Part shown: one piece after another, positions 1-64,000 of the stretch
Layout of the letters: every line of letters starts with the position of its first letter
Numbering within the stretch: position 1 is the stretch's first letter
Assembly: GCA_963169875.1 (NCBI GenBank)
Contig: CAUJEL010000075.1
Span: 17,899-81,898, forward strand
Source: Candidatus Zhuqueibacterota bacterium
GTDB lineage: Bacteria; Zhuqueibacterota; Zhuqueibacteria; Residuimicrobiales; Residuimicrobiaceae
Length of the DNA: 64,000 nucleotides
Direction: 5' to 3'
The notes under the pieces: model-generated
What the model was told of the DNA's origin: nothing
The model's database searches: none
Seen by the model: only the letters and a program-made list of their open reading frames with translations
Made by a program: the position numbers and the translations under genes

Positions 1-10
1 GGAGAACCAC

Positions 11-1546
11 ATGGCTGCAAAAAGCTGTTTTGTTCGGGATATCCCGCGCCGGGCCTTTCTACGCGCGACGCTCCAGGGCGGTGCCGCTCTGGCGGCAGCG
101 CCTTCGCTGATGTCGCTGCTCTCATGCGGCGAAAAAGGCGCGCCGAATCTCAAAATTGACCTGGATCCGGAGTTGCTCAATCGCATCATCCGCCTGGCGC
201 TCAAGAACGGCGGCGAGTTCGCCGAGGTCTATCTCGAGAAACGCATCTCCCATGCCATCGAGATGGAAGAGTCGAAATTCAAGAGTGCGGTTTTTGGCAT
301 CAGCCAGGGCGCGGGCGTGCGCGTCATTTCGGGCGACAAGACCGGCTATGCCTATACCGACGATATCACCGAAGAGAAACTGGCCCGGGCTGCCGAAGTC
401 GCCTCCTATATCGCGCGCGGCAGCAAGGTCATCGGACCGCAGGACATCGCACCGGCCCAGCGGGACAGCTTTGTCACCGTCAAGTTGCCGTTGCAGCAGA
501 TCGCCGATGAAAAGCGTCTTGATGTCATGCGGCGCGCCAATCAGGCGGCGCTCGATTACGATGCCCGTATCAAGATGGCCAGCATCTCCTATTATGACGA
601 AGTGCGCAGCCGCACCATCGCCAACAGCGAGGGCGCGCTGCTCTCCGATGAACTGCCGCAGCTCTTTTTCATCGTCCAGGCTCTGGGCGAAGGCAATAGC
701 ACCCGCCACATGAGCCGTGAGCGCCTGGCGCGCCATTCCGGGTTTGAGATGTTCGAGCAAGTCACCCCCGAAGAAGTCGCCAGAACAGCGGCTCAGGAAG
801 CGATCGTCATGCTGGACGCCAAAGATTGCCCGGCCGGCCGGATGGACATCGTCATGCAGAACGGCTGGGGCGGCGTTCTGGTGCATGAGGCGGTTGGCCA
901 TCCCCTCGAAGCCGATAACATCGCCAAAAAAGTGGGCGCATTCACCGGCAAGATGGGGCAAAAAGTCGCCAGCGACGTCTTCACCATGATCGATGACGGC
1001 ACCCTGCCCAATTATCGCGGCACCATCAATTTCGATGATGAAGGCACGCAGGCGAAACGCAACGTGCTTATTGAAAAGGGCGTTCTGGTCAATTACATGA
1101 CCGACATCCTCTCGGCCAAACAACTCAACATGGAACGCACGGGCAACGGCCGGCGTGAGAGTTTCCGCTATATGCCCATACCGAGAATGACCAATACCTT
1201 CATCGATGCAGGCAAAGATAATCCGGCCGATATTCTGGCCACCACCAGGGATGGGTTGTTCGTCAAGAGTCTCAGTGGCGGCAGCGTCAATCCGGTCACC
1301 GGGCAGTTCAATTTCACCTGCCGCGAGTCCTGGCTCATCGAGAACGGCAAATTGACCACGCCGGTCAAGGGCGCGACGCTGGTGGGCAGCTGCGAAGAGA
1401 TCATCTCCAACATCGATGCGGTTGGCGATGATCTGGCGTTCGGTCCCGGCATCTGCGGCAAAGGCCAGGCGGCCGAAGTCACCGCCGGACAGCCGACGGT
1501 GCGCATACGCGGCATGAATGTGGGCGGCAGCAGGGCGAGAAGCTGA
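11..1546 (+). CDS. tldD: TldD-family metalloprotease with N-terminal twin-arginine/lipobox-like leader
   Basis: HEAVGHPLEAD (HExxxH) motif and TldD C-terminal signature; N-terminus IPRRAFLRATLQGGAALAAAPSLMSLLSC resembles a Tat signal followed by a lipobox. Confidence 0.93.
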   Translation: MAAKSCFVRDIPRRAFLRATLQGGAALAAAPSLMSLLSCGEKGAPNLKIDLDPELLNRIIRLALKNGGEFAEVYLEKRISHAIEMEESKFKSAVFGISQGAGVRVISGDKTGYAYTDDITEEKLARAAEVASYIARGSKVIGPQDIAPAQRDSFVTVKLPLQQIADEKRLDVMRRANQAALDYDARIKMASISYYDEVRSRTIANSEGALLSDELPQLFFIVQALGEGNSTRHMSRERLARHSGFEMFEQVTPEEVARTAAQEAIVMLDAKDCPAGRMDIVMQNGWGGVLVHEAVGHPLEADNIAKKVGAFTGKMGQKVASDVFTMIDDGTLPNYRGTINFDDEGTQAKRNVLIEKGVLVNYMTDILSAKQLNMERTGNGRRESFRYMPIPRMTNTFIDAGKDNPADILATTRDGLFVKSLSGGSVNPVTGQFNFTCRESWLIENGKLTTPVKGATLVGSCEEIISNIDAVGDDLAFGPGICGKGQAAEVTAGQPTVRIRGMNVGGSRARS

Positions 1547-1570
1547 TATCTGACGATAAGGAGAATCATA

Positions 1571-2905
1571 ATGGATTATAAAAATTTAGCCGAACAGCTG
1601 GTGAAGAAATGTCTGCAGCGCGGCGCCGATGCAGCCGAAGTTTATATAGAGAACGGCCGGGAACTCAGCCTTGAAGTGCGTAACGGTGATATCGAAACCG
1701 CGCAAGAGGCGTCGACCCATGGCGCCGGTTTCCGGGTTTTCGTCAAAGGCAGAATGGCCTTTTCACATTGCAACGATTTTTCACAAGGGGCGCTGGACAA
1801 TGCCATCCACAGCGCCATTCTGTTCGCCGGATCGACCACTGCGGACGAAAACAACGTTTTACCGGAAGAAAAAGAGATCACGCCGGTCTCCGGTCTTCAC
1901 GACGCAAAGATCAGCCAGATCGCCATGGAAACGAAAATCGAACTGGCCAGAAAGGTTGAAGACCTGGCCATGCAGGACAGCCGCATCACCAGGAGCGCGG
2001 GGTCGGGTTTTTCAGAGAATGAGCTGGAAATAGTCCTGGCCAATTCGCACGGACTGGTGAAAAGCTACACGGCCTCGGCCTGCAGTCTGGGCGTGTCGGT
2101 GGTGGCGGAAAAGGGCGCGCAAAAGTCCTCCGGCGGCGATTACTGCACGCGGCGGTTTTTCGATGATTTGAAATCACCGGAGGAGATTGCCACCAAAGCG
2201 TCCCGGGAAGCGTTTCAGATGCTGGATCCGCGCAAGGTCAGGACGCAAAAGGCGGCGGTGATTTTCGATCCGGATGTGGCCTTCGCACTGCTGGGCGGAC
2301 TCCTGGCGGCCATCAATGGCGAACGCGTGCTTCAGGGCGCCAGTTTCCTCGGCCAGAAACTGGCGCAAAAGATTGGCTGCGAGCTGATCACCCTGATCGA
2401 CGACGGGACGCGGCCGCGTGGCCTGGGCAGCCAGCCTTTTGATGGCGAAGGTGTGCCCACGCAAAAGCGCATCATCGTTGACAAGGGCGTGTTGCAGGGA
2501 TTCATGTATAACACCATCGCCGGCAAGCGCGCCGGCGTGAAGAGCACGGGCAATGCCAGCCGCGGCGGGTTCACCAGCCTGCCGGGCATCGGCGCGCACA
2601 ATTTCCATATGGCCGCGGGCGACATTCCACCAGAGGCGATTATCAAAGCGACTTCCCGGGGATTATGGCTCAAAAGCGTCACCGGGTATGGCATCAATCC
2701 GGTCAACGGAAATTTCAGCGGCGGTGCCGAGGGATTCTGGATCGAAAACGGCCAGATCGCCTTTCCTGTGAAAGGCCTGACTATCGCCGCCACAGCCGAC
2801 GCCATGCTCAATGGCATCGACATGGTCGCCGACGATCTTGATTTGAACCGCGGATTTACGGCTCCGACTTTTCGTATCCGCGAGATGCAGATCGGCGGGG
2901 AGTAG
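1571..2905 (+). CDS. pmbA: TldE/PmbA-family protein
   Basis: Adjacent to tldD; GADAAEVYIENGRELSLEVRNGDIE and the GINPVNGNFS...EGFWIENGQI C-terminal pattern. Confidence 0.92.
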   Translation: MDYKNLAEQLVKKCLQRGADAAEVYIENGRELSLEVRNGDIETAQEASTHGAGFRVFVKGRMAFSHCNDFSQGALDNAIHSAILFAGSTTADENNVLPEEKEITPVSGLHDAKISQIAMETKIELARKVEDLAMQDSRITRSAGSGFSENELEIVLANSHGLVKSYTASACSLGVSVVAEKGAQKSSGGDYCTRRFFDDLKSPEEIATKASREAFQMLDPRKVRTQKAAVIFDPDVAFALLGGLLAAINGERVLQGASFLGQKLAQKIGCELITLIDDGTRPRGLGSQPFDGEGVPTQKRIIVDKGVLQGFMYNTIAGKRAGVKSTGNASRGGFTSLPGIGAHNFHMAAGDIPPEAIIKATSRGLWLKSVTGYGINPVNGNFSGGAEGFWIENGQIAFPVKGLTIAATADAMLNGIDMVADDLDLNRGFTAPTFRIREMQIGGE

Positions 2906-2914
2906 TAACAACTA

Positions 2915-2947
2915 CTCTTGCGAAGGCTTTGCCGGCCTTCGCAAGAG
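2915..2947. repeat. Palindromic intergenic repeat, family A (CTTGCGAAGG...CCTTCGCAAG)
   Basis: Perfect 13-bp arms ctcttgcgaaggc / gccttcgcaagag, 7-nt loop; core shared with copies at 21338, 34541 and 37341. Confidence 0.85.
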
Positions 2948-3139
2948 AATAAGGTTGCAGCTGGTATACACAGTGCGCCGGCATGCGATAAATTTGTCTT
3001 GATTATTCTTTTACAAACTGCTATTATACCCTTGTGTTTCAGGATTCGCGGGAATTCCGGCCAAAACGGCTCTCGATGGAATGCACAGGGCATCACGATT
3101 AACAAATGTAACTCGGGTTATTAAGACAAGGAATCAGTC

Positions 3140-3856
3140 ATGAAATCAGGTTTATTCGGTCTCCTGGCAGTGGTGATACTCATCAGCGCATGCGGCGGCA
3201 CTTTTAATAAATTTCAGGATCTGAGCGATGACCAGGTGGTCAAATTATCCAGAAAGGCGCGTGTGGCTGCCCAACGGGACACATTGACGACGCAGCAAAT
3301 TGCAGCAGTTCTGGAGAAAGTGAAAAAAACGCGCGTTGACAAGGTGGATGAGCGCGAGGTCGCGGTTCTGCAGACCACGCTGGGGCCGATTGTGATTGCG
3401 TTTTACACCGATGTGGCACCGGAGCACGCCAGAAGTTTCAAGCGATTGGTCAAGGCGGGTTATTTCGACCAGACGCGTTTTCATCGCATCATCGCTGAAT
3501 TCGTCATCCAGGGCGGCGACATTCTCACCCGCGATGCCATCCCGCAGAATGACGGCAGCGGCGATCCGGGTTATTCTCTGAAAGCCGAATTCAACGAGAT
3601 TCCCCATGATTTGGGCATAGTCTCCATGGCGCGGTCGCAGGATCCCAACAGCGCGGGCTCGCAGTTTTTCATCTGTTTATCGCGCGAGCGCACCGCCCAG
3701 CTGGATGGCAAGTATACCGTATTCGGCAAAGTGATCGGCGGTCTGGACACGGTGCTTAAACTGGGCAAGGTGGAGACGCTGGTCAACCAGCGCGGCGAGA
3801 AATCGCATCCCGCCACGCCGGTCTACATCGAGCGTGCGGTGATGGTGAAGCGGTAG
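3140..3856 (+). CDS. Cyclophilin-type peptidyl-prolyl cis-trans isomerase, lipoprotein
   Basis: Signal + ISACGG lipobox; FHRIIAEFVIQGGD, GSQFFICLS cyclophilin motifs. Confidence 0.93.
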   Translation: MKSGLFGLLAVVILISACGGTFNKFQDLSDDQVVKLSRKARVAAQRDTLTTQQIAAVLEKVKKTRVDKVDEREVAVLQTTLGPIVIAFYTDVAPEHARSFKRLVKAGYFDQTRFHRIIAEFVIQGGDILTRDAIPQNDGSGDPGYSLKAEFNEIPHDLGIVSMARSQDPNSAGSQFFICLSRERTAQLDGKYTVFGKVIGGLDTVLKLGKVETLVNQRGEKSHPATPVYIERAVMVKR

Positions 3857-4051
3857 AAGTGGGTTCAACACCCTGTTAGGGAGTCGTTTGTCGCAACACA
3901 ACTGCTGCCACAACATCCGTAAAAGGGTGCAGCAGGCCTGCAATAATCCCATATATGCGTTGGCTCGGCCCTGCCTGGTCAACGCATTTTTTTATCTCAA
4001 GCTTGCTGGACTCTTTCCTGGTCGAACAGCAGATTGTGCCTCACCTGGGCA

Positions 4052-6811
4052 TCACGTTCCCGATAATTTTTTCAGCTTGTCATGATATCCGAGCTTTTTG
4101 ATTTTCCTCTGCCAGTCCCGGTCGATGCGGTAATCGTCGTCATTGAAGTGATAGGCATAGCCTCTTCCCGATTTCTCTCCTTGTTTAAAAAAGTTTTTTC
4201 CTCTCCGGGTGCCCGCCATTTTGGGGATTCTGTTGGCCCACATATAATCCCTGTAGTCGCCGCCGGAGTGATGTCTGAGGTAGCTTTTTATCTGGGTGGT
4301 AGTAATACCGGGCACTGCGACGATCAATTCCACCAGCACCCTGTCAACGTCATCTTTGAATTTATCTTCGGATAGTTTTATCCGGGAAGATCCCGTATCA
4401 TGCGAGCTGGAACTCCTGGTGAAGCGTGCTATGACTTCCAGTATGGATTTATCACTGGTGATCTTTTTGCGCACAATTTCTTCCATGAGCAGTTTGAGTT
4501 CCTTGATGTTTTGCGGCCAGGTGTAGCTGCTCGTTTCCAGTTCCTCATAGACACGCTCGCTCATCTCCGGCAGATCTTTCAGCACATCGTCCTGATCACT
4601 CATGCGCCATCCCTGAATCAGGATGCGGATGTCTTCACGGCGCTCGCGAAGAGGCGGGATGACCACTTTATAAAACCGTTCGAGAATATCAAAGCGCGAG
4701 TCTTTTTGATTTTGCATGGCGCGCGGACTGGCGAATTTGCTGATCAGGATGATACTGCGCAACCGGGTTTGTGTGGCTTTATCACCGACCAGTTTGTTCA
4801 TGAGAAGGAGTTGCTTGCTGCTTTCGATATCCTCAAAATCATCGATGATAAGTGTGCTGGTCGCGGCCTCTTCCAGTGTGCTCGCGAGCCAGGCATCGCT
4901 GTTTTTGTTGAAATCTTCCGCCGACTTCCATACCGGGGCGCTGTTGGCAAGACCAAAAGAGTGAAGATGTTGATGAATACTGCGGGCCAGGACGCCGGTG
5001 CCAACGCCTTCCTCCCCATAAAGAATCAGCCGCGTTTTGCGTTGACTGATGCGCTTTTTGATATCGAGAATCATCTCGTGCATGAGTTGAGATTTGTAAA
5101 ACAGCTCGTAAAAGGTCTGTTTTTGTTCCCAATAGGGTGCAAAGATATGTTCGGTGAAAAACTTTTCTCCGGAGGACGCCGTTCTATCCGGGTTGGTATG
5201 TAACCAGGTGACGCCGGGCACCAGCACGTTCTCCATCCTGGTTTCATGTTTAAACATATCACGATAGGTCTTTAATTTTGCGGTATCAGCGATCAGCGCT
5301 GGAGCCGCGGCGGTCCCCTGCGCGTCTTTTTCACGCAACCGGGTGACCGTCTCTATGCCCCAGGCCCTGAGCACGATCATGGTGCTGTGTGTGTCGGCCA
5401 GTTTCAGATCTTTCAAGTCCGTGATGAAATCGATGGCGCCCTGCCAGCCCAACTGATTTTTGGTGTGTCTTGAATCTTCCTGGGGCATGACCGCCAGCGT
5501 TTTGACATTGAGGATGATCACATCGATCGGCCGCTGCAAATCAGCCTCTTTTTGCAGGGTTTCATAATACGTTTTCAGGTTTTCACGATACTGCGTGTCG
5601 TTGAGGTAGAGAATGGAGCAATGGTGCTGTGGAGAGGTTTGTACCATGAAAAACAGCGCGGGGATGGTGGAGTTTGCATCCTGGCCGACGCGGTGAAAGG
5701 AAGGCGCCAGAATGACTTCAATTTTGGTTTCCGGCGGCTGGGGCGCTTCCGGCCCACTGTCTTGAGCGTTCAAGGGCAGATTGATTCTGGTGAGCTTGTA
5801 CTCCTTGCTGACATCAATATCGATTTCATGCAAAAAACGGCTGCCGCCAATGTTGATGAAAATGTCGTAGAGCGAAAAGATACCCGGCGCAAAGATGTTC
5901 TGCAGCACAAATTTGCGGATGATTTGATAATTCTGCAGAGCCACTCCATCCGCTTTTGCCTCCGGCAAATCCGGGAAGGGGAATGCAGTGTATTCTTTCC
6001 ACGCCAATTGTTTGATAAAGGAAGAGGTTCTGGAGTTTATTTCCTTTTCCAGATTTTTAGTGATACTTTTAAGAATATTTTGTATTGACTCATAACCCTT
6101 TTTATTTATTTGCTCCAGAAATTTTAGCAGTGTTTCCGTGATGTTTGCACGGGCATAATTCACGCCGAACAATACGCTGGGGTGTGCATAGATGTGCATA
6201 CGGTTGTTGATCTCGGTGCGTTTCCCCGTTTTGGCGTCAATGCTCTGCTTGACAGCGCTCAAAATAAGAGGTTTGGCGTCCCGGACCGCGTCGAAATGGT
6301 TATGGGTGATGAAGAGGTGATCGATTTTATTTGAGCTGATATCGAGTTTGTTCAGATATTTGAAGGTGCTTCTGCCGGGATCGATGACGATGCGGACGCC
6401 GCAGGCTTGGAGCAGAATGCCGCCGAATCCGGGCAGTCTGCCGATATAATCCGTGCGCGCCGCCCACTCTCCGGCGCATCCGCCGCAAAAGAGGAGTGAA
6501 ACCTGTTCCGTCGGCAGCTCTGACGGGTCCGTCTCGCCCTCCGGTGCAATCAGCTTTTGTTCGTCGAGGCTGGCAGCAATTTCGGCGGCTTCGTGTATGT
6601 ACTTTTCGAAATCAGCCTTAATCTTTGAATGTTTTTTCTCTTCAGCCTCGGATTCTTCCACATGTTTCAGGGCGATCGTCACCTCTTCGAGCTGCCGCTG
6701 CAATTCAAGCTGCATATCCAGTAATACGGCCTTGTCAGCCGTTTCAGCTTCTGCGTTCGCAATCGGATTGACGACTGGTTTCTTTCCTGGTGGGGTGTTT
6801 GTGGGTGACAT
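4052..6811 (-). CDS. Metallo-beta-lactamase-fold domain fused to NtrC-like AAA+ domain (no GAFTGA loop)
   Basis: THNHFDA (HxHxD), GEEGVGTG Walker A-like, LIIDDFED Walker B-like, VVIPPLRERREDI bEBP signature; N-terminal coiled coil. Confidence 0.75.
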   Translation of the reverse strand: MSPTNTPPGKKPVVNPIANAEAETADKAVLLDMQLELQRQLEEVTIALKHVEESEAEEKKHSKIKADFEKYIHEAAEIAASLDEQKLIAPEGETDPSELPTEQVSLLFCGGCAGEWAARTDYIGRLPGFGGILLQACGVRIVIDPGRSTFKYLNKLDISSNKIDHLFITHNHFDAVRDAKPLILSAVKQSIDAKTGKRTEINNRMHIYAHPSVLFGVNYARANITETLLKFLEQINKKGYESIQNILKSITKNLEKEINSRTSSFIKQLAWKEYTAFPFPDLPEAKADGVALQNYQIIRKFVLQNIFAPGIFSLYDIFINIGGSRFLHEIDIDVSKEYKLTRINLPLNAQDSGPEAPQPPETKIEVILAPSFHRVGQDANSTIPALFFMVQTSPQHHCSILYLNDTQYRENLKTYYETLQKEADLQRPIDVIILNVKTLAVMPQEDSRHTKNQLGWQGAIDFITDLKDLKLADTHSTMIVLRAWGIETVTRLREKDAQGTAAAPALIADTAKLKTYRDMFKHETRMENVLVPGVTWLHTNPDRTASSGEKFFTEHIFAPYWEQKQTFYELFYKSQLMHEMILDIKKRISQRKTRLILYGEEGVGTGVLARSIHQHLHSFGLANSAPVWKSAEDFNKNSDAWLASTLEEAATSTLIIDDFEDIESSKQLLLMNKLVGDKATQTRLRSIILISKFASPRAMQNQKDSRFDILERFYKVVIPPLRERREDIRILIQGWRMSDQDDVLKDLPEMSERVYEELETSSYTWPQNIKELKLLMEEIVRKKITSDKSILEVIARFTRSSSSHDTGSSRIKLSEDKFKDDVDRVLVELIVAVPGITTTQIKSYLRHHSGGDYRDYMWANRIPKMAGTRRGKNFFKQGEKSGRGYAYHFNDDDYRIDRDWQRKIKKLGYHDKLKKLSGT

Positions 6812-7143
6812 GGCTGCTCCCTTATTTTAACAGCAAAATGATCACAAGAGAAAAGGGGCGGTATTTCACAAATGAAATCAACACTTTGGAAAAATATATA
6901 AATTAATTCAAATTAAATCAATAAAAATGTGAAAAAAAACAGTGTGAAATACTCGCACGCCAGTTGCTTTTTTCATTTGGATCGCGTAACATAATGCAGC
7001 TGAACACCGGGCGGGTAACTGTGGAAGTTTGCACCTTCTCTGCCATTGTAACCTGGCTGCTTGTCTGAAGTTTCTGGCAAACCGGCAAGGGATGGTCAAG
7101 ACTGGCAATTCACCGAAAAATCCCGGTGTTAGCAGGATGTGAT

Positions 7144-8289
7144 ATGCAGAATGAATTACATCGCCGACTCGTGCTGGCTGGATTTTCGCAAGCCATTCAG
7201 GTTCCCGGGACGGATTTCATCCGCATGGATGACCAGGAGCATTATCTCGGTCAGTCGCGCAATGATGCTCTGGTGCTCATCAAGAAGCTGCCGTTTCAAG
7301 TCTCCGCCCAGGTGTTTGCCCAGCTCTCAGCCATTCCATTGGCTGAAGCTTCTCTTCCGTACTCTTTTGTCATGTTTCAAGGTTTGCAGCAGAATACCGT
7401 TTTTTGCGGCGTGCGCGCGGAAATCAATGAACCTGATTTCTGGCGCGCCCCGCGAAAAATGCTGGACGTATTTGAAACTGAGATTGTCGCTCTGGCGGAA
7501 GAACGCATCGCCAAAAATTCTTTATCCATGAGTCATCCAACGCTGCGGGACGTGGTGTGCGCCTGCGCTTCGACGCCATTCGTACCCGGCCGCAATGCCG
7601 TGCAATTGCGCGCTCTGCTTTTCGCGGAATTGAACGCCCGCCGCCGGCCGTCCACTTCGCTCATCATCGGCCGCCGTGGCTGTGGCAAGCGTACCACGGT
7701 TTTGCGGGTTTTGCAGGAGCTGGGCTATTCCGCCTATCAGCTCGATCGCGAGGGCGGCAAGTCCGGGCAGGAGGTGCTCTCTATCCTGCAGGAAGCGTTT
7801 CCGGCCCTCTCCTCGCAGCCTGGCGCTGTTTTTATGATCGGGCCAGCGATCACCGATATGCTGCTGGGACCTCATCATTTTTTGTGGGAAAGTCTCTATT
7901 CATTTTTGCTGGATGAGCCACATCTTCCCGTCTTGATGCTGTGCAGCAGCGACGCGTACAGCGCCGCGTGGCGCGGCAGCCTGCGATACCAGTTCGTCGC
8001 GGAATCGACTCCGGTTCTGGTGAAAATGGTGCATTCCCATTATCCCGGATTCAGCGGGCCGCTTCTTCCTGATGAAACCACCCCCTTGGCCAACCCCGAG
8101 TGCACGTTGCGCAAAGCGGCCAGCGCGCACCACGATCTCCTGCCAATGAAGCCGGCGGCTTGCAAGGCCAGCGCACTCCTGTTTAGCCGTGTGCTATATG
8201 GAGAAGGGGATGAAGAACACCAAAATGGTCTGTCAAATGCGTCCTGCTCCTGTCAGGGCCAATCATGTTGGATCAGAAACCAGAGGTAA
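7144..8289 (+). CDS. P-loop ATPase of unknown function, first gene of MoxR/vWA operon
   Basis: GRRGCGKRTT Walker A; start ATG 7144 within ORF 7126-8289; divergent from MBL-AAA gene. Confidence 0.65.
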   Translation: MQNELHRRLVLAGFSQAIQVPGTDFIRMDDQEHYLGQSRNDALVLIKKLPFQVSAQVFAQLSAIPLAEASLPYSFVMFQGLQQNTVFCGVRAEINEPDFWRAPRKMLDVFETEIVALAEERIAKNSLSMSHPTLRDVVCACASTPFVPGRNAVQLRALLFAELNARRRPSTSLIIGRRGCGKRTTVLRVLQELGYSAYQLDREGGKSGQEVLSILQEAFPALSSQPGAVFMIGPAITDMLLGPHHFLWESLYSFLLDEPHLPVLMLCSSDAYSAAWRGSLRYQFVAESTPVLVKMVHSHYPGFSGPLLPDETTPLANPECTLRKAASAHHDLLPMKPAACKASALLFSRVLYGEGDEEHQNGLSNASCSCQGQSCWIRNQR

Positions 8290-8291
8290 CT

Positions 8292-9269
8292 ATGCTGAAA
8301 ACCAATGCACTGCTCTTTGAAACCCAGCAAACCGCTCCGGTGCCGGAAGAGGATGAAATCATCGAGGTCAACGGCTTCATCGGTCCGCGGTCGGTCATTG
8401 AAAAAACCATTCGTTATCTTTTGGATCAGCATGTGCAGATTGTGGGTGAGCCGGGCATGGGCAAGACTTTTTTCGCCGAGAACATCTTGCCGCCTCTCCT
8501 CAATGAAGCCATGCAGACCACCTATTCGGTGCATTACATCTTGCTGAGCAATTACAAGGATGAGCGCAATCTTTTGGAGCACATAGAGGTGACCATTGAG
8601 GGCAACACCCAATTTGCCGCTTCCAATGTGGTCAAAGCCTGGGAGAAGGCCACGGCCGTGGATCAGCCGGTGCTGGTGATCTTTGACGAAGCAAACCGGG
8701 TGGATGGCAAGCGTCAGACCATTTTGACTCCTCTGCTGGAGAGAAAGCCGCGCGTGGTCCTGGCGCTGCAGAACAAACTGCTGCAATTGCATCCGCTCTC
8801 CCGCATGGTCCTGCTGAGTAATCCGACGGGTGGCGGCACTTTCAAGTTGAATGAAAACCTGGCCGACCGGCTCAAAGTCATTGATTGGCCGCCGCCTCCG
8901 GCCCGGGTCATGGCGCGCATGCTGATGGCAGATGACTCGCGGCGAAGCGGCCGGAAGGTCATCCGCACCAGGGAGTGGACGTTTTACGACAACCTCTTGA
9001 GCGAAGATGAGGTCCTGGCGCTGTGCCAGGCGATCAAGCGCCTGGATGTATACAGAAAATCGCCCGTCTCGATCCGTGAGATGCAGGGTTATTACTTTGA
9101 ATTAAAACGCAACCGGCTGACTGATGCCTTGAAACAGATCAGGCATGATATCCGCGCAAAAGTCGATGTCTCCAATCCTGCCGCCGCCCGGGAGATCAAT
9201 GCCACGTTCAGCCGGCTGATGGAAACGATAAAGGATAACATGGCATGTATGATGCAAACTCAATTGTAA
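8292..9269 (+). CDS. MoxR-like AAA+ ATPase
   Basis: GEPGMGKTFFAENILP Walker A; VLVIFDEANR Walker B; LLSNPTGGG sensor region. Confidence 0.8.
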   Translation: MLKTNALLFETQQTAPVPEEDEIIEVNGFIGPRSVIEKTIRYLLDQHVQIVGEPGMGKTFFAENILPPLLNEAMQTTYSVHYILLSNYKDERNLLEHIEVTIEGNTQFAASNVVKAWEKATAVDQPVLVIFDEANRVDGKRQTILTPLLERKPRVVLALQNKLLQLHPLSRMVLLSNPTGGGTFKLNENLADRLKVIDWPPPPARVMARMLMADDSRRSGRKVIRTREWTFYDNLLSEDEVLALCQAIKRLDVYRKSPVSIREMQGYYFELKRNRLTDALKQIRHDIRAKVDVSNPAAAREINATFSRLMETIKDNMACMMQTQL

Positions 9270-11020
9270 TGCAGGATCTCCTCAAGGGGATGAACAAGAT
9301 ATTAACGAGTGGTTCTGTGAACGGATTCATGGAGAATTTCAACCGCTTCAATGTGGATTATACGCTGGCCATCGACTGCTTCCGGCAATCGGCGGATGCA
9401 CAGCTTCTGCTGTCGCCGCGCGTGCGCGATGCGCCGTTCTATTTTCCGGTCTGCTACCTGAAACGGACAGATCTTTCCGACCCTTTACGCATCCAGGCCA
9501 TGATTTGCCAAACCCTGATCGATTTATGCACGGCAAGCCTGGATGAAAAAATGCCCTGTGATATGGAACCGCTGAAGGCGCTCAACATTCTGACCGGCGC
9601 GGAGAGAACGCCCTATGATTTGAGTTCCATTTATCAGGTGAGTCAAAGGGGGTTGCGAACCGGATTGCTGCTGAACAATCTCCAGGTTGTCCACGGATTT
9701 CAGCAGCTGCTGGCATCCTGGCAAACCGCTTTATACCTGGAGCTGGAACATCACTTTGTTTTCAATCCAGAGACCCACAAAGAGCTGGACCTGATTTCCG
9801 ACATCCACGAGTTTCTGGAAATTGTATTTTATCTGCGCGAGCGCGCCTTCTTTTTCTATTATACAGAACTCTGCTGCGCGCCCATCAATCTGCAGTTCAG
9901 TCAAAAAGTGCTTCATTTCCTGAATTCTTTGTGCCTCCGCAAACTGGATATCACCCGTGCCGCCTGCCTGGCGGAAACATCCGCTCTGGTGCGCGATGCG
10001 GCGCGGCGAATCACCCGGTTTTTCGATGACCCTCTGATCTTGCGGATTTCCGACAAGCCGCCGGCATTTGATGTGATGTCCATGGCCCGCAGAATGAATG
10101 TGAGAATTTCCTTGCGCCGCGACTTGCAGATATTGGATCAAGGCTATATTGTCCAGCGCATGATTGCCGGCGAAATGCGGCCAATTGAATATCAACCCCC
10201 GCTCCATTTTGACCAGGACTATTCGTTGCGAATAAATGGACTTGGGGATGCTGTGCAGGGACTCTTGCAGCGGCTGATACAAATCCGCATGGAAACGATC
10301 CAGGAGAGCGATTACGAGCCCTTGCAGCAATCGGGCGAACCGGATCCCGAAGAACTGTACAAACGGCGCCTCGATACGAAATTTTTTGTGGAGAGCCACG
10401 AGCAAGTGGAACTGTCGACCTGTCTGTACCCCATGTTTTTGATCGACAACAGCTGTTCCATCCATGCGCAAAAGCGCGAAAAGATGGCGGATTTGCTCAT
10501 GACCTTTTTTCTGGCCATCAAGGAGTGCCCGGAGCTGTTTTCCCATGCCACAGCCATGGCGCAGCATTCCACCGGCTCCGGGAGAATAACCCTGCGGCTG
10601 CTGGTGGATAAATTGGCAGAGGAGTTGCAGGAATCGGACCTGACCACGCTGCTGCATCTGACATCCATGGGGGTGAATTATGACATTTTTGCAGCCTATG
10701 AGCTGGTCAGCCATTGTGCCGGCAAAAATGGCTTCGCCGCGACGATCCCTTTGCTCATCATGGCCGGAGATGCCTGGCCCGTCGGGCACCGCAAAAACGT
10801 CAAGGAGGAGCAAAAAGAGGTGATGGCACTGCTCAAGTCGCAATACCCCCGCATGATTATCTGCTATCTGGCCACTGATGCGCTTTTTCCCCCGGCTGAT
10901 TTGAGTTATGATTACTGGATCAGCCTGGCCCATGATGAACCGATGCAAGGAGTCATGGTTAAAATCGGCGATATGATTGAAAACATTATCCGGAGCAGGG
11001 TAAATGATTATGCTGACTGA
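9245..11020 (+). CDS. vWA (MIDAS) domain protein, MoxR partner
   Basis: FLIDNSCSI = DxSxS MIDAS motif near residue 400; overlaps the end of moxR and the start of the next gene. Confidence 0.7.
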   Translation: MYDANSIVMQDLLKGMNKILTSGSVNGFMENFNRFNVDYTLAIDCFRQSADAQLLLSPRVRDAPFYFPVCYLKRTDLSDPLRIQAMICQTLIDLCTASLDEKMPCDMEPLKALNILTGAERTPYDLSSIYQVSQRGLRTGLLLNNLQVVHGFQQLLASWQTALYLELEHHFVFNPETHKELDLISDIHEFLEIVFYLRERAFFFYYTELCCAPINLQFSQKVLHFLNSLCLRKLDITRAACLAETSALVRDAARRITRFFDDPLILRISDKPPAFDVMSMARRMNVRISLRRDLQILDQGYIVQRMIAGEMRPIEYQPPLHFDQDYSLRINGLGDAVQGLLQRLIQIRMETIQESDYEPLQQSGEPDPEELYKRRLDTKFFVESHEQVELSTCLYPMFLIDNSCSIHAQKREKMADLLMTFFLAIKECPELFSHATAMAQHSTGSGRITLRLLVDKLAEELQESDLTTLLHLTSMGVNYDIFAAYELVSHCAGKNGFAATIPLLIMAGDAWPVGHRKNVKEEQKEVMALLKSQYPRMIICYLATDALFPPADLSYDYWISLAHDEPMQGVMVKIGDMIENIIRSRVNDYAD

Positions 11021-11939
11021 TGTGCAGCGAAAAATAGAATCGTTTTATGCGTTTGTGGCCAAGGGGCGGGATCGCGATCCAGGGCTGGTTTTTCAGGACC
11101 GGCTATCTGCGGAGGATCCGCTCTCCTCAATTTTTCAGCCGGCTCTGGCAGAGCGACTGGCGCAAATAGGCTACGGCTTTGTTCCTTTTTATCTGCACCG
11201 CTATAAACGGGATGAATATCACCTGAGATTCGTGATCGCACGGACCGTCAAAAGCATCCTGCTGCCTGAGGCGGATTATCGCGTGGTCCATTTTATTGAA
11301 AAACCCAGGGAGATCACCGGACACGCAGTATTCACCATACCCTGCGAGAATCAATTTTTCTCCTCGCATTTTCCGGCTCCGGTTGTCTTTCTCGACGACG
11401 CGCTTTTGCCCGCCGCCCTGCGCGAGAGTGAGACCGCTTTATTGTCGCTGATCACGCATCGCGCCGGATTCCGTCAGACGCTCAACAGGCATCTGGAAGC
11501 ATTGACCTGTTTTAATTGTATCGACCGGTTGCTTGACAGCCGGCTGCTGTGCGGTTACAGCTGGTATCTGCTTGATCAGTATGAACGCCGTGCAAGACAG
11601 CCTCAAGAGGGATTGGAGTTTCTCAAAAGGGGGAAGGATCGCGCGGGTTTACCCGCTTTCATGGCCGTACAGAGTGATCAAAAGCAGGGGACGGTTTCAT
11701 TTGATATGATACATAAAAAAGCGCAGACCATACTGAACAAGATGCGTGTGAAACTGCATCCAGAGTCAGCAGAGACTGGCCTCGACGATTTCATCCTCGT
11801 CGGGTACAAGGAATTGCTGGGAAATTTTCTCGAGTATGATTCCCATTTTTCTCTTTTTTCGCAACATCTGGTGCGAAAAATTGTCCAGGAAAACAGCGCC
11901 CGCGTCAACGATCTTAAACGTCTGCTGCACCAGCCCTGA
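11004..11939 (+). CDS. Hypothetical protein, last gene of MoxR/vWA operon
   Basis: 311-aa ORF overlapping the 3' end of the vWA gene by 17 bp; no family recognised. Confidence 0.7.
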   Translation: MIMLTDVQRKIESFYAFVAKGRDRDPGLVFQDRLSAEDPLSSIFQPALAERLAQIGYGFVPFYLHRYKRDEYHLRFVIARTVKSILLPEADYRVVHFIEKPREITGHAVFTIPCENQFFSSHFPAPVVFLDDALLPAALRESETALLSLITHRAGFRQTLNRHLEALTCFNCIDRLLDSRLLCGYSWYLLDQYERRARQPQEGLEFLKRGKDRAGLPAFMAVQSDQKQGTVSFDMIHKKAQTILNKMRVKLHPESAETGLDDFILVGYKELLGNFLEYDSHFSLFSQHLVRKIVQENSARVNDLKRLLHQP

Positions 11940-12038
11940 GTCATGAATTGATCGGGGTATTCCTGATGGACCTGGATTTTGTAAACGATTCAGGGCTGAT
12001 GGCAGCGTGCAAAATCTTTACCGCGGCAGGGGTGCATT

Positions 12039-12677
12039 TCATTCTTCCTGCAGCGCCGCGATGAACTTGTCAGCTTCGGCGATGGCGCTCTCCATATCAT
12101 GGACCAGATTGTCAACATTGGTCTGTACGCTGATCAACTCGTCGCTCAAACCGGCGATGGCTTTGGCGTTGAGATTGTGCTTCATGAACAGCACCTGATC
12201 CCGCAGCGGAATCAAGGCCGGCTCCAGCTTGGATTCCGCTTTTTTCATGGCGCGGATCAATTCTGCATATTTGGTTCTGGCGATGTCATATTTTTTTTGA
12301 CTGGCCTGTTTCAACCTGGCGCTGTTATACTGTTCGATTTCCGCGCGCCATTCGTCAAATAATGCATCGCTGACCTCTTCCACGGATTTAATGCGTTTGC
12401 GCACCGCTTCGGCCTCGGATTCGCTCTTTTGCAGCGTGGCGTTGAGGGTGTTGTATTTTTTTTCCAGATCGCCGCCCTGGACGTTGACGACGCTCTTGAA
12501 CTGCTCCATGGCGCTGAGAAACTGCGTTTTTGCTTCGTTCTGGGTGTCGCGCGCCGCCTTGACGCGATCCACCATGATATCACGCTTGTGGACCCCCAGT
12601 TTTTCCATGCCCGCGAAATAGATCGAGCTGCAGGCACAAAAGACGACCAGGATAATGGCTGCAATCAGTTTTTTCAT
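12039..12677 (-). CDS. DUF2959-like coiled-coil lipoprotein
   Basis: Lipobox FCAC; GVHKRDIMVDRVKAARDTQNEAKTQFLSAMEQF resembles DUF2959. Confidence 0.75.
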   Translation of the reverse strand: MKKLIAAIILVVFCACSSIYFAGMEKLGVHKRDIMVDRVKAARDTQNEAKTQFLSAMEQFKSVVNVQGGDLEKKYNTLNATLQKSESEAEAVRKRIKSVEEVSDALFDEWRAEIEQYNSARLKQASQKKYDIARTKYAELIRAMKKAESKLEPALIPLRDQVLFMKHNLNAKAIAGLSDELISVQTNVDNLVHDMESAIAEADKFIAALQEE

Positions 12678-12942
12678 CTTGTACTACCCTCCGTGATGAT
12701 CCGGATGTTTTCTCCAATGGCACACTGTCGATTCTGATGCATAAAAATGATAATTCCCGGGCAAATCTGCAATAGTTATTTTCAGTTAAACGGGTTGCGC
12801 CGGATTACCAATGGATCAAATCAGACCATCGGCCTGTTACTGTCGATCGCCCTGACGGCGTCTGTTCTCAGCAGCAGTACCTGTTTCATCACGGTCGAAT
12901 TTCCCCCATTGCATGGCAGCCGAAATATTACTATAATTAATC

Positions 12943-13947
12943 ATGCAAAAATCTTTCACGGAAATGATTTCCGATGCGCCCCGGACACCCGGCGTCTACC
13001 TCCTGAAGAATGAGGCTGGCGATGTGATCTATGCGGGAAAATCGGTCAACCTCCACAATCGGCTGCTGCAGCACGCGGCCTCCCTGAAAGCCGGCTGGCA
13101 GGACCGCAATCACCGCTGGATCTACCATGCGGCAAGCGTCGAATGGATCGAGACCGCCTCGGAATTATACGCGTTGCTATTGGAAGACCAGCTCATCAAA
13201 CAGTACTGGCCCCTGGCCAACACGCGGCAGAAGGATTTTCTCGAATACGCCTGGCTCGCCTTTTCCAGGGAGGCGATCCCCCGGATGCTGGTAATCGATG
13301 CCCGGGAACGCGACCTTTATGAGGATGTATTTGGCCCCTTTCGCAACAGTTTCTATGCCCAGGATATGGCTGATCTCGTGCAGATGCGCTTTCGTTTGCG
13401 AACCTGTGCGGTTGTCAGCGCCGGAGGCTGTGTGCAAATGGAAATCCGCCAATGCACGGGGCCCTGCCGTCATCCCGCAGCCGCCGCGCGCTACCGGCGC
13501 GCCATGGATCGGGCTGCCGCATCACTGCGTTCATTCGATCCCTTTTTTGTCCGTTATATTCAAAACGTGATGCAAGCACAGGTGCAAAAGCAGGCGTTCG
13601 AACAGGCTGCTCATTATCACGGCATGCTGCAGCGTTACCAGGGTTTTATCAAACGGCAGAAATTCCTGCGCTGGTTTCGCCAGCAGGGCGTTTTGATTCG
13701 CGAAAAGGGACGCTGGCCTAATACGTTTCTGTTTTTGCAGGGCAGACTGATCGCGAGAAATGGCGCGGCTGCAGCGGATGCAGCATACCCCCTGAGCGAA
13801 TGGCAGATCATCGACCGCGCCAATGTGATATATCAGTGGCTGCGCAATCGGCGCAGCGATGGTGAGATGGCTATTATGGATAGACGTTTTTTTTCTGAGG
13901 ACACCGATGAAAACGACTTGGTTTTGCATGAAGCTGGGGATGGTTAA
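12943..13947 (+). CDS. UvrC/Cho-like GIY-YIG endonuclease with Cys4 motif
   Basis: TPGVYLLKNEAGDVIYAGKSVNLHNRL GIY-YIG domain; C-x7-C-x7-C-x3-C incl. QCTGPC as in UvrC; lacks the UvrC C-terminal half. Confidence 0.85.
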   Translation: MQKSFTEMISDAPRTPGVYLLKNEAGDVIYAGKSVNLHNRLLQHAASLKAGWQDRNHRWIYHAASVEWIETASELYALLLEDQLIKQYWPLANTRQKDFLEYAWLAFSREAIPRMLVIDARERDLYEDVFGPFRNSFYAQDMADLVQMRFRLRTCAVVSAGGCVQMEIRQCTGPCRHPAAAARYRRAMDRAAASLRSFDPFFVRYIQNVMQAQVQKQAFEQAAHYHGMLQRYQGFIKRQKFLRWFRQQGVLIREKGRWPNTFLFLQGRLIARNGAAAADAAYPLSEWQIIDRANVIYQWLRNRRSDGEMAIMDRRFFSEDTDENDLVLHEAGDG

Positions 13948-14009
13948 GTCACCACCGAGACGCTGAGACGCAGGGCAAAACAAGTCAATTTCGTCATGAT
14001 ACTTGTCAT

Positions 14010-15056
14010 CTATCCCATTTCACCACTGCGCTCGTCGCCGCCCCGGCGCCAGTTGTAAACCCAATTGATGTTCATGGTGGCGGGCGCCACCGTGCGCAAC
14101 CAGCGATCGTTCAGTTCGGAAATCCAGGCGCCAGTTTCATCCGCTTTGAGATGAACCCGGACAACCGCATTTTGGTCCTGCTGTGAAATATGCTCAATCA
14201 GTTGTTCACGGATCTGTGCGGTGGTCAATCCCTGCCCCGAGACGACCAGATCCACCATGGGGCGCGCCGGCAAGGGGTAAAAAATGTGGCGTACTGGTTC
14301 GCCCGCCCTGATCGTCAAAATCAGGTAGCCTTTCTCTTCCTCCCGTTCCGCAAACGAGGTCCTTTCGGTCGAGCCGGGGTAAAACACCGCCGCGTTCAAG
14401 GGCCGTCCGGCCAGATCCTGCCTCAGCACCTGGTGGCGGTGAATGTGGCCGCTGAGCACGGCAGCGAATCCAGCCGGGATGTCGGCGCCGCGTATCACCT
14501 CTGCACCGCTGCGAAAAGTATAGTTCTGCACACCCACCTGTGCCCCCTCCACGGTCTGATGCATGCACAGCAGCCGGATATCCGCGGGGTGCGATTTCCA
14601 GGCGGTTTTTTCCAGCTCTGCATTAAACCGGGTTCCGGGATCATGGCGCACGTTGGGAAAACCAGCCAGAGCGATGCGGCAGCCGTTCAGGTTGACGAGA
14701 TGGGTACAGGGTTGCTCAAAAATGAGGATCTTCGCATGGTTGTGCAGCAACGAGCGGGGGATGTTGGAGCGTTCATGGTTGCCAGGCACGATAAAGACGG
14801 AAATGCCCTGGTCGGCGATTTGCAGCAGCGGTTCAAAAGCGGCTTCGACGATGGCAGGGTGGACGCGGCTGCGGAAGAACATATCCCCGCCGTGCACCAC
14901 CATATCAACCTGGCGGTCAAAGGCTGGCTGCAGGGCCTTGCGATAGTTGGCATCAAAGTCGTCGCCGCGGCGGCGGCGCTGCACTTTGGGCCGCAGCGGT
15001 GCGTCAAAGCCGAGATGGGTATCGGCGAGAAACAGTATTCGGATTGAATGCTGCAT
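14010..15056 (-). CDS. SbcD/Mre11-like metallophosphoesterase (DNA repair exonuclease family)
   Basis: FLADTHLGFD, VHGGDMFFRS, VPGNHERS, LSGHIHRHQ motifs. Confidence 0.85.
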   Translation of the reverse strand: MQHSIRILFLADTHLGFDAPLRPKVQRRRRGDDFDANYRKALQPAFDRQVDMVVHGGDMFFRSRVHPAIVEAAFEPLLQIADQGISVFIVPGNHERSNIPRSLLHNHAKILIFEQPCTHLVNLNGCRIALAGFPNVRHDPGTRFNAELEKTAWKSHPADIRLLCMHQTVEGAQVGVQNYTFRSGAEVIRGADIPAGFAAVLSGHIHRHQVLRQDLAGRPLNAAVFYPGSTERTSFAEREEEKGYLILTIRAGEPVRHIFYPLPARPMVDLVVSGQGLTTAQIREQLIEHISQQDQNAVVRVHLKADETGAWISELNDRWLRTVAPATMNINWVYNWRRGGDERSGEMG

Positions 15057-15260
15057 GCATTTTCACCAAATTAGAGAGGCCGGTTCGAGATCAGCTTTTT
15101 GATTGAATTGCCTGGGGAATCTACAATCGCGTCCTGTTTTTGTTATCCTGGCCTGCCACACGTCGAATAGCTTTCCGGCAGTTCTTTTGATGACCCGCAA
15201 ACGTGCAGGATAAAAATAATCCGATTCGAACCAGCCTTTTTCTTTGTAATACGCAAACCC

Positions 15261-15306
15261 TATAAACCGGAACCAAATGCCGGACCTCAAAGGTACGGCA
15301 TTTTTT
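15261..15306. repeat. Palindromic repeat, family B (ATAAACCGGAACCAAA-GCCGGACC...)
   Basis: Aligns with 62176-62222 and the reverse complement of 61579-61627. Confidence 0.6.
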
Positions 15307-15321
15307 GAACATTTTGCGCAA

Positions 15322-15420
15322 AAGAAGGTGTTCAAGCTACCCTGGTCCTATGCAGCCAAAGTGGCACGGCCAAGGTGTCTGGCTTGTGGGTACCAAGAAG
15401 GCTTTCAAGCTACCCTGGTT
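15322..15420. repeat. Pair of about 25-bp direct repeats (AAGAAGGYKTTCAAGCTACCCTGGTY)
   Basis: Copies at 15322-15347 and 15395-15420. Confidence 0.75.
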
Positions 15421-15469
15421 CGATTGTTCATATCAAGTTGCAGTTAAACTGGATGCCAGGCACTGTTCC

Positions 15470-17938
15470 TTATTTAGCCAATATCAACTTCCTGCTCAAT
15501 ACCGAGTTGTCTTTTTCCAGTCTGCATATATAGACGCCGCTCGGAAACTCAGCCGCATCCCAGCGCTGCGAGTGAAGGCCGGCCGGCATGCGTGCCGAAA
15601 GGAGTGTGATGACCTCGCGGCCGAGAAAATCAAAAATCTTGAGCGTGACAACTCCCGGTTTTTCCAGTGCAAAATCAATGGTGGTTACGGCATTGAAAGG
15701 ATTGGGATAATTCTGCAGCAACTGCATCTTTTCCGGCAGCTTGTCACTTTCGCCCGGGCTTTCCACTGCGCTGACCGCGGCGGAAAAGGTGGCGGTCACC
15801 GGTGTGGAGCGGCCCACCAGCAGACTGACGGCCGAATCGCTGGAAGTCACCGCGCCGCTCCAGCCATCGAATTGGTAGCCAGGTTCCGCAATGGCTTCGA
15901 GCTGGACGGCATTGCCGGTGAAATAGATGCCATTCCACGGCATCTCAGCCGGCTTGAGGGTGAGGGAGTTCAGACGCACCACGCCGCCGGGTGTGGATTG
16001 AAGCGTGATTTTGCCGAGCGAACCGCACTTGAAAAAGTTACTGATAAAGGTGCGCAGATTGGCCGGACGCTCCTTGGCGAAGGTGATCATGCGGTTAAGG
16101 TGGCTTGCGGCCGTCTGTTCGCTGATGTTCCATCGCTGGCGGTGGCGGCTGATCTCGGGCGAGATATGCCCGGCCATCTCATTGATGAGGTTCACCACGC
16201 GCGTGCTGGCGAAATGAGTATTGAGCAGGTCCGCGGAGAGGTTGATGAACTGATTTTTGATTCTCGGATTTTCCACCAGTTTGCGCGGCACCAGGGTGGA
16301 CCAGGGCGGATTGGATCCGGGCCGCGTCTCCTTGCCGGAAAAGATATAGTAAATATGATCTTCGGATTGTCCCGTGGTTTCGTAGAGATTAAAACCGAAA
16401 TCGACGTCGAAGAGAATCCAGCGCCATTTGCCGGTCGCGCTGCGCTCGCGCCAGTACTTGACATTGTTGGCGGGCCAGTCCTGACTGTTGTAATAGGCCT
16501 CGGCCGCCCAGTAGAGCAGGCACTCATCGAGATCGATCATGCTGTTCACATAATCATACGCGGCATCCGTGGTCATGTCCTGCGTCGAGAGATAATCGAT
16601 CAGCGCCTGGTAGTGTTGGGTGTCACCGTGGATGATATCCATGTTGCCTTCGAGCATGTCGATGTTATCGGGATCCACGCCATGGTGGTGGGCCACATAG
16701 TGTTCGTTGATTTTCTCGCGGATGTTATAAATGCCCCAATATTCGCCGTTGATGAATGCGGCCGCGGGACGGTATTCGAGATAATCGATATCCAGATCCT
16801 GGATCAGGGTCTGCATCATGGCATCGCGGATATGGGTGTAGTAAAAATCATTGCCCGAATTTCTCAGTACGAAGGCCTTGTAAGTGCTCAGATCAAGGTC
16901 CGGGAACAGGGGGTAGTGGAGGCCGTCGATGCCATAGTCGTTCTTGAATTTCACCGAGATGGATTTTTGCGGATAGGAGCGGGTGTAAGCGCCATAGATG
17001 GCGATGCCGCAATTCTCGGAAAAGCCGAGGTTTTTGGCGTCGTCAAAAAACTCGACATGCGCCGGACGTTCCCAGTCCATCCAGAAATTGGCGCCATGGT
17101 TGGGTGCCGCCGGCGTCCAGCCCGGTCCGTCCGCGTAGATGCCATAATTGTAGTCGAAGAGGTTGTAGGGATCGCTCGACAGGGAGACCACCGGCAGATG
17201 GGTGTTTTCATTGATGAGAAAAGTATGATGGACCGTGGGAGATGGCTGGTGATCCGGCTTGACGCTGACGGCTTTGAGGACCGCGGTTTTGTCGATGGTG
17301 ATGGGCGCCGTATAGCGCGCTGATGTGGAATCCGGATCGCCGCCATCAAGGGTGTAGAAAATGGTGCTTCCGCCGGCGGTCAGGGTCACAGTGATCGCCG
17401 CCGGATAAAATCCAGCCGGTGAAGAGACCGCTACGGGATCTGAGAAGGGTTTGATGATGGTGCCGGTGTTAGCCGCGCCCGGTGATGGCGTCTGAAACAG
17501 CCACGGCCCTGCGCCGTCGCTTTTGCGGCCCCAGGCGATATCCGCGGCTGAAGCCGGGACATCGACGCGATCGACGACCGCTCCGGACGCATCCGTGAGA
17601 ACGATGGATTCGCCCGATGCGCTGATTTTGAAATTGGTGTGCCAGTACGTCGCTTTTTTGTTCTTGTCCGAAGCGAAAACAAGGAGGTACTGGCCCGGCA
17701 TCAGAGTAGCGGCACTTGAAAAGCGCCATTTACGCACGGCCGGATCGTCGCTGAGGCCATATCCCTGGAGTTCCACAGGTGTGGAGCCGCCATTATAGAG
17801 CTCGATATAATCCGAGGCGTTGCCATCCTCGTCGTCGATGGTTTTCTGGTTGGAAGCCATGATCTCGTTGATCACGACGCCTTGTGACAAAACAAGACCT
17901 GGCAGCAGGCATAGCATGAGCAGCATACATCGGTACAT
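15470..17938 (-). CDS. Secreted CotH-like / lamin-tail-domain protein with C-terminal sorting domain
   Basis: VVINEIMASNQKTIDDEDGNASDYIELYN lamin-tail; chitobiase-like region; CotH-like core; C-terminal LLQNYPNPFNAVTTIDF...SGVYICRLE. Confidence 0.88.
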   Translation of the reverse strand: MYRCMLLMLCLLPGLVLSQGVVINEIMASNQKTIDDEDGNASDYIELYNGGSTPVELQGYGLSDDPAVRKWRFSSAATLMPGQYLLVFASDKNKKATYWHTNFKISASGESIVLTDASGAVVDRVDVPASAADIAWGRKSDGAGPWLFQTPSPGAANTGTIIKPFSDPVAVSSPAGFYPAAITVTLTAGGSTIFYTLDGGDPDSTSARYTAPITIDKTAVLKAVSVKPDHQPSPTVHHTFLINENTHLPVVSLSSDPYNLFDYNYGIYADGPGWTPAAPNHGANFWMDWERPAHVEFFDDAKNLGFSENCGIAIYGAYTRSYPQKSISVKFKNDYGIDGLHYPLFPDLDLSTYKAFVLRNSGNDFYYTHIRDAMMQTLIQDLDIDYLEYRPAAAFINGEYWGIYNIREKINEHYVAHHHGVDPDNIDMLEGNMDIIHGDTQHYQALIDYLSTQDMTTDAAYDYVNSMIDLDECLLYWAAEAYYNSQDWPANNVKYWRERSATGKWRWILFDVDFGFNLYETTGQSEDHIYYIFSGKETRPGSNPPWSTLVPRKLVENPRIKNQFINLSADLLNTHFASTRVVNLINEMAGHISPEISRHRQRWNISEQTAASHLNRMITFAKERPANLRTFISNFFKCGSLGKITLQSTPGGVVRLNSLTLKPAEMPWNGIYFTGNAVQLEAIAEPGYQFDGWSGAVTSSDSAVSLLVGRSTPVTATFSAAVSAVESPGESDKLPEKMQLLQNYPNPFNAVTTIDFALEKPGVVTLKIFDFLGREVITLLSARMPAGLHSQRWDAAEFPSGVYICRLEKDNSVLSRKLILAK

Positions 17939-18146
17939 CCTGATCGCTCCGATCTGATAGAGTTTGATGACTGGTGAGGCATGAACAGGGTGGTGGTGGC
18001 CGGTGACGGCCGAATAAAAATACGGAGATTGTCGCCAAGATGCAAGAAAAATGCAATTCTAATTAAAACGGTTCAGAAAAAAATTGCGAAAGTTCATTGG
18101 CCAGGTGTTGGCTTTTATGGTGTAGCCAACTTTTAACATCTGTGGT

Positions 18147-18316
18147 GGATTTCGGGAGAAGACGCTACAAGATCCTTACAGGATGACAGGGGGGTGGGAT
18201 GACAGGCGGCGGATTTCGGGGGAGACGCTACAAGATCCTTTCAGGATGACAGGGGGGTGGGATGACCGGCGGCGGATTTCGGGAGAAGACGCTACAAGAT
18301 CCTTACAGGATGACAG
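18147..18316. repeat. Tandem repeat, about 2.7 copies of a 63-64-bp unit
   Basis: ggatttcggg(a)gagacgctacaagatcctt(a/t)caggatgacaggggggtgggatgac(a/c)ggcggc; units start at 18147, 18211, 18274. Confidence 0.95.
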
Positions 18317-18386
18317 AAATGAAGCATGGCGTGCAGCGAGGGGGGTTCTTCCGCCAGAACCCTCCTGCTGCGCTCGTAATCAGATC

Positions 18387-19250
18387 TTATTCCAGATGCA
18401 AATAACTGTACAGTTGCGCCTGGCTGGAGAGCGTTGTCAATCGCAGACCGGCGCGGAAAACCATATACAACTGCTGCCACAGGAACAGGACCCCCAGCGT
18501 CACCATCGTCGGGGCATGCAGCAGATCCGCCACAGGATTATAGATGATCAACGCCAGCAACCCCAGTGCCGCCAGCAGGACAGACAGTGAGAAGACCAAT
18601 GCAAATTCACTGCCGACGAATCGCAAGGTGCGCACCAGGGTATTGCGCATTTTCTTGTCATTGGCGTGGACGATGCGCATACGGCCATAATCAAAGACGA
18701 GCTGCCAGATGAGGATGGCGAGAAAGCGCAAGCCGGCCTTGATCCATCCCAGCCAATAGAGTACGGCTTCGGGCGGATCTGGTCCCCATACCATTTTCTT
18801 CACCAGGTTGAGCAGGAGTGGTGCCATCAGGAGCAGCCCCAGAACCGGCAGTGTCCATAAAAAGTAACGCAGGAAGCGCCCGAAGAAGCGGCCGCAGGAG
18901 CCCCAGAATTCGCGGATGTTATAGTGGCTTCCGGCCATGACGAGTCGCAGGGTGCCGCCGGAATAAAAAAGCATGACCAGCCAGAAGACCAGGGTTAGCA
19001 ATACAGCGAAAATGAGCAGGGGACTGAGGGCGTTGCCGCGATATTTGAACAGTTCGAAGAGCAGTTCAATGTCCATGCGTCCGGCGAGATTGGCGCCCAT
19101 TTGGGTATAGCCTGCGAAATTGATCATGATCAGCCTGGCCGGGAAAATGGCCAATCCGGCCAGCAGCAGATGGGTAAAATAATACAGCATCCAGATTCGT
19201 TTCAGCGCCCAGACCCGGGCAAAACCAGCTTTCAGAACTCGGATGATCAT
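18387..19250 (-). CDS. Multi-pass membrane protein, hypothetical
   Basis: Several hydrophobic segments; 25 bp downstream of M1 peptidase gene. Confidence 0.7.
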   Translation of the reverse strand: MIIRVLKAGFARVWALKRIWMLYYFTHLLLAGLAIFPARLIMINFAGYTQMGANLAGRMDIELLFELFKYRGNALSPLLIFAVLLTLVFWLVMLFYSGGTLRLVMAGSHYNIREFWGSCGRFFGRFLRYFLWTLPVLGLLLMAPLLLNLVKKMVWGPDPPEAVLYWLGWIKAGLRFLAILIWQLVFDYGRMRIVHANDKKMRNTLVRTLRFVGSEFALVFSLSVLLAALGLLALIIYNPVADLLHAPTMVTLGVLFLWQQLYMVFRAGLRLTTLSSQAQLYSYLHLE

Positions 19251-19275
19251 GGTGAGGATGCTCCTGTATAATGGT

Positions 19276-21297
19276 TCACTCAGCCGCGCTGATGGCGGTC
19301 AATGTATTCACGATTTGCGGCATATCCATAATGAATTGGGTCCAGAACAGCAGGCGTGCCGTCCATTTGTTCATGCCCAGGCGCTGCAGATCCGCCGTAC
19401 GGCTGTTGTTGCTGCGCTGAATATCCATGGGCACCTTGTTATGTGGATCGATGGCTGCCGACACCACCCGATCAGGCCGGATATAATTGAATTTGATCCA
19501 ACTCGACCGGCCGCCCCATTTTTCTTCTATGGTGTCCCCATTGGCAAAAACGATCTCCACTTCGACTGGAAATGTAAAGTCGCCCAGTTTGCGCAGGGAG
19601 ACGGTGGAGGAATACAGGCTCTTTTTCCTGGTTTGCACCGAATCGGCCGCTTGCTGCAGTGTGTCCGCTTTAGTGGTCTCGATTTTTTTGCCCGAGGGTG
19701 TAATAGATAAATCGTAGCCTTTTCCCGCGTTGATTTCCTCGTTATCGATGGCGTCGACGCTATAGTCCAGCACCGCGGTGGTATTGAGCATCTGATCGAA
19801 GAACCAGTCGAGGTCCTGTCCGGAAATTTCTTCGGCGATGGCGATAAAATCCTTGCCGCGGGGGTGTTTGAATTTCCAGCGCTCAAAATAGGTGCGCATG
19901 ATTTGCCGCATCACGTCGCGGCCGAGATAATTTTGCAGCGTTCTCAACGCCAGTGCGGGTTTGGAATAGGACATGGTCTGATAGGTGCCGCCGTGATAGT
20001 ATTTCCAGGATGGTTGTGCGACGATATCGATGTCCGGGTTGTTCATATAGGAGGATCGATGCACTTGCAGATCACTGATTTTGATGCCGAGAAAGTCGAT
20101 GAGATTTCCGCTGTGGCCGAAGGTATCCTCAAGCACCTGCAATTCGCTGAAGGAGTTGATGCCCTCGTCCAGCCATGCCTCTTCGAATTCATTGGAGGCG
20201 ACGAGGTGGTACCAGTAATTATGGCCGAATTCATGGAGGATGATCATTTCCGGCATGCGAATCCCGGCGGGAAGGCCAAATACAGTGCCCGCGGTGATCA
20301 GCGTCGGGTATTCCATGCCGCCGGCTTGCATGGCGCCGTGGCGCGGATCAACGACTGTCAGATTGGGGTAGGGATAGTCGCCATATTCATTTTGGAAAAA
20401 CGCCACAGCGATCCGGGCGGCCTGCAAATGCCGGGGGCCCTGGTCGGCGCGGTCTTTTTGCATCAGGACGCGGATATCGACATCCTGGCTGGTGCCGGTG
20501 AATTCGACGAAATCGGGGCTGGCGGTCCAGGCGAAATCGTGGACGTCCTCCGCCACAAAGACATGGGTGGTCGTCTTGTCCGGATGGTCGATTTTTTCCG
20601 TCTCCAGTCCGGTAGCGCCGATGATATAGTCGGAAGGTGTGGTCAGACGGACTGTATATACGCCAAAGTCCGCATAGAATTCAGAATGAGCGTGAAACTG
20701 GTGACAATTCCAGACGCCATTTTCCAGGACGCCGATTTTGGGAAACCATTGCCCCACCATGAGGAATTCTTTATGTGCGCCGGTGCGGGCGATGGGCGGT
20801 TCCGGAAGTTTGGCGGTAAACGTGATGAAGAGCCGCGTGCGGCCATAGGCCGGCACCGGGTGCAGCAGCCGCACCCGCACCACAGTTTTATCCCCGGCAT
20901 TGCCGTCATCGGGTTGGATGAATTCGAGGCGGTCGGTGATGTCCATGCCGATGGCATCGCTGATTTTATCGATGTTGATGTAGCCCCAATTCTTTTCATC
21001 GCGTAATTTGTTGCGGCGCGTTTCGCTGATTCCCTGCATAAAAGTCGATGCTGTATTGCGAAATCCATTGAGGTAGAGGTGAAAATGCAGTTCATTGACC
21101 GGGTACGCAGAGGTGTTGCGCCAGACCAAAATCTGCTGCCCTTTGAGGATGCGTTGTTCAGCATCGAGCCGTACATCGATTTCATAATTGGCGATCCTCG
21201 GACTGAGCGCGGTTGCCGGGGCCGCCTCAGTTACGCATACAATCATCATTGAGATCAGCAGGCAAAGGCACGCAAAGTGCCTCCTGTGACGGGCCAT
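19276..21297 (-). CDS. M1-family metallopeptidase (secreted)
   Basis: Signal peptide; GGMEYPTLI and HEFGHNYWYHLVASNEFEEAWLDEGIN (HExxH-x18-E). Confidence 0.93.
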   Translation of the reverse strand: MARHRRHFACLCLLISMMIVCVTEAAPATALSPRIANYEIDVRLDAEQRILKGQQILVWRNTSAYPVNELHFHLYLNGFRNTASTFMQGISETRRNKLRDEKNWGYINIDKISDAIGMDITDRLEFIQPDDGNAGDKTVVRVRLLHPVPAYGRTRLFITFTAKLPEPPIARTGAHKEFLMVGQWFPKIGVLENGVWNCHQFHAHSEFYADFGVYTVRLTTPSDYIIGATGLETEKIDHPDKTTTHVFVAEDVHDFAWTASPDFVEFTGTSQDVDIRVLMQKDRADQGPRHLQAARIAVAFFQNEYGDYPYPNLTVVDPRHGAMQAGGMEYPTLITAGTVFGLPAGIRMPEMIILHEFGHNYWYHLVASNEFEEAWLDEGINSFSELQVLEDTFGHSGNLIDFLGIKISDLQVHRSSYMNNPDIDIVAQPSWKYYHGGTYQTMSYSKPALALRTLQNYLGRDVMRQIMRTYFERWKFKHPRGKDFIAIAEEISGQDLDWFFDQMLNTTAVLDYSVDAIDNEEINAGKGYDLSITPSGKKIETTKADTLQQAADSVQTRKKSLYSSTVSLRKLGDFTFPVEVEIVFANGDTIEEKWGGRSSWIKFNYIRPDRVVSAAIDPHNKVPMDIQRSNNSRTADLQRLGMNKWTARLLFWTQFIMDMPQIVNTLTAISAAE

Positions 21298-21337
21298 GGT
21301 CTCCTCCTGGCATTAGCTTGGGGTGATGTACTGTAAG

Positions 21338-21364
21338 CTTGCGAAGGCTGCAAACCTTCGCAAG
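21338..21364. repeat. Palindromic intergenic repeat, family A
   Basis: cttgcgaagg ctgcaaa ccttcgcaag; immediately next to the stop of 21366-23822. Confidence 0.85.
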
Positions 21365-21365
21365 G

Positions 21366-23822
21366 TTATGAAAGAATCTTGGCCACCACGATGGTCATGT
21401 CATCGTGTTGGGGATAATCCTGAACAAAAGTGCGCACCTTTTGATATATGGCTGCAATAATTTCCTGAGATGACTTGTCCTTGTAATGATCGATTACCTG
21501 CAAAAGCCGCTCTTCGCTGAATTCATGGTGGTTTTTATTCATGGCTTCGGTGAATCCATCCGTATAAAAGACCAGCAAATCTCCCACCTGTAATGCGATT
21601 TGCTGCTCTTTGATAATTTCATTGAACACGGTACCTTTTTCCAGGCCCAGAGCGAGTCCGGAGGACTCGAGCAGATCGAAGCGATCGCCGCTGCGGCTGA
21701 AATAGATGGCCGGGTTGTGGCCGGCGCGCGCATAGGTCATTGTCTTCTGCTGCATGTCGATGATCGCATAAAACATGGAAACGAAGAGTCCGCGCTCGAT
21801 GGTTCGATAGAGCAGGCTGTTGACTTTGGTCAGCACCGCCTTGGGCGAGCTGTTGATTTCGGCATTGGACTGAAACACGCCTTTGGTGAGGGTCATGTAG
21901 ATGGCGGCGGGCACACCTTTGCCCGAGACATCCCCGATGGCGATGCCCAGTTTGTTGGCATCCATGCTGATGAAATCGTAATAATCGCCGCCGACTTCCT
22001 TGGCGGGGAGACAGAATCCCGCAATATCGCATCCCGGCAAGGAGGGACTGGTCTTGGGCAGCAGGTGTGTTTGCACCTGGCGGGCGATTTCCAGTTCCTT
22101 GGCCATGCGTTCCCGTTCCGTGATGCGGCGAATGTGGTCCGGCATGGTGTCCGGTTCGTAGGAGAAGGATTCACGTTTCAGGTAGCCGCGAATGATCAAC
22201 AGCACCGGCGCCAGTAGCAGCACAAGGGAAAACCAGCCCATGCGCTGCAGCGAGTTGGAGGGATTGCTCATCAGGACCAGTACGCCCAGTGAGCCGATCA
22301 AGGTATAGTTGGCGAACATGGCGGTGAGCAGGTCATAACGCCAAAAAATAAACGAGAAGAGCAGTCCATTGATGAAGGCGAGCAGAAACGTCAAAGTGAT
22401 GGGTTCCAGGGAGATCAACAGATCCCAGACGGGGAAGGCGATGAGGGCGAAAATGGCCGAAGAAAGAACCGCGGCGAGCCAGCGGCGCTTGACGATTTTC
22501 AGGAAATAGACATTGGCGAACAGGCGGCAAAGAATTTCAGCGGACAGGCTGCTGCCGATGGCGAGGAGAACGGGCACGAGAAAGGGGAGATAGTTGGTGA
22601 TGATGGTATCAAAACCGGTGACCATGGTGAAGCCGCCCGTCAGTTTCAGACCAAAGAAGGCGACGGCCGTTGTCAAGCCCATGCTGACCGCACCAAAACC
22701 ATAGCCTCGCAAGGCGGATTGGGCAAATTTGAGCGTCGAAAAGCGGCGGTTGATGAGCGCGTCCAGGGTATGCAATTTGTCCGCAAAAGTGCCGCGGATC
22801 ATGGATTCGCCAACGCTCCATGAGGTGAATGCGGTCGCCGCCATGAATGGAAAGATAATAAAGGCGGAGAAGATCAGTTTGACCACGCTGACATAATCAT
22901 AGCTCAGTTCACCCAATTGCCATCCGACGCCCTGGATTGGAAACGCCAACACCGCCCGTAACATCAACACCGACCAGAGAATCAGGAAAATCGCCTGGGC
23001 CGTGCGTATGCCCACTTCGCCTTCGTGGTATTTTTTCAGGAACAGGGCCAGGGGCACCATGGAAAGGACGAAATAGAGCACCACAGAGCCGATCAAAATG
23101 AAAAAATAATTGCCCTGTTTTTGTTTCATCTGCAATGCAGCATCCTGCGGGATTTCGAAACCCTGCGCGAACTCGCAGATTTCATCTCCCTGCACGCGCA
23201 CCGTCAGTGTTATTTTTCCCGGCACGGCAGCCTGCAGCCGGCTCCAGTGAAAACTGTGATCCGTACGCAGCGTTTTTTTCTGACTGGAGAACTCTTCCTG
23301 CTGATAAGCGGGCAGATCAATCCCCTGGCTGTTGAGAAAATCCGTCGCCAGCTGCAAGGCCTGCTCCTGGCTCAAGTGGCTGCTGCGGCCTTCCGGCATG
23401 GCACTTTCCTGCGGAATCGAATGCCGGAACTGCAGGATATGTCCGTCCGGGGAGACCTGCGCGCCGAACGATTCCTGCGACGCGCTTTTGGGAAGATTTT
23501 TGAACCAGAAAACACGCCAATAATAGGTGAGATAATCGTTGTTCTGATGGCGGAATAAGCGGACGGTGCTGTCCAGTCCCACCTGACTTTGCAAATAGTT
23601 GAAAGAATCGAACGGGCCTTCGGTGTTGGCGGAGACGCGATAACCCGCCAGATCATACCCTCTGCTCTTCATATATAGCGTGGCAATCTCGATGGCATCG
23701 TTGCGGTCGATTTGAAACTGCACGGCTTTATAGGGATGAACCTGATCGATCAATTCCGAAAAGAGAAACAGACCTGCCGCTGCCGCGATGATCAGAAGAA
23801 GGTCGTTTTTTCGATGATTCAT
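21366..23822 (-). CDS. SpoIIE/RsbU-type PP2C phosphatase with multi-TM (CPBP-like) region
   Basis: GGDYYDFISMDANKLGIAIGDVSGKGVPAAIYM; multi-TM middle with SAEILCR. Confidence 0.9.
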   Translation of the reverse strand: MNHRKNDLLLIIAAAAGLFLFSELIDQVHPYKAVQFQIDRNDAIEIATLYMKSRGYDLAGYRVSANTEGPFDSFNYLQSQVGLDSTVRLFRHQNNDYLTYYWRVFWFKNLPKSASQESFGAQVSPDGHILQFRHSIPQESAMPEGRSSHLSQEQALQLATDFLNSQGIDLPAYQQEEFSSQKKTLRTDHSFHWSRLQAAVPGKITLTVRVQGDEICEFAQGFEIPQDAALQMKQKQGNYFFILIGSVVLYFVLSMVPLALFLKKYHEGEVGIRTAQAIFLILWSVLMLRAVLAFPIQGVGWQLGELSYDYVSVVKLIFSAFIIFPFMAATAFTSWSVGESMIRGTFADKLHTLDALINRRFSTLKFAQSALRGYGFGAVSMGLTTAVAFFGLKLTGGFTMVTGFDTIITNYLPFLVPVLLAIGSSLSAEILCRLFANVYFLKIVKRRWLAAVLSSAIFALIAFPVWDLLISLEPITLTFLLAFINGLLFSFIFWRYDLLTAMFANYTLIGSLGVLVLMSNPSNSLQRMGWFSLVLLLAPVLLIIRGYLKRESFSYEPDTMPDHIRRITERERMAKELEIARQVQTHLLPKTSPSLPGCDIAGFCLPAKEVGGDYYDFISMDANKLGIAIGDVSGKGVPAAIYMTLTKGVFQSNAEINSSPKAVLTKVNSLLYRTIERGLFVSMFYAIIDMQQKTMTYARAGHNPAIYFSRSGDRFDLLESSGLALGLEKGTVFNEIIKEQQIALQVGDLLVFYTDGFTEAMNKNHHEFSEERLLQVIDHYKDKSSQEIIAAIYQKVRTFVQDYPQHDDMTIVVAKILS

Positions 23823-24176
23823 AGAATCGCTGTCCTTTTCTCTGCGAGTTATCTTGTAAGGGGTCTTGTTTTTGTATACGCGACCTTGAAAAGGAGGTTT
23901 CGTCTGTTCATGATTCTCCGGGCATGTCGCAAATAAAGCACGCGCGTGTACATTGTTTTCTCAGGTCATTTTAACCTGGATTATTCACCGCCGGCAACGC
24001 AAAAGCGTGCAAAGGAAAAAGATGCATGAAACCGCCCGGCGGTTTATGGAACCGATTCGGTGTCTCATGCTGGTTTGGCAACCGCGGGGGGGTACAAACC
24101 CGCTTTGTTTTTTTCTATTAATCCCGGATTTGTCCATGAATAGAACAGCGGGATCAACCCGTTACGGCACGATCGT

Positions 24177-27095
24177 TCATTTGATTAACAACAGTTTGGT
24201 AATTGCCTTTGACAGGCCGGATTTCAGTTCACAGAAATAGGTTCCACTCGGCAGCGATGCCCCGTCATTGTCTCTGCCATCCCACCGGACAAGATGATCT
24301 CCCGGCTGCAGCTTTGTGTCCAGCAGGCTGCGCACCAGCCGTCCCTGGATGTCAAGGATTTGCAGTTGGATGTGCGTTTCTCTGTCGAGCTGAAATGGGA
24401 TGGTAGTGACCGGATTGAACGGATTGGGATAATTCACGCCCAATGAAAAACGCAAGGGCGCTGTGGCGGCGGGGGCGTCGAGCCCGGTTTCGAAAAGCTG
24501 GTTCCACATCTGCACAGCGTCATCGGCCGCGGTTAGCAGCGCCGGAAAGCCGTTTGCGGCCACCAGCGCAAAGACGACTTCGACGCTGTTACCGGCCGGG
24601 ATGGTCATGGGCCCGGCGGCGATGACATTGGAAATGTCCGACGGTCCGGCGCTGATATGCTGCAAACCGCCGCTGATGGCCTGCCATTTTTCCTCATCGC
24701 TGAAACCGTCGTAAATGCCCCAGGATGGATTGTTGGGCTCGGCCTCATCGTTCCAGATGGCACAATAGGAGACGGGGAAATCGCTGAGCACGCGCACGCC
24801 AACGTAGGTGTCCGGCCCCATGCCGCTGTCGTAGACATATCCGAGTTTGCGGCTGGCGTCATACTCGGCCATATTGGTATTGTAATTCAGATCGTCCATG
24901 TCCCAATCGAAGAACAGGCCAAAATAGAAATTTTCCCGGGTGGTTTGCAGGATATTCTGGATTTGATAGCGGAAGACGATGATGTCTTCATAGGGCGATT
25001 TATTGCTTGCAAAGGTCTCCTGTGTAATTCGCACGGTGGGCGCAGAACCGGTGCCGCTGTCATCGAACTTGACATAGCTCTCCTGATCGGAGTGAATCCC
25101 AGGGGTGGCCAGGCGCAGATCGCCGTCGGCGGTGGCGACAAAATCGGCGTCATGAATCATGGTGTTATCCCATTTGACCAGACTGCGGGCTGAATTGACG
25201 AGGGTGGCGGCGCTGCTGCCGGCGATGATGGCGCCCTCGAACAACAGGGATGGGCCGTTGTCATAGAGCAAGCCAATGCCGGCATTCTCCGAATCCACGT
25301 CGAGCGAACCGATGCGGCCGTTGTTGGGGATGGTGGTGGCGATGCGATTGATATCAAGATTGAGCCACTGCGGATAGACCGTGATCTCAAAGCGATCGAC
25401 ATCCTGGTAGGATCCGCTGGTGATGGACAGGGTGAAGGGCAGCGAAGCGCCCGGGGGGGCGTCAGGGGTAACTTTAAATTCAAACTCATTCTTCAGATTT
25501 GCCAGCTGGTTGGAGGCGATGGAAGCCAGCGTGGCGGTGGCATCTCTCATGTCAACATAAGAGCTGGTTGAAGAGAGAAGCAGGGATACCGCGCCGGCAG
25601 GCGCCAGATGGTTGATCAGGGTGATGGAGAGTTTGACCTTTTCTCCGGGTTTGATGATGCCATCGTTGTTCTCATCCTGGCAGGTGAAATCCTTGATGCG
25701 CATGGAGAGGGTGGATTCGGTCAAAGCCCGCCAGGCGTTGACGCGGCCGCGTCCCAACTTGCCGATATAGTTGATATTCAAAAGATCGATATTATCCGCG
25801 GTGACGCGCACCTGTTCGGCCGCCTGGACGCCGCTCCATTCCGGATGGTGGGCCTTGACCAGCGCCACGATGCCGGCAGTCAGGGGGGCTGACATGGAGG
25901 TGCCGCTCCAATCCGCCGATTCGTAAGCGCCATTTTCGACGGTGCTCAGGATGGTGACGCCCGGGGCGGTCACATCCACCGTGAGGCCATAATTGGAGCC
26001 ATAATATTTTTTGTCCGAGCTGTCCGTGTTGGCGACCGAGAGAACGCTTTTGAAAGCAGCTGGATAACTGTCATCGGCGCTGCCGGGGCCGTTTCCGGCT
26101 GCGGCGACAACGGCGGCACCTTGAGCAGCCGCATATTCAACAATGCGTTTGGATGTATTGGAAAAAGGCCCGCTGAAACTGCAGTTGATCACATCAGCGC
26201 CTTGTTCGACTGCATAGATCATGGCCCGGTCCGAAGCGATAGCATTCACCTCTCCGTCGGTGGTTGTTGAACCGGCATTGAGCGGCATGAAACGGGCGTT
26301 CCAGCTGGCGCCGGCAATGCCGAGTCCATTGTCAGCCACGGCGCAGGCCACTCCGGCGGTATGGGTTCCGTGGCTGCTGTAGTAGGTGCCGCGGAAATAG
26401 GGCGTTACATGGTTGCTGTTGTCGGCATAGTTCCAGCCGTGCACATCATCGATCAAGCCGTTTTGATCATCGTCCATGCCGTTGTCCGCGATTTCGCCGG
26501 GATTGGTCCAGAGATTGGCCTGAAGATCCGGATGAGTGATGTCCGTGCCATTGTCGATGATGGCGATCACCACCGGGCATTGCGTCCAGGTGACCAGAGC
26601 CCAGGCCTGGGGCAGGAATGTCCTGCGCAGATAATACTGCTGAGAGACCAGGGGATCATTGGGCTGGGCATTAAGACGGCCATAATATCTGGCTTCGGCG
26701 AATTCAATCGCGGGATTTTTGGCCAGTTCGGCCGCCACTTCTTCGGGAGGCCTGGAGCCGCTGTAGTGGGCGTAAAAAATATTATCCACTCCGGCGCGGG
26801 CGCTGTTTTTCTGCAACGTGTTTTGCTGCGCCGGGAAGGCCTGTTCCAGTTCATGGATGTTCAGGGACTGGAGCTGCGCATCCAGCGCGGCCAGACCTGA
26901 GCGTTGCAGGGACGAAGCCGAAGGCTGGTAATCCCGGATCGCCAGGGCGACTACATTGGGAACGGGTCTATATAAGGGCGCGCGGTTTTTCAGGTCTTGT
27001 TTGCGTATTCCGGCGTGAGATGGCGCGGCTGCCGCAGCCAAAAATAACAGGCAACCGATGGCGGTTTTCAGGCGAAGCATGGTATTTTCTTTCAA
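24177..27095 (-). CDS. Secreted S8 subtilisin-like protease with C-terminal sorting domain
   Basis: IIDNGTDITHPD, HGTHTAGVA, GTSMSAPLTAG catalytic motifs; C-terminal NYPNPFNPVTTIPF. Confidence 0.95.
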   Translation of the reverse strand: MKENTMLRLKTAIGCLLFLAAAAAPSHAGIRKQDLKNRAPLYRPVPNVVALAIRDYQPSASSLQRSGLAALDAQLQSLNIHELEQAFPAQQNTLQKNSARAGVDNIFYAHYSGSRPPEEVAAELAKNPAIEFAEARYYGRLNAQPNDPLVSQQYYLRRTFLPQAWALVTWTQCPVVIAIIDNGTDITHPDLQANLWTNPGEIADNGMDDDQNGLIDDVHGWNYADNSNHVTPYFRGTYYSSHGTHTAGVACAVADNGLGIAGASWNARFMPLNAGSTTTDGEVNAIASDRAMIYAVEQGADVINCSFSGPFSNTSKRIVEYAAAQGAAVVAAAGNGPGSADDSYPAAFKSVLSVANTDSSDKKYYGSNYGLTVDVTAPGVTILSTVENGAYESADWSGTSMSAPLTAGIVALVKAHHPEWSGVQAAEQVRVTADNIDLLNINYIGKLGRGRVNAWRALTESTLSMRIKDFTCQDENNDGIIKPGEKVKLSITLINHLAPAGAVSLLLSSTSSYVDMRDATATLASIASNQLANLKNEFEFKVTPDAPPGASLPFTLSITSGSYQDVDRFEITVYPQWLNLDINRIATTIPNNGRIGSLDVDSENAGIGLLYDNGPSLLFEGAIIAGSSAATLVNSARSLVKWDNTMIHDADFVATADGDLRLATPGIHSDQESYVKFDDSGTGSAPTVRITQETFASNKSPYEDIIVFRYQIQNILQTTRENFYFGLFFDWDMDDLNYNTNMAEYDASRKLGYVYDSGMGPDTYVGVRVLSDFPVSYCAIWNDEAEPNNPSWGIYDGFSDEEKWQAISGGLQHISAGPSDISNVIAAGPMTIPAGNSVEVVFALVAANGFPALLTAADDAVQMWNQLFETGLDAPAATAPLRFSLGVNYPNPFNPVTTIPFQLDRETHIQLQILDIQGRLVRSLLDTKLQPGDHLVRWDGRDNDGASLPSGTYFCELKSGLSKAITKLLLIK

Positions 27096-27304
27096 CCGTT
27101 TGAAGGTATCCTTGAGTTATGGCAACAATATACGATTATTCGCACCTGATTCAAATATGATTTTTGGGAGGGAGAGGAAGGGATTGGCAATTGGCATTTT
27201 TCACACGATTGAATGGTGGGGCGGGAGTCGTTCCTCAGCAGCCGTTAAGCAGAGCCACGCCCGCATCCGGAAATGTTGTTCAGAATTGAGGCGGCTCGAT
27301 CAAT

Positions 27305-27342
27305 AAAAGCATTCTGCGCGGATTTTCGCAGAAGGCTTTTTT
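27305..27342. terminator. Putative intrinsic terminator hairpin
   Basis: aaaagcattctgcg cggatttt cgcagaaggctttttt. Confidence 0.55.
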
Positions 27343-27662
27343 GCAGGGGCTTATCGATGAGCCAAAAACAGGAAGAAACCTGCAGCACTATTGCGGGTGC
27401 GACGAGGCCACCCGGAAGCCGACGTCATAGTACCAGAATGACGGAGCACGCCAATTTCGATACGCGGTGCGGCAAAGCCATGAACCGACTTGTATGATTC
27501 GTCATACGGTCTTAAATCATGGGACAAAAAATGGACGGATGAGATATGGGGGTATGAATGCTTTCATCAGGGAGCAAGAGGGGCGCTGAACGGTGATCAG
27601 GCTAAACGAAGAATGGGGAATGACAGAAAAAAGAGGCGAGCGGGATCGGGAAGCCTGGGCTG

Positions 27663-29963
27663 TCAGCGAACCGGGCTTGCTGTTTCGAGGCGAATTTGCT
27701 GCCAGACAGCACCGTCCCAGGACTCTACAGACGCTATTTTTTCCCGATCAGCAGGGCTGAAACTTTTGCCAAAGATATCACGAAAGCGGCTCAGAAAGTA
27801 GTCGGGCAGATTTTCCAGGGCAACCGGTTCCATTTGCGTCGAAAAAACATAAAAATAAATGATATACGTATCCATCCCGCCTGCAACTTCTTTCAAAATG
27901 CCATGATTGGCAATGTCAACACGAACGTGATTCCCCCACAATTCAATCCTGGACACTACATCGCGATAAACCCCTTTTTCCCAAAAAGGCGATTTGGGAA
28001 ACCGGAAGAGCCGGAGATGATTCGCCGGTGGTATGCCCGCGAGTGTGTAAGCGGGCAGGCTTTGCGGAGACGCGCCCTGCATATCGTCAGGAGCGAAAAC
28101 AGCCAGCCGCGCCTGCCCCTCTTCATTGCCGTACATACCGGCGGCGATTTCGAGCCGCCCATCGCCATCATAATCGCTGGTGTTGTAGAATACGATATGA
28201 CCTGAATTCCAATAGGAACCGCGCACGATGCCTTTGTGGTCGATCAGCGCAAGCCGGGAAGCAAACGTCTTGAGCGAACCAACGGTGCAGAGGATCATTT
28301 TGGGATGGCCGGGTATGATCGGGGCCGTGATGATTGGGCCCGACAGGTAGCGATCTTCAATCTCTTCCCCGGAAAGGGTTCTGAGGGGCATGCCCAGTTT
28401 GACCGGCGGCCACAGTGGATCGCCTTTATCGTCAAATCCATACAACGTTCCGCTTTGCTCCAGAGCGTTTAATTCTGAGATCCCGATCAGCGTCTCCATT
28501 CTGCCATCCTGATCGAGGTCGTCAATCAGAATATTTCCATGGTCAGGTGCGGCGTAGGCTTCAGGGCTGATCGGGAAATCAAAGCGGTGGCTCCAGATCT
28601 TTTCTCCAGCCTTGTTTTGCACTACCAGACTATGTTCGATGATTTGCCATCGGGCTGGTGTCCGGTCAGACCACCACTGCAGCGCGGGCGTGAGCATGAC
28701 AAGCAGCGCCAGCCCGGCAGCAGAGGCCAGAATCGCGAACAACCATTTGTGACGCGACCGTTGCAGCGCTGCGACTGCGCGCGCGAATAAGGAAGGCTGC
28801 TTTCCCTGCACCAGGTTGCGATCCTGCAGCGCTTCGCCAAAGCTCCTCAATGGCTGGAGGGAGAGGTGGCGATCGGGATAACGCTCCTCAAGTTTGGCCA
28901 GCTCCGCAGTCGCCAGGGCCAGGTTGGCTGCGGGCAGGAAGAGACGTTCGACAGGCGAGAAGAAAGCAGCGCTGATTTTGGCGCCGAGGGTCAGACTGTC
29001 CACAGCGGTAATCGTGCCATCCGCGCGAATGCCGCCGGTGATCGCCGCCGTAGCGGCCAGAGAGACCAGCGCGGAGCGGTAATGGCGATTTCGAGTGGTT
29101 ACCCAGGCCAGCAAGGCTGCTGCCAATCCCATTGAAGATCCGCTCACTTCGGCCGATTTTTCCGCAAGCGAAAAATGAACCGTATAGAACGAGCGGGCGG
29201 TTCCCGGCGCCATATGCGCCCTGGCGGCAAGAAGGCCATCCGTCATGGTCCAGTACAGCGAATAATGTCCCGGCGTGGTTTGATTGTTGATCAAACAAAA
29301 ATCAGCATCCGCGTCGTCCGGCCGTTCACGTGCTTCGGCGTGCAGAGAAAGAACAATTCCCTGCGGGTTCCGGCTGATGGTGGGGATGGTATTGCTGTCG
29401 ACAAGCACGACGCTGGCACAGTTGTCCGGAAACGAAGCGGTGCGCGCTTCCCACTCCCGGATCACAGGGTCCAATGCCACTTGCAGAGGTTGCGGTGCCT
29501 TCCGGATCAGATACCGGGCGGCATCCAGCCGGGCAGCAGGTAGCGCCGTACCGGCATCGTCAGTGATGCCCATGAGGCCGGAGGCGCGGTGGAAATCAGC
29601 TGCGTAAAAAGAACTGAGGATGGCGGCGAGGCGTATGTCATGCTCTGCAGGAACGATAGCAGATAAATGCTCGGGGGCTTGATCCTTGAAAACCTGTATC
29701 ACGTCCAGCCAGGCGCATAACTCCTCGGGGTCGCGACAGGATCCGATCAACTCCTGGGACATGAGTGGCAGGAAGGGCGCGAACTGCAGATAATAGGAAC
29801 AGACGGCCGGTTGCTCGGCGATTTGCGTCAGATTTTGGCAAAATTGAAAGAATCGGCTTCGTTTGCTTTCGAGGGAGGCCTCACTGTGAAGATAATCGGC
29901 GAGTTGGATGGCCTCGCCTTCCAACTCCATGAGCGCGTGCGCGCACACATTCGTGGTCCTCAA
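27663..29963 (-). CDS. Lon-like (S16) protease domain - TM helix - beta-propeller/FG-GAP-like repeats
   Basis: VSGSSMGLAAALLAWV (Ser region) and AAITGGIRADGTITAVDSLTLGAKISAAF (Lys region) resemble S16; TM WLFAILASAAGLALLVML; IDDLDQDGRMETLIG and TSDYDGDGRLEIAAG repeats. Confidence 0.7.
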   Translation of the reverse strand: MRTTNVCAHALMELEGEAIQLADYLHSEASLESKRSRFFQFCQNLTQIAEQPAVCSYYLQFAPFLPLMSQELIGSCRDPEELCAWLDVIQVFKDQAPEHLSAIVPAEHDIRLAAILSSFYAADFHRASGLMGITDDAGTALPAARLDAARYLIRKAPQPLQVALDPVIREWEARTASFPDNCASVVLVDSNTIPTISRNPQGIVLSLHAEARERPDDADADFCLINNQTTPGHYSLYWTMTDGLLAARAHMAPGTARSFYTVHFSLAEKSAEVSGSSMGLAAALLAWVTTRNRHYRSALVSLAATAAITGGIRADGTITAVDSLTLGAKISAAFFSPVERLFLPAANLALATAELAKLEERYPDRHLSLQPLRSFGEALQDRNLVQGKQPSLFARAVAALQRSRHKWLFAILASAAGLALLVMLTPALQWWSDRTPARWQIIEHSLVVQNKAGEKIWSHRFDFPISPEAYAAPDHGNILIDDLDQDGRMETLIGISELNALEQSGTLYGFDDKGDPLWPPVKLGMPLRTLSGEEIEDRYLSGPIITAPIIPGHPKMILCTVGSLKTFASRLALIDHKGIVRGSYWNSGHIVFYNTSDYDGDGRLEIAAGMYGNEEGQARLAVFAPDDMQGASPQSLPAYTLAGIPPANHLRLFRFPKSPFWEKGVYRDVVSRIELWGNHVRVDIANHGILKEVAGGMDTYIIYFYVFSTQMEPVALENLPDYFLSRFRDIFGKSFSPADREKIASVESWDGAVWQQIRLETASPVR

Positions 29964-30784
29964 TAGATACAGATCCTGAGCATTTCTTCATCCACGGCGA
30001 TCTCCAGCAAAGTCAGACCATCGCGGGTTGTGGAGGAAATGATTCGCCTGTCCGTGATGCCAACCACTTCCCAATCGGTTGATGCAGATGCGGGATCTGC
30101 TTTCGCCACAGTGACCAGGTAACGCACCCCGGTTTCACTGCGATCAATCGTCACCTCGATTCTTCCTTGCGTATGCTCCGCCAGCGCAAACCTGTCGATT
30201 CTGGATTTTTGCGGCGACCGCGAGGGCGCCAGAGAGAAATCGTACACTCCCCGCGGATTGATGATTTCGAGTGCCTTGAAACGGGATTCCGGCTGGGTGC
30301 CAAAGTCGACGCATCCTTTATTGTCGACGATGCCGGTCAGGCCTCCTTCGGTGAGTACCACTTTGCACCCGTGTGGAACCTCCCCCGATTGAGCGATGAG
30401 AAACAGCCTGAGATGGTGACTCTGGCGATTGAATAGCAGCCGGCCGACGATCCCCATATCCGGATTGGAAAAGCTGGAGACCGCATATAGTTCGGCTGGC
30501 TGTTCCCCGCGGGCAGCCAGCCGATGCGAAACAATGTTCTCCACCCCCGAGGGACGAACCGGCGCCAACAGGAGTGGAGCATCCGTCCGCTCTGTTAGAG
30601 TGACATCATTCGTCAGGCGTGGAGAATCTGACTGAGGGTGAAGCATGGCCCTGTGCAACGTCGCCAACACCAGATAGCGTTCACGACAGCGGTCGCAGTC
30701 GAAGAGGTGCTTGCGCTTTTCTTCGCCCAGCCCGGTGTTCCCCCAGACGAGTTGCTCCAGTTGTTGTTCGCTGAAACATTTCAT
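29960..30784 (-). CDS. Zinc-finger anti-sigma-like protein
   Basis: KHLFDCDRCRERYL (H-x3-C-x2-C) at N-terminus; ATGA-type overlap with the following Lon-like gene. Confidence 0.55.
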   Translation of the reverse strand: MKCFSEQQLEQLVWGNTGLGEEKRKHLFDCDRCRERYLVLATLHRAMLHPQSDSPRLTNDVTLTERTDAPLLLAPVRPSGVENIVSHRLAARGEQPAELYAVSSFSNPDMGIVGRLLFNRQSHHLRLFLIAQSGEVPHGCKVVLTEGGLTGIVDNKGCVDFGTQPESRFKALEIINPRGVYDFSLAPSRSPQKSRIDRFALAEHTQGRIEVTIDRSETGVRYLVTVAKADPASASTDWEVVGITDRRIISSTTRDGLTLLEIAVDEEMLRICIY

Positions 30785-30840
30785 GCTTTACCTTGCAGAC
30801 TTTCTCATGCCATACAGTATAAGTCGCATCGATCCTGGTT

Positions 30841-32049
30841 TCAGAAATTTTTGGCTGTTTTATTTTTCATTTCCTGACGAAAAATACGCACGAGGTAATC
30901 AAAAATGGAAAAAATCTTGTCCGGATTGGCCATGGACAGGCCGGGCGGCCAATGGGCCGCAACAAGTTCCTTGCTGCTGAAATTTCCGGGATCCTCGAAA
31001 AGTGACTGGCTCCAGGCTGAAAGGGCTGAAAAGAGAGCGAGCGCTTCCTCGAGGGACAGTTTCTCTGCATCGACGTATTTTTTCAGGATGATATCCCGGA
31101 TATGGAGCAGTGTTTGATGGATCAGATGCTCATAGGCTGGCCACTCTGGCGTGGATTCCTGCACCTCGAATGCCACCCTGTCTTCGGCGTTCTGGCGGTG
31201 GACGCGAATAACAGCGACGATATCAGAAAGTGGCATGCATACGGGACGCCCTGACTGCCGTGTCAAGAGGACGACGAGTTGTTCAATCGACTGGTCAAGT
31301 GGCAGGTGCTGAAGCAGGATGGGCGTCAGGGCCTTTCTGATGAGTTCTGCGCCCACCCGGCTGCAGGAAGCTGACCCGGCGTCGCGCTGGATCAAATAAT
31401 AGCCATCCACCTCCCTGATCACTTTCAGACGTTGATTTTTCCGGACTGCACGCAGTGTTGTCCGCCATAATTTGGCGCCTTCCGGGTCGCGTTGGCGAAA
31501 AATACGGGAAATCTGGTGTTGTGTTTCACCGATGAGAAGCCGCATCAGTGCACCGTAGATGACCTCGGGCGTTTGCCGGGCCTGAAAGAGAGGCAGAAAA
31601 TAACTCTGCAGTCGTGGATATCGGCCCGTCGAATCCCGTTGAAATAATTCGGCGAGGCAGTCGGAGGCGAGCAGCTCGAACTCGATCATGCGTTTTGTTT
31701 CACGAACATGCCGGCCGCGATGCTCCATAATTTGCAAATACTGCGATGACAGGCTGAGGCAGGCGCGCAGCAGGCACTCTTCCTCCCCGGCGGACGAGGT
31801 CCCTTCACAAAGGTGCACAAGTTGATGAATCAACCGCTCCATTCTGCTCTGTTCCAGATCCATCGTCATCCGATCGTGAAAATATGATGCGATCCCCGCA
31901 TCATGAACAAACCGTGAGGCCATCGTCCGTGAACAAACGGCATCATCAGGCCACTGTGCGTCATTGACTGAAAATAGAGGCTTACCGGGGGGGACACAGG
32001 CCCGGGAAAACACCTTGTGTGGTCTCAATCCCGGCTGCCTCCTCGTCAT
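30841..32049 (-). CDS. Unknown protein, possibly sigma-like/regulatory; first gene of Lon-like operon
   Basis: Open frame in the same operon; helical LASDCLAELFQRDSTGRYPRLQSYF segment; true start may be internal. Confidence 0.55.
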   Translation of the reverse strand: MTRRQPGLRPHKVFSRACVPPGKPLFSVNDAQWPDDAVCSRTMASRFVHDAGIASYFHDRMTMDLEQSRMERLIHQLVHLCEGTSSAGEEECLLRACLSLSSQYLQIMEHRGRHVRETKRMIEFELLASDCLAELFQRDSTGRYPRLQSYFLPLFQARQTPEVIYGALMRLLIGETQHQISRIFRQRDPEGAKLWRTTLRAVRKNQRLKVIREVDGYYLIQRDAGSASCSRVGAELIRKALTPILLQHLPLDQSIEQLVVLLTRQSGRPVCMPLSDIVAVIRVHRQNAEDRVAFEVQESTPEWPAYEHLIHQTLLHIRDIILKKYVDAEKLSLEEALALFSALSAWSQSLFEDPGNFSSKELVAAHWPPGLSMANPDKIFSIFDYLVRIFRQEMKNKTAKNF

Positions 32050-32362
32050 ACGAGCGCCAGGTCTTGTACCGCTGATGTTTTAAAATCTGAAGGTAAAGTA
32101 GTCAAACAAGATCTGAAAATCAAGTGAAATGGATGAAACAAGAAGACCGGCTGGCAGTTCAGGGCATTCAAAAAGGGGTGGGAGCAAAATAATTTTAAGT
32201 ATAAAAACGGCGTAAAACAGCCTTAGTAGCATTGATATATGATAACAGAGGTTTTAAGGCTCCTGGAATGCTATATGGCATGTCTCTGCGCGTTTGGCAA
32301 CTCATTCAAGTTCAATGAACGCTGGTTATGGCGCGCTCCTGGCGGCCCGATTTTGAGATCTG

Positions 32363-34432
32363 CTAGAACATTTTTCCTGATCCCATTTGTGCATTCGACC
32401 GCCACAGGATATAATCGGAAAGATTCACAGTGGCATCGCCCGTCAGATCTGCTCCACTGTTATAGCCATTGCTGCTTGCCCTCAGCGCATTATACCATTG
32501 CACATAATCCCGCGTCGTCACCAGGCCGTCGCGGGTGCAATCGCCGGCCCACAAGGCCCAGACGCCCGGTTCCACTTCTTTTGCGGCTGCGGATCCGCCA
32601 TAATAGCGGTCGCTGGTTGCGGAAAAATCATAGCTGAGCGTGCTGCTCTGTGACAGCGGCTGGGGAGCGGCGCTGGCCACCTCTACATGGTTGCGGTGAT
32701 CCACGGCCACATAATAATCGTTTTCTGATAAACCGGGAAAGAGCAGTGTAGTGCGGGTGCTGCCGTATTGATCGAAATCGAGCGCCTGGCCGTCCTGCAG
32801 CAGGAGAAAGGCGCGCTGGGCGACCGGAGCGCTACCCAGACTGGTATTTAGAGAGACCAGCAGCCAATCAGTCATGGTTGCGGGCAGACTGGCGATGGTT
32901 CTGGGAGAGGCCGCATAGGGTGAAGTCAACGGCAGCAGCGGCTGCAGGGTTGTGGTCATGGCATGGGAGGTGGTGGCATAGAATCCTTGCAGCAGAGCGT
33001 GCAGATCTAATTTCAGGGCTTTGAAATCACAGGCGCCGAGATCATCGTCCGCTGATCTTGATTCGGTGGTTTGGTGCTGTACATATTGCAGTAGCGGCTG
33101 GCGCCGGGCGAGAAAACCCGTGAGCGCGGAGGATTGCAGCAGGCAGACCGATCCTTCAGTCAGGTGAAAATCCTGTGTCGCCTCGTTGACAAATCCAGGC
33201 GCGGCGGCTTCGATGTTGGGCACGTCCACGGTGATGCTCGCGCCGGGATCGAGGGTGCTGTGGGTGTTGCGCCAGCCCGGTTTGAAATAGTTGGATCGCA
33301 GGGTGAGCTGTCCGGTGGCATCGAGCATGGCCAGCCGCGAGCCTTCGATGGCGACATAGATGATGTTGTTGCGGCAGTCGGCGCTCTGGCTGTTGGTGGA
33401 AAGGCGCATCAGGGTGGTGTTGCCGGTGCGCGTCGAGACCACAGTGTTGTGGTAGAAATAAAGATTTTCGCGGTACATGGGCGTGTCGCCGCCGTCGCCG
33501 CCGAAATGGAGAATCTGCGCGTTGCCGTCGCCGTCGTGTTCGATGAGGAGGTTGCCATAGACAAAGGTCGAATCGTAGTCGGGGCGGTCACGGAGATCGG
33601 AATAATCGGTTTCCACCAGATCGAGCTGGCGGTTGCCCGATTCGATCCAGTTGTAGCGAATCACCGTGCCGGCGGAGCGATCCTTGAGATTGTTGCCGAG
33701 GCAGCCAGTGCGCAGGGGGCCGAAATGATTGTACTGGTAGAGGATGCCCGCGGTTTCGGTATAGGTGTTGTGCTCATAGATGGAGCTGCCGATGCCGTTG
33801 TCGTAAATATGGCAGCCCTGGATGGTGATATCGGAGGAGCCGTGGCCGGCGAAGATGCCGTTGCCGCTGTTGTGGATGATGCAGTTTTCGATGGTGATAT
33901 GGTCGCCGGTTTCGATGTGGATGGAGGCGGCGTTGTTGGTGTAGGAACCAGGATTGCCCGCATCATCGCTGAAGGTGTAGGGCGCCCGGCCAGATTGGAT
34001 ATTGAGATTGCGGATGATGATATAACTGGGCGCCGTGGCCGGGATGGAGGCGCCGCCGACCTTGATAACGCTGCGGCCTTCGTTCCAATAGTCCAGCGCC
34101 AGCCGCGTCACCGCGCCTTCGCCGTCGATGACCGGCAGAACGCCGCTGGCGTTGGCCACGCCCTCGAAAATGACCGGCTGTGTCGCAGTGCCGGAGGCGC
34201 CGATGACCCATTTCTCTTTGTAGGGTGCCGCCTGCCAATAGATGCGAACGATATCGCCGGCGGCGAGAGATTCCAGTGGCACCTGGCCGATGGCTGTGTA
34301 GGGTTTGCCGGGGCCGACTTCGTAGAGCGTGGCCTGCAGAGGTATCGTCAGACACAGGATCATGCAAAAGATAGGCGCAAGCTGATTTTTCATGACTCGA
34401 CTCTCAGGCTTTATGAAAAAACAGGGAAACAT
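32363..34432 (-). CDS. Secreted right-handed beta-helix protein with dockerin-like C-terminus
   Basis: IIIRNLNIQSG... ITIENCIIHNSGNGIFAGHGSSDITIQGCHIYDNG; C-terminal GDCTRDGLVTTRDYVQWYNAL / DLTGDATVNLSDYILW. Confidence 0.85.
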   Translation of the reverse strand: MFPCFFIKPESRVMKNQLAPIFCMILCLTIPLQATLYEVGPGKPYTAIGQVPLESLAAGDIVRIYWQAAPYKEKWVIGASGTATQPVIFEGVANASGVLPVIDGEGAVTRLALDYWNEGRSVIKVGGASIPATAPSYIIIRNLNIQSGRAPYTFSDDAGNPGSYTNNAASIHIETGDHITIENCIIHNSGNGIFAGHGSSDITIQGCHIYDNGIGSSIYEHNTYTETAGILYQYNHFGPLRTGCLGNNLKDRSAGTVIRYNWIESGNRQLDLVETDYSDLRDRPDYDSTFVYGNLLIEHDGDGNAQILHFGGDGGDTPMYRENLYFYHNTVVSTRTGNTTLMRLSTNSQSADCRNNIIYVAIEGSRLAMLDATGQLTLRSNYFKPGWRNTHSTLDPGASITVDVPNIEAAAPGFVNEATQDFHLTEGSVCLLQSSALTGFLARRQPLLQYVQHQTTESRSADDDLGACDFKALKLDLHALLQGFYATTSHAMTTTLQPLLPLTSPYAASPRTIASLPATMTDWLLVSLNTSLGSAPVAQRAFLLLQDGQALDFDQYGSTRTTLLFPGLSENDYYVAVDHRNHVEVASAAPQPLSQSSTLSYDFSATSDRYYGGSAAAKEVEPGVWALWAGDCTRDGLVTTRDYVQWYNALRASSNGYNSGADLTGDATVNLSDYILWRSNAQMGSGKMF

Positions 34433-34540
34433 CCATATTTGAATGGATAGTGTGCAGAATCAGAATTGTCTTCCCAGTATGATAATCATTGTCACAGAGT
34501 AATGCAACTTTTATTATCACCTAAACTGAGCGATTGCCTT

Positions 34541-34573
34541 AACCTTGCGAAGGTTTCCAACCTTGGCAAGGTT
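34541..34573. repeat. Palindromic intergenic repeat, family A
   Basis: aaccttgcgaaggtt tcc aaccttggcaaggtt (one mismatch). Confidence 0.9.
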
Positions 34574-34895
34574 ACCTTTTGTGCACCCATGCTCAATTTG
34601 GATATCAGTGGACTTGGCCTTGACTCGCACAGGATGGAATCTGAAAAATTGTCTCAGGACGATGGCAATCAGACCGGAAGTCCATTGGTTTTATTATCTG
34701 GTGATTTGACAATATTCAGGTTAAATAACCAAGTAGTTTATTTCCAGGATAGATATATATCAGCAATAAACAGGCTAACTCTTTAATATTAAGTGAATAG
34801 AAAAAATCCGTCAGAATCCTTGATGATGGCATATAAATTGCGAAAGGTGTCCAGTGAAAGGTATTTTAATTCTACTAACTTTAAGGGGTATAACG

Positions 34896-37103
34896 ATGAG
34901 CAGGTTCTTCAATCTTACAGGTCTTTGTCTGCTATTTGCACTTTTTCTACCAGCGACGGCGCAGATGATCGTGAAAAACAGTGTGCAGACTGAAGTCGTC
35001 CGAATCACCGAAAGAGGCAGTATGGGCGTTGGAACTGCGACGCCTGTGGCAAAATTGACCATCCAATCCATCGAGGATACCTATCCACACGTCGCAGGCG
35101 GCGTCGCGGTAACGGCACTCCCCACCGAGGCGCATGTACAGTTCAATGATCCGACTGGCTATGAAGCCGCCTCGCTCATGGCTGGCAAGGTCAGCTCCAG
35201 TACCGGGACTGAAAGCTATGGTTATCTGGCGCTGTCCGTAAAAAATCCATCCAATGCCTGGGTTGAGAGCGCCCGCTTGACCAGCAGCGGGTTGGGCCTT
35301 GGGGTTACAGATCCGTTGACATACCGTTTGTATGCTGCGGGGTCTACGCGTCTGGATCACCTGAACATCAATGGCCGCTACAGCCTGCCGACTGTTGATG
35401 GCACAAGTGGCTACGTGCTCAAGACCAACGGCTCGGGTGCAGTGAGCTGGCAGCCGGATGCGACCGGCAGCGGCAGCGCGGATCTGGACTGGCTGCCGCA
35501 GGGCGCGGCAAATGATGCCGAAATCTATCATACCGGCAATGTTCGCGTGGGCCATAGTTCCGCTTCCACGGCCAAAGTGGATGTGACAGGTTCGACTGCC
35601 AGTCTCGCGCCGCTGCGCTTGCGCATCGGCACGGCACCGGCGTCGCCCAATAGCGGTGATATCTGGCACAGCGGCGGTTCGACAGACAGCAGACTCTATT
35701 TTCGTGCTGAGAACGGGACACTGGATATAACAGGTGATGTTCGCAGTGTGACCGCGGGGACAGGATTGTCCGGCGGCGGAACCACCAGCGATCTTACACT
35801 GAATGCAAGGACCAGCGAGGCCTTGTGGAATGCCAATAAACTGCAAGGCTATGCGGTTGCCAATACAGCGCCTGCCGCGAACCAGGTCCTCAAATGGAAT
35901 GCAACCAACTCGAGTTGGGAGCCAGGCGCGGACGCCAACACCGGCTATGATAATGATTGGCTGCCCCAGGGCGCCGCCAACAACGCTCTGATTTATCATA
36001 TGGGTGTGGCGGGCATCGGCACGGCAACCCCCCAGGCAGCGCTGGAAATCAGGACCAGCGGCAACAAGGAGCTGCCTTATTACACCGGCACTTATTCGCA
36101 AACCGGTCTGTTCACCTACAGAGGCGATATCACGGATGCGGATGCCGGGCAATGGGAGTCCTTGATCGGTGTCACCTCATCCACGCGATCCACCACACTC
36201 AATACCGGCCACCGGCTGGCCATACATGGCATACTACTGGACAAGAACATCACCGGCGCCCAGAAATGGATTGCATCCGGCAGCATCGCCCAGCAGAATA
36301 ATTATGCCCCCAAACTGATCACTGCCTTATCTGGAACCATTCACAACGATAGTAATGACCCATCTTTTCCAACCGGGTATAAAACATATGCGCTGCGCCT
36401 CGCCAATGGCCGTGTAGGTGACGATGATTATCTCATCTATGGATTTGGTGGGATTAATGGTGCCGCCAAAAGCTATCTGGAAGGCAAGTTGGGCATTGGC
36501 ACCACGGCGCCGCAGGCAGATCTGCACGTACGAGATGATGATGATTTTGCGTCGATTCAGGTGACCGGAAAATACATAGACCCAAATCCGGTTACTGCAA
36601 CGATCCATGCCGGTAATCAGTATGTCAGATTCAATTCGACGCAAAATTTACATATCACTTCCGATACCGACAACACCATCGCTGACGCCAACGGCGCCAT
36701 CACCTTCGCCTGCAACAGTGATGTCATCGGCTCCCCGAACTGGAAATTACTTTTTCAGGTCAAAGAAGATAAATCCCTCTATGTAGGTTCCGGTGCTACC
36801 TGCACAGTTGGAGGTGTATGGACGAATGCCTCAAGTCGGGCTTATAAGGAGAACATTGATGATATTTCCGAGTCCGAGGCTCTGCAAACGGTCATGAATT
36901 TGAATCCTGTCAAGTATAATTATATTGCGGACCCTGGAGACGTAAATGCAGGATTTATCGCTGAAGATGTGCCAGAGCTGGTGGCTTCCAAAGACCGCAA
37001 AGGGCTCAGCCCCATGGATATTGTGGCTGTGTTGACCAAAGTGGTGCAAGCCCAGCAGAAACAGATCGAGAAACTCAATGAAATGGTGCAAAAACAAAAA
37101 TAG
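34896..37103 (+). CDS. Secreted tail-fibre-like protein with S74 intramolecular chaperone domain
   Basis: Signal peptide at ATG 34896; C-terminal SSRAYKENIDDISESEALQTVMNLNPVKYNY...GFIAEDVPELV. Confidence 0.88.
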   Translation: MSRFFNLTGLCLLFALFLPATAQMIVKNSVQTEVVRITERGSMGVGTATPVAKLTIQSIEDTYPHVAGGVAVTALPTEAHVQFNDPTGYEAASLMAGKVSSSTGTESYGYLALSVKNPSNAWVESARLTSSGLGLGVTDPLTYRLYAAGSTRLDHLNINGRYSLPTVDGTSGYVLKTNGSGAVSWQPDATGSGSADLDWLPQGAANDAEIYHTGNVRVGHSSASTAKVDVTGSTASLAPLRLRIGTAPASPNSGDIWHSGGSTDSRLYFRAENGTLDITGDVRSVTAGTGLSGGGTTSDLTLNARTSEALWNANKLQGYAVANTAPAANQVLKWNATNSSWEPGADANTGYDNDWLPQGAANNALIYHMGVAGIGTATPQAALEIRTSGNKELPYYTGTYSQTGLFTYRGDITDADAGQWESLIGVTSSTRSTTLNTGHRLAIHGILLDKNITGAQKWIASGSIAQQNNYAPKLITALSGTIHNDSNDPSFPTGYKTYALRLANGRVGDDDYLIYGFGGINGAAKSYLEGKLGIGTTAPQADLHVRDDDDFASIQVTGKYIDPNPVTATIHAGNQYVRFNSTQNLHITSDTDNTIADANGAITFACNSDVIGSPNWKLLFQVKEDKSLYVGSGATCTVGGVWTNASSRAYKENIDDISESEALQTVMNLNPVKYNYIADPGDVNAGFIAEDVPELVASKDRKGLSPMDIVAVLTKVVQAQQKQIEKLNEMVQKQK

Positions 37104-37151
37104 GCAAGCTTTTGCATATTTACTCTCGATCCATGGTTGAAGGATCATTTG

Positions 37152-37190
37152 AAAGGCTTTCTGCGAATATATCGCAGGAAGCCTTTTTTT
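37152..37190 (+). terminator. Intrinsic terminator after S74 protein gene
   Basis: aaaggctttctgcg aatatat cgcaggaagccttttttt. Confidence 0.88.
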
Positions 37191-37320
37191 GAAGGGTGAA
37201 AGCGGAAAATAACAGGTCTACGGCCGACGATGCATCAGAATTGATAGTGCTGCAGGCGACCTGCGTCCAGCGAAAAAGTGATATGACATGGTGATTTATT
37301 GATATATATTACGCAAACTA

Positions 37321-37385
37321 AGCGATTGGTGCAAAAGGGCAACCTCGCGAAGGTTCACAACCTTCGCAAGGTTGTGGCAATCGCT
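37321..37385. repeat. Extended palindromic repeat, family A
   Basis: agcgattg ... aacctcgcgaaggtt cac aaccttcgcaaggtt ... caatcgct nested inverted repeats. Confidence 0.9.
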
Positions 37386-37435
37386 CAATTGATGTATTAA
37401 TAAAACAGGGTCATTATTTTCAATGAGGAGCGATC

Positions 37436-37891
37436 ATGGCGTTACGTGCTGGCTGGTTTTGGATATTAGGGATCGGCATGGTTTTCAATGGACATACTTG
37501 GGCTCAAGAAAAGGCGGATTCAACGGCTGCTACCGTACCGATGCTGACAATACAAAACTGTGTCACTTCTTTCCGTATGGATGAAGTTATCCCGACCAAA
37601 GTGGGTTACCAGTTCTGGTTCGTGGACAAGGATTTTCTCGATGGCAGGACGTTAAAGCTGAGCGCCGTGGCGCCCAATCAGGCCACGCATGCGCCGCACC
37701 AGCATGCGGAGGACGAGTTCTTTTTCGTTTTGCAGGGAAAAGCGGAATTTATTTTGGATGATTCAACGGCGCAGGGAGCGCCCTATACCAGTTTTTATTG
37801 TCCCCCGAATCGTCTGCATGGCATCCGCAATGCCGGCGCGGATACGTTGAAGTATCTGGTGATCAAAAAATACGAGGCCGGAGCAAAATAG
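37436..37891 (+). CDS. Secreted cupin-domain protein
   Basis: Signal peptide; HAPHQHAEDEFFFVLQGKAEFIL cupin motif. Confidence 0.88.
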   Translation: MALRAGWFWILGIGMVFNGHTWAQEKADSTAATVPMLTIQNCVTSFRMDEVIPTKVGYQFWFVDKDFLDGRTLKLSAVAPNQATHAPHQHAEDEFFFVLQGKAEFILDDSTAQGAPYTSFYCPPNRLHGIRNAGADTLKYLVIKKYEAGAK

Positions 37892-38054
37892 TTATTTCCC
37901 CGACAAGACCAGATGACCTAAAGTGGACATCTATTACCATATTTCAATGTGCTAATAGCTCGATTCTTTGCCAATTGAAAATCAAATTGCATTTTCCTGC
38001 AATAAGTTATATATTACATTGAGACTTGATAATCTTAACGGTTAGGATAACTAT

Positions 38055-38258
38055 ATGAAATTAAAGGTCATTATCCACCAGGCTGAGGAAGGTGGTTACT
38101 GGGCAGAGGTGCCATCTATTCCAGGATGTTCTACTCAAGGTGAATCCTTTGAGGAGCTGTTAGAAAATTTGTATGAAGCCGTTGAAGGCTGTCTATCCAT
38201 CGATATGATGGATTTTCCAAAAACCGAGAACACCAGGATATTGGAAATTGCTGTATGA
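38055..38258 (+). CDS. hicB: HicB-family antitoxin
   Basis: EEGGYWAEVPSIPGCSTQGESFEELLENLYEAVEG. Confidence 0.93.
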   Translation: MKLKVIIHQAEEGGYWAEVPSIPGCSTQGESFEELLENLYEAVEGCLSIDMMDFPKTENTRILEIAV

Positions 38259-38461
38259 AGCCCATATCCGGGAAAGAATTGATCCGTATACTGGAAAACG
38301 CTGGTTGGCAAGTAATCAGAATTCACGGCAGCCATCACATCTTGATGAAAAGTGGTCACACGGAAAGAATATCTGTCCCGGTTCATGGAAATCAACCACT
38401 CAAAATTGGATTGCTTAAGCATCTATTAAAAATAGCGGGTATTGACGTGTCAGAAGTTTGA
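38255..38461 (+). CDS. hicA: HicA-family mRNA interferase toxin
   Basis: SGKELIRILENAGWQVIRIHGSHHIL...ISVPVHGNQPLKIGLLKHLLK; 4-bp overlap with hicB. Confidence 0.93.
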   Translation: MKPISGKELIRILENAGWQVIRIHGSHHILMKSGHTERISVPVHGNQPLKIGLLKHLLKIAGIDVSEV

Positions 38462-38592
38462 TTTTTTTTCCGGATTCTGTTTCAAAGAATATCTCAAGTA
38501 ACTCCTGGGCAAATGATTTTATGCTTGATGGCGGGACTTGCAGAACCCGGATTCTTCCCTTATGATATTTAATGGATTAATTTACCTGCCCC

Positions 38593-39342
38593 TTAATGAA
38601 GCGGCGCAGGCGGGGCTTCTGGTTCTGATTCCCAGAAATTGATCTGCCGGATATCCTCTTCTGATTCCATCCCATCGTACAAATCGCTGGCGGGCACGCG
38701 TCCCCGCACCACAATGGCATTTTCTCCCGTTTTGATATGAACCACAAAAGGATTGTCCGTGTCCACGTTGGACGAACCATATGAACTGCTTGACACCGGG
38801 AAAAACAGAATGCCGGAGTAAATGGCACCCGGGAAAAGCGTATGGTTCTTCGACAGATCGGTCTTGAATTGTTCGTTGGCGTATACGACGGCGCGCTGAT
38901 CATGTTCGATGCGCCGGCTCGTCGATTCATCCCCGGTCAGGGCCAGATTGAGAAAACTGAGAAAGGTGGAACCGGCGAGGTAATCGCGCGTGGCCTTGTC
39001 CACCGTTGCCGGCCGGACTGGATAAGTTTCCTGGGACTCTTCGCCGTCGGCCTGGACAACCATACACTCTTGCGGATAAAAGTGGAGAATCCGCTGCGAG
39101 GTGTTCTCCAGTGTGAAGGCAATTGCCAGGTATTTGGCGGTCACAAATCCCGAGATGTAGACTTGCAGCTCCGTGGTCGAGGTCTTACATCACTGCGTTC
39201 CGTTTTCCCATAATGTATAGGGCTCCCGGGCGTTTGTCGATTCGATTCGCTGCGCATCCCAGCGCACCAGTTGCGATTGTCTGGCGCAGCCAGCCAACAG
39301 CATGATCACGCCTGCCAGGGCCAAAAACATCTGTCGTTTCAT
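38593..39342 (-). pseudogene. Lipoprotein gene interrupted by one in-frame TGA (39190-39192)
   Basis: MKRQMFLALAGVIMLLAGCARQSQLVRWDAQRIESTNAREPYTLWENGTQ*CKTSTTELQVYISGFVTAKYLAIAF... same frame continues into the 183-aa ORF. Confidence 0.7.
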
Positions 39343-39975
39343 CGGTACTTGTTCCTCCGTCATGGTGATATTGTTGTCGTCAAAAACAAGTCAGGGACCT
39401 TGATAGTTACTGTGTTTTATGGCGCCGATTCAACCGGCCCACGAAAAATTCATCCTAATTTGATGCAGGCGCCCGTCAAAAAGGCTTGATCCCTGGTTTT
39501 GCAGTGGTTTGGCAAATAATGATGCATCCCCCAATTCCCATGGGTGGACAGTATGGCTGTTAAACTTTAAGCCCGGCCCCCCATTCCGTTTGCACGTTCC
39601 CCCGAACCTGCAAATACGAAAACCGGGCTTTCAATGTGTACGACGAAATAATTTGCATCCTGCTTTTCAGGTTGTTGTCCTGCCCCTCAATGCTCTGGAT
39701 CTACCAGGATCGACGGCGCTTTGTGCACAGAGATGGCGCGCAGCCAATTATGCGCTATCATCCTGTATGTCCCCAAAAACGTGCCAACTGTAAAATACTA
39801 AAGTTAGCTCAAATGTTTGCAGGTGTTCATCGCATAAAAAACGAAAGCGCGTTACGAACGTAACGCGCCGTGGCTGATTGATTCGTAGAGGTTGCCAGGA
39901 TGGTTGATCGAGAGACTCCTGCGGATGGTTCCTGATTTTGCAAGAGGGTCTATTGATCTTGTATGTGGAATGGAT

Positions 39976-41514
39976 TCAGCGGCGTTTTTTGCGGAACTGG
40001 CGCTGTCGTTCCGTGCCGATGGGTTGCTGCAGCAAGCGGTCGACGTTGGCGCTGCTGCCGCCACTGTGCTGACGCGCCTTGTCGCGGATTTTTTCGACAT
40101 AGGCCTCCAGGGGGATGGGCAGCGGCAGGTCCGGCAGCAGGAGGTCGTCCTCCTCCCGGGTGAGATCGGTGATGAGGCGTTCCGGCAGGTCTTTCAGCGT
40201 CACTGTCCCGCCTTTACAGCGGCGGCAGATGCGGCTGATCCATTTTTCCAGTTCGCGGACGTTGCCGGGCCAGGCGTGGGCGCTCAGTTTGTCGACAATT
40301 TTATCGTCGAGGATGAGGGGGCTGGTCAATTCGTACTTTTTGGCATAGACGCTGAGAAAATACTGTACCAGGCGCGGGATATCCTCGCGCCGCTCCCGCA
40401 GGGGCGGCAGCGTCAGGCACTCATCGAAGCGGTCCTTGAGGTCCTGGGCGAAGATTTCGGCATCATGGATCTCTTTGTTGGTGGCGGCGATGATGCGGGC
40501 GTCACTGCGTTCCACCTCAAAGGCGCCGATGCTGCGGATTTCGCCGTCGTTGATGAAGCGCAGCAGGGCGTTCTGACCGGCCAGGGGCAGATTGCCGATC
40601 TCGTCGAGGAAGAGGATGCGGCCGCGGCACTGACGGATGATGCCCGGGTTATCGTGCGTTGCGCCGGTGAAGGCGCCTTTTTTATAGCCAAAGAGCTCGG
40701 CGGCGATGAGTTCGCGGCTGAAGGCGCCGCAGTCGAAGGTGACCAGCGCCGGGTCGTTTGCGCTGTGATAGAGGCGCCAGATCGCCTCGGCCACGACCTG
40801 TTTGCCGGTGCCGCGCTCGCCGGTGATGAGCACATGGGTGTTGGCGTTTATATCGAGGAGAATCTGCTCTTTGATGTCGCGGATCGACCGCGACTGTCCG
40901 ATGAGTTCGGGGATTTTCTCGTCCAGTTCGGCGCCGTGCACCTGGTCCGAGAGGCGCTGGTTTTCGCGGTGGAGCAGGGTGAGCTGGCGTTTGAGGGCGG
41001 CCGGCGCCTGGATGTGCGGAAAATCGTCGATGGCGAAATGGACCTCGCGGGTGGATTGGCCGCGGCGGCGGGCGTAGCGGGCCTCGAAGGCCTGCACCAG
41101 GCGGGCGTTGGCCAGCACGCCGGCGCGTTCCAGCAGCACCCAGCAGGTGGTCATGGTGGGCGTGCCGGAGGTGATGTTGACCACCTTGGCTGCATCCTGG
41201 AGATGGTGCTGATCGAGAATTTCCAGCACCTGGTCGAGCATGGCGGGATAGACGAGATCGAAATCCACGGGATTGGCGGCGCGCAGCGTCACCACTTCGA
41301 TCTCCGCCTCGGGTTTTTCGGCGGTCATGAAGCGGCTGTTCTGCCGGGCGATGTCAAGATAGTCGGCGCCGGAGTCGTGATGGGTCTGATTGATGAACAA
41401 AAAGACCTGATCGATCTCTTCTTTATATCTGAGAAAAATGTTGGCTGCGGCACCCAGTCCCTCGGGCCGGGGCGCCAGGGTATCGTGGTTGCCGATGAAG
41501 GAAAAATAGACCAT
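39976..41514 (-). CDS. RtcR-like CARF-sigma54-dependent transcriptional activator
   Basis: N-terminal RtcR/CARF-like (VVNITSGTPTMTTCWVLLERAGVLANARLVQ); GERGTGKQ, GAFTGA, LPPLRERREDIPRL. Confidence 0.9.
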   Translation of the reverse strand: MVYFSFIGNHDTLAPRPEGLGAAANIFLRYKEEIDQVFLFINQTHHDSGADYLDIARQNSRFMTAEKPEAEIEVVTLRAANPVDFDLVYPAMLDQVLEILDQHHLQDAAKVVNITSGTPTMTTCWVLLERAGVLANARLVQAFEARYARRRGQSTREVHFAIDDFPHIQAPAALKRQLTLLHRENQRLSDQVHGAELDEKIPELIGQSRSIRDIKEQILLDINANTHVLITGERGTGKQVVAEAIWRLYHSANDPALVTFDCGAFSRELIAAELFGYKKGAFTGATHDNPGIIRQCRGRILFLDEIGNLPLAGQNALLRFINDGEIRSIGAFEVERSDARIIAATNKEIHDAEIFAQDLKDRFDECLTLPPLRERREDIPRLVQYFLSVYAKKYELTSPLILDDKIVDKLSAHAWPGNVRELEKWISRICRRCKGGTVTLKDLPERLITDLTREEDDLLLPDLPLPIPLEAYVEKIRDKARQHSGGSSANVDRLLQQPIGTERQRQFRKKRR

Positions 41515-41640
41515 AGGTTTGTGGGTATCCGCTTAGAGTTTGTTTTAACCGCACTATGAGAAAAAGATCAGGTTGTTGGCCATTCAGAATGATCAATGGC
41601 GATAAGGTACTCCTTGGCAATATCTTTCCAGGAGGAATTA

Positions 41641-41681
41641 TTTAACAGTCACTGTTAGATTATCTAACAGCTGCTGTTAAA
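41641..41681. promoter_or_regulatory. Double dyad operator/UAS upstream of RtcR-like gene
   Basis: TTTAACAGTCACTGTTAGAT T ATCTAACAGCTGCTGTTAAA: two TAACAGnnnCTGTTA dyads forming a 41-bp palindrome. Confidence 0.7.
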
Positions 41682-41803
41682 TTAGTCAGTCGAAAAAATT
41701 AAAAAGACGGTAGCTGAATGATTTTAAGGATTTGGACGAGCAAACAGGATCAACCAGTACTAAATGTCGTACACCTCAAAGGGTTCATCCTTAAGCATAC
41801 TCA

Positions 41804-42322
41804 CTAATAATCATAATTCGTCCAGGCAGCAATTTTTAGAGCTGGGTCATCTCCCTTTACTATCCAGTTACTGTCTGAACAGATAGCACTTCGTTTTTTC
41901 CACTCCGTCCTGCCACTTTTCATCAGCAGCTTCACCCCCCTGAATTTTTCTCCAGTGAAGGGATCGGTATACCGTTCATTGCCCCCTAATACTTTTCCTA
42001 CATAAAAATTATTATTATCGGATCCGTAATAGATTTTTACACCAGTATATATATGTCCACAAGCTTGTGTCCATTTTGTTGATTCATTATTTTTATTTTT
42101 GTTAGTGACTGGTGCGGTAGTTTTCGTACTCGAAGCCTTTTGATTCTCGGTTTCTCCTTGCTTAGTATCAGTAACAATTGGTGTAGAACTTGAACTTTGG
42201 TCACTATGATTTGAATCGGATTTCCGTGAAGATATTAGGCCAATTACCAATAGAGCTCCCATAACATATAGCATTAACTTTGTAGAGTTTGCTGAATTTT
42301 TATTTTTATTTGTTTTAAACAT
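41804..42322 (-). CDS. Hypothetical protein with N-terminal TM segment
   Basis: AT-rich 172-aa ORF, LMLYVMGALLVIGLI TM near N-terminus. Confidence 0.6.
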   Translation of the reverse strand: MFKTNKNKNSANSTKLMLYVMGALLVIGLISSRKSDSNHSDQSSSSTPIVTDTKQGETENQKASSTKTTAPVTNKNKNNESTKWTQACGHIYTGVKIYYGSDNNNFYVGKVLGGNERYTDPFTGEKFRGVKLLMKSGRTEWKKRSAICSDSNWIVKGDDPALKIAAWTNYDY

Positions 42323-42360
42323 GAGTACCTCCCCTGCAAAATAAGAACGCAGATGCTATT

Positions 42361-42392
42361 TGATGAGCCCACCTTGAAGATGGACTACATCT
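42361..42392. repeat. Degenerate copy of palindromic repeat, family C
   Basis: gatgagccca ccttgaaga tggactacatc. Confidence 0.5.
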
Positions 42393-42413
42393 ATGGATTT
42401 GAGATAGGAACCA

Positions 42414-42446
42414 AGGTGTAGTCCACATCAAAGGTGGACTACACCT
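42414..42446. repeat. Palindromic repeat, family C, just downstream of brxL
   Basis: aggtgtagtccac atcaaag gtggactacacct, perfect 13-bp arms. Confidence 0.9.
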
Positions 42447-42451
42447 CACGG

Positions 42452-44509
42452 CTACCTCGCAGTTATTAAACTTTCTGTTTTATAAATATCCACCTTGGTC
42501 TCCAGGCAAGGCCGCAGATCCAGGTCCAGGCTGCCGATGCTGTACCAGTCATCGGGTTTTTGGAAATAATCCAGGCCGCGGCCGATTTTGATCACCCAGC
42601 CCGTATCCAGCGTCACTTCACGATCATGCAGACTGTCGCGGAATGAAAAGGTGAATTTCACGCCGTGTTCCGCCAAGCTTCCCTGGAGGATGAGCAATTT
42701 GGCGCCTATTTCCGCCCGCTGCGCTTCATCGTCAAATCCGGTTATCAGATCGATTTCGTTGACGCGGCTTTTGGTGACAACCAGCTCGCAAAACCGCAAA
42801 AAGTTTTGAATCTGATAGGGCATGCGCACATAGGGATCTTCGACCTTGATCTTTTTGGCGCTTTTGATGTAAGGGGCAAATATGCGGTCGTACGAATAGC
42901 CCTTCTCGCCATAGTAGATGGTATAATGCTGCTCTTTTAATTCCGGATCATTTTCGCTGATAATCGTCAAGGGCACATTCGCATCCGACTCCTCGCCGGT
43001 GTACGTCAAGGGAAGCACCTCTGTGCCGATGTCCAGCTTTTGCCGCACCGGCTCCTGTGTCGCCCTGGCGGATTTTGATTCAGGGCACCAGACCACGATC
43101 TCTTCGCCCTTCCCGTTGATATAGGAAAGGTTGATCTTTTCATATTCCTCATCCGGCTTGCGTTTGTTGAGCTGTTCCTTGACGCGGCGCCGTCCTTCCA
43201 ATGCAAACGCCATGTACTCTTCAAGCTCCGATGTCGTGGGCTCTCCGGATGGATGCAGCAATTTCAGTAGCGCGGCAACTGTCTTGATGACGCCCTTCTC
43301 ATCCCGGCCTTCTACCGAGGCGCCAAATTTGCAGTGACTCTTGACGTAATCATAGCGGTTGCTCTTGGAAAGATGATGAAAAGCCTCGGCGAGATAATCG
43401 GTGATGAAACCATAGGCATCGGTTAGAGAGCTGCTGCTGTTTTTCGGGATTTCCCAGCCGGGCAAATAGTGATAAAAGCGGTCCAGAAGCGCTAGGTCGA
43501 ATTCCCTGGGCAGGCTGACAAACAGATCGTGTTTGGGGGAATGCACCAATTGTTCCACGGAAAAATCGATGTTGCCGACGAATGCGAAACTGGCATTGGC
43601 GATGACTTCGACGCCGCGCGAAAAGCGTCCGTTGGCCATGTAATTTTTCATCACCTCTACGGTGTCAGGATCCTTGAGCCGCACCCGTCCCACTTCATCA
43701 AAGGCAATGGTATCCCAATACCCCACCAGTCCCACCTTGTGTCGGGCATTGTTGTAAAAGAGCGTCGGCGTGCTCGCCTGACTGACCAGTGTAGAGTAGG
43801 GTGAAAATTCGCTGTAGACATAGGATTTGCCGGTGCCGCGTGGACCCAGTTCGATAAAGTTGTAGTTGGACTCCACCAGGGGAAAGAGCCGGGCGAGAAA
43901 ATGAAATTTCAGTCGCTGCGACATCCTGGCGGGTTCGAGGCCGATGGAGCGCATGAGGATGTCGAGCCATTCGTCGCGGGTGAATGCCGCGCGGCCGCTG
44001 GTGAACTCGGCAAAATCGAATCGGGAGAGCTGGATGGGCTTCAGGTCTTCGATATAAAAAGCATAGTCATCTTCATCGATATCGTTGTGCGCGACAACCA
44101 CTTCCGCCCAAATGCCGCCCTCCAGCAGCCGGTCATTATCGCGATAATATTTATCCGGGATAGCGATGCGGCGCGAATTAAAATTCTCCATTTCCGCCCA
44201 GTGGCGCTTCTCGTTTTCCTTATAAGAGACATGCACCTTGTCGATGAATTTGTGCCGCCCTTTTTGCTGCACGGTGGACTGCGCCTTGTTGAATTCATCC
44301 GGGCGCACGTAATTCTTCTCCAACGTTTCGAACACCGCCTGGATACCGGCCTCGATCTCTTCTGCATCATCGCTGGCGCAGTAGCGCGCCAACAGGAACT
44401 CGAGCACGAAGGATGGGACGTTGGTGCCTTTTTTGATCCGGTGCAGCAGGTCCTTGCGAACCACACGCCCGGCGTACTTTTCATTCAGTTTTTCATCTAA
44501 TGGGTCCAT
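42452..44509 (-). CDS. brxL: BrxL AAA+ protein with MIT_C-like C-terminal domain
   Basis: MDPLDEKLNEKYAGRVVRKDL, ELGPRGTGKSYVYSEFSPYS, FDEVGRVRLKDPDTVEVMKNYMANGRFSRG; C-terminus EDPYVRMPYQIQNFLRFCELV...HDREVTLDTGWVIKIGRGLDYFQKP...LDLRPCLETKVDI. Confidence 0.92.
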   Translation of the reverse strand: MDPLDEKLNEKYAGRVVRKDLLHRIKKGTNVPSFVLEFLLARYCASDDAEEIEAGIQAVFETLEKNYVRPDEFNKAQSTVQQKGRHKFIDKVHVSYKENEKRHWAEMENFNSRRIAIPDKYYRDNDRLLEGGIWAEVVVAHNDIDEDDYAFYIEDLKPIQLSRFDFAEFTSGRAAFTRDEWLDILMRSIGLEPARMSQRLKFHFLARLFPLVESNYNFIELGPRGTGKSYVYSEFSPYSTLVSQASTPTLFYNNARHKVGLVGYWDTIAFDEVGRVRLKDPDTVEVMKNYMANGRFSRGVEVIANASFAFVGNIDFSVEQLVHSPKHDLFVSLPREFDLALLDRFYHYLPGWEIPKNSSSSLTDAYGFITDYLAEAFHHLSKSNRYDYVKSHCKFGASVEGRDEKGVIKTVAALLKLLHPSGEPTTSELEEYMAFALEGRRRVKEQLNKRKPDEEYEKINLSYINGKGEEIVVWCPESKSARATQEPVRQKLDIGTEVLPLTYTGEESDANVPLTIISENDPELKEQHYTIYYGEKGYSYDRIFAPYIKSAKKIKVEDPYVRMPYQIQNFLRFCELVVTKSRVNEIDLITGFDDEAQRAEIGAKLLILQGSLAEHGVKFTFSFRDSLHDREVTLDTGWVIKIGRGLDYFQKPDDWYSIGSLDLDLRPCLETKVDIYKTESLITAR

Positions 44510-44512
44510 GTG

Positions 44513-47026
44513 TCAATCCACATAATCGGTTTCCAAATCCAGGGTAGCATAGGTTAATTGGGTCACGGGATCAAAGGCGCGCACCTGAAACGCGCCGTGA
44601 TAGTCTTCCTCCATGCGCAGGGAGATGCGCACGGCTTGTCCGCTCTGCAAGGTGATCCAGTTGGTGTCCGGATTGATGTATTCACTGGCAGCGGCTTCGC
44701 CGACCTGGCGCTGGCCAGCGAAGGCTTCCAGTTGGAACGTCGCTTCACCGCCAAACAGGGAATCACTAAAGATGGAGACTTCAATCATGGGCCGTCGCGT
44801 GGTGATCTTGCGGGAAGTGCCCTTGCGATACTGCAGGGCGATCTCCAGGCGTGGCTTTTCCTCGGCTTTTTTAGTGTCCAGTGAAATCACCAGAACCGGC
44901 AGCAGGGCTTCCTGCAGGGAGAGGCCCCCATGATAGTAGGGTTTTCCCTTTGAAAACGCGGCAAAGGTTTTGGGCACGGCATAGGTCTTGAACGTCCCGC
45001 GTATGCCCGCCTCTTGCGGTGAGAAAGCGGCGACGCCTGCATTGCCGGAGCCCGTGCCTAGCAGAAAGCGCTCCTTGGTGACCGTCCATTCGCCCAGCGG
45101 CTTGGCCGCCACATCTCCCGCGGCCTGCTCGTGCAGCAGAATAAAACCATGATCCGTGACCACGACAGCTTGATCGAATTTATGCTGTTTGACGACATGG
45201 ATCGCTGCGATGAGCTTGCGCAAAAGCAGGGAGATGAATTGCCGCGCCTCGAACGGGCTCATGGTGCCCATGTCGTCAATGTCGGTGGTTTTGATGATCC
45301 ACAGCTGTTTGTGGGGTTCCACTTTGAGGCGGTGGCCTGCCAACAGATCATTCAGATCATTCATCAGACAGCGGTCGCCGTAGATGCTTTGCAGGTATGC
45401 AAACCGATCCGCCGGTGTCCTGATCATGCGGCCGTCGATGCTCGGAATGATGGCGCCCTTTTCAATGGAGATCTCCATTTTGGTCTGAGCGAAGGGCAGC
45501 AGGCTCGCCATGCCCACGGCGGTGATGGTGGGCAATTGGGCACATGCGGATTCCAGGGTGATTTGATATCGGCCCGACAGTTCGTTTTCGAGTTCGGCAG
45601 CCAGTTCATAACGCAGGGCATCCACCATAAAAAAGGCGGTTCGTTTGTTTTCTGACAAGAGCGGGGCGACGATCTTGTCAAATACCTCGCTGTTGCGCAA
45701 GCGGCCGCTGGCGGGCCAGCCCTCTTTCTCGACCGCAGCGATGAAAAGGGACTGCAGCCATTCGGAAGTTTTGGCATAGTTTTGCCGCGCCTGCTGGATC
45801 ACCCCCTCCAGCAAGAGGAGGTCGCCATAGACTTCGATGACAGCCGCTTCCATGTTGCGATAGGCGCGGTCGACAATCCGGAAGCGTGAAATATAAAAGT
45901 AGATCAGCGCATTGGCATCGGGGCGGTTTTTTTGCAGTTCAGGTTCGAGATCATTTGTCAGCGTCAACAACTGCAGCGCCCGTTCCGCAAGGATCCAGAG
46001 CTGTTGCCGTTCGGGGAGATGGCGCACCCATAGCGAACCGCGCCGGTGTGTTATGATCTCTTCGCAAGTTTCAAAGGCCCCAGTGGCGACCGCCTCGCAA
46101 AAGCTATGCAAAAAGGTGCGTTCTTCAAAGGCAAAGGTATCGCGATGACCCAGATTTTTGTACGCCGCCAAGTGCTGTTCCAGCCGCAGCGCGGTGGCCG
46201 TTTCCTCGGCGCGCTGCATGTAGAGCATTTGATGCCGCTCGCTGCCGCGCAAATCTTCACAGACGCGAAAGATGAGGGATTGGGCCGCTTCGTTGGCCCG
46301 GGGGACTTGCTGCAATCCTGTTGGCAGCGCTTCTGGCAGGTCAAAGGCAAATTCACTGAACAGGGTAAAACGCCACAATTCCCGGGCTATTTCATCATAG
46401 CCCCCATCTGCGGGCGTGAAGGAGAACGTGGCAGTACAGAAAGATTTGTATTCGTCGCGCCATCCGGCATCCCGGGTCAATCGCTGCGCCTGTTGCGCAT
46501 CCGGGGAGAGCAGCGCGATGAGAATTTCAGCAGATGATTCGACCTTGAGAAGGCTTTTGATCTTGGGCCAATTTGTGCTGCCTTTGATCAGTTGATTGAT
46601 GGTTGCATAGTCCGGTACTCCTTGTTGAAACAGCTTTTCGAATGGTCCGCGCAGTTCCGGCGCCGCCTGCAGGCACAGGCCAAAAAGCGATTCGCTGTCG
46701 GATTCCGGGAATTCGCCGCCGCCCAGAGCGAAAATTTGGTAGGGATTCTGTTGTTTCTGCTGTTCTGAAACAGGTCTTGGCGCTGGTAAATAGATGATCA
46801 TTCTGTCTTGCTCGTGGTCAGTCTGACCCATCCTGCACCAGAGCGAGAGGGCTTGTTCGCGGCCAGCAATCGTGGATGTGGAGCCGTCGATAAAATGGGT
46901 ATGATCATTGATCAGTCCGGCGGCAATTTCATTGTAGCGGTTGGCGGGATCGTAGATCACCAGCACGGAAGATCTCTGCAACCGTTGTTCAAGGTAATGC
47001 GCGATATAGGTTTCTATTCTCTTCAT
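44513..47026 (-). CDS. pglZ: BREX alkaline-phosphatase-superfamily protein PglZ
   Basis: FMVDALRYELAAELE, VVVTDHGFILLHE, YYHGGLSLQEALLPVLVI. Confidence 0.93.
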   Translation of the reverse strand: MKRIETYIAHYLEQRLQRSSVLVIYDPANRYNEIAAGLINDHTHFIDGSTSTIAGREQALSLWCRMGQTDHEQDRMIIYLPAPRPVSEQQKQQNPYQIFALGGGEFPESDSESLFGLCLQAAPELRGPFEKLFQQGVPDYATINQLIKGSTNWPKIKSLLKVESSAEILIALLSPDAQQAQRLTRDAGWRDEYKSFCTATFSFTPADGGYDEIARELWRFTLFSEFAFDLPEALPTGLQQVPRANEAAQSLIFRVCEDLRGSERHQMLYMQRAEETATALRLEQHLAAYKNLGHRDTFAFEERTFLHSFCEAVATGAFETCEEIITHRRGSLWVRHLPERQQLWILAERALQLLTLTNDLEPELQKNRPDANALIYFYISRFRIVDRAYRNMEAAVIEVYGDLLLLEGVIQQARQNYAKTSEWLQSLFIAAVEKEGWPASGRLRNSEVFDKIVAPLLSENKRTAFFMVDALRYELAAELENELSGRYQITLESACAQLPTITAVGMASLLPFAQTKMEISIEKGAIIPSIDGRMIRTPADRFAYLQSIYGDRCLMNDLNDLLAGHRLKVEPHKQLWIIKTTDIDDMGTMSPFEARQFISLLLRKLIAAIHVVKQHKFDQAVVVTDHGFILLHEQAAGDVAAKPLGEWTVTKERFLLGTGSGNAGVAAFSPQEAGIRGTFKTYAVPKTFAAFSKGKPYYHGGLSLQEALLPVLVISLDTKKAEEKPRLEIALQYRKGTSRKITTRRPMIEVSIFSDSLFGGEATFQLEAFAGQRQVGEAAASEYINPDTNWITLQSGQAVRISLRMEEDYHGAFQVRAFDPVTQLTYATLDLETDYVD

Positions 47027-47143
47027 CCATTGCCACCCAAAAGATTGGAAACAGACAACTTTATCTGCCCTGATTGAGCAGGTTTTTCAAATAGGGCATT
47101 TGTCACTGGCTGATTCTACTGTACTCAATCCGGCGATTAATAA

Positions 47144-47272
47144 TCACAATAACCTGGAGATCAGACGCGAGGAAACCAGCGCACGGGAAATAATCAAATC
47201 CTGCTCGATTTGTTCATTGCTGTTCCAGGGCGCCCGGGCGCGCCAGGCGGTGATATCTGCGCGCGGGATCAC
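47144..47272 (-). pseudogene. Truncated AbiEii-family nucleotidyltransferase toxin (N-terminal 42 codons)
   Basis: GTG start overlapping AbiEi stop (GTGA): VIPRADITAWRARAPWNSNEQIEQDLIISRALVSSRLISRLL*, resembling the AbiEii N-terminus. Confidence 0.7.
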
Positions 47273-48078
47273 GACTCAGCCTCGCCACTATGGTTTTCAA
47301 TGATCATCCAGCGGTTCGCAGAGGAAAACCCAGTTTTGATTTTGTTGGGCTCCATTGGAAAACGATGACGAATGCGCATCTGTAACCGGCCGTGGATAGC
47401 ATCTGCCAGATCCCGTTTTCCAAGAATATTTTCGAGAATATAACCGAGCCGCTGCCACGATGCCAGCGCCGATTTTTCGATTGCGAGGTCAGCCAGAAGC
47501 TGTGGATTGAGCCCTTCGGCCAATTCTTCAAGGACGGAGATACAACGGACCAGTCCACCGAGACGCTCATGATAATAGACCAGATCATAGGCTGTCAGTT
47601 CAGGGCTTGAGAGGCGCACCGTACCCGTGTCGGTCTTTTTTTGTATAATACCCTTTTCAGGAAAATCGCTTTTTACAAAAAAATTGATCTGGATGCCTTT
47701 TTTTTTCAAGCTTCGTTTGGCGGGTTTTGGAATGACGATGAAAAATTCTTGCGGCTGCTGATGCGCTGCGCCGTGCATGGCTGCAGCGCTCAACAGCCCG
47801 ACATAGTACGGTTTGTTCAGATGGGACATATAATCGTCCAGAAACAGCAGTGGCGGCATTATCCCTCTGGCAGAATATTCGGGAGGCACGATGAGGTAGA
47901 ATTCGCGTTGCAGCGCCACCAGACGGCCTTTGCGGATCAGCCGATGCAGCGACTTTTTCAGCGCCAACTCGGACTGCTCCAGAGTCTGCGTAACCTCCGG
48001 CCAGGCAAACGTATACCGGCCCATGGATTGCAGCCGCTCGATGTACTCTGACAAATAATTGTACATTTTAGGTGGCAT
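47269..48078 (-). CDS. abiEi: AbiEi-family antitoxin/transcriptional regulator
   Basis: N-terminal wHTH; PEYSARGIMPPLLFLDDYMSHLNKPYYVGLLSAAAMHGAAHQQPQEFFIV. Confidence 0.85.
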   Translation of the reverse strand: MPPKMYNYLSEYIERLQSMGRYTFAWPEVTQTLEQSELALKKSLHRLIRKGRLVALQREFYLIVPPEYSARGIMPPLLFLDDYMSHLNKPYYVGLLSAAAMHGAAHQQPQEFFIVIPKPAKRSLKKKGIQINFFVKSDFPEKGIIQKKTDTGTVRLSSPELTAYDLVYYHERLGGLVRCISVLEELAEGLNPQLLADLAIEKSALASWQRLGYILENILGKRDLADAIHGRLQMRIRHRFPMEPNKIKTGFSSANRWMIIENHSGEAES

Positions 48079-48104
48079 GCCCCTATTGTGTTTTCGTTTT
48101 CTTA

Positions 48105-48125
48105 AAATACCACTTTGTGGTATTT
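48105..48125. promoter_or_regulatory. Putative AbiEi operator
   Basis: aaataccac ttt gtggtattt perfect 9-bp inverted repeat, 27 bp upstream of abiEi start. Confidence 0.55.
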
Positions 48126-48192
48126 ATTGCAAACAAAAACTTGATATAGATGAATATTCCTCACACTGTGGATAAGGTGGGCCACTCCTGAG

Positions 48193-49380
48193 TTATTTTT
48201 GAAAAAGCTTGCGCACTTGTTTGTTGCCTACCAAATCCGAGAGTATGCGGTAATTTCTTCTTTCCCAACGGATGCGTCCGGCGATGATGGCTGGATGAAT
48301 CCGCAAGCGGTCAGCCAGTTTGTTGATTTGATCGCGATCGTCCTTGTGCTCGAATAAATCCCAGATTCTGGCGGGGAGCAGTGCTTCCCGCGCCAGTTCA
48401 TCCGCGGCGCGTTCCTTGTCATCTCCTTCGGCATCCAGATCATCGATAATGCAGTCAACATCATCCTTGTCGATATGCAGCGCTACGTGCGCCAGCTCGT
48501 GGGCGAGGGTGAACCAAAAATTATCCAGGCGATCGTAGCGCAGCGTCAACGCAATGACCGGAGCGCCTTGACGGCTTTTCATCACAGCGCCGTCCAGGTG
48601 CGTTTTGGCGAGATGTTCAAGCACAATGAAATGGATTCCTGCCTTGGCGAGGTATTCCTGCACCAGACAGGGGCCTTCCTGGAGATAACTCAATTTGGCG
48701 ATATCTGTGATGTAGGCCTTGGTGATTTGGCCTTTATGGTATGGCGGCAATTCCGCCTGGCGATCCGCTTCTTTAAGCACCTGGGCTTTCCACGCTATCA
48801 ATGCATGGGCATCGATGGTGCCGTTGGTGCGCACGATCTGACGGCAAAGTGCGCCCTGCAGGACCTGGGTATCAACACCGCGGAAAAATTCTGTCAGCAG
48901 TTCTTCGCCACGGTCCGCGGCCTCTTTTGCGTTGTCTTGGAAGCCCTTCAGCCAGCCGCGGGCTGCCATCTCGCGGATGGGAAAGCGTTCCCAGTTGAGA
49001 TCAGCAATGTCCTGGTCCGGTTCCTCTTCGCTGATCAATACATCAAGGGGGATTTGCAGCGTCTGATGCAGTTTGCGGATCATTTTAAGAGTCAGCGGCT
49101 GCTTGCCGCTGAGCACCTCGGACACTTTGCTTTTGCTGCCGATGAGTGGAATAAGATCTTTTTGTTTCAAGCCCTGTTGATCCATGCGGAATCGGATAGC
49201 GGCCAGCGGATCGGGTTTGTGCAGCGGGAATTCCTGCTCTTCCCAGGTTTCGATGAGAAAGGTCAGCAGCTCCAGTTGATCGCCTTCCGCGCTGCCTGGA
49301 TCTGGATCGAGCACAACGAGACGCCTGGCTTCGTTTAACGCCGCCTCGTAATCCTGATTATTTTTGATGAGCTTTATCAT
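48193..49380 (-). CDS. higA: HigA-like XRE antitoxin fused to ImmA/IrrE-type (M78) Zn-peptidase domain
   Basis: QQGLKQKDLIPLIGSKSKVSEVLSGKQPLTLKMIRKLHQTLQIP HTH; WFTLAHELAHVALHID HExxH. Confidence 0.85.
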   Translation of the reverse strand: MIKLIKNNQDYEAALNEARRLVVLDPDPGSAEGDQLELLTFLIETWEEQEFPLHKPDPLAAIRFRMDQQGLKQKDLIPLIGSKSKVSEVLSGKQPLTLKMIRKLHQTLQIPLDVLISEEEPDQDIADLNWERFPIREMAARGWLKGFQDNAKEAADRGEELLTEFFRGVDTQVLQGALCRQIVRTNGTIDAHALIAWKAQVLKEADRQAELPPYHKGQITKAYITDIAKLSYLQEGPCLVQEYLAKAGIHFIVLEHLAKTHLDGAVMKSRQGAPVIALTLRYDRLDNFWFTLAHELAHVALHIDKDDVDCIIDDLDAEGDDKERAADELAREALLPARIWDLFEHKDDRDQINKLADRLRIHPAIIAGRIRWERRNYRILSDLVGNKQVRKLFQK

Positions 49381-49397
49381 GAGTTTAATAGATTGAT

Positions 49398-49679
49398 CTA
49401 TTTCTTTTTAGAGTATTCAGCATGGGTTTCAATGCGCTCAATGTAGACGGTTTTGACTTTATAGGCGATGCGCACGGTCAAACGGTAGTGATTGCTTTTG
49501 ATGTTGAAAATGACGGTATTGTCCGCCAGGAAACTGGCTTTGGGATATCGTTGTTTGATGTCGTGTGGCGTTTGCCAGTCGGCCTGTTGCGCTTCATGAT
49601 GCCATGCCAGCAATGCATCCCTGGCGTCGGCATGCTGTTTGATGAATGCGTCGATCGTTTTGCGCGAGATGACATGCAT
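49398..49679 (-). CDS. higB: HigB-family mRNA interferase toxin
   Basis: MHVISRKTIDAFIKQHADARDALLAWHHEAQQADWQTPHDIKQRYPKASFLADNTVIFNIKSNHYRLTVRIAY. Confidence 0.93.
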   Translation of the reverse strand: MHVISRKTIDAFIKQHADARDALLAWHHEAQQADWQTPHDIKQRYPKASFLADNTVIFNIKSNHYRLTVRIAYKVKTVYIERIETHAEYSKKK

Positions 49680-49706
49680 GGGTTTAAGATAATGTACTTG
49701 TTATAA

Positions 49707-49743
49707 ACTTGATTGTCAAGTAAAAAGTTCCTAATTTAGGAAC
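49707..49743. promoter_or_regulatory. Two palindromic operators upstream of higB
   Basis: acttga ttg tcaagt (49707-49721) and gttcctaa t ttaggaac (49727-49743). Confidence 0.6.
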
Positions 49744-49775
49744 ATTAATATCATATTTTATCGGGAACTGTAGAG

Positions 49776-49806
49776 TTGTAGTCCACCTCAAAGATGAACG
49801 ATATCT
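49776..49806. repeat. Degenerate copy of palindromic repeat, family C, downstream of pglX(C)
   Basis: ttgtagtccacctcaaagatgaacgatatct aligns to tgtagtccacatcaaaggtggactacacct at 42417. Confidence 0.6.
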
Positions 49807-49814
49807 TTATGGCT

Positions 49815-52070
49815 TCAGCTATCTTCTTCGTCTTCCTCCTGCGGTTTGGCGCGCTTGCGCCGGGGGGCTTTGCTGTCGTCGTACAGCGCTTCGAGATCGT
49901 GGGCGATGGCCAGCGACTTGTCGGTGACGCATTTGCCGCGGACGCGATCCGGCCAGATGGCATAGGCGAGATGGGCCCAGTCATAATCGCCGGCCTTGAG
50001 CTTGTCCCAGCACGCCATGAGGTCTTTGCGCCATTTGGGCAGCCGGAAGAGTTTCCACAGCGGCGCCGCGGTGATGAGCACGCCGTCATTGAGGTCCGGT
50101 TTGTAGGGCAGTTGGGCGACGCGCAGCAGTTCTTCGCGGAAGGCTTTGAGTTCGAGGAGAAAGTCCTCCAGGGATTCGATCCTGGAGAGGTCGGTTTTGG
50201 AGGTGTCCGACAACCCTGGTTTATCCGACATCTGTTTGCGCAGGCGGTCGAGGTCTTTGCTCACTTCTTCGATGCGCGGATTGAGATAATCGTTGACGCA
50301 GGTATAGAGGAACTGGTCATTGAGGCGGTGGTAATAGATCCACAGGGTATAGTTGCCGTTTTCGCTGGAGAGCGGCCAGTAGATGGGCGCCTGGCGGCGG
50401 CTTTTGGAGTAGCGTTTGAGATGGTCCTGGAAGAATCCGGAGGGTTTGCGGAAATAGTCGCGCAGGGATTTGACCTCGAGTATTTCGCAGGCCTCCTGTT
50501 CGATGGCGGCGGCGCGTTCGCCCCAGAGCACATCCAGCACTTCGCGGACGCGGCGAATGATGTCTTCCTGATGGGTCTGGCCTTCCGGGGCAAATGCGTC
50601 ATCGACGAGGATGCCCTCCCAGGAGATGCGGATGGGATATTCTTCATCTTTGATGGTGGGATTTTTGACGCTGCCCTCGGGCGGCAGGGAATTGGCATCC
50701 GGCCGGGCACGCAGCCATTCTTCGCTGACGATGTTGTTTGGCGTTGCCGGTAAACCAATGACATTTAGCAACATTCCGACAGGGCAAGCAGGCAACGGGG
50801 AAAATGGTGACGGAGTTGATGTATTTAATGTATGATTGAGTGATAGACGTAATTCAAATCGGCCAAGGGAGAGGCCGAAACACCATGACATGAAATCAGT
50901 AATTAATGATTGTTGATTAGGTGTCGTTTTTTCCGAGAACTCGGGTTCATCATAAGCATCTAATCCTTGTTCTTCATTTCTCTTTGCTGATAAATTTGCA
51001 TAATTCAATGCGTTACATTCTTCTTTTGTAAAATCATATAACTTGAAAGCGGCTTCATCAATTTCGTCTTGGATTTGATTGATTTCAGACTGCAATTTCC
51101 TGAAATTTGCTTCAATTTCCAAACCGCGTTCGGTAAAGTTTAATCTAGTAACCTGACATAACATGGGAATAATGAAAGCATGTGATGTTTCGTTTGCCGT
51201 ATCAATTGAGCGTTTAACAGTCCATAACCTAAACATTTTTTGTCCCAGTTGACTACCTTCATTAATTTTAATTGGATAAGGAACAGCTCCTATTACGCCT
51301 ACCTGATACGAGCGCGCTATACTTCCAGCGCTGACCATCATTTCTAAGAAGACATTAAAAACCTTTGTATTCATTAGTCCACAAATATCCTGAACAACTT
51401 CTTTCTCAAAAAAGCCAGCTGATCCTTTTACAGAGAAAACGCCGGCAGCCGGCCAGGGCTTAACGGAAAGCATACTACTTGTCCGATCTCCCCAAGTCAA
51501 TCCAGGGAGAAAATAGTATTCCACATTTTGCGGTCTAGAGTTAAGTTTTCCTGTTGCCAGGTCAATGAAATTGCGTATTTCATCACCTTCATTTCCCCAA
51601 TTAACAAGGAGATGAATATCGATATAGTAAGGTGAATATTCTCCTCCTTTTGCAAATGGAGCCCAAATTTTCCCTTCGCAAGTTCGTCTGCAACACCAAG
51701 TCTGGAATTCTGTTATCTCGTCTTTAGTCCAATCTTCTAATTTTTGGGGTGCCTCATAATTGCCATCCAGAATTCGCTCCGCCGGAACTTCCCACCATGC
51801 TCGGACAAAACGAAAGTCATCTCCGGTCTGTAATCCAACTTTTACAGTTCTTTCTTGACCCTCAAATGGGGGAAGATCAGCGAACAGATTACGAATACGT
51901 TCACTGACCCAATAACAGAAAGGTGTTAGTGGAACTTTCTCGAATGAATTAGGATTTACGATATATATATCATCGATGTTCCCGCCACCATGTAAACCTT
52001 TGATTTGTTCGGCTAGCTTTGGCCCCTTATCCTCATGTTGAAGTAGGCGGATGAATAATGTGTTGTTCAT
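49815..52070 (-). CDS. pglX: PglX C-terminal fragment (target recognition and C-terminal part), separate ORF
   Basis: NNTLFIRLLQ...NIDDIYIVNPNSFEKVPLTPFCYWVSERIRNLFADLPPFEG..TVKVGLQTGDDFRFVRAWWEVP; WAPFAKGGEYSPYYIDIHLLVNW; ATG 52070 overlaps the upstream stop. Confidence 0.85.
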   Translation of the reverse strand: MNNTLFIRLLQHEDKGPKLAEQIKGLHGGGNIDDIYIVNPNSFEKVPLTPFCYWVSERIRNLFADLPPFEGQERTVKVGLQTGDDFRFVRAWWEVPAERILDGNYEAPQKLEDWTKDEITEFQTWCCRRTCEGKIWAPFAKGGEYSPYYIDIHLLVNWGNEGDEIRNFIDLATGKLNSRPQNVEYYFLPGLTWGDRTSSMLSVKPWPAAGVFSVKGSAGFFEKEVVQDICGLMNTKVFNVFLEMMVSAGSIARSYQVGVIGAVPYPIKINEGSQLGQKMFRLWTVKRSIDTANETSHAFIIPMLCQVTRLNFTERGLEIEANFRKLQSEINQIQDEIDEAAFKLYDFTKEECNALNYANLSAKRNEEQGLDAYDEPEFSEKTTPNQQSLITDFMSWCFGLSLGRFELRLSLNHTLNTSTPSPFSPLPACPVGMLLNVIGLPATPNNIVSEEWLRARPDANSLPPEGSVKNPTIKDEEYPIRISWEGILVDDAFAPEGQTHQEDIIRRVREVLDVLWGERAAAIEQEACEILEVKSLRDYFRKPSGFFQDHLKRYSKSRRQAPIYWPLSSENGNYTLWIYYHRLNDQFLYTCVNDYLNPRIEEVSKDLDRLRKQMSDKPGLSDTSKTDLSRIESLEDFLLELKAFREELLRVAQLPYKPDLNDGVLITAAPLWKLFRLPKWRKDLMACWDKLKAGDYDWAHLAYAIWPDRVRGKCVTDKSLAIAHDLEALYDDSKAPRRKRAKPQEEDEEDS

Positions 52071-53749
52071 TTGCCTGCCCCCGAATTTCCACGAAGCCAT
52101 AATATTATTTCCATTATTTTTCCAGGAATTTCTGTTTCTGTATCTGCCGCTATGAGCCTGGCACGTGCAGGCTTTCCCACATTCGGATATTTCTGGCAAA
52201 GTAATTGATACTGAGTATCTCCGCCTACTGATGTTTTTAGTTCATCCTCATATTTTTTTATGAAACGCCAGACACAGTTGCCATTATTACTAAAATTATC
52301 CAACTCGTCATTATAATGTGCCTCTTCCGTTTTGTTATTTATGTCTGATGAATCTTCGTCGTAAACTATGCCAAAAGGTATGTTGAAAGATTGAGCCATC
52401 AGACCGAATTCGGCCAAGTTTCTCTTGCCACCGACTTCTATGACAGAAATTCCTGCCTTATCCAGATCAAAACCTAATCTTCGAGCATATTCTGGGATCG
52501 CTAATTTTTCTGTATCTCCTTCAACAAAGAGAATTCGTGAAGCAAAAAATAATTCGTTGCGTTCTGGATCAAGCTCTTTCAATAATTTCTCTTTTCGTCT
52601 TTCATCATTGGGAAGAGTGGAAAATTTCACAAAAGTTCCACTATCGTTTTTTCTCACCAATCCCACTTGATCATAGTCGGGAATACCTACGAAGTGGGGA
52701 GAATGGGTAGTGTAGATGACTTGGTTGGTTCTGCCGATTTCTTTGAGGGTTTTGTAAAGAGAACGTTGCATTTGTGGATGCAGAAACATTTCAGGCTCTT
52801 CTATTAACAAGATCGCTCCCTGTTTGCGTTGTACCTCAAAAGCCTGAAGAATGGCCAAAACAAGCGCGTTCTGTATGCCCTCACCTAGTTCGGTCGCATT
52901 AATTGTAAAGCAGGCCTCTTTAACACGCAATTCAAGTGATTTGTAAAAATCTAATGTGTCGAATGGCGAAAAGAAGAGATCCAGTTTGTCGCTATCCAAC
53001 ATGGGATCCAATCCAAGTTGCCTGAGAGCGTTTTCTTTTATTGATTTTTCGAGTTGTATAAATTTATCCGTTTTCAGCAGCTCCATGGCTTTTGACATCA
53101 ATTCTTGGAAATGCTTTCTTCTCGATGTGGAAATTTCTTGGCCATTACAATCTTGAACTGTTATTATCTGCGAAGAATCATTAAAATCCTCGTTAATATC
53201 TTCAAAGAGCTGTCTTAAAAGTGAATATCGTGCTGAAGGAAGCTGTTCTTTTAGAGATCTGTTTGTACCAATATAAATCAGTGGGACACTTTCGCGTATT
53301 TCGGCTGGTATACCAATTAAAGGCTCATATTCATTCTTTTGGCCTTTTTTAGGTGCTTTTTTAGGTACCATTGGTGGCTTACCATTAGGAACGATACACT
53401 GCTGTTGCAATCTTGGTTGCCCTTTTTTCTCACCGACTTTGTAACGCGTGTACTCAAATGATAATGTTGGAACGTCTACAATATCAGACTCTTTAAATTT
53501 TCTATATCCAATTGGGGGGTCAATGGTAATTGAAATGCTGATATCCAATTCAGGATCACGGGCATGTATATCATCAAGGTCAAAAGTACTGACAGCTAAC
53601 CAATCTTTGCCTAAAACTTTCTGTATGGCTTTGAGAATATTGCTTTTTCCTGCATTATTCGGTCCAACTAGTGCACAGACTTGAGGAATGTCGAAATCTA
53701 GTTGTTTTATGGATCTAAAATTTTTGATCGTTATATGTTTTATCTTCAT
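52067..53749 (-). CDS. OLD-family AAA/TOPRIM nuclease inserted between pglX halves
   Basis: MKIKHITIKNFRSIKQLDF, GPNNAGKSN, ILLIEEPEMFLHPQMQRSL, THSPHFV; TOPRIM ILFVEGDTEKLAIPEYARRLG. Confidence 0.9.
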   Translation of the reverse strand: MKIKHITIKNFRSIKQLDFDIPQVCALVGPNNAGKSNILKAIQKVLGKDWLAVSTFDLDDIHARDPELDISISITIDPPIGYRKFKESDIVDVPTLSFEYTRYKVGEKKGQPRLQQQCIVPNGKPPMVPKKAPKKGQKNEYEPLIGIPAEIRESVPLIYIGTNRSLKEQLPSARYSLLRQLFEDINEDFNDSSQIITVQDCNGQEISTSRRKHFQELMSKAMELLKTDKFIQLEKSIKENALRQLGLDPMLDSDKLDLFFSPFDTLDFYKSLELRVKEACFTINATELGEGIQNALVLAILQAFEVQRKQGAILLIEEPEMFLHPQMQRSLYKTLKEIGRTNQVIYTTHSPHFVGIPDYDQVGLVRKNDSGTFVKFSTLPNDERRKEKLLKELDPERNELFFASRILFVEGDTEKLAIPEYARRLGFDLDKAGISVIEVGGKRNLAEFGLMAQSFNIPFGIVYDEDSSDINNKTEEAHYNDELDNFSNNGNCVWRFIKKYEDELKTSVGGDTQYQLLCQKYPNVGKPARARLIAADTETEIPGKIMEIILWLRGNSGAGK

Positions 53750-55812
53750 GCTTGAGCCTCTAGGCAATATGCAGCAGCCTCAACCATCGCGGCATCCATT
53801 ACTCCATAGCCCAGATCAACGAAGACTACAGGCTTAGATTCTTTTAAGAGTATTTCTTCTCGCCATGCCGTGAAGGAGGAGAGAAAAAAACCAGTACGTG
53901 AAGTGATTGCTCCAAGCATACATCTAGAATTAAGAATACCTACGCCTCGTTCAACAAATGCTGCATATAGATCATTTTTTGTACGGGGGAAAGATCTTTC
54001 TATTAAATTTTTAGAATTTTTTCCTGCCTCCCCAAACGGCGGATTCATCAACACCACATCGTAGCGCTTGCGGCAGAGATCGATAAAGGCGAAGCCACGT
54101 GCCGCATCCTCAGCAAACATTCGGCGCGATAAAGCGTGTTCGCCCCCCGCGCGCTCGGCATACCCGGACAAGGCCTGGAGAATCCGCTCCTCCACCGTGT
54201 CCCAAAAATCAGCCTCGGAAATGGCGGAGACATCAAACAATCCCAATTCGAGCTGCCGCTCCTGCGCCAGTTCGTCCATCTCGCTCCGGGTGAACAGCAT
54301 CTCGTTGCCTTTTTTGTCCCGGGCGCGCTCATACATGCGCTGCCACTGCTCTTTGGCCTGGACAATGGCCTCCTGAATCTCCTCCTCGATCTTTAACAAC
54401 GACCCCGCTTCCCCGGCAAGCTGCATGCGGTCAAAGATTTTTTCCACGATCTGACCCAACAACGGCGGCTGCAGCGCGGCGGCGAACTCTTTCAACATCC
54501 CCTTTTCGCCGGGCATGGGTTCGGCACAGACAATGTGACTTCTGAGAATACGCGGCCGCTGCGTTGGTTTGACGTTCTGCTCTTTCCAGGCGCGCTGGCT
54601 GCGCAGCCACAACGCCAGGGCCGCGATCTGCACCGCCCGCGGATCGATGTCGATGCCGTGGAGGTTATGACGCAGCACCAGCTCCGGGATGGCGAGGATC
54701 AGCGCTTCGCGCTGCGGATAATCCGCGGCCAGGGTACGGCCCGTCGCCTCGCTGGCGGGCGCGGCCTCCACCTCCCACGCCTCCTCGTAAATGGTCTGCA
54801 ACAGATCGAAGGCATAGAGCAGAAAATGGCCGCTGCCGCAGGCGGGATCGAGTATCTTCAAATCGCGCGGATCTTTGCCGGGGCGAAATGCGATATTATG
54901 GGGCTGGCGCAGCAGCTCCTCCTGACTCATCTCATCCTGATTCTCCGGCGGCTGTGGCGCCGCTTCGCCGGGCTGCATAAAGACTTCGTGCGGCCGGCGC
55001 ACCAGGTAGCGGCATTGTTCGCTCAGCCGGGTACTGCCCTGGCGCATCTCGTACCAGATGCGTCCCAGGGTATTGTCAGTGAGAAACTCGACCACATAGC
55101 GCGGTGTGAAAAACTGATTGCGCACCGCCAGCTCGCGGCTGTTGCGCGGCGCCGCCGAGGCCTTGCGCATGGCCTGACGCTCTTCCTTGCTGTTAAAATA
55201 TTGATAGATCCAGCCAATGGTTTCATCCTCGGCCCAGACGCCGCCGAGATCGGCATGATTGAGGAGTTGAAACAATTCCTCGAGCGCGGCTTCGCGCGGA
55301 AACAGCAAACCGAAAGGAGAATAGCGTTCGAACAGAAGGCCGAGATCCACCGAGATTTCATCAAACAGCGCCGCGAGAAAGGCGCGGTAGCGCTGATAGG
55401 TGTCGCCCAGCGCCGACCCGGCGACCTGCAGATAGACCTGGAATCCCCGCGACTGCATGCCCTGACGCACGCACTCTTGCACCAGCCCGCGCTCCTCGCA
55501 CATGCGCAGGGCGGCAAACCGGTTCAACACCGTGAACGCCTGTTCGCGCAGCAGACGATCGATGGCCGCCTTGAGCGGATGTTTTTCATCGTGCAAGCCG
55601 CTGGTGAGGTGATCGATGCGCTCGCGCAGCAGCGCGGCCACGCCGCGTTGTTCGTCGTCGAGATGAACCAGCCGCTCCAGGGCCATGATCTGGCCGTCGG
55701 GCTGAATGCCATAACGTTCCTGCAGTTGAATGGCAAATTCATCGCTGAGGAGGCGGCGGCAGTCGCTCACCAGCCGCGCCAGCCGGTTTCGGGTCTGATT
55801 GTCAAATGCCAT
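53746..55812 (-). CDS. pglX: PglX N-terminal fragment (adenine-specific methyltransferase domain)
   Basis: LDPACGSGHFLLYAFDLL motif I, MNPPFGEAG motif IV; ends ...VVFVDLGYGVMDAAMVEAAAYCLEAQA*. Confidence 0.93.
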   Translation of the reverse strand: MAFDNQTRNRLARLVSDCRRLLSDEFAIQLQERYGIQPDGQIMALERLVHLDDEQRGVAALLRERIDHLTSGLHDEKHPLKAAIDRLLREQAFTVLNRFAALRMCEERGLVQECVRQGMQSRGFQVYLQVAGSALGDTYQRYRAFLAALFDEISVDLGLLFERYSPFGLLFPREAALEELFQLLNHADLGGVWAEDETIGWIYQYFNSKEERQAMRKASAAPRNSRELAVRNQFFTPRYVVEFLTDNTLGRIWYEMRQGSTRLSEQCRYLVRRPHEVFMQPGEAAPQPPENQDEMSQEELLRQPHNIAFRPGKDPRDLKILDPACGSGHFLLYAFDLLQTIYEEAWEVEAAPASEATGRTLAADYPQREALILAIPELVLRHNLHGIDIDPRAVQIAALALWLRSQRAWKEQNVKPTQRPRILRSHIVCAEPMPGEKGMLKEFAAALQPPLLGQIVEKIFDRMQLAGEAGSLLKIEEEIQEAIVQAKEQWQRMYERARDKKGNEMLFTRSEMDELAQERQLELGLFDVSAISEADFWDTVEERILQALSGYAERAGGEHALSRRMFAEDAARGFAFIDLCRKRYDVVLMNPPFGEAGKNSKNLIERSFPRTKNDLYAAFVERGVGILNSRCMLGAITSRTGFFLSSFTAWREEILLKESKPVVFVDLGYGVMDAAMVEAAAYCLEAQA

Positions 55813-55814
55813 GG

Positions 55815-58800
55815 TTATCGCCAGATGATTCTGATTTTTGTGCCCTGCGCCAATTCCTGTTTTATGCTCTCCAACTCTTTGAGAATCTGCTCCAGATCAT
55901 CCACGCTGTTCAGCAGACTCGGCAAGTTCACATGCCATTGCTTGATTTCAGCTTCGCCATTGGGTTCGGACTGGTTTTTTTGCGCCAACTGCAGGATTTC
56001 GCGCTCGACCGCGGTGATGGTCTCCGAGAGAATATAGCGGTTGCTGATGAGATGCTGCAGGCCCTCCAACGTGGCGGGCGCCTCCACTTCAAGACGATCG
56101 AGCTGATCCGACAGTCGCGCGGCCTCCTCCTGGCCCAGCTCGATCCACTCGGGCAGGCGCTGCAGCCGCTGCTTTTGTTCCTCGAGATAGGTGCGCTGCC
56201 CGGCAAGCAACCGTTCCACCGCCGCGGCGATCTGCTGGCCGAGTTCGGCGATATGCTGGCGTATCTGCGGCGCATGATCATAGAAATCACTGCGGGTGAT
56301 GTATTCGCCGAGCTGCTCGCGCACCGCATGACTGCCGCTGACCAGTTCGGCGGGAATGCCGCTGTTGGGCAGGGCGCGGATGGCGCCATCGATGGCCGCG
56401 GCGTGGCGGATGAGCGCATCCATGCCGTTCTTGAACGCCTTTTTCACCTCGCGGGCCCAGCACAGGTCGTCATAAAACGCACAGGTTTCGCCGCCGAGCC
56501 GCAGGGCGGCATCGGAGGCATCCCCCTTGACGATCTCGGCCAGATTGTTCAGCAGGCTCTCGGCGCGATCCACGCCCGGCAGTGCAAGCAGTTGCAGTTG
56601 ACTGACCAGTCCGGCGTACTCGCGCTGCAGGTCGGGAAACCTGCGCATCACACAGCGGCTGATATCCTCCTGCAGCGGCAGGACGTCATCGCCGGTCAGG
56701 TCGAGGAGGCGTTCGCGGGCACGGCTGAGCACTTCCAGACTGATTTTATCCTCGCTGAGGAAAATGCCGATCTTTTTGAAATTGATGGTGTTTTTCAGGT
56801 TATTGATGGCGGTTTCACCGCGAACGGTCACATTCTCGCCGCCGATGCGCAGTTTGATCAGTCCGGCGGTGAGCATGGCGGCGATGAGATAGCGGCTGGT
56901 ATCCTTGGACCAGCCATAGGGGGCGGCGTAAAAATCATCAAGGAACTTGCCGCCATCGACCTGGCCGTGCTGCTCGAGATAGTCCTTGATGGAGACAATG
57001 GCCTTGTGATGCACATCGATCACAGTGGTTGCGCCGCTTTTTTTGATCAGGCTGAGCGGATCGTCCTGGGAAGCGATGCGGTCGAGCCGCTCGGTCTTGA
57101 GAAAGCGCTCTGCGGTCGCCGTGTCGGCGCTGGTGGAGGCTTCGGCGAATTTGTTAAAGACCTGTTCGGCCGCTTCATCGAGAAAATCCCGCAGGGCTTC
57201 AGTGACCTGGGTTTCCGCCGCACCGGCCGGCCGCATCTGGCCGCGGAAGATAAAGGAACCCGCCAGCAGGGCGCGACGCAACCGCACCTGGATCTCTTTT
57301 TCCAGTTGATCAGCGCGCTGGTTTTGCGCGCGCAGATACTCTTCGACATCCTTGTCCGTGGCTTTGTTGCGATTGCGGGCATAGATGTCGCGGCAACGCA
57401 GCACCTCGATGGCCAGGGTTTCGATCTCCGCATCCTTGTGCCCGAGGAAAAAGATGACGTTGTGACTGAGACGCTGCTGCGATTCGAGCAGGCGCTCCTG
57501 GCGCCGGCCCTCGTACTCTTTTTCCGCGACCAGATCGATGTGGGTCTGAATCTCTTCCCGATCGCCCAGCAGCGAGACCGGCATGGCGCCGATATAGACC
57601 TTGATGCCGGTGCTGACCATGCGCGATTGCTGCAGCTTTACGCTGGGCGCCGGTGTGAACAGCTCCCGCAGCAGTGCGTTTTGCAGGCTGTTGATCTCCA
57701 TCGTTTTTGGAAAATGCCGTTCACGTTCCTGATCGAGATCGCGCACTGCCTCGCTCATGAAGCGCAGATTGTTGTCCACTTCATTGAGCGGCACGGATTT
57801 TTCTCTGAGCAAATCTTCCACCGCGGCCCTGACCTCTTCCGTCAGGCTGGGCGATTCGACCGCGGGATGCATCAGCGCCGCCACGTTTTCACGGCTGACC
57901 GGGAAATCATCGAGAATCTGCAGCACCGCGATGGATTTGGCGGTGCGGGTTTGAATCGAATCTTCCCCGAAAATGTGAACGATTTTGTTGACGCCGTTGA
58001 CGATATGGGGGAAGGGCTTTTCGATGTCCTTGCACAGTGCGTCGTAAAAGACCACGGTATTGGCCAGCCGGCCCACGGGCTCATCGGCGAGCAGGGCGCC
58101 GCCGTCGCGGACATGGCTGGTATCGACGAGGACGTCCTGCAGCACCTTGATGGCCGAGCGCAGGCCGATGCCGCCGCGCGTCTTGGCCAACCGGGACAGC
58201 AGCTGCAGGAGAATCTCAAAGTGGACCGGCAGGAAGGGATAGAATTTGCAGAAAGCACTCTTGTCGAGATCGGATTTGTAATAGCGGGTGTTGACGAGCT
58301 GGGTGGCATGGCGCAGTTGCGGGCCATGCTGATCGAACAGCCGTCCCAGCAGGGCTTCGCCGTCCTTGGATTTGCCGAGCAGTCGGGTATAGCAGATTTC
58401 CTTGATGTCGTTGGCCTCGAGGTCGATGCTGACCGGGAAGCGGTCTTTCAGCTTGAAGAGTTTGGCGGTATTGAACGCAGCCTTGGGGTCATCTTCGGTC
58501 AGCGTCTGCTGCGCCGTGGCGACGATCCAGGCATGGCCGCGACCGATGGCTTTGAGGTTCTTTGCCAGGCCGTCGAGGTTGAGGATGAGCTCGTCGCGCG
58601 AGGCGACGTACTGGCCGACTTCATCGACGACAAAAATGACATTCTCACGTCCGGAGCGGCGGCGGATCAGGTCCAGCATCTCCCTGATGCGGTCGTTTTC
58701 GCGGATTTTTTCCTCAATTTTTATATCGTTGAATGTTTTGGTGTCCGGAAAGAGGTCCGGATAGATTTCACAGGCCACTTTTGAAGCGAGGAGTTTCATC

Positions 58801-59414
58801 ACCAGCGGCTGGTTTTTGATCTCATCCCAGCTTTTGCCATTGGCGAGCCCGGCGATGCGTTTTTTAAAGGCATCGAGCTTGTCGTCGCGTTCGAGCATGA
58901 ATTCCAGATAAGCGATTTTTTCGTCGCGGGAATAGCCCGCCCACTGCATGACTTTGGCATAGAGGACCGAAGAGATTTCGGCCATGGTGGCGCCGGAGAG
59001 TTGTTCGGTGGCCAGATCGAGCATGATGACCACAGAGGGATAGCGTTTGGCCATGGCGGCGAAGCGGGCGCGCAGGGGCGCTGATTTGAACTGGTTCTGC
59101 AGCCAGCCCAGAAAAGGCCGGCCTTCGATGGTCTTGTCCGGATCGAGGGCAAATCCGAGGTACTTGGTGAACGAGCTTTTGCCGGAGCCATAGAAACCGG
59201 AGACCCAGACGCCGACCTCGGGGTTTTGGCCGCTGGACATGCCGTATTCGAGTTGATCGAGCAGGCGGTCGAAATGGGCTTCGATGCTGGCGGTGGCCAC
59301 GTATTCCTGAATCTCCTGTTTGAGGAGATCCTCATTGCTGGTTTCGTAGGTGATGACTTTTTCGATGCGGCGGTCGATGGGCCTGGTGGCGTCGAAAATT
59401 TCACGGATCAGCAT
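55815..59414 (-). CDS. brxC: BREX P-loop protein BrxC
   Basis: IREIFDATRPIDRRIEKVI; GVWVSGFYGSGKSSFTKYLGFAL. Confidence 0.95.
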   Translation of the reverse strand: MLIREIFDATRPIDRRIEKVITYETSNEDLLKQEIQEYVATASIEAHFDRLLDQLEYGMSSGQNPEVGVWVSGFYGSGKSSFTKYLGFALDPDKTIEGRPFLGWLQNQFKSAPLRARFAAMAKRYPSVVIMLDLATEQLSGATMAEISSVLYAKVMQWAGYSRDEKIAYLEFMLERDDKLDAFKKRIAGLANGKSWDEIKNQPLVMKLLASKVACEIYPDLFPDTKTFNDIKIEEKIRENDRIREMLDLIRRRSGRENVIFVVDEVGQYVASRDELILNLDGLAKNLKAIGRGHAWIVATAQQTLTEDDPKAAFNTAKLFKLKDRFPVSIDLEANDIKEICYTRLLGKSKDGEALLGRLFDQHGPQLRHATQLVNTRYYKSDLDKSAFCKFYPFLPVHFEILLQLLSRLAKTRGGIGLRSAIKVLQDVLVDTSHVRDGGALLADEPVGRLANTVVFYDALCKDIEKPFPHIVNGVNKIVHIFGEDSIQTRTAKSIAVLQILDDFPVSRENVAALMHPAVESPSLTEEVRAAVEDLLREKSVPLNEVDNNLRFMSEAVRDLDQERERHFPKTMEINSLQNALLRELFTPAPSVKLQQSRMVSTGIKVYIGAMPVSLLGDREEIQTHIDLVAEKEYEGRRQERLLESQQRLSHNVIFFLGHKDAEIETLAIEVLRCRDIYARNRNKATDKDVEEYLRAQNQRADQLEKEIQVRLRRALLAGSFIFRGQMRPAGAAETQVTEALRDFLDEAAEQVFNKFAEASTSADTATAERFLKTERLDRIASQDDPLSLIKKSGATTVIDVHHKAIVSIKDYLEQHGQVDGGKFLDDFYAAPYGWSKDTSRYLIAAMLTAGLIKLRIGGENVTVRGETAINNLKNTINFKKIGIFLSEDKISLEVLSRARERLLDLTGDDVLPLQEDISRCVMRRFPDLQREYAGLVSQLQLLALPGVDRAESLLNNLAEIVKGDASDAALRLGGETCAFYDDLCWAREVKKAFKNGMDALIRHAAAIDGAIRALPNSGIPAELVSGSHAVREQLGEYITRSDFYDHAPQIRQHIAELGQQIAAAVERLLAGQRTYLEEQKQRLQRLPEWIELGQEEAARLSDQLDRLEVEAPATLEGLQHLISNRYILSETITAVEREILQLAQKNQSEPNGEAEIKQWHVNLPSLLNSVDDLEQILKELESIKQELAQGTKIRIIWR

Positions 59415-59422
59415 AAGCTGTT

Positions 59423-59998
59423 TTATCCTCCAATATGCGTCGAGCGATAATTGCCGTCTTCCGGATAGATGCCGAGAAAACGCAGGGTAGTGCGTCCGGA
59501 ACGGATTCCCGGGTAAAGGATGATCGTGGGCACGCGGAATTTTCCCTGCAGCCGCTGTTCCAGCGAACCGACGCGAATGTAGGGATGCAGCGCCTCGAGA
59601 TCAGTGATGATGAGCAAATCCTTGTGTTCCGGTGTGAGAGCAGCCAGTTTTTGTTCGAGTTTGTTTTTCAGGTCGTCGTGGTTGATCAGAGCCTCGGCGA
59701 TGGTCTGGTTGATGGGCGCAAAATCGAGCGGCGCTTCTTTTTCGCTCTCGAGCCATATGTCGCGCAGCTCGTGCTGCTGTAAAATCTCGTGAATGGCCGC
59801 GGCCATGGAAAACGTATGCACCTGATAGTTGTCCAGCCTGAGTTTAGCCTGCCAGGATTTCAGGCGTCTTTTCACTTCCAGCATCTCTTCGGGCCGGAAG
59901 ATGAGATAATAGACCGGATCGTCGCTGGTCTGATTCAGGCGCTGACCCTGGCGTAAATAGGTGCGCAGTTCGTCAAAATTCTGCTGCAGCGATGGCAT
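59423..59998 (-). CDS. brxB: BREX protein BrxB (DUF1788-like)
   Basis: DDPVYYLIFRPEEMLEVKRRLKSW...DLLIITDLEALHPYIRVGSLEQRLQGKFRVPTIILYPG. Confidence 0.92.
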   Translation of the reverse strand: MPSLQQNFDELRTYLRQGQRLNQTSDDPVYYLIFRPEEMLEVKRRLKSWQAKLRLDNYQVHTFSMAAAIHEILQQHELRDIWLESEKEAPLDFAPINQTIAEALINHDDLKNKLEQKLAALTPEHKDLLIITDLEALHPYIRVGSLEQRLQGKFRVPTIILYPGIRSGRTTLRFLGIYPEDGNYRSTHIGG

Positions 59999-60770
59999 CC
60001 AGAGCCTCCTCCATGGTGGAAAAATTCCAGGTTATGCGCAGCAAATCGCCGGCGAATTGTACAATAAAAAAACGGGTCGGCAGTCGCTGCAGCGTCTGCA
60101 CGACTTCGAAGGGCTGTAATCCAAAGAGCTGCCAGTCCGGGTGGTGCATGATCTGGTGGTCATTGAGGCCGGAGAAGTGCAGCTCGTGGGCGAGAAAAAG
60201 GGCCGTGAGGGTGGTGATATTGAACGGGCGGAGCTTGCGATCGCTGGTGCGGCCTTTTTCGGCCAGATCAAAATCGGCCAGGCAGGTCATGAGGCCGCGG
60301 GCAATGCGGTCTCTGACCTCGGCGGACCAGGGTGTTGGAATCTCTCCGGTTTGGGTGGCCAGGTCGATGAACTCCAGGGCCTGTTCCTTGATGATCGCGC
60401 TGCGTCCGGCCTGAAAGGAGGTCCAGTAGACGCGGGCGATGAAATCGCGCAGAATCGCGTTGGCGCGGCAGGTGTAAATCAGGAACAGTTGATTGAGCGC
60501 GGCGGTGGATAGGCCGGCCTGCAGCAGAATTTTAAGATAGCGCGCCGGCCGGGCAGCCTCCTTGAAATAGCGCGGGGTGATGTGATTGGAGATGATATCC
60601 CGGGTGCGTTGCGCCGTGGCCTTGCGCAGCAGTCCTTGCTGCACGGCGAGAGTGGTCAGTTCTGCCGTGGAGAGGTCCGGAGTCCAGGCGCGCAGCAGCG
60701 CGATGGTCTCTTCCTGGAGACCGTGGCCTTTGGCGAACGCCACGTTGTATTTGACAGGCGGTTCACTCAT
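59973..60770 (-). CDS. brxA: BREX protein BrxA (DUF1819-like)
   Basis: Position upstream of brxB plus LLRKATAQRTRDIISNHITPRYF. Confidence 0.8.
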   Translation of the reverse strand: MSEPPVKYNVAFAKGHGLQEETIALLRAWTPDLSTAELTTLAVQQGLLRKATAQRTRDIISNHITPRYFKEAARPARYLKILLQAGLSTAALNQLFLIYTCRANAILRDFIARVYWTSFQAGRSAIIKEQALEFIDLATQTGEIPTPWSAEVRDRIARGLMTCLADFDLAEKGRTSDRKLRPFNITTLTALFLAHELHFSGLNDHQIMHHPDWQLFGLQPFEVVQTLQRLPTRFFIVQFAGDLLRITWNFSTMEEALDAIAAAEF

Positions 60771-61275
60771 GGCTGCAATAGGGAAAGCAGGGTGTGTTGG
60801 TCAAGAAAGCCTGATGGTAAAGGGCCGCCAATTGTTCGAGGAGGGTAGGCTCCTGGATGTCGCGAATGGATCCCAGCAACACGGCGCCGCCGGCCGCAGT
60901 GGAATCAAGGGCAGCATGGGCTTTGAGCCAACCCAGGGCGGTTTCGCGGTCTTTGATCAGATCAGCGGAAAGAGCGGATGCCGGGTCAAGGATGGCGTGG
61001 TGGACGTCCTCTTCGAGCGCAGCGGGGAGGCGGAAGAGGTGGTAGACGCTGCTTTTGCCGATGCGTTGGTCGTGGAGGCGGCGGGCGGCTTCGGCAGTAG
61101 AGTGAATAGCCGCGGAAAAGGCGGTCCTGGGAAAATTGATCTGCAGGAATTGCAGCCCGATGGAGCTGAGAAAATTGCTATCCCACCAGGCGAGTTGTTC
61201 TTTTTCGCCGAGGTATCCGACCAGGGTGCGGAGGGCGGCCAGTTGATGGATGGCGGTGGTTGATTCGCTGGGCAT
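60763..61275 (-). CDS. brxE: BrxE-family protein
   Basis: LRTLVGYLGEKEQLAWWDSNFLSSIGLQFLQINFPRTAF...; first gene of BREX unit, 8-bp overlap with brxA. Confidence 0.8.
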   Translation of the reverse strand: MPSESTTAIHQLAALRTLVGYLGEKEQLAWWDSNFLSSIGLQFLQINFPRTAFSAAIHSTAEAARRLHDQRIGKSSVYHLFRLPAALEEDVHHAILDPASALSADLIKDRETALGWLKAHAALDSTAAGGAVLLGSIRDIQEPTLLEQLAALYHQAFLTNTPCFPYCSHE

Positions 61276-61298
61276 TGCAGGTTCCTTGTGTAATATTC

Positions 61299-61335
61299 TA
61301 AGATGCAGTCCATCTTGATGGTGGACTGCATCTTA
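61299..61335. repeat. Palindromic repeat, family C, just upstream of brxE
   Basis: taagatgcagtcca tcttgatgg tggactgcatctta, perfect 14-bp arms. Confidence 0.9.
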
Positions 61336-61340
61336 ATATA

Positions 61341-61440
61341 GATTTGGGGCCAATGGGGCTGAGGAAATTGGCATACCCCCGAGCATATTGCGGTTTTTCC
61401 CCGAGAAAATCCACGGTAAGTCTGAGCCGGGCGATTCCGG
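61341..61440 (-). pseudogene. Remnant of a second brxE-like gene
   Basis: Minus strand reads IARLRLTVDFLGEKPQYARGYANFLSPIGPKS, aligning with intact BrxE LAALRTLVGYLGEKEQLAWWDSNFLSSIGLQF; no start, truncated next to palindrome C. Confidence 0.75.
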
Positions 61441-61578
61441 CAGCTGAATGATTTGGCTGGATGGGCATGGCACCATCGTGCGCTGGTTGATGATTATTGG
61501 TTGTTTACGGGAATATGCAATTTTTTACGATAAAATCAAAACAGAAATATCAAGTGTAAAAAATTTTTGGTTAAGAAA

Positions 61579-61627
61579 TATCAGACATCTCGATGGTGTC
61601 GGATATTTAGTCCCGGTTTATCCGGGT
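61579..61627. repeat. Palindromic repeat, family B (reverse orientation)
   Basis: Reverse complement CCCGGATAAACCGGGACTAAATATCCGACACCATCGAGATGTCTGATA. Confidence 0.55.
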
Positions 61628-61686
61628 TGGGGGAGTAGGCTCCTTATTCGATTGCCAGAATAACGTCAAGTTTGAAGATATGGGAC

Positions 61687-61738
61687 TGTTGCAAAAATCG
61701 CAACAGTATAAAGATTGTTTGTTGCAATTTCTGCAACA
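61687..61738. promoter_or_regulatory. Pair of TGTTGCA-N5-(T/C)GCAACA dyads
   Basis: tgttgcaaaaatcgcaaca (61687-61705) and tgttgcaatttctgcaaca (61720-61738), centres 33 bp apart. Confidence 0.6.
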
Positions 61739-62175
61739 CTTAAAATCCAGGAATATGTTTAGTTGAGATAACTCGTTGAAAATATGATAGCACAAAATAT
61801 GAGATGATTGGCATGAGATTTGTAATTTTGATCCAATAGAGCGCATGGAATTTGAACAGTTTTTTCTGGACTAGGATATGAAGTTTCATCATTGGTCCCT
61901 CTTTTAGCATTGTTATATTTTTACGAATGTTATGAACAATACAAGTCTGTTCTCATTTTTTCAGTAAATCATACGGCGCCATATGTTTTTTGGGGGGGAA
62001 GAACATTTTTGGCAACTGGCTAAATGATCCTGTCATCGAAGAGATTCCGAAAGGATCATGAATTCAGATAATCCCCATGGTGAAGAGGAGCCCTAAAAAG
62101 CATTTCTTCAATCGTGCAACATTGAGTTATTGATAATAAAAGAAACATTGAATTTACAGCTAATCTACCAACCGG

Positions 62176-62222
62176 GATAAACCAGAACCAAAGGTCGGAC
62201 ACCTTTAAGGTGTCCGACCTCT
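62176..62222. repeat. Palindromic repeat, family B
   Basis: gataaaccagaaccaa aggtcggacacc tttaa ggtgtccgacct, perfect 12-bp arms. Confidence 0.8.
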
Positions 62223-62263
62223 CTTAAATAACAATATGAACGTCAGCAAGAAGAGGAGGCACT

Positions 62264-64000
62264 ATGAACCGCTTGCAGAAAATTTTCCATGTAATTATAA
62301 GCTCTTTTTTATTATTCACTTTTCTCCACTGTTCAAAAAGTCCAAATGAAGCGAAGGAAGGCCAGCCAAATACTCATGAACAAATCGGGACTATAGATGG
62401 GTCAGGCGGAAGAGTCCAAATTACTTTACCCAATACTGCATTGACTGGCTCGTATGTTAAAATTCCAGATGGTGCTCTCTCATCATCTACCAAAATATCC
62501 ATTCAAGCTGCTGCAAAAAGTTACTCTTTTATGGGAGACTCTTCAAATATCTATGTCTCGATGGAGCCATCAGGAGTTGTTTTCAATAAACCTGTAGAAA
62601 TTGGTATCCCCTTTAATAACTTTGTGAACCCGAATGAACTGGAAGTTTTTTATTTTGATGAGAATATAAAACTTTGGAAGCCGTTACCCAAGATTGGTAT
62701 TGATTCAAATCAAAAATTGATCATTGCTCAGACGAATCATTTTTCTGTTTTTACGGCAACTAAGTCTATTGCATCTTTCAATATAAATTTGTACAAGGTT
62801 GGCGATAAAATTGCTGCTGGCATCAAACTGCTCACGTTTCTGCAATTTTTGCCGACGTCTGATATCACCTATTTTCATTCACGCTGTGCTAATGTTTATG
62901 ATTATTTAAACATGTTTCCTAAAGATTTTAAATTCAATTATGAAGTTGAATTGCGTGAAGTCGTGGATTATCGGCTTGATAAGCCTTTGCAAACAGTGAC
63001 GATGGGCTGGGGAATTTCATCTGAAAGCCGCACAAAAAATTATAAAATACAGGCAAGAGATCGACAGGGTAACATTCTTTATCAATCAACAAGATATCTG
63101 TTTATGGATGAAGTGATCAAATTTTTTTCTGGAGAACCTCTTCTTTTTAAATTTGACAAAGTGATACCTTCACCGGATAAGAAATATTATGTAGATGTAG
63201 CCTTATTTTTTACAACAAATTTTAATTTTTATTGCTGCAATGGAGATTTTTTTAATATTCCCGGTCATTTTGTTTCCTCCGATGATTTTCCTAAAAGAAT
63301 TAGTGAAATGTCTGCCCCGCCTGACCGCGATGGTGATGGCTTGACTGATGATTATGATGTCCCAGATGGAGAAAAACCTATCGTAAGTATTACTAGCCCA
63401 AGAGATGGTGCGACATTTGGACAGGGACAGGGAATAACCTTTGCTGGCAGTGCTACTGATGTTGAAGATGGCACGATACCCAATAATATGCTGATTTGGG
63501 AATCGGACAAAGATGGATATCTCGAGTCGGGGAAAAGCTTTACTCGTTCCAATCTTTCAATAAACACGCATATTATTACCTTAAATGCAATGGATAAAAG
63601 TGGTAATTTGAGCAATAAAAACATAACCATTCAAGTTATACCTCCCATTCTCCAGACCAATATGTCCGTCATTCCACTCAATGCGTTGGCTAATAGCAGT
63701 GCAGAATTTACTGTCACCTCAAATATCAGCTGGAGCATCAATAATCCCGCCTCGTGGCTGACGCTGGACGCGACCAGTGGCACAGGAAACAAGACTATCA
63801 AAGTGACGGCCAAAAGTGCCAACACTTCTACGTTGACACGTGAAGCGACATTGACGATTACCGGCGGTGGGATCACCAGGACGGTGACAGTGACCCAGCA
63901 GGGAACCAGTGCCAGTCTTGAAGTCAACCCCAATACCATGACACTGGCATCTGCCGCAAACAGCAATAGTACTTTTGGAATCACCTCGAATATCAACTGG
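62264..64000 (+). CDS. Lipoprotein with ZU5-like N-terminus, Ig-like domain and BACON-like repeats (runs off window)
   Basis: ATG 62264, lipobox FLHCSK, frame open for 579 codons to window end; SSAEFTVTSNISWSINNPASWLTLDATSGTGNKTIKVTAKSANTS...REATLTITGGGITRTVTVTQQG BACON-like. Confidence 0.82.
   Translation, partial: MNRLQKIFHVIISSFLLFTFLHCSKSPNEAKEGQPNTHEQIGTIDGSGGRVQITLPNTALTGSYVKIPDGALSSSTKISIQAAAKSYSFMGDSSNIYVSMEPSGVVFNKPVEIGIPFNNFVNPNELEVFYFDENIKLWKPLPKIGIDSNQKLIIAQTNHFSVFTATKSIASFNINLYKVGDKIAAGIKLLTFLQFLPTSDITYFHSRCANVYDYLNMFPKDFKFNYEVELREVVDYRLDKPLQTVTMGWGISSESRTKNYKIQARDRQGNILYQSTRYLFMDEVIKFFSGEPLLFKFDKVIPSPDKKYYVDVALFFTTNFNFYCCNGDFFNIPGHFVSSDDFPKRISEMSAPPDRDGDGLTDDYDVPDGEKPIVSITSPRDGATFGQGQGITFAGSATDVEDGTIPNNMLIWESDKDGYLESGKSFTRSNLSINTHIITLNAMDKSGNLSNKNITIQVIPPILQTNMSVIPLNALANSSAEFTVTSNISWSINNPASWLTLDATSGTGNKTIKVTAKSANTSTLTREATLTITGGGITRTVTVTQQGTSASLEVNPNTMTLASAANSNSTFGITSNINW

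Follow-up and report, generated by a model that had tools for sequence, protein, structure and literature searches.

The 64,000-nucleotide stretch of DNA analysed here (the window), from a bacterium of the candidate phylum Zhuqueibacterota whose 5.0-Mb genome comes in 215 contigs, carries a cluster of five genes in divergent arrangement (Table 1). An operon runs, 5' to 3', through genes for a P-loop protein, a MoxR-clade AAA+ ATPase, a protein with a presumed vWA domain and a 311-aa protein, with the gene for a 919-aa protein reading away from it. All five open reading frames lie where an earlier note on this DNA had placed them, and the overlap it reported among the last genes is present: 25 nt between the MoxR and presumed vWA genes and 17 nt between the latter and the 311-aa gene, with a purine-rich, Shine-Dalgarno-like stretch 5' of each downstream gene at these tight junctions. 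One start calls for correction, as the P-loop protein, earlier taken as 387 aa from GTG 7126, probably begins at ATG 7144 (381 aa), after an AGGA; the MoxR gene possibly begins at 8292, just past the P-loop gene's stop. By hydropathy, none of the operon proteins has a transmembrane segment. The GC content of the cluster (0.50-0.56) is slightly under that of the flanking genes (0.52-0.60), which is weak evidence of acquisition.

Table 1. Features of the cluster, with positions counted from the first letter of the window.
Feature	Position	Strand	Basis
919-aa MBL / pseudo-NtrC AAA+ protein	4052..6811	-	ORF list; Pfam/NCBIfam; hhalign; AAA+ alignment
MBL domain, about aa 128-490, with ~180-aa insertion	5342..6430	-	alignments; low-confidence past about aa 215
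NtrC-type AAA+ domain, aa 564-780	4472..5122	-	MAFFT alignment; Pfam
C-terminal 105 aa of 919-aa protein, candidate helical (winged-)HTH	4055..4369	-	AF2 helices
Divergent intergenic region, 314 bp, left half AT-rich	6812..7125	.	sequence
Perfect 10-bp inverted repeat, GTATTTCACA (6861-6870) / TGTGAAATAC (6943-6952), putative operator	6861..6952	.	
Weak sigma-54-like -24/-12 site, TCGCACGCCAGTTGCT, single mismatch, in the -24 GG	6953..6968	+	
P-loop protein (GRRGCGKRTT), operon gene 1	7126..8289 (likely start 7144)	+	motif
MoxR-clade AAA+ ATPase	8265..9269	+	AAA_5 E 1.9e-12; motifs
591-aa protein, presumed C-terminal vWA	9245..11020	+	motif and gene order
311-aa protein, family-less, overlaps 591-aa gene	11004..11939	+	ORF list; family searches

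The inverted repeat between the divergent genes is a possible operator, a repeat of this length being carried by 4% of locally shuffled versions of the region. A sigma-54 promoter was considered for the same region and set aside; there is one near-match there, and near-matches of this type are not enriched in the window when it is compared with shuffled versions.

The 919-aa protein had been described as a fusion of a metallo-beta-lactamase (MBL) domain with an NtrC-type AAA+ domain, a description borne out by Pfam, profile-profile comparison and alignment. The MBL Pfam families fall just under their cut-offs for this protein, and hhalign comparison with a profile built from 34 MBL proteins of related genomes gives a probability of 96.8, an E-value of 2.3e-10 and a score of 76 (best of 40 shuffles, 26). 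The expected HxHxDH motif reads HNHFDA at aa 170-175, with A175 at the position of the DH histidine; a Novosphingobium enzyme whose motif is otherwise identical (THNHFDH) keeps that residue. The metal-site residues retained are H170, H172, D174, H373 and D405, the last two being assigned to motifs 3 and 4 from a low-confidence extension of the alignment beyond about aa 215, and in that same low-confidence part IVLRAWG stands at the place of the last metal histidine of active enzymes. The complete metal set of active metallo-beta-lactamase hydrolases (HxHxDH ... H ... D ... H) is thus absent from the protein. In correction of the earlier note, the domain is short of at least one metal ligand, and probably of two, is left with one metal site at most, and has a core that looks degenerate.

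The AAA+ half presents a parallel case. Sigma54_activ_2 and AAA_lid_14 both score above their Pfam cut-offs, so that an NtrC-type core and lid are present, and alignment with MAFFT to NtrC-family proteins from related genomes that do have GAFTGA, and to the RtcR-like protein of the same window, confirms the reported LRERREDI signature and the absence of GAFTGA, the loop being deleted while PPLRERRED and WPQN are kept. Together with that loop, two further attributes of a sigma-54 enhancer-binding protein are missing: Walker A reads GEEGVGTG, its lysine replaced by T605, and Walker B has DD (IIDDF) in place of DE, with loss of the glutamate. The sensor motif, too, is SKF in place of ATN. This core likewise looks degenerate and, judged by these motifs, the protein is a pseudo-enhancer-binding protein. 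Its C-terminal 105 aa match no Pfam family and no fold by Foldseek; single-sequence AlphaFold2 gives helices only, at pLDDT 55.5, and the segment could be a helical DNA-binding domain.

The proposal that this protein is a hydrolase or nuclease effector under ATP-dependent control finds no support in these comparisons, an active effector being unlikely because both of its cores look degenerate. From the sequence, a role as ligand-responsive regulator or scaffold fits better. NtrC-family proteins without GAFTGA act at sigma-70 promoters, some of them without ATP hydrolysis (PMC10274813), and it is for this reason that we read the gene as encoding a regulator and not an effector. Like those enhancer-binding proteins (the NtrC proteins of Rhodobacter and Caulobacter, and VspR; PMC10274813), the 919-aa protein has lost the L1 GAFTGA loop; unlike them, it begins with an MBL domain, lacks the Walker A lysine and shows no Fis-type HTH that can be recognised. 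It shares with the CARF-AAA+-HTH regulators of RtcR/PspF type the coupling of a sensor domain to an NtrC-type AAA+ domain, and its best PADLOC match is indeed the RtcR-type model PDLC01995 (E 1.2e-8, over the AAA+ part alone), but its sensor is an MBL and not a CARF domain, and its catalytic residues are lost.

Within the operon, the best-defined product is MoxR, whose claimed assignment to the MoxR clade is upheld by a full-length AAA_5 match, an AAA_5-type core and a helix-2 insert that aligns with haloarchaeal MoxR. Its motifs are complete (Walker A GEPGMGKT, Walker B VIFDEAN, sensor LLSNP and ADRLK in the R-finger region). For the other three products, searches of Pfam, NCBIfam, PADLOC and PHROGs give no family above cut-off. 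The 387-aa protein does contain the P-loop GRRGCGKRTT attributed to it, has no obvious Walker B acid and gives weak ORC/RFC-like P-loop matches and nothing else. Its gene sits where MoxR-vWA systems have their "third component", and the protein may conceivably be a very divergent iSTAND. The 311-aa protein has no match to any family searched.

For the 591-aa protein, the earlier note had claimed a vWA domain with a DNSCS MIDAS; the motif stands, and the fold receives no support from profiles. There is a single DxSxS, at D401 after a hydrophobic stretch, of a kind that occurs in 1.1% of shuffles, and no MIDAS threonine is evident. Pfam returns no vWA match, even for the isolated domain, and no relevant match was found in the PDB. 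Against a profile drawn from 24 vWA domains, hhalign scores the full protein at 22.7, a value that 3 of 100 shuffles attain; the C-terminal fragment outscores all 100 of its shuffles, and the N-terminal fragment does likewise, so that the test is non-discriminating. The single-sequence AlphaFold2 model, at pLDDT 36.5, is of no use for a fold call, and the N-terminal ~385 aa match no family. The vWA domain is accordingly presumed, from one DxSxS motif and the order of the genes.

The claim that the full five-gene set is not a described system holds, in that no catalogued defence or protein family matches it: PADLOC 2.0 gives partial, generic AAA+ matches at most, with no component model matched over most of its length, and we found no literature on an MBL-NtrC-MoxR-vWA set. 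The closest published likeness is in gene order. The MoxR-vWA ternary conflict systems, as presented in the main texts of two studies (PMC7159879, PMC8195603), comprise VMAP, iSTAND, FtsH, beta-propeller, iSTAND2 and TERNS3 types; a third component lies 5' of MoxR, followed by vWA (PMC7159879), and in iSTAND2 and TERNS3 a separate, effector-bearing gene stands beside vWA. Here, too, a different P-loop gene precedes MoxR, the presumed vWA gene follows it, and a separate gene lies 3' of the latter, as in iSTAND2/TERNS3. Unlike those systems, however, the cluster yields no detectable VMAP-C, iSTAND, FtsH, beta-propeller/TPR, EAD or effector domain (family searches of the 591-aa and 311-aa proteins found neither effector domains nor EADs), its vWA is presumed, and it has a divergent MBL/pseudo-NtrC gene, an MBL component being absent from the main texts of PMC7159879 and PMC8195603. 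The resemblance would thus be one of analogy at most, and we do not file the cluster as a member.

The nearest MoxR sequences found on plasmids are four haloarchaeal genes among 72,556 plasmids (best E 7e-5, 23-26% identity). In two of these records, Halorubrum p117 and Halomicrobium mukohataei, MoxR is followed by vWA and then by HEAT-repeat or large hypothetical genes, so that vWA is the next gene there as the presumed vWA is here. MoxR alone is similar, however; the vWA and third genes of these triads have no similarity to those of the cluster, and no MBL or NtrC gene is annotated with them. The pairing of a MoxR-clade AAA+ with a presumed C-terminal-vWA adaptor also recalls RavA-ViaA, CoxD-CoxE and NorQ-NorD, while the 591-aa protein matches no vWA family and the cluster keeps other gene company. 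The best reading of these comparisons is a variant of a MoxR-vWA-centred operon whose MBL/pseudo-NtrC partner is without precedent.

The cluster is accessory and rare. Of 82 genomes from the phylum, the source genome alone carries the five genes, and no specific relative of any of them turned up in the 81 others. The MBL part finds generic short MBL proteins as its sole matches, in four other genomes, and the AAA+ part of the same protein matches ordinary NtrC-family proteins throughout the phylum. We regard the block as accessory because the adjoining cyclophilin gene, by comparison, is present in 5 of 5 searched family members, with different neighbours in a genome of the same genus. A search for the empty site recovered the cyclophilin flank in that same-genus genome with a differing opposite side, so that the borders of an insertion could not be placed; the unit was probably acquired horizontally. 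Searches of viral contigs and plasmids with all five proteins, and of phages with two, gave the distant haloarchaeal MoxR at most. An all-species genome scan with six short peptides of the 919-aa protein, which distant relatives would escape, returned one match, the Novosphingobium MBL hydrolase, whose gene lies beside a TonB receptor and an MFS transporter and is unrelated. With a single copy known, co-occurrence as a conserved five-gene system cannot be claimed, and because a second copy was not found the linkage of the genes may be incidental.

As a whole, the locus is best explained, tentatively and with somewhat less than even confidence, as an accessory five-gene unit of MoxR-vWA type in which the 919-aa protein serves as a non-enzymatic regulator or scaffold. 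The MoxR-clade AAA+ would form an ATP-hydrolysing ring which, with the 591-aa protein as presumed vWA adaptor, would capture and remodel a client complex built from the P-loop protein and the coupled 311-aa protein, as in the MoxR-vWA ternary systems. The degenerate MBL domain would be a sensing module, binding a single metal at most, and the ATP-incompetent NtrC-like domain a module for oligomerisation and transmission, through which the 919-aa protein might control the operon, in a sigma-70-type or repressor mode, or scaffold the complex. We infer complex formation, the part played by vWA, regulation by the 919-aa protein and a role in conflict over one in housekeeping assembly. In its favour are the intact motifs of MoxR and its alignment with haloarchaeal genes that precede vWA and HEAT-repeat genes, the matching gene order, the overlaps, the residues lost from both cores of the 919-aa protein, the inverted repeat between the divergent genes and the confinement of the set to one genome. 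Counting against this explanation, vWA fold, HTH and effector domain all went unsupported by the searches, the set is known in single copy, and the defence genes of the window lie about 28 kb off, past genes of housekeeping type.

A conflict role is plausible from the gene order, the rarity of the block and the defence genes nearby. At about 42-61 kb the window holds BREX genes (BrxA, BrxC, PglX, PglZ and BrxL), AbiEi, a PD-Lambda-2 B homologue and an OLD/GajA-like gene, with the RtcR-like regulator at 40 kb; this region, however, begins ~28 kb from the cluster, with housekeeping-type genes in between. A more specific version, which we consider rather unlikely, would make the cluster the first of a further class of MoxR-vWA conflict systems, with the doubly inactive MBL/NtrC-AAA+ protein sensing infection through a nucleotide or nucleic-acid signal, and releasing or inducing a MoxR-driven complex in which the 311-aa protein is an effector of a new kind. 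The earlier note's view of an anti-phage or conflict system with the MBL-AAA+ protein as active effector is the least probable of all, and very doubtful. There is good support for the MBL fold, one metal site (H170, H172, H373, D405) may survive, and BREX and other defence genes lie within the same 64 kb, but the change of HxHxDH to HNHFDA and the loss of the last histidine argue against it, the lost Walker A lysine and Walker B glutamate imply that its own AAA+ exerts no ATP-driven control, and the PADLOC match is limited to a generic RtcR-type AAA+.

A serious rival is a dedicated assembly chaperone, which we hold to be on the whole unlikely: MoxR and vWA would mature a metalloenzyme or other complex, after the models of RavA-ViaA, CoxD-CoxE, NorQ-NorD and GvpN, while the MBL/pseudo-NtrC protein regulates in response to a metabolite. 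MoxR's weak matches to GvpN and to phage porphyrin-biosynthesis (CobS-like) proteins speak for it, as does the long N-terminal region ahead of the presumed C-terminal vWA of the 591-aa protein, a layout resembling that of ViaA and NorD. Characterised MoxR-vWA pairs are, according to PMC7159879, mostly assembly factors. No metalloenzyme, gas-vesicle or respiratory genes, however, were recognised among the ORFs adjacent to the cluster, which, unlike a housekeeping factor, is missing from all other genomes of the phylum tested. It is also conceivable, if distinctly improbable, that chance has brought together two accessory neighbours, the MoxR operon of four genes and a divergent regulator gene unrelated to it; the searched data hold a single example, divergent genes need not be linked in function, and MoxR alone has a recognisable partner arrangement elsewhere. 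Such a coincidence would have to accommodate the same narrow distribution for all five genes, which fill one block, and a regulator gene that reads away from an operon often points to linkage.

Should the set recur elsewhere, MoxR-vWA machines would gain another type of partner, and the 919-aa protein would be an example of an MBL turned from enzyme to sensor on an ATP-dead NtrC scaffold. For the three family-less proteins, a plain survey of homologues would define new families.

Triads of MoxR, vWA and HEAT or large hypothetical genes were seen on haloarchaeal plasmids, in Halorubrum p117 (8863-16176) and Halomicrobium mukohataei (8854-16146). Immediately upstream of one of these triads lie two protein kinase genes. 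The triads look like ternary-type systems, though they are not so labelled. In the window itself, three adjacent minus-strand ORFs (27663-32049) encode products of 766, 274 and 402 aa. Judged by eye alone, the central part of the first may be Lon-protease-like, and the second carries an anti-sigma-like N-terminal cysteine motif.

A set of BREX genes, comprising BrxA, BrxC, PglX, PglZ and BrxL as identified with PADLOC, spans 42452-60770. AbiEi and a PD-Lambda-2 B homologue are inserted among them, and the two PglX ORFs, which match positions 1-659 and 661-1311 of the 1332-position profile, have an OLD/GajA-like gene exactly between them. Either an insertion has broken PglX, or the enzyme is split and possibly still functional.

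BREX, inserted and adjoining genes (window coordinates)
Feature	Position	Strand	Evidence
RtcR/PspF-type CARF-AAA+ regulator	39976-41514	-	PADLOC, E 1.8e-83
BrxL	42452-44509	-	PADLOC
PglZ	44513-47026	-	PADLOC
AbiEi (inserted)	47269-48078	-	PADLOC
PD-Lambda-2 B homologue (inserted)	48193-49380	-	PADLOC
PglX, two ORFs	within 49815-55812	-	PADLOC
OLD/GajA-like (between the PglX ORFs)	52067-53767	-	
BrxC	55815-59414	-	PADLOC
BrxA	59973-60770	-	PADLOC

Adjoining this cluster is an RtcR/PspF-type protein in which alignment finds GAFTGA intact, possibly a CARF-sensing regulator for a BREX locus.
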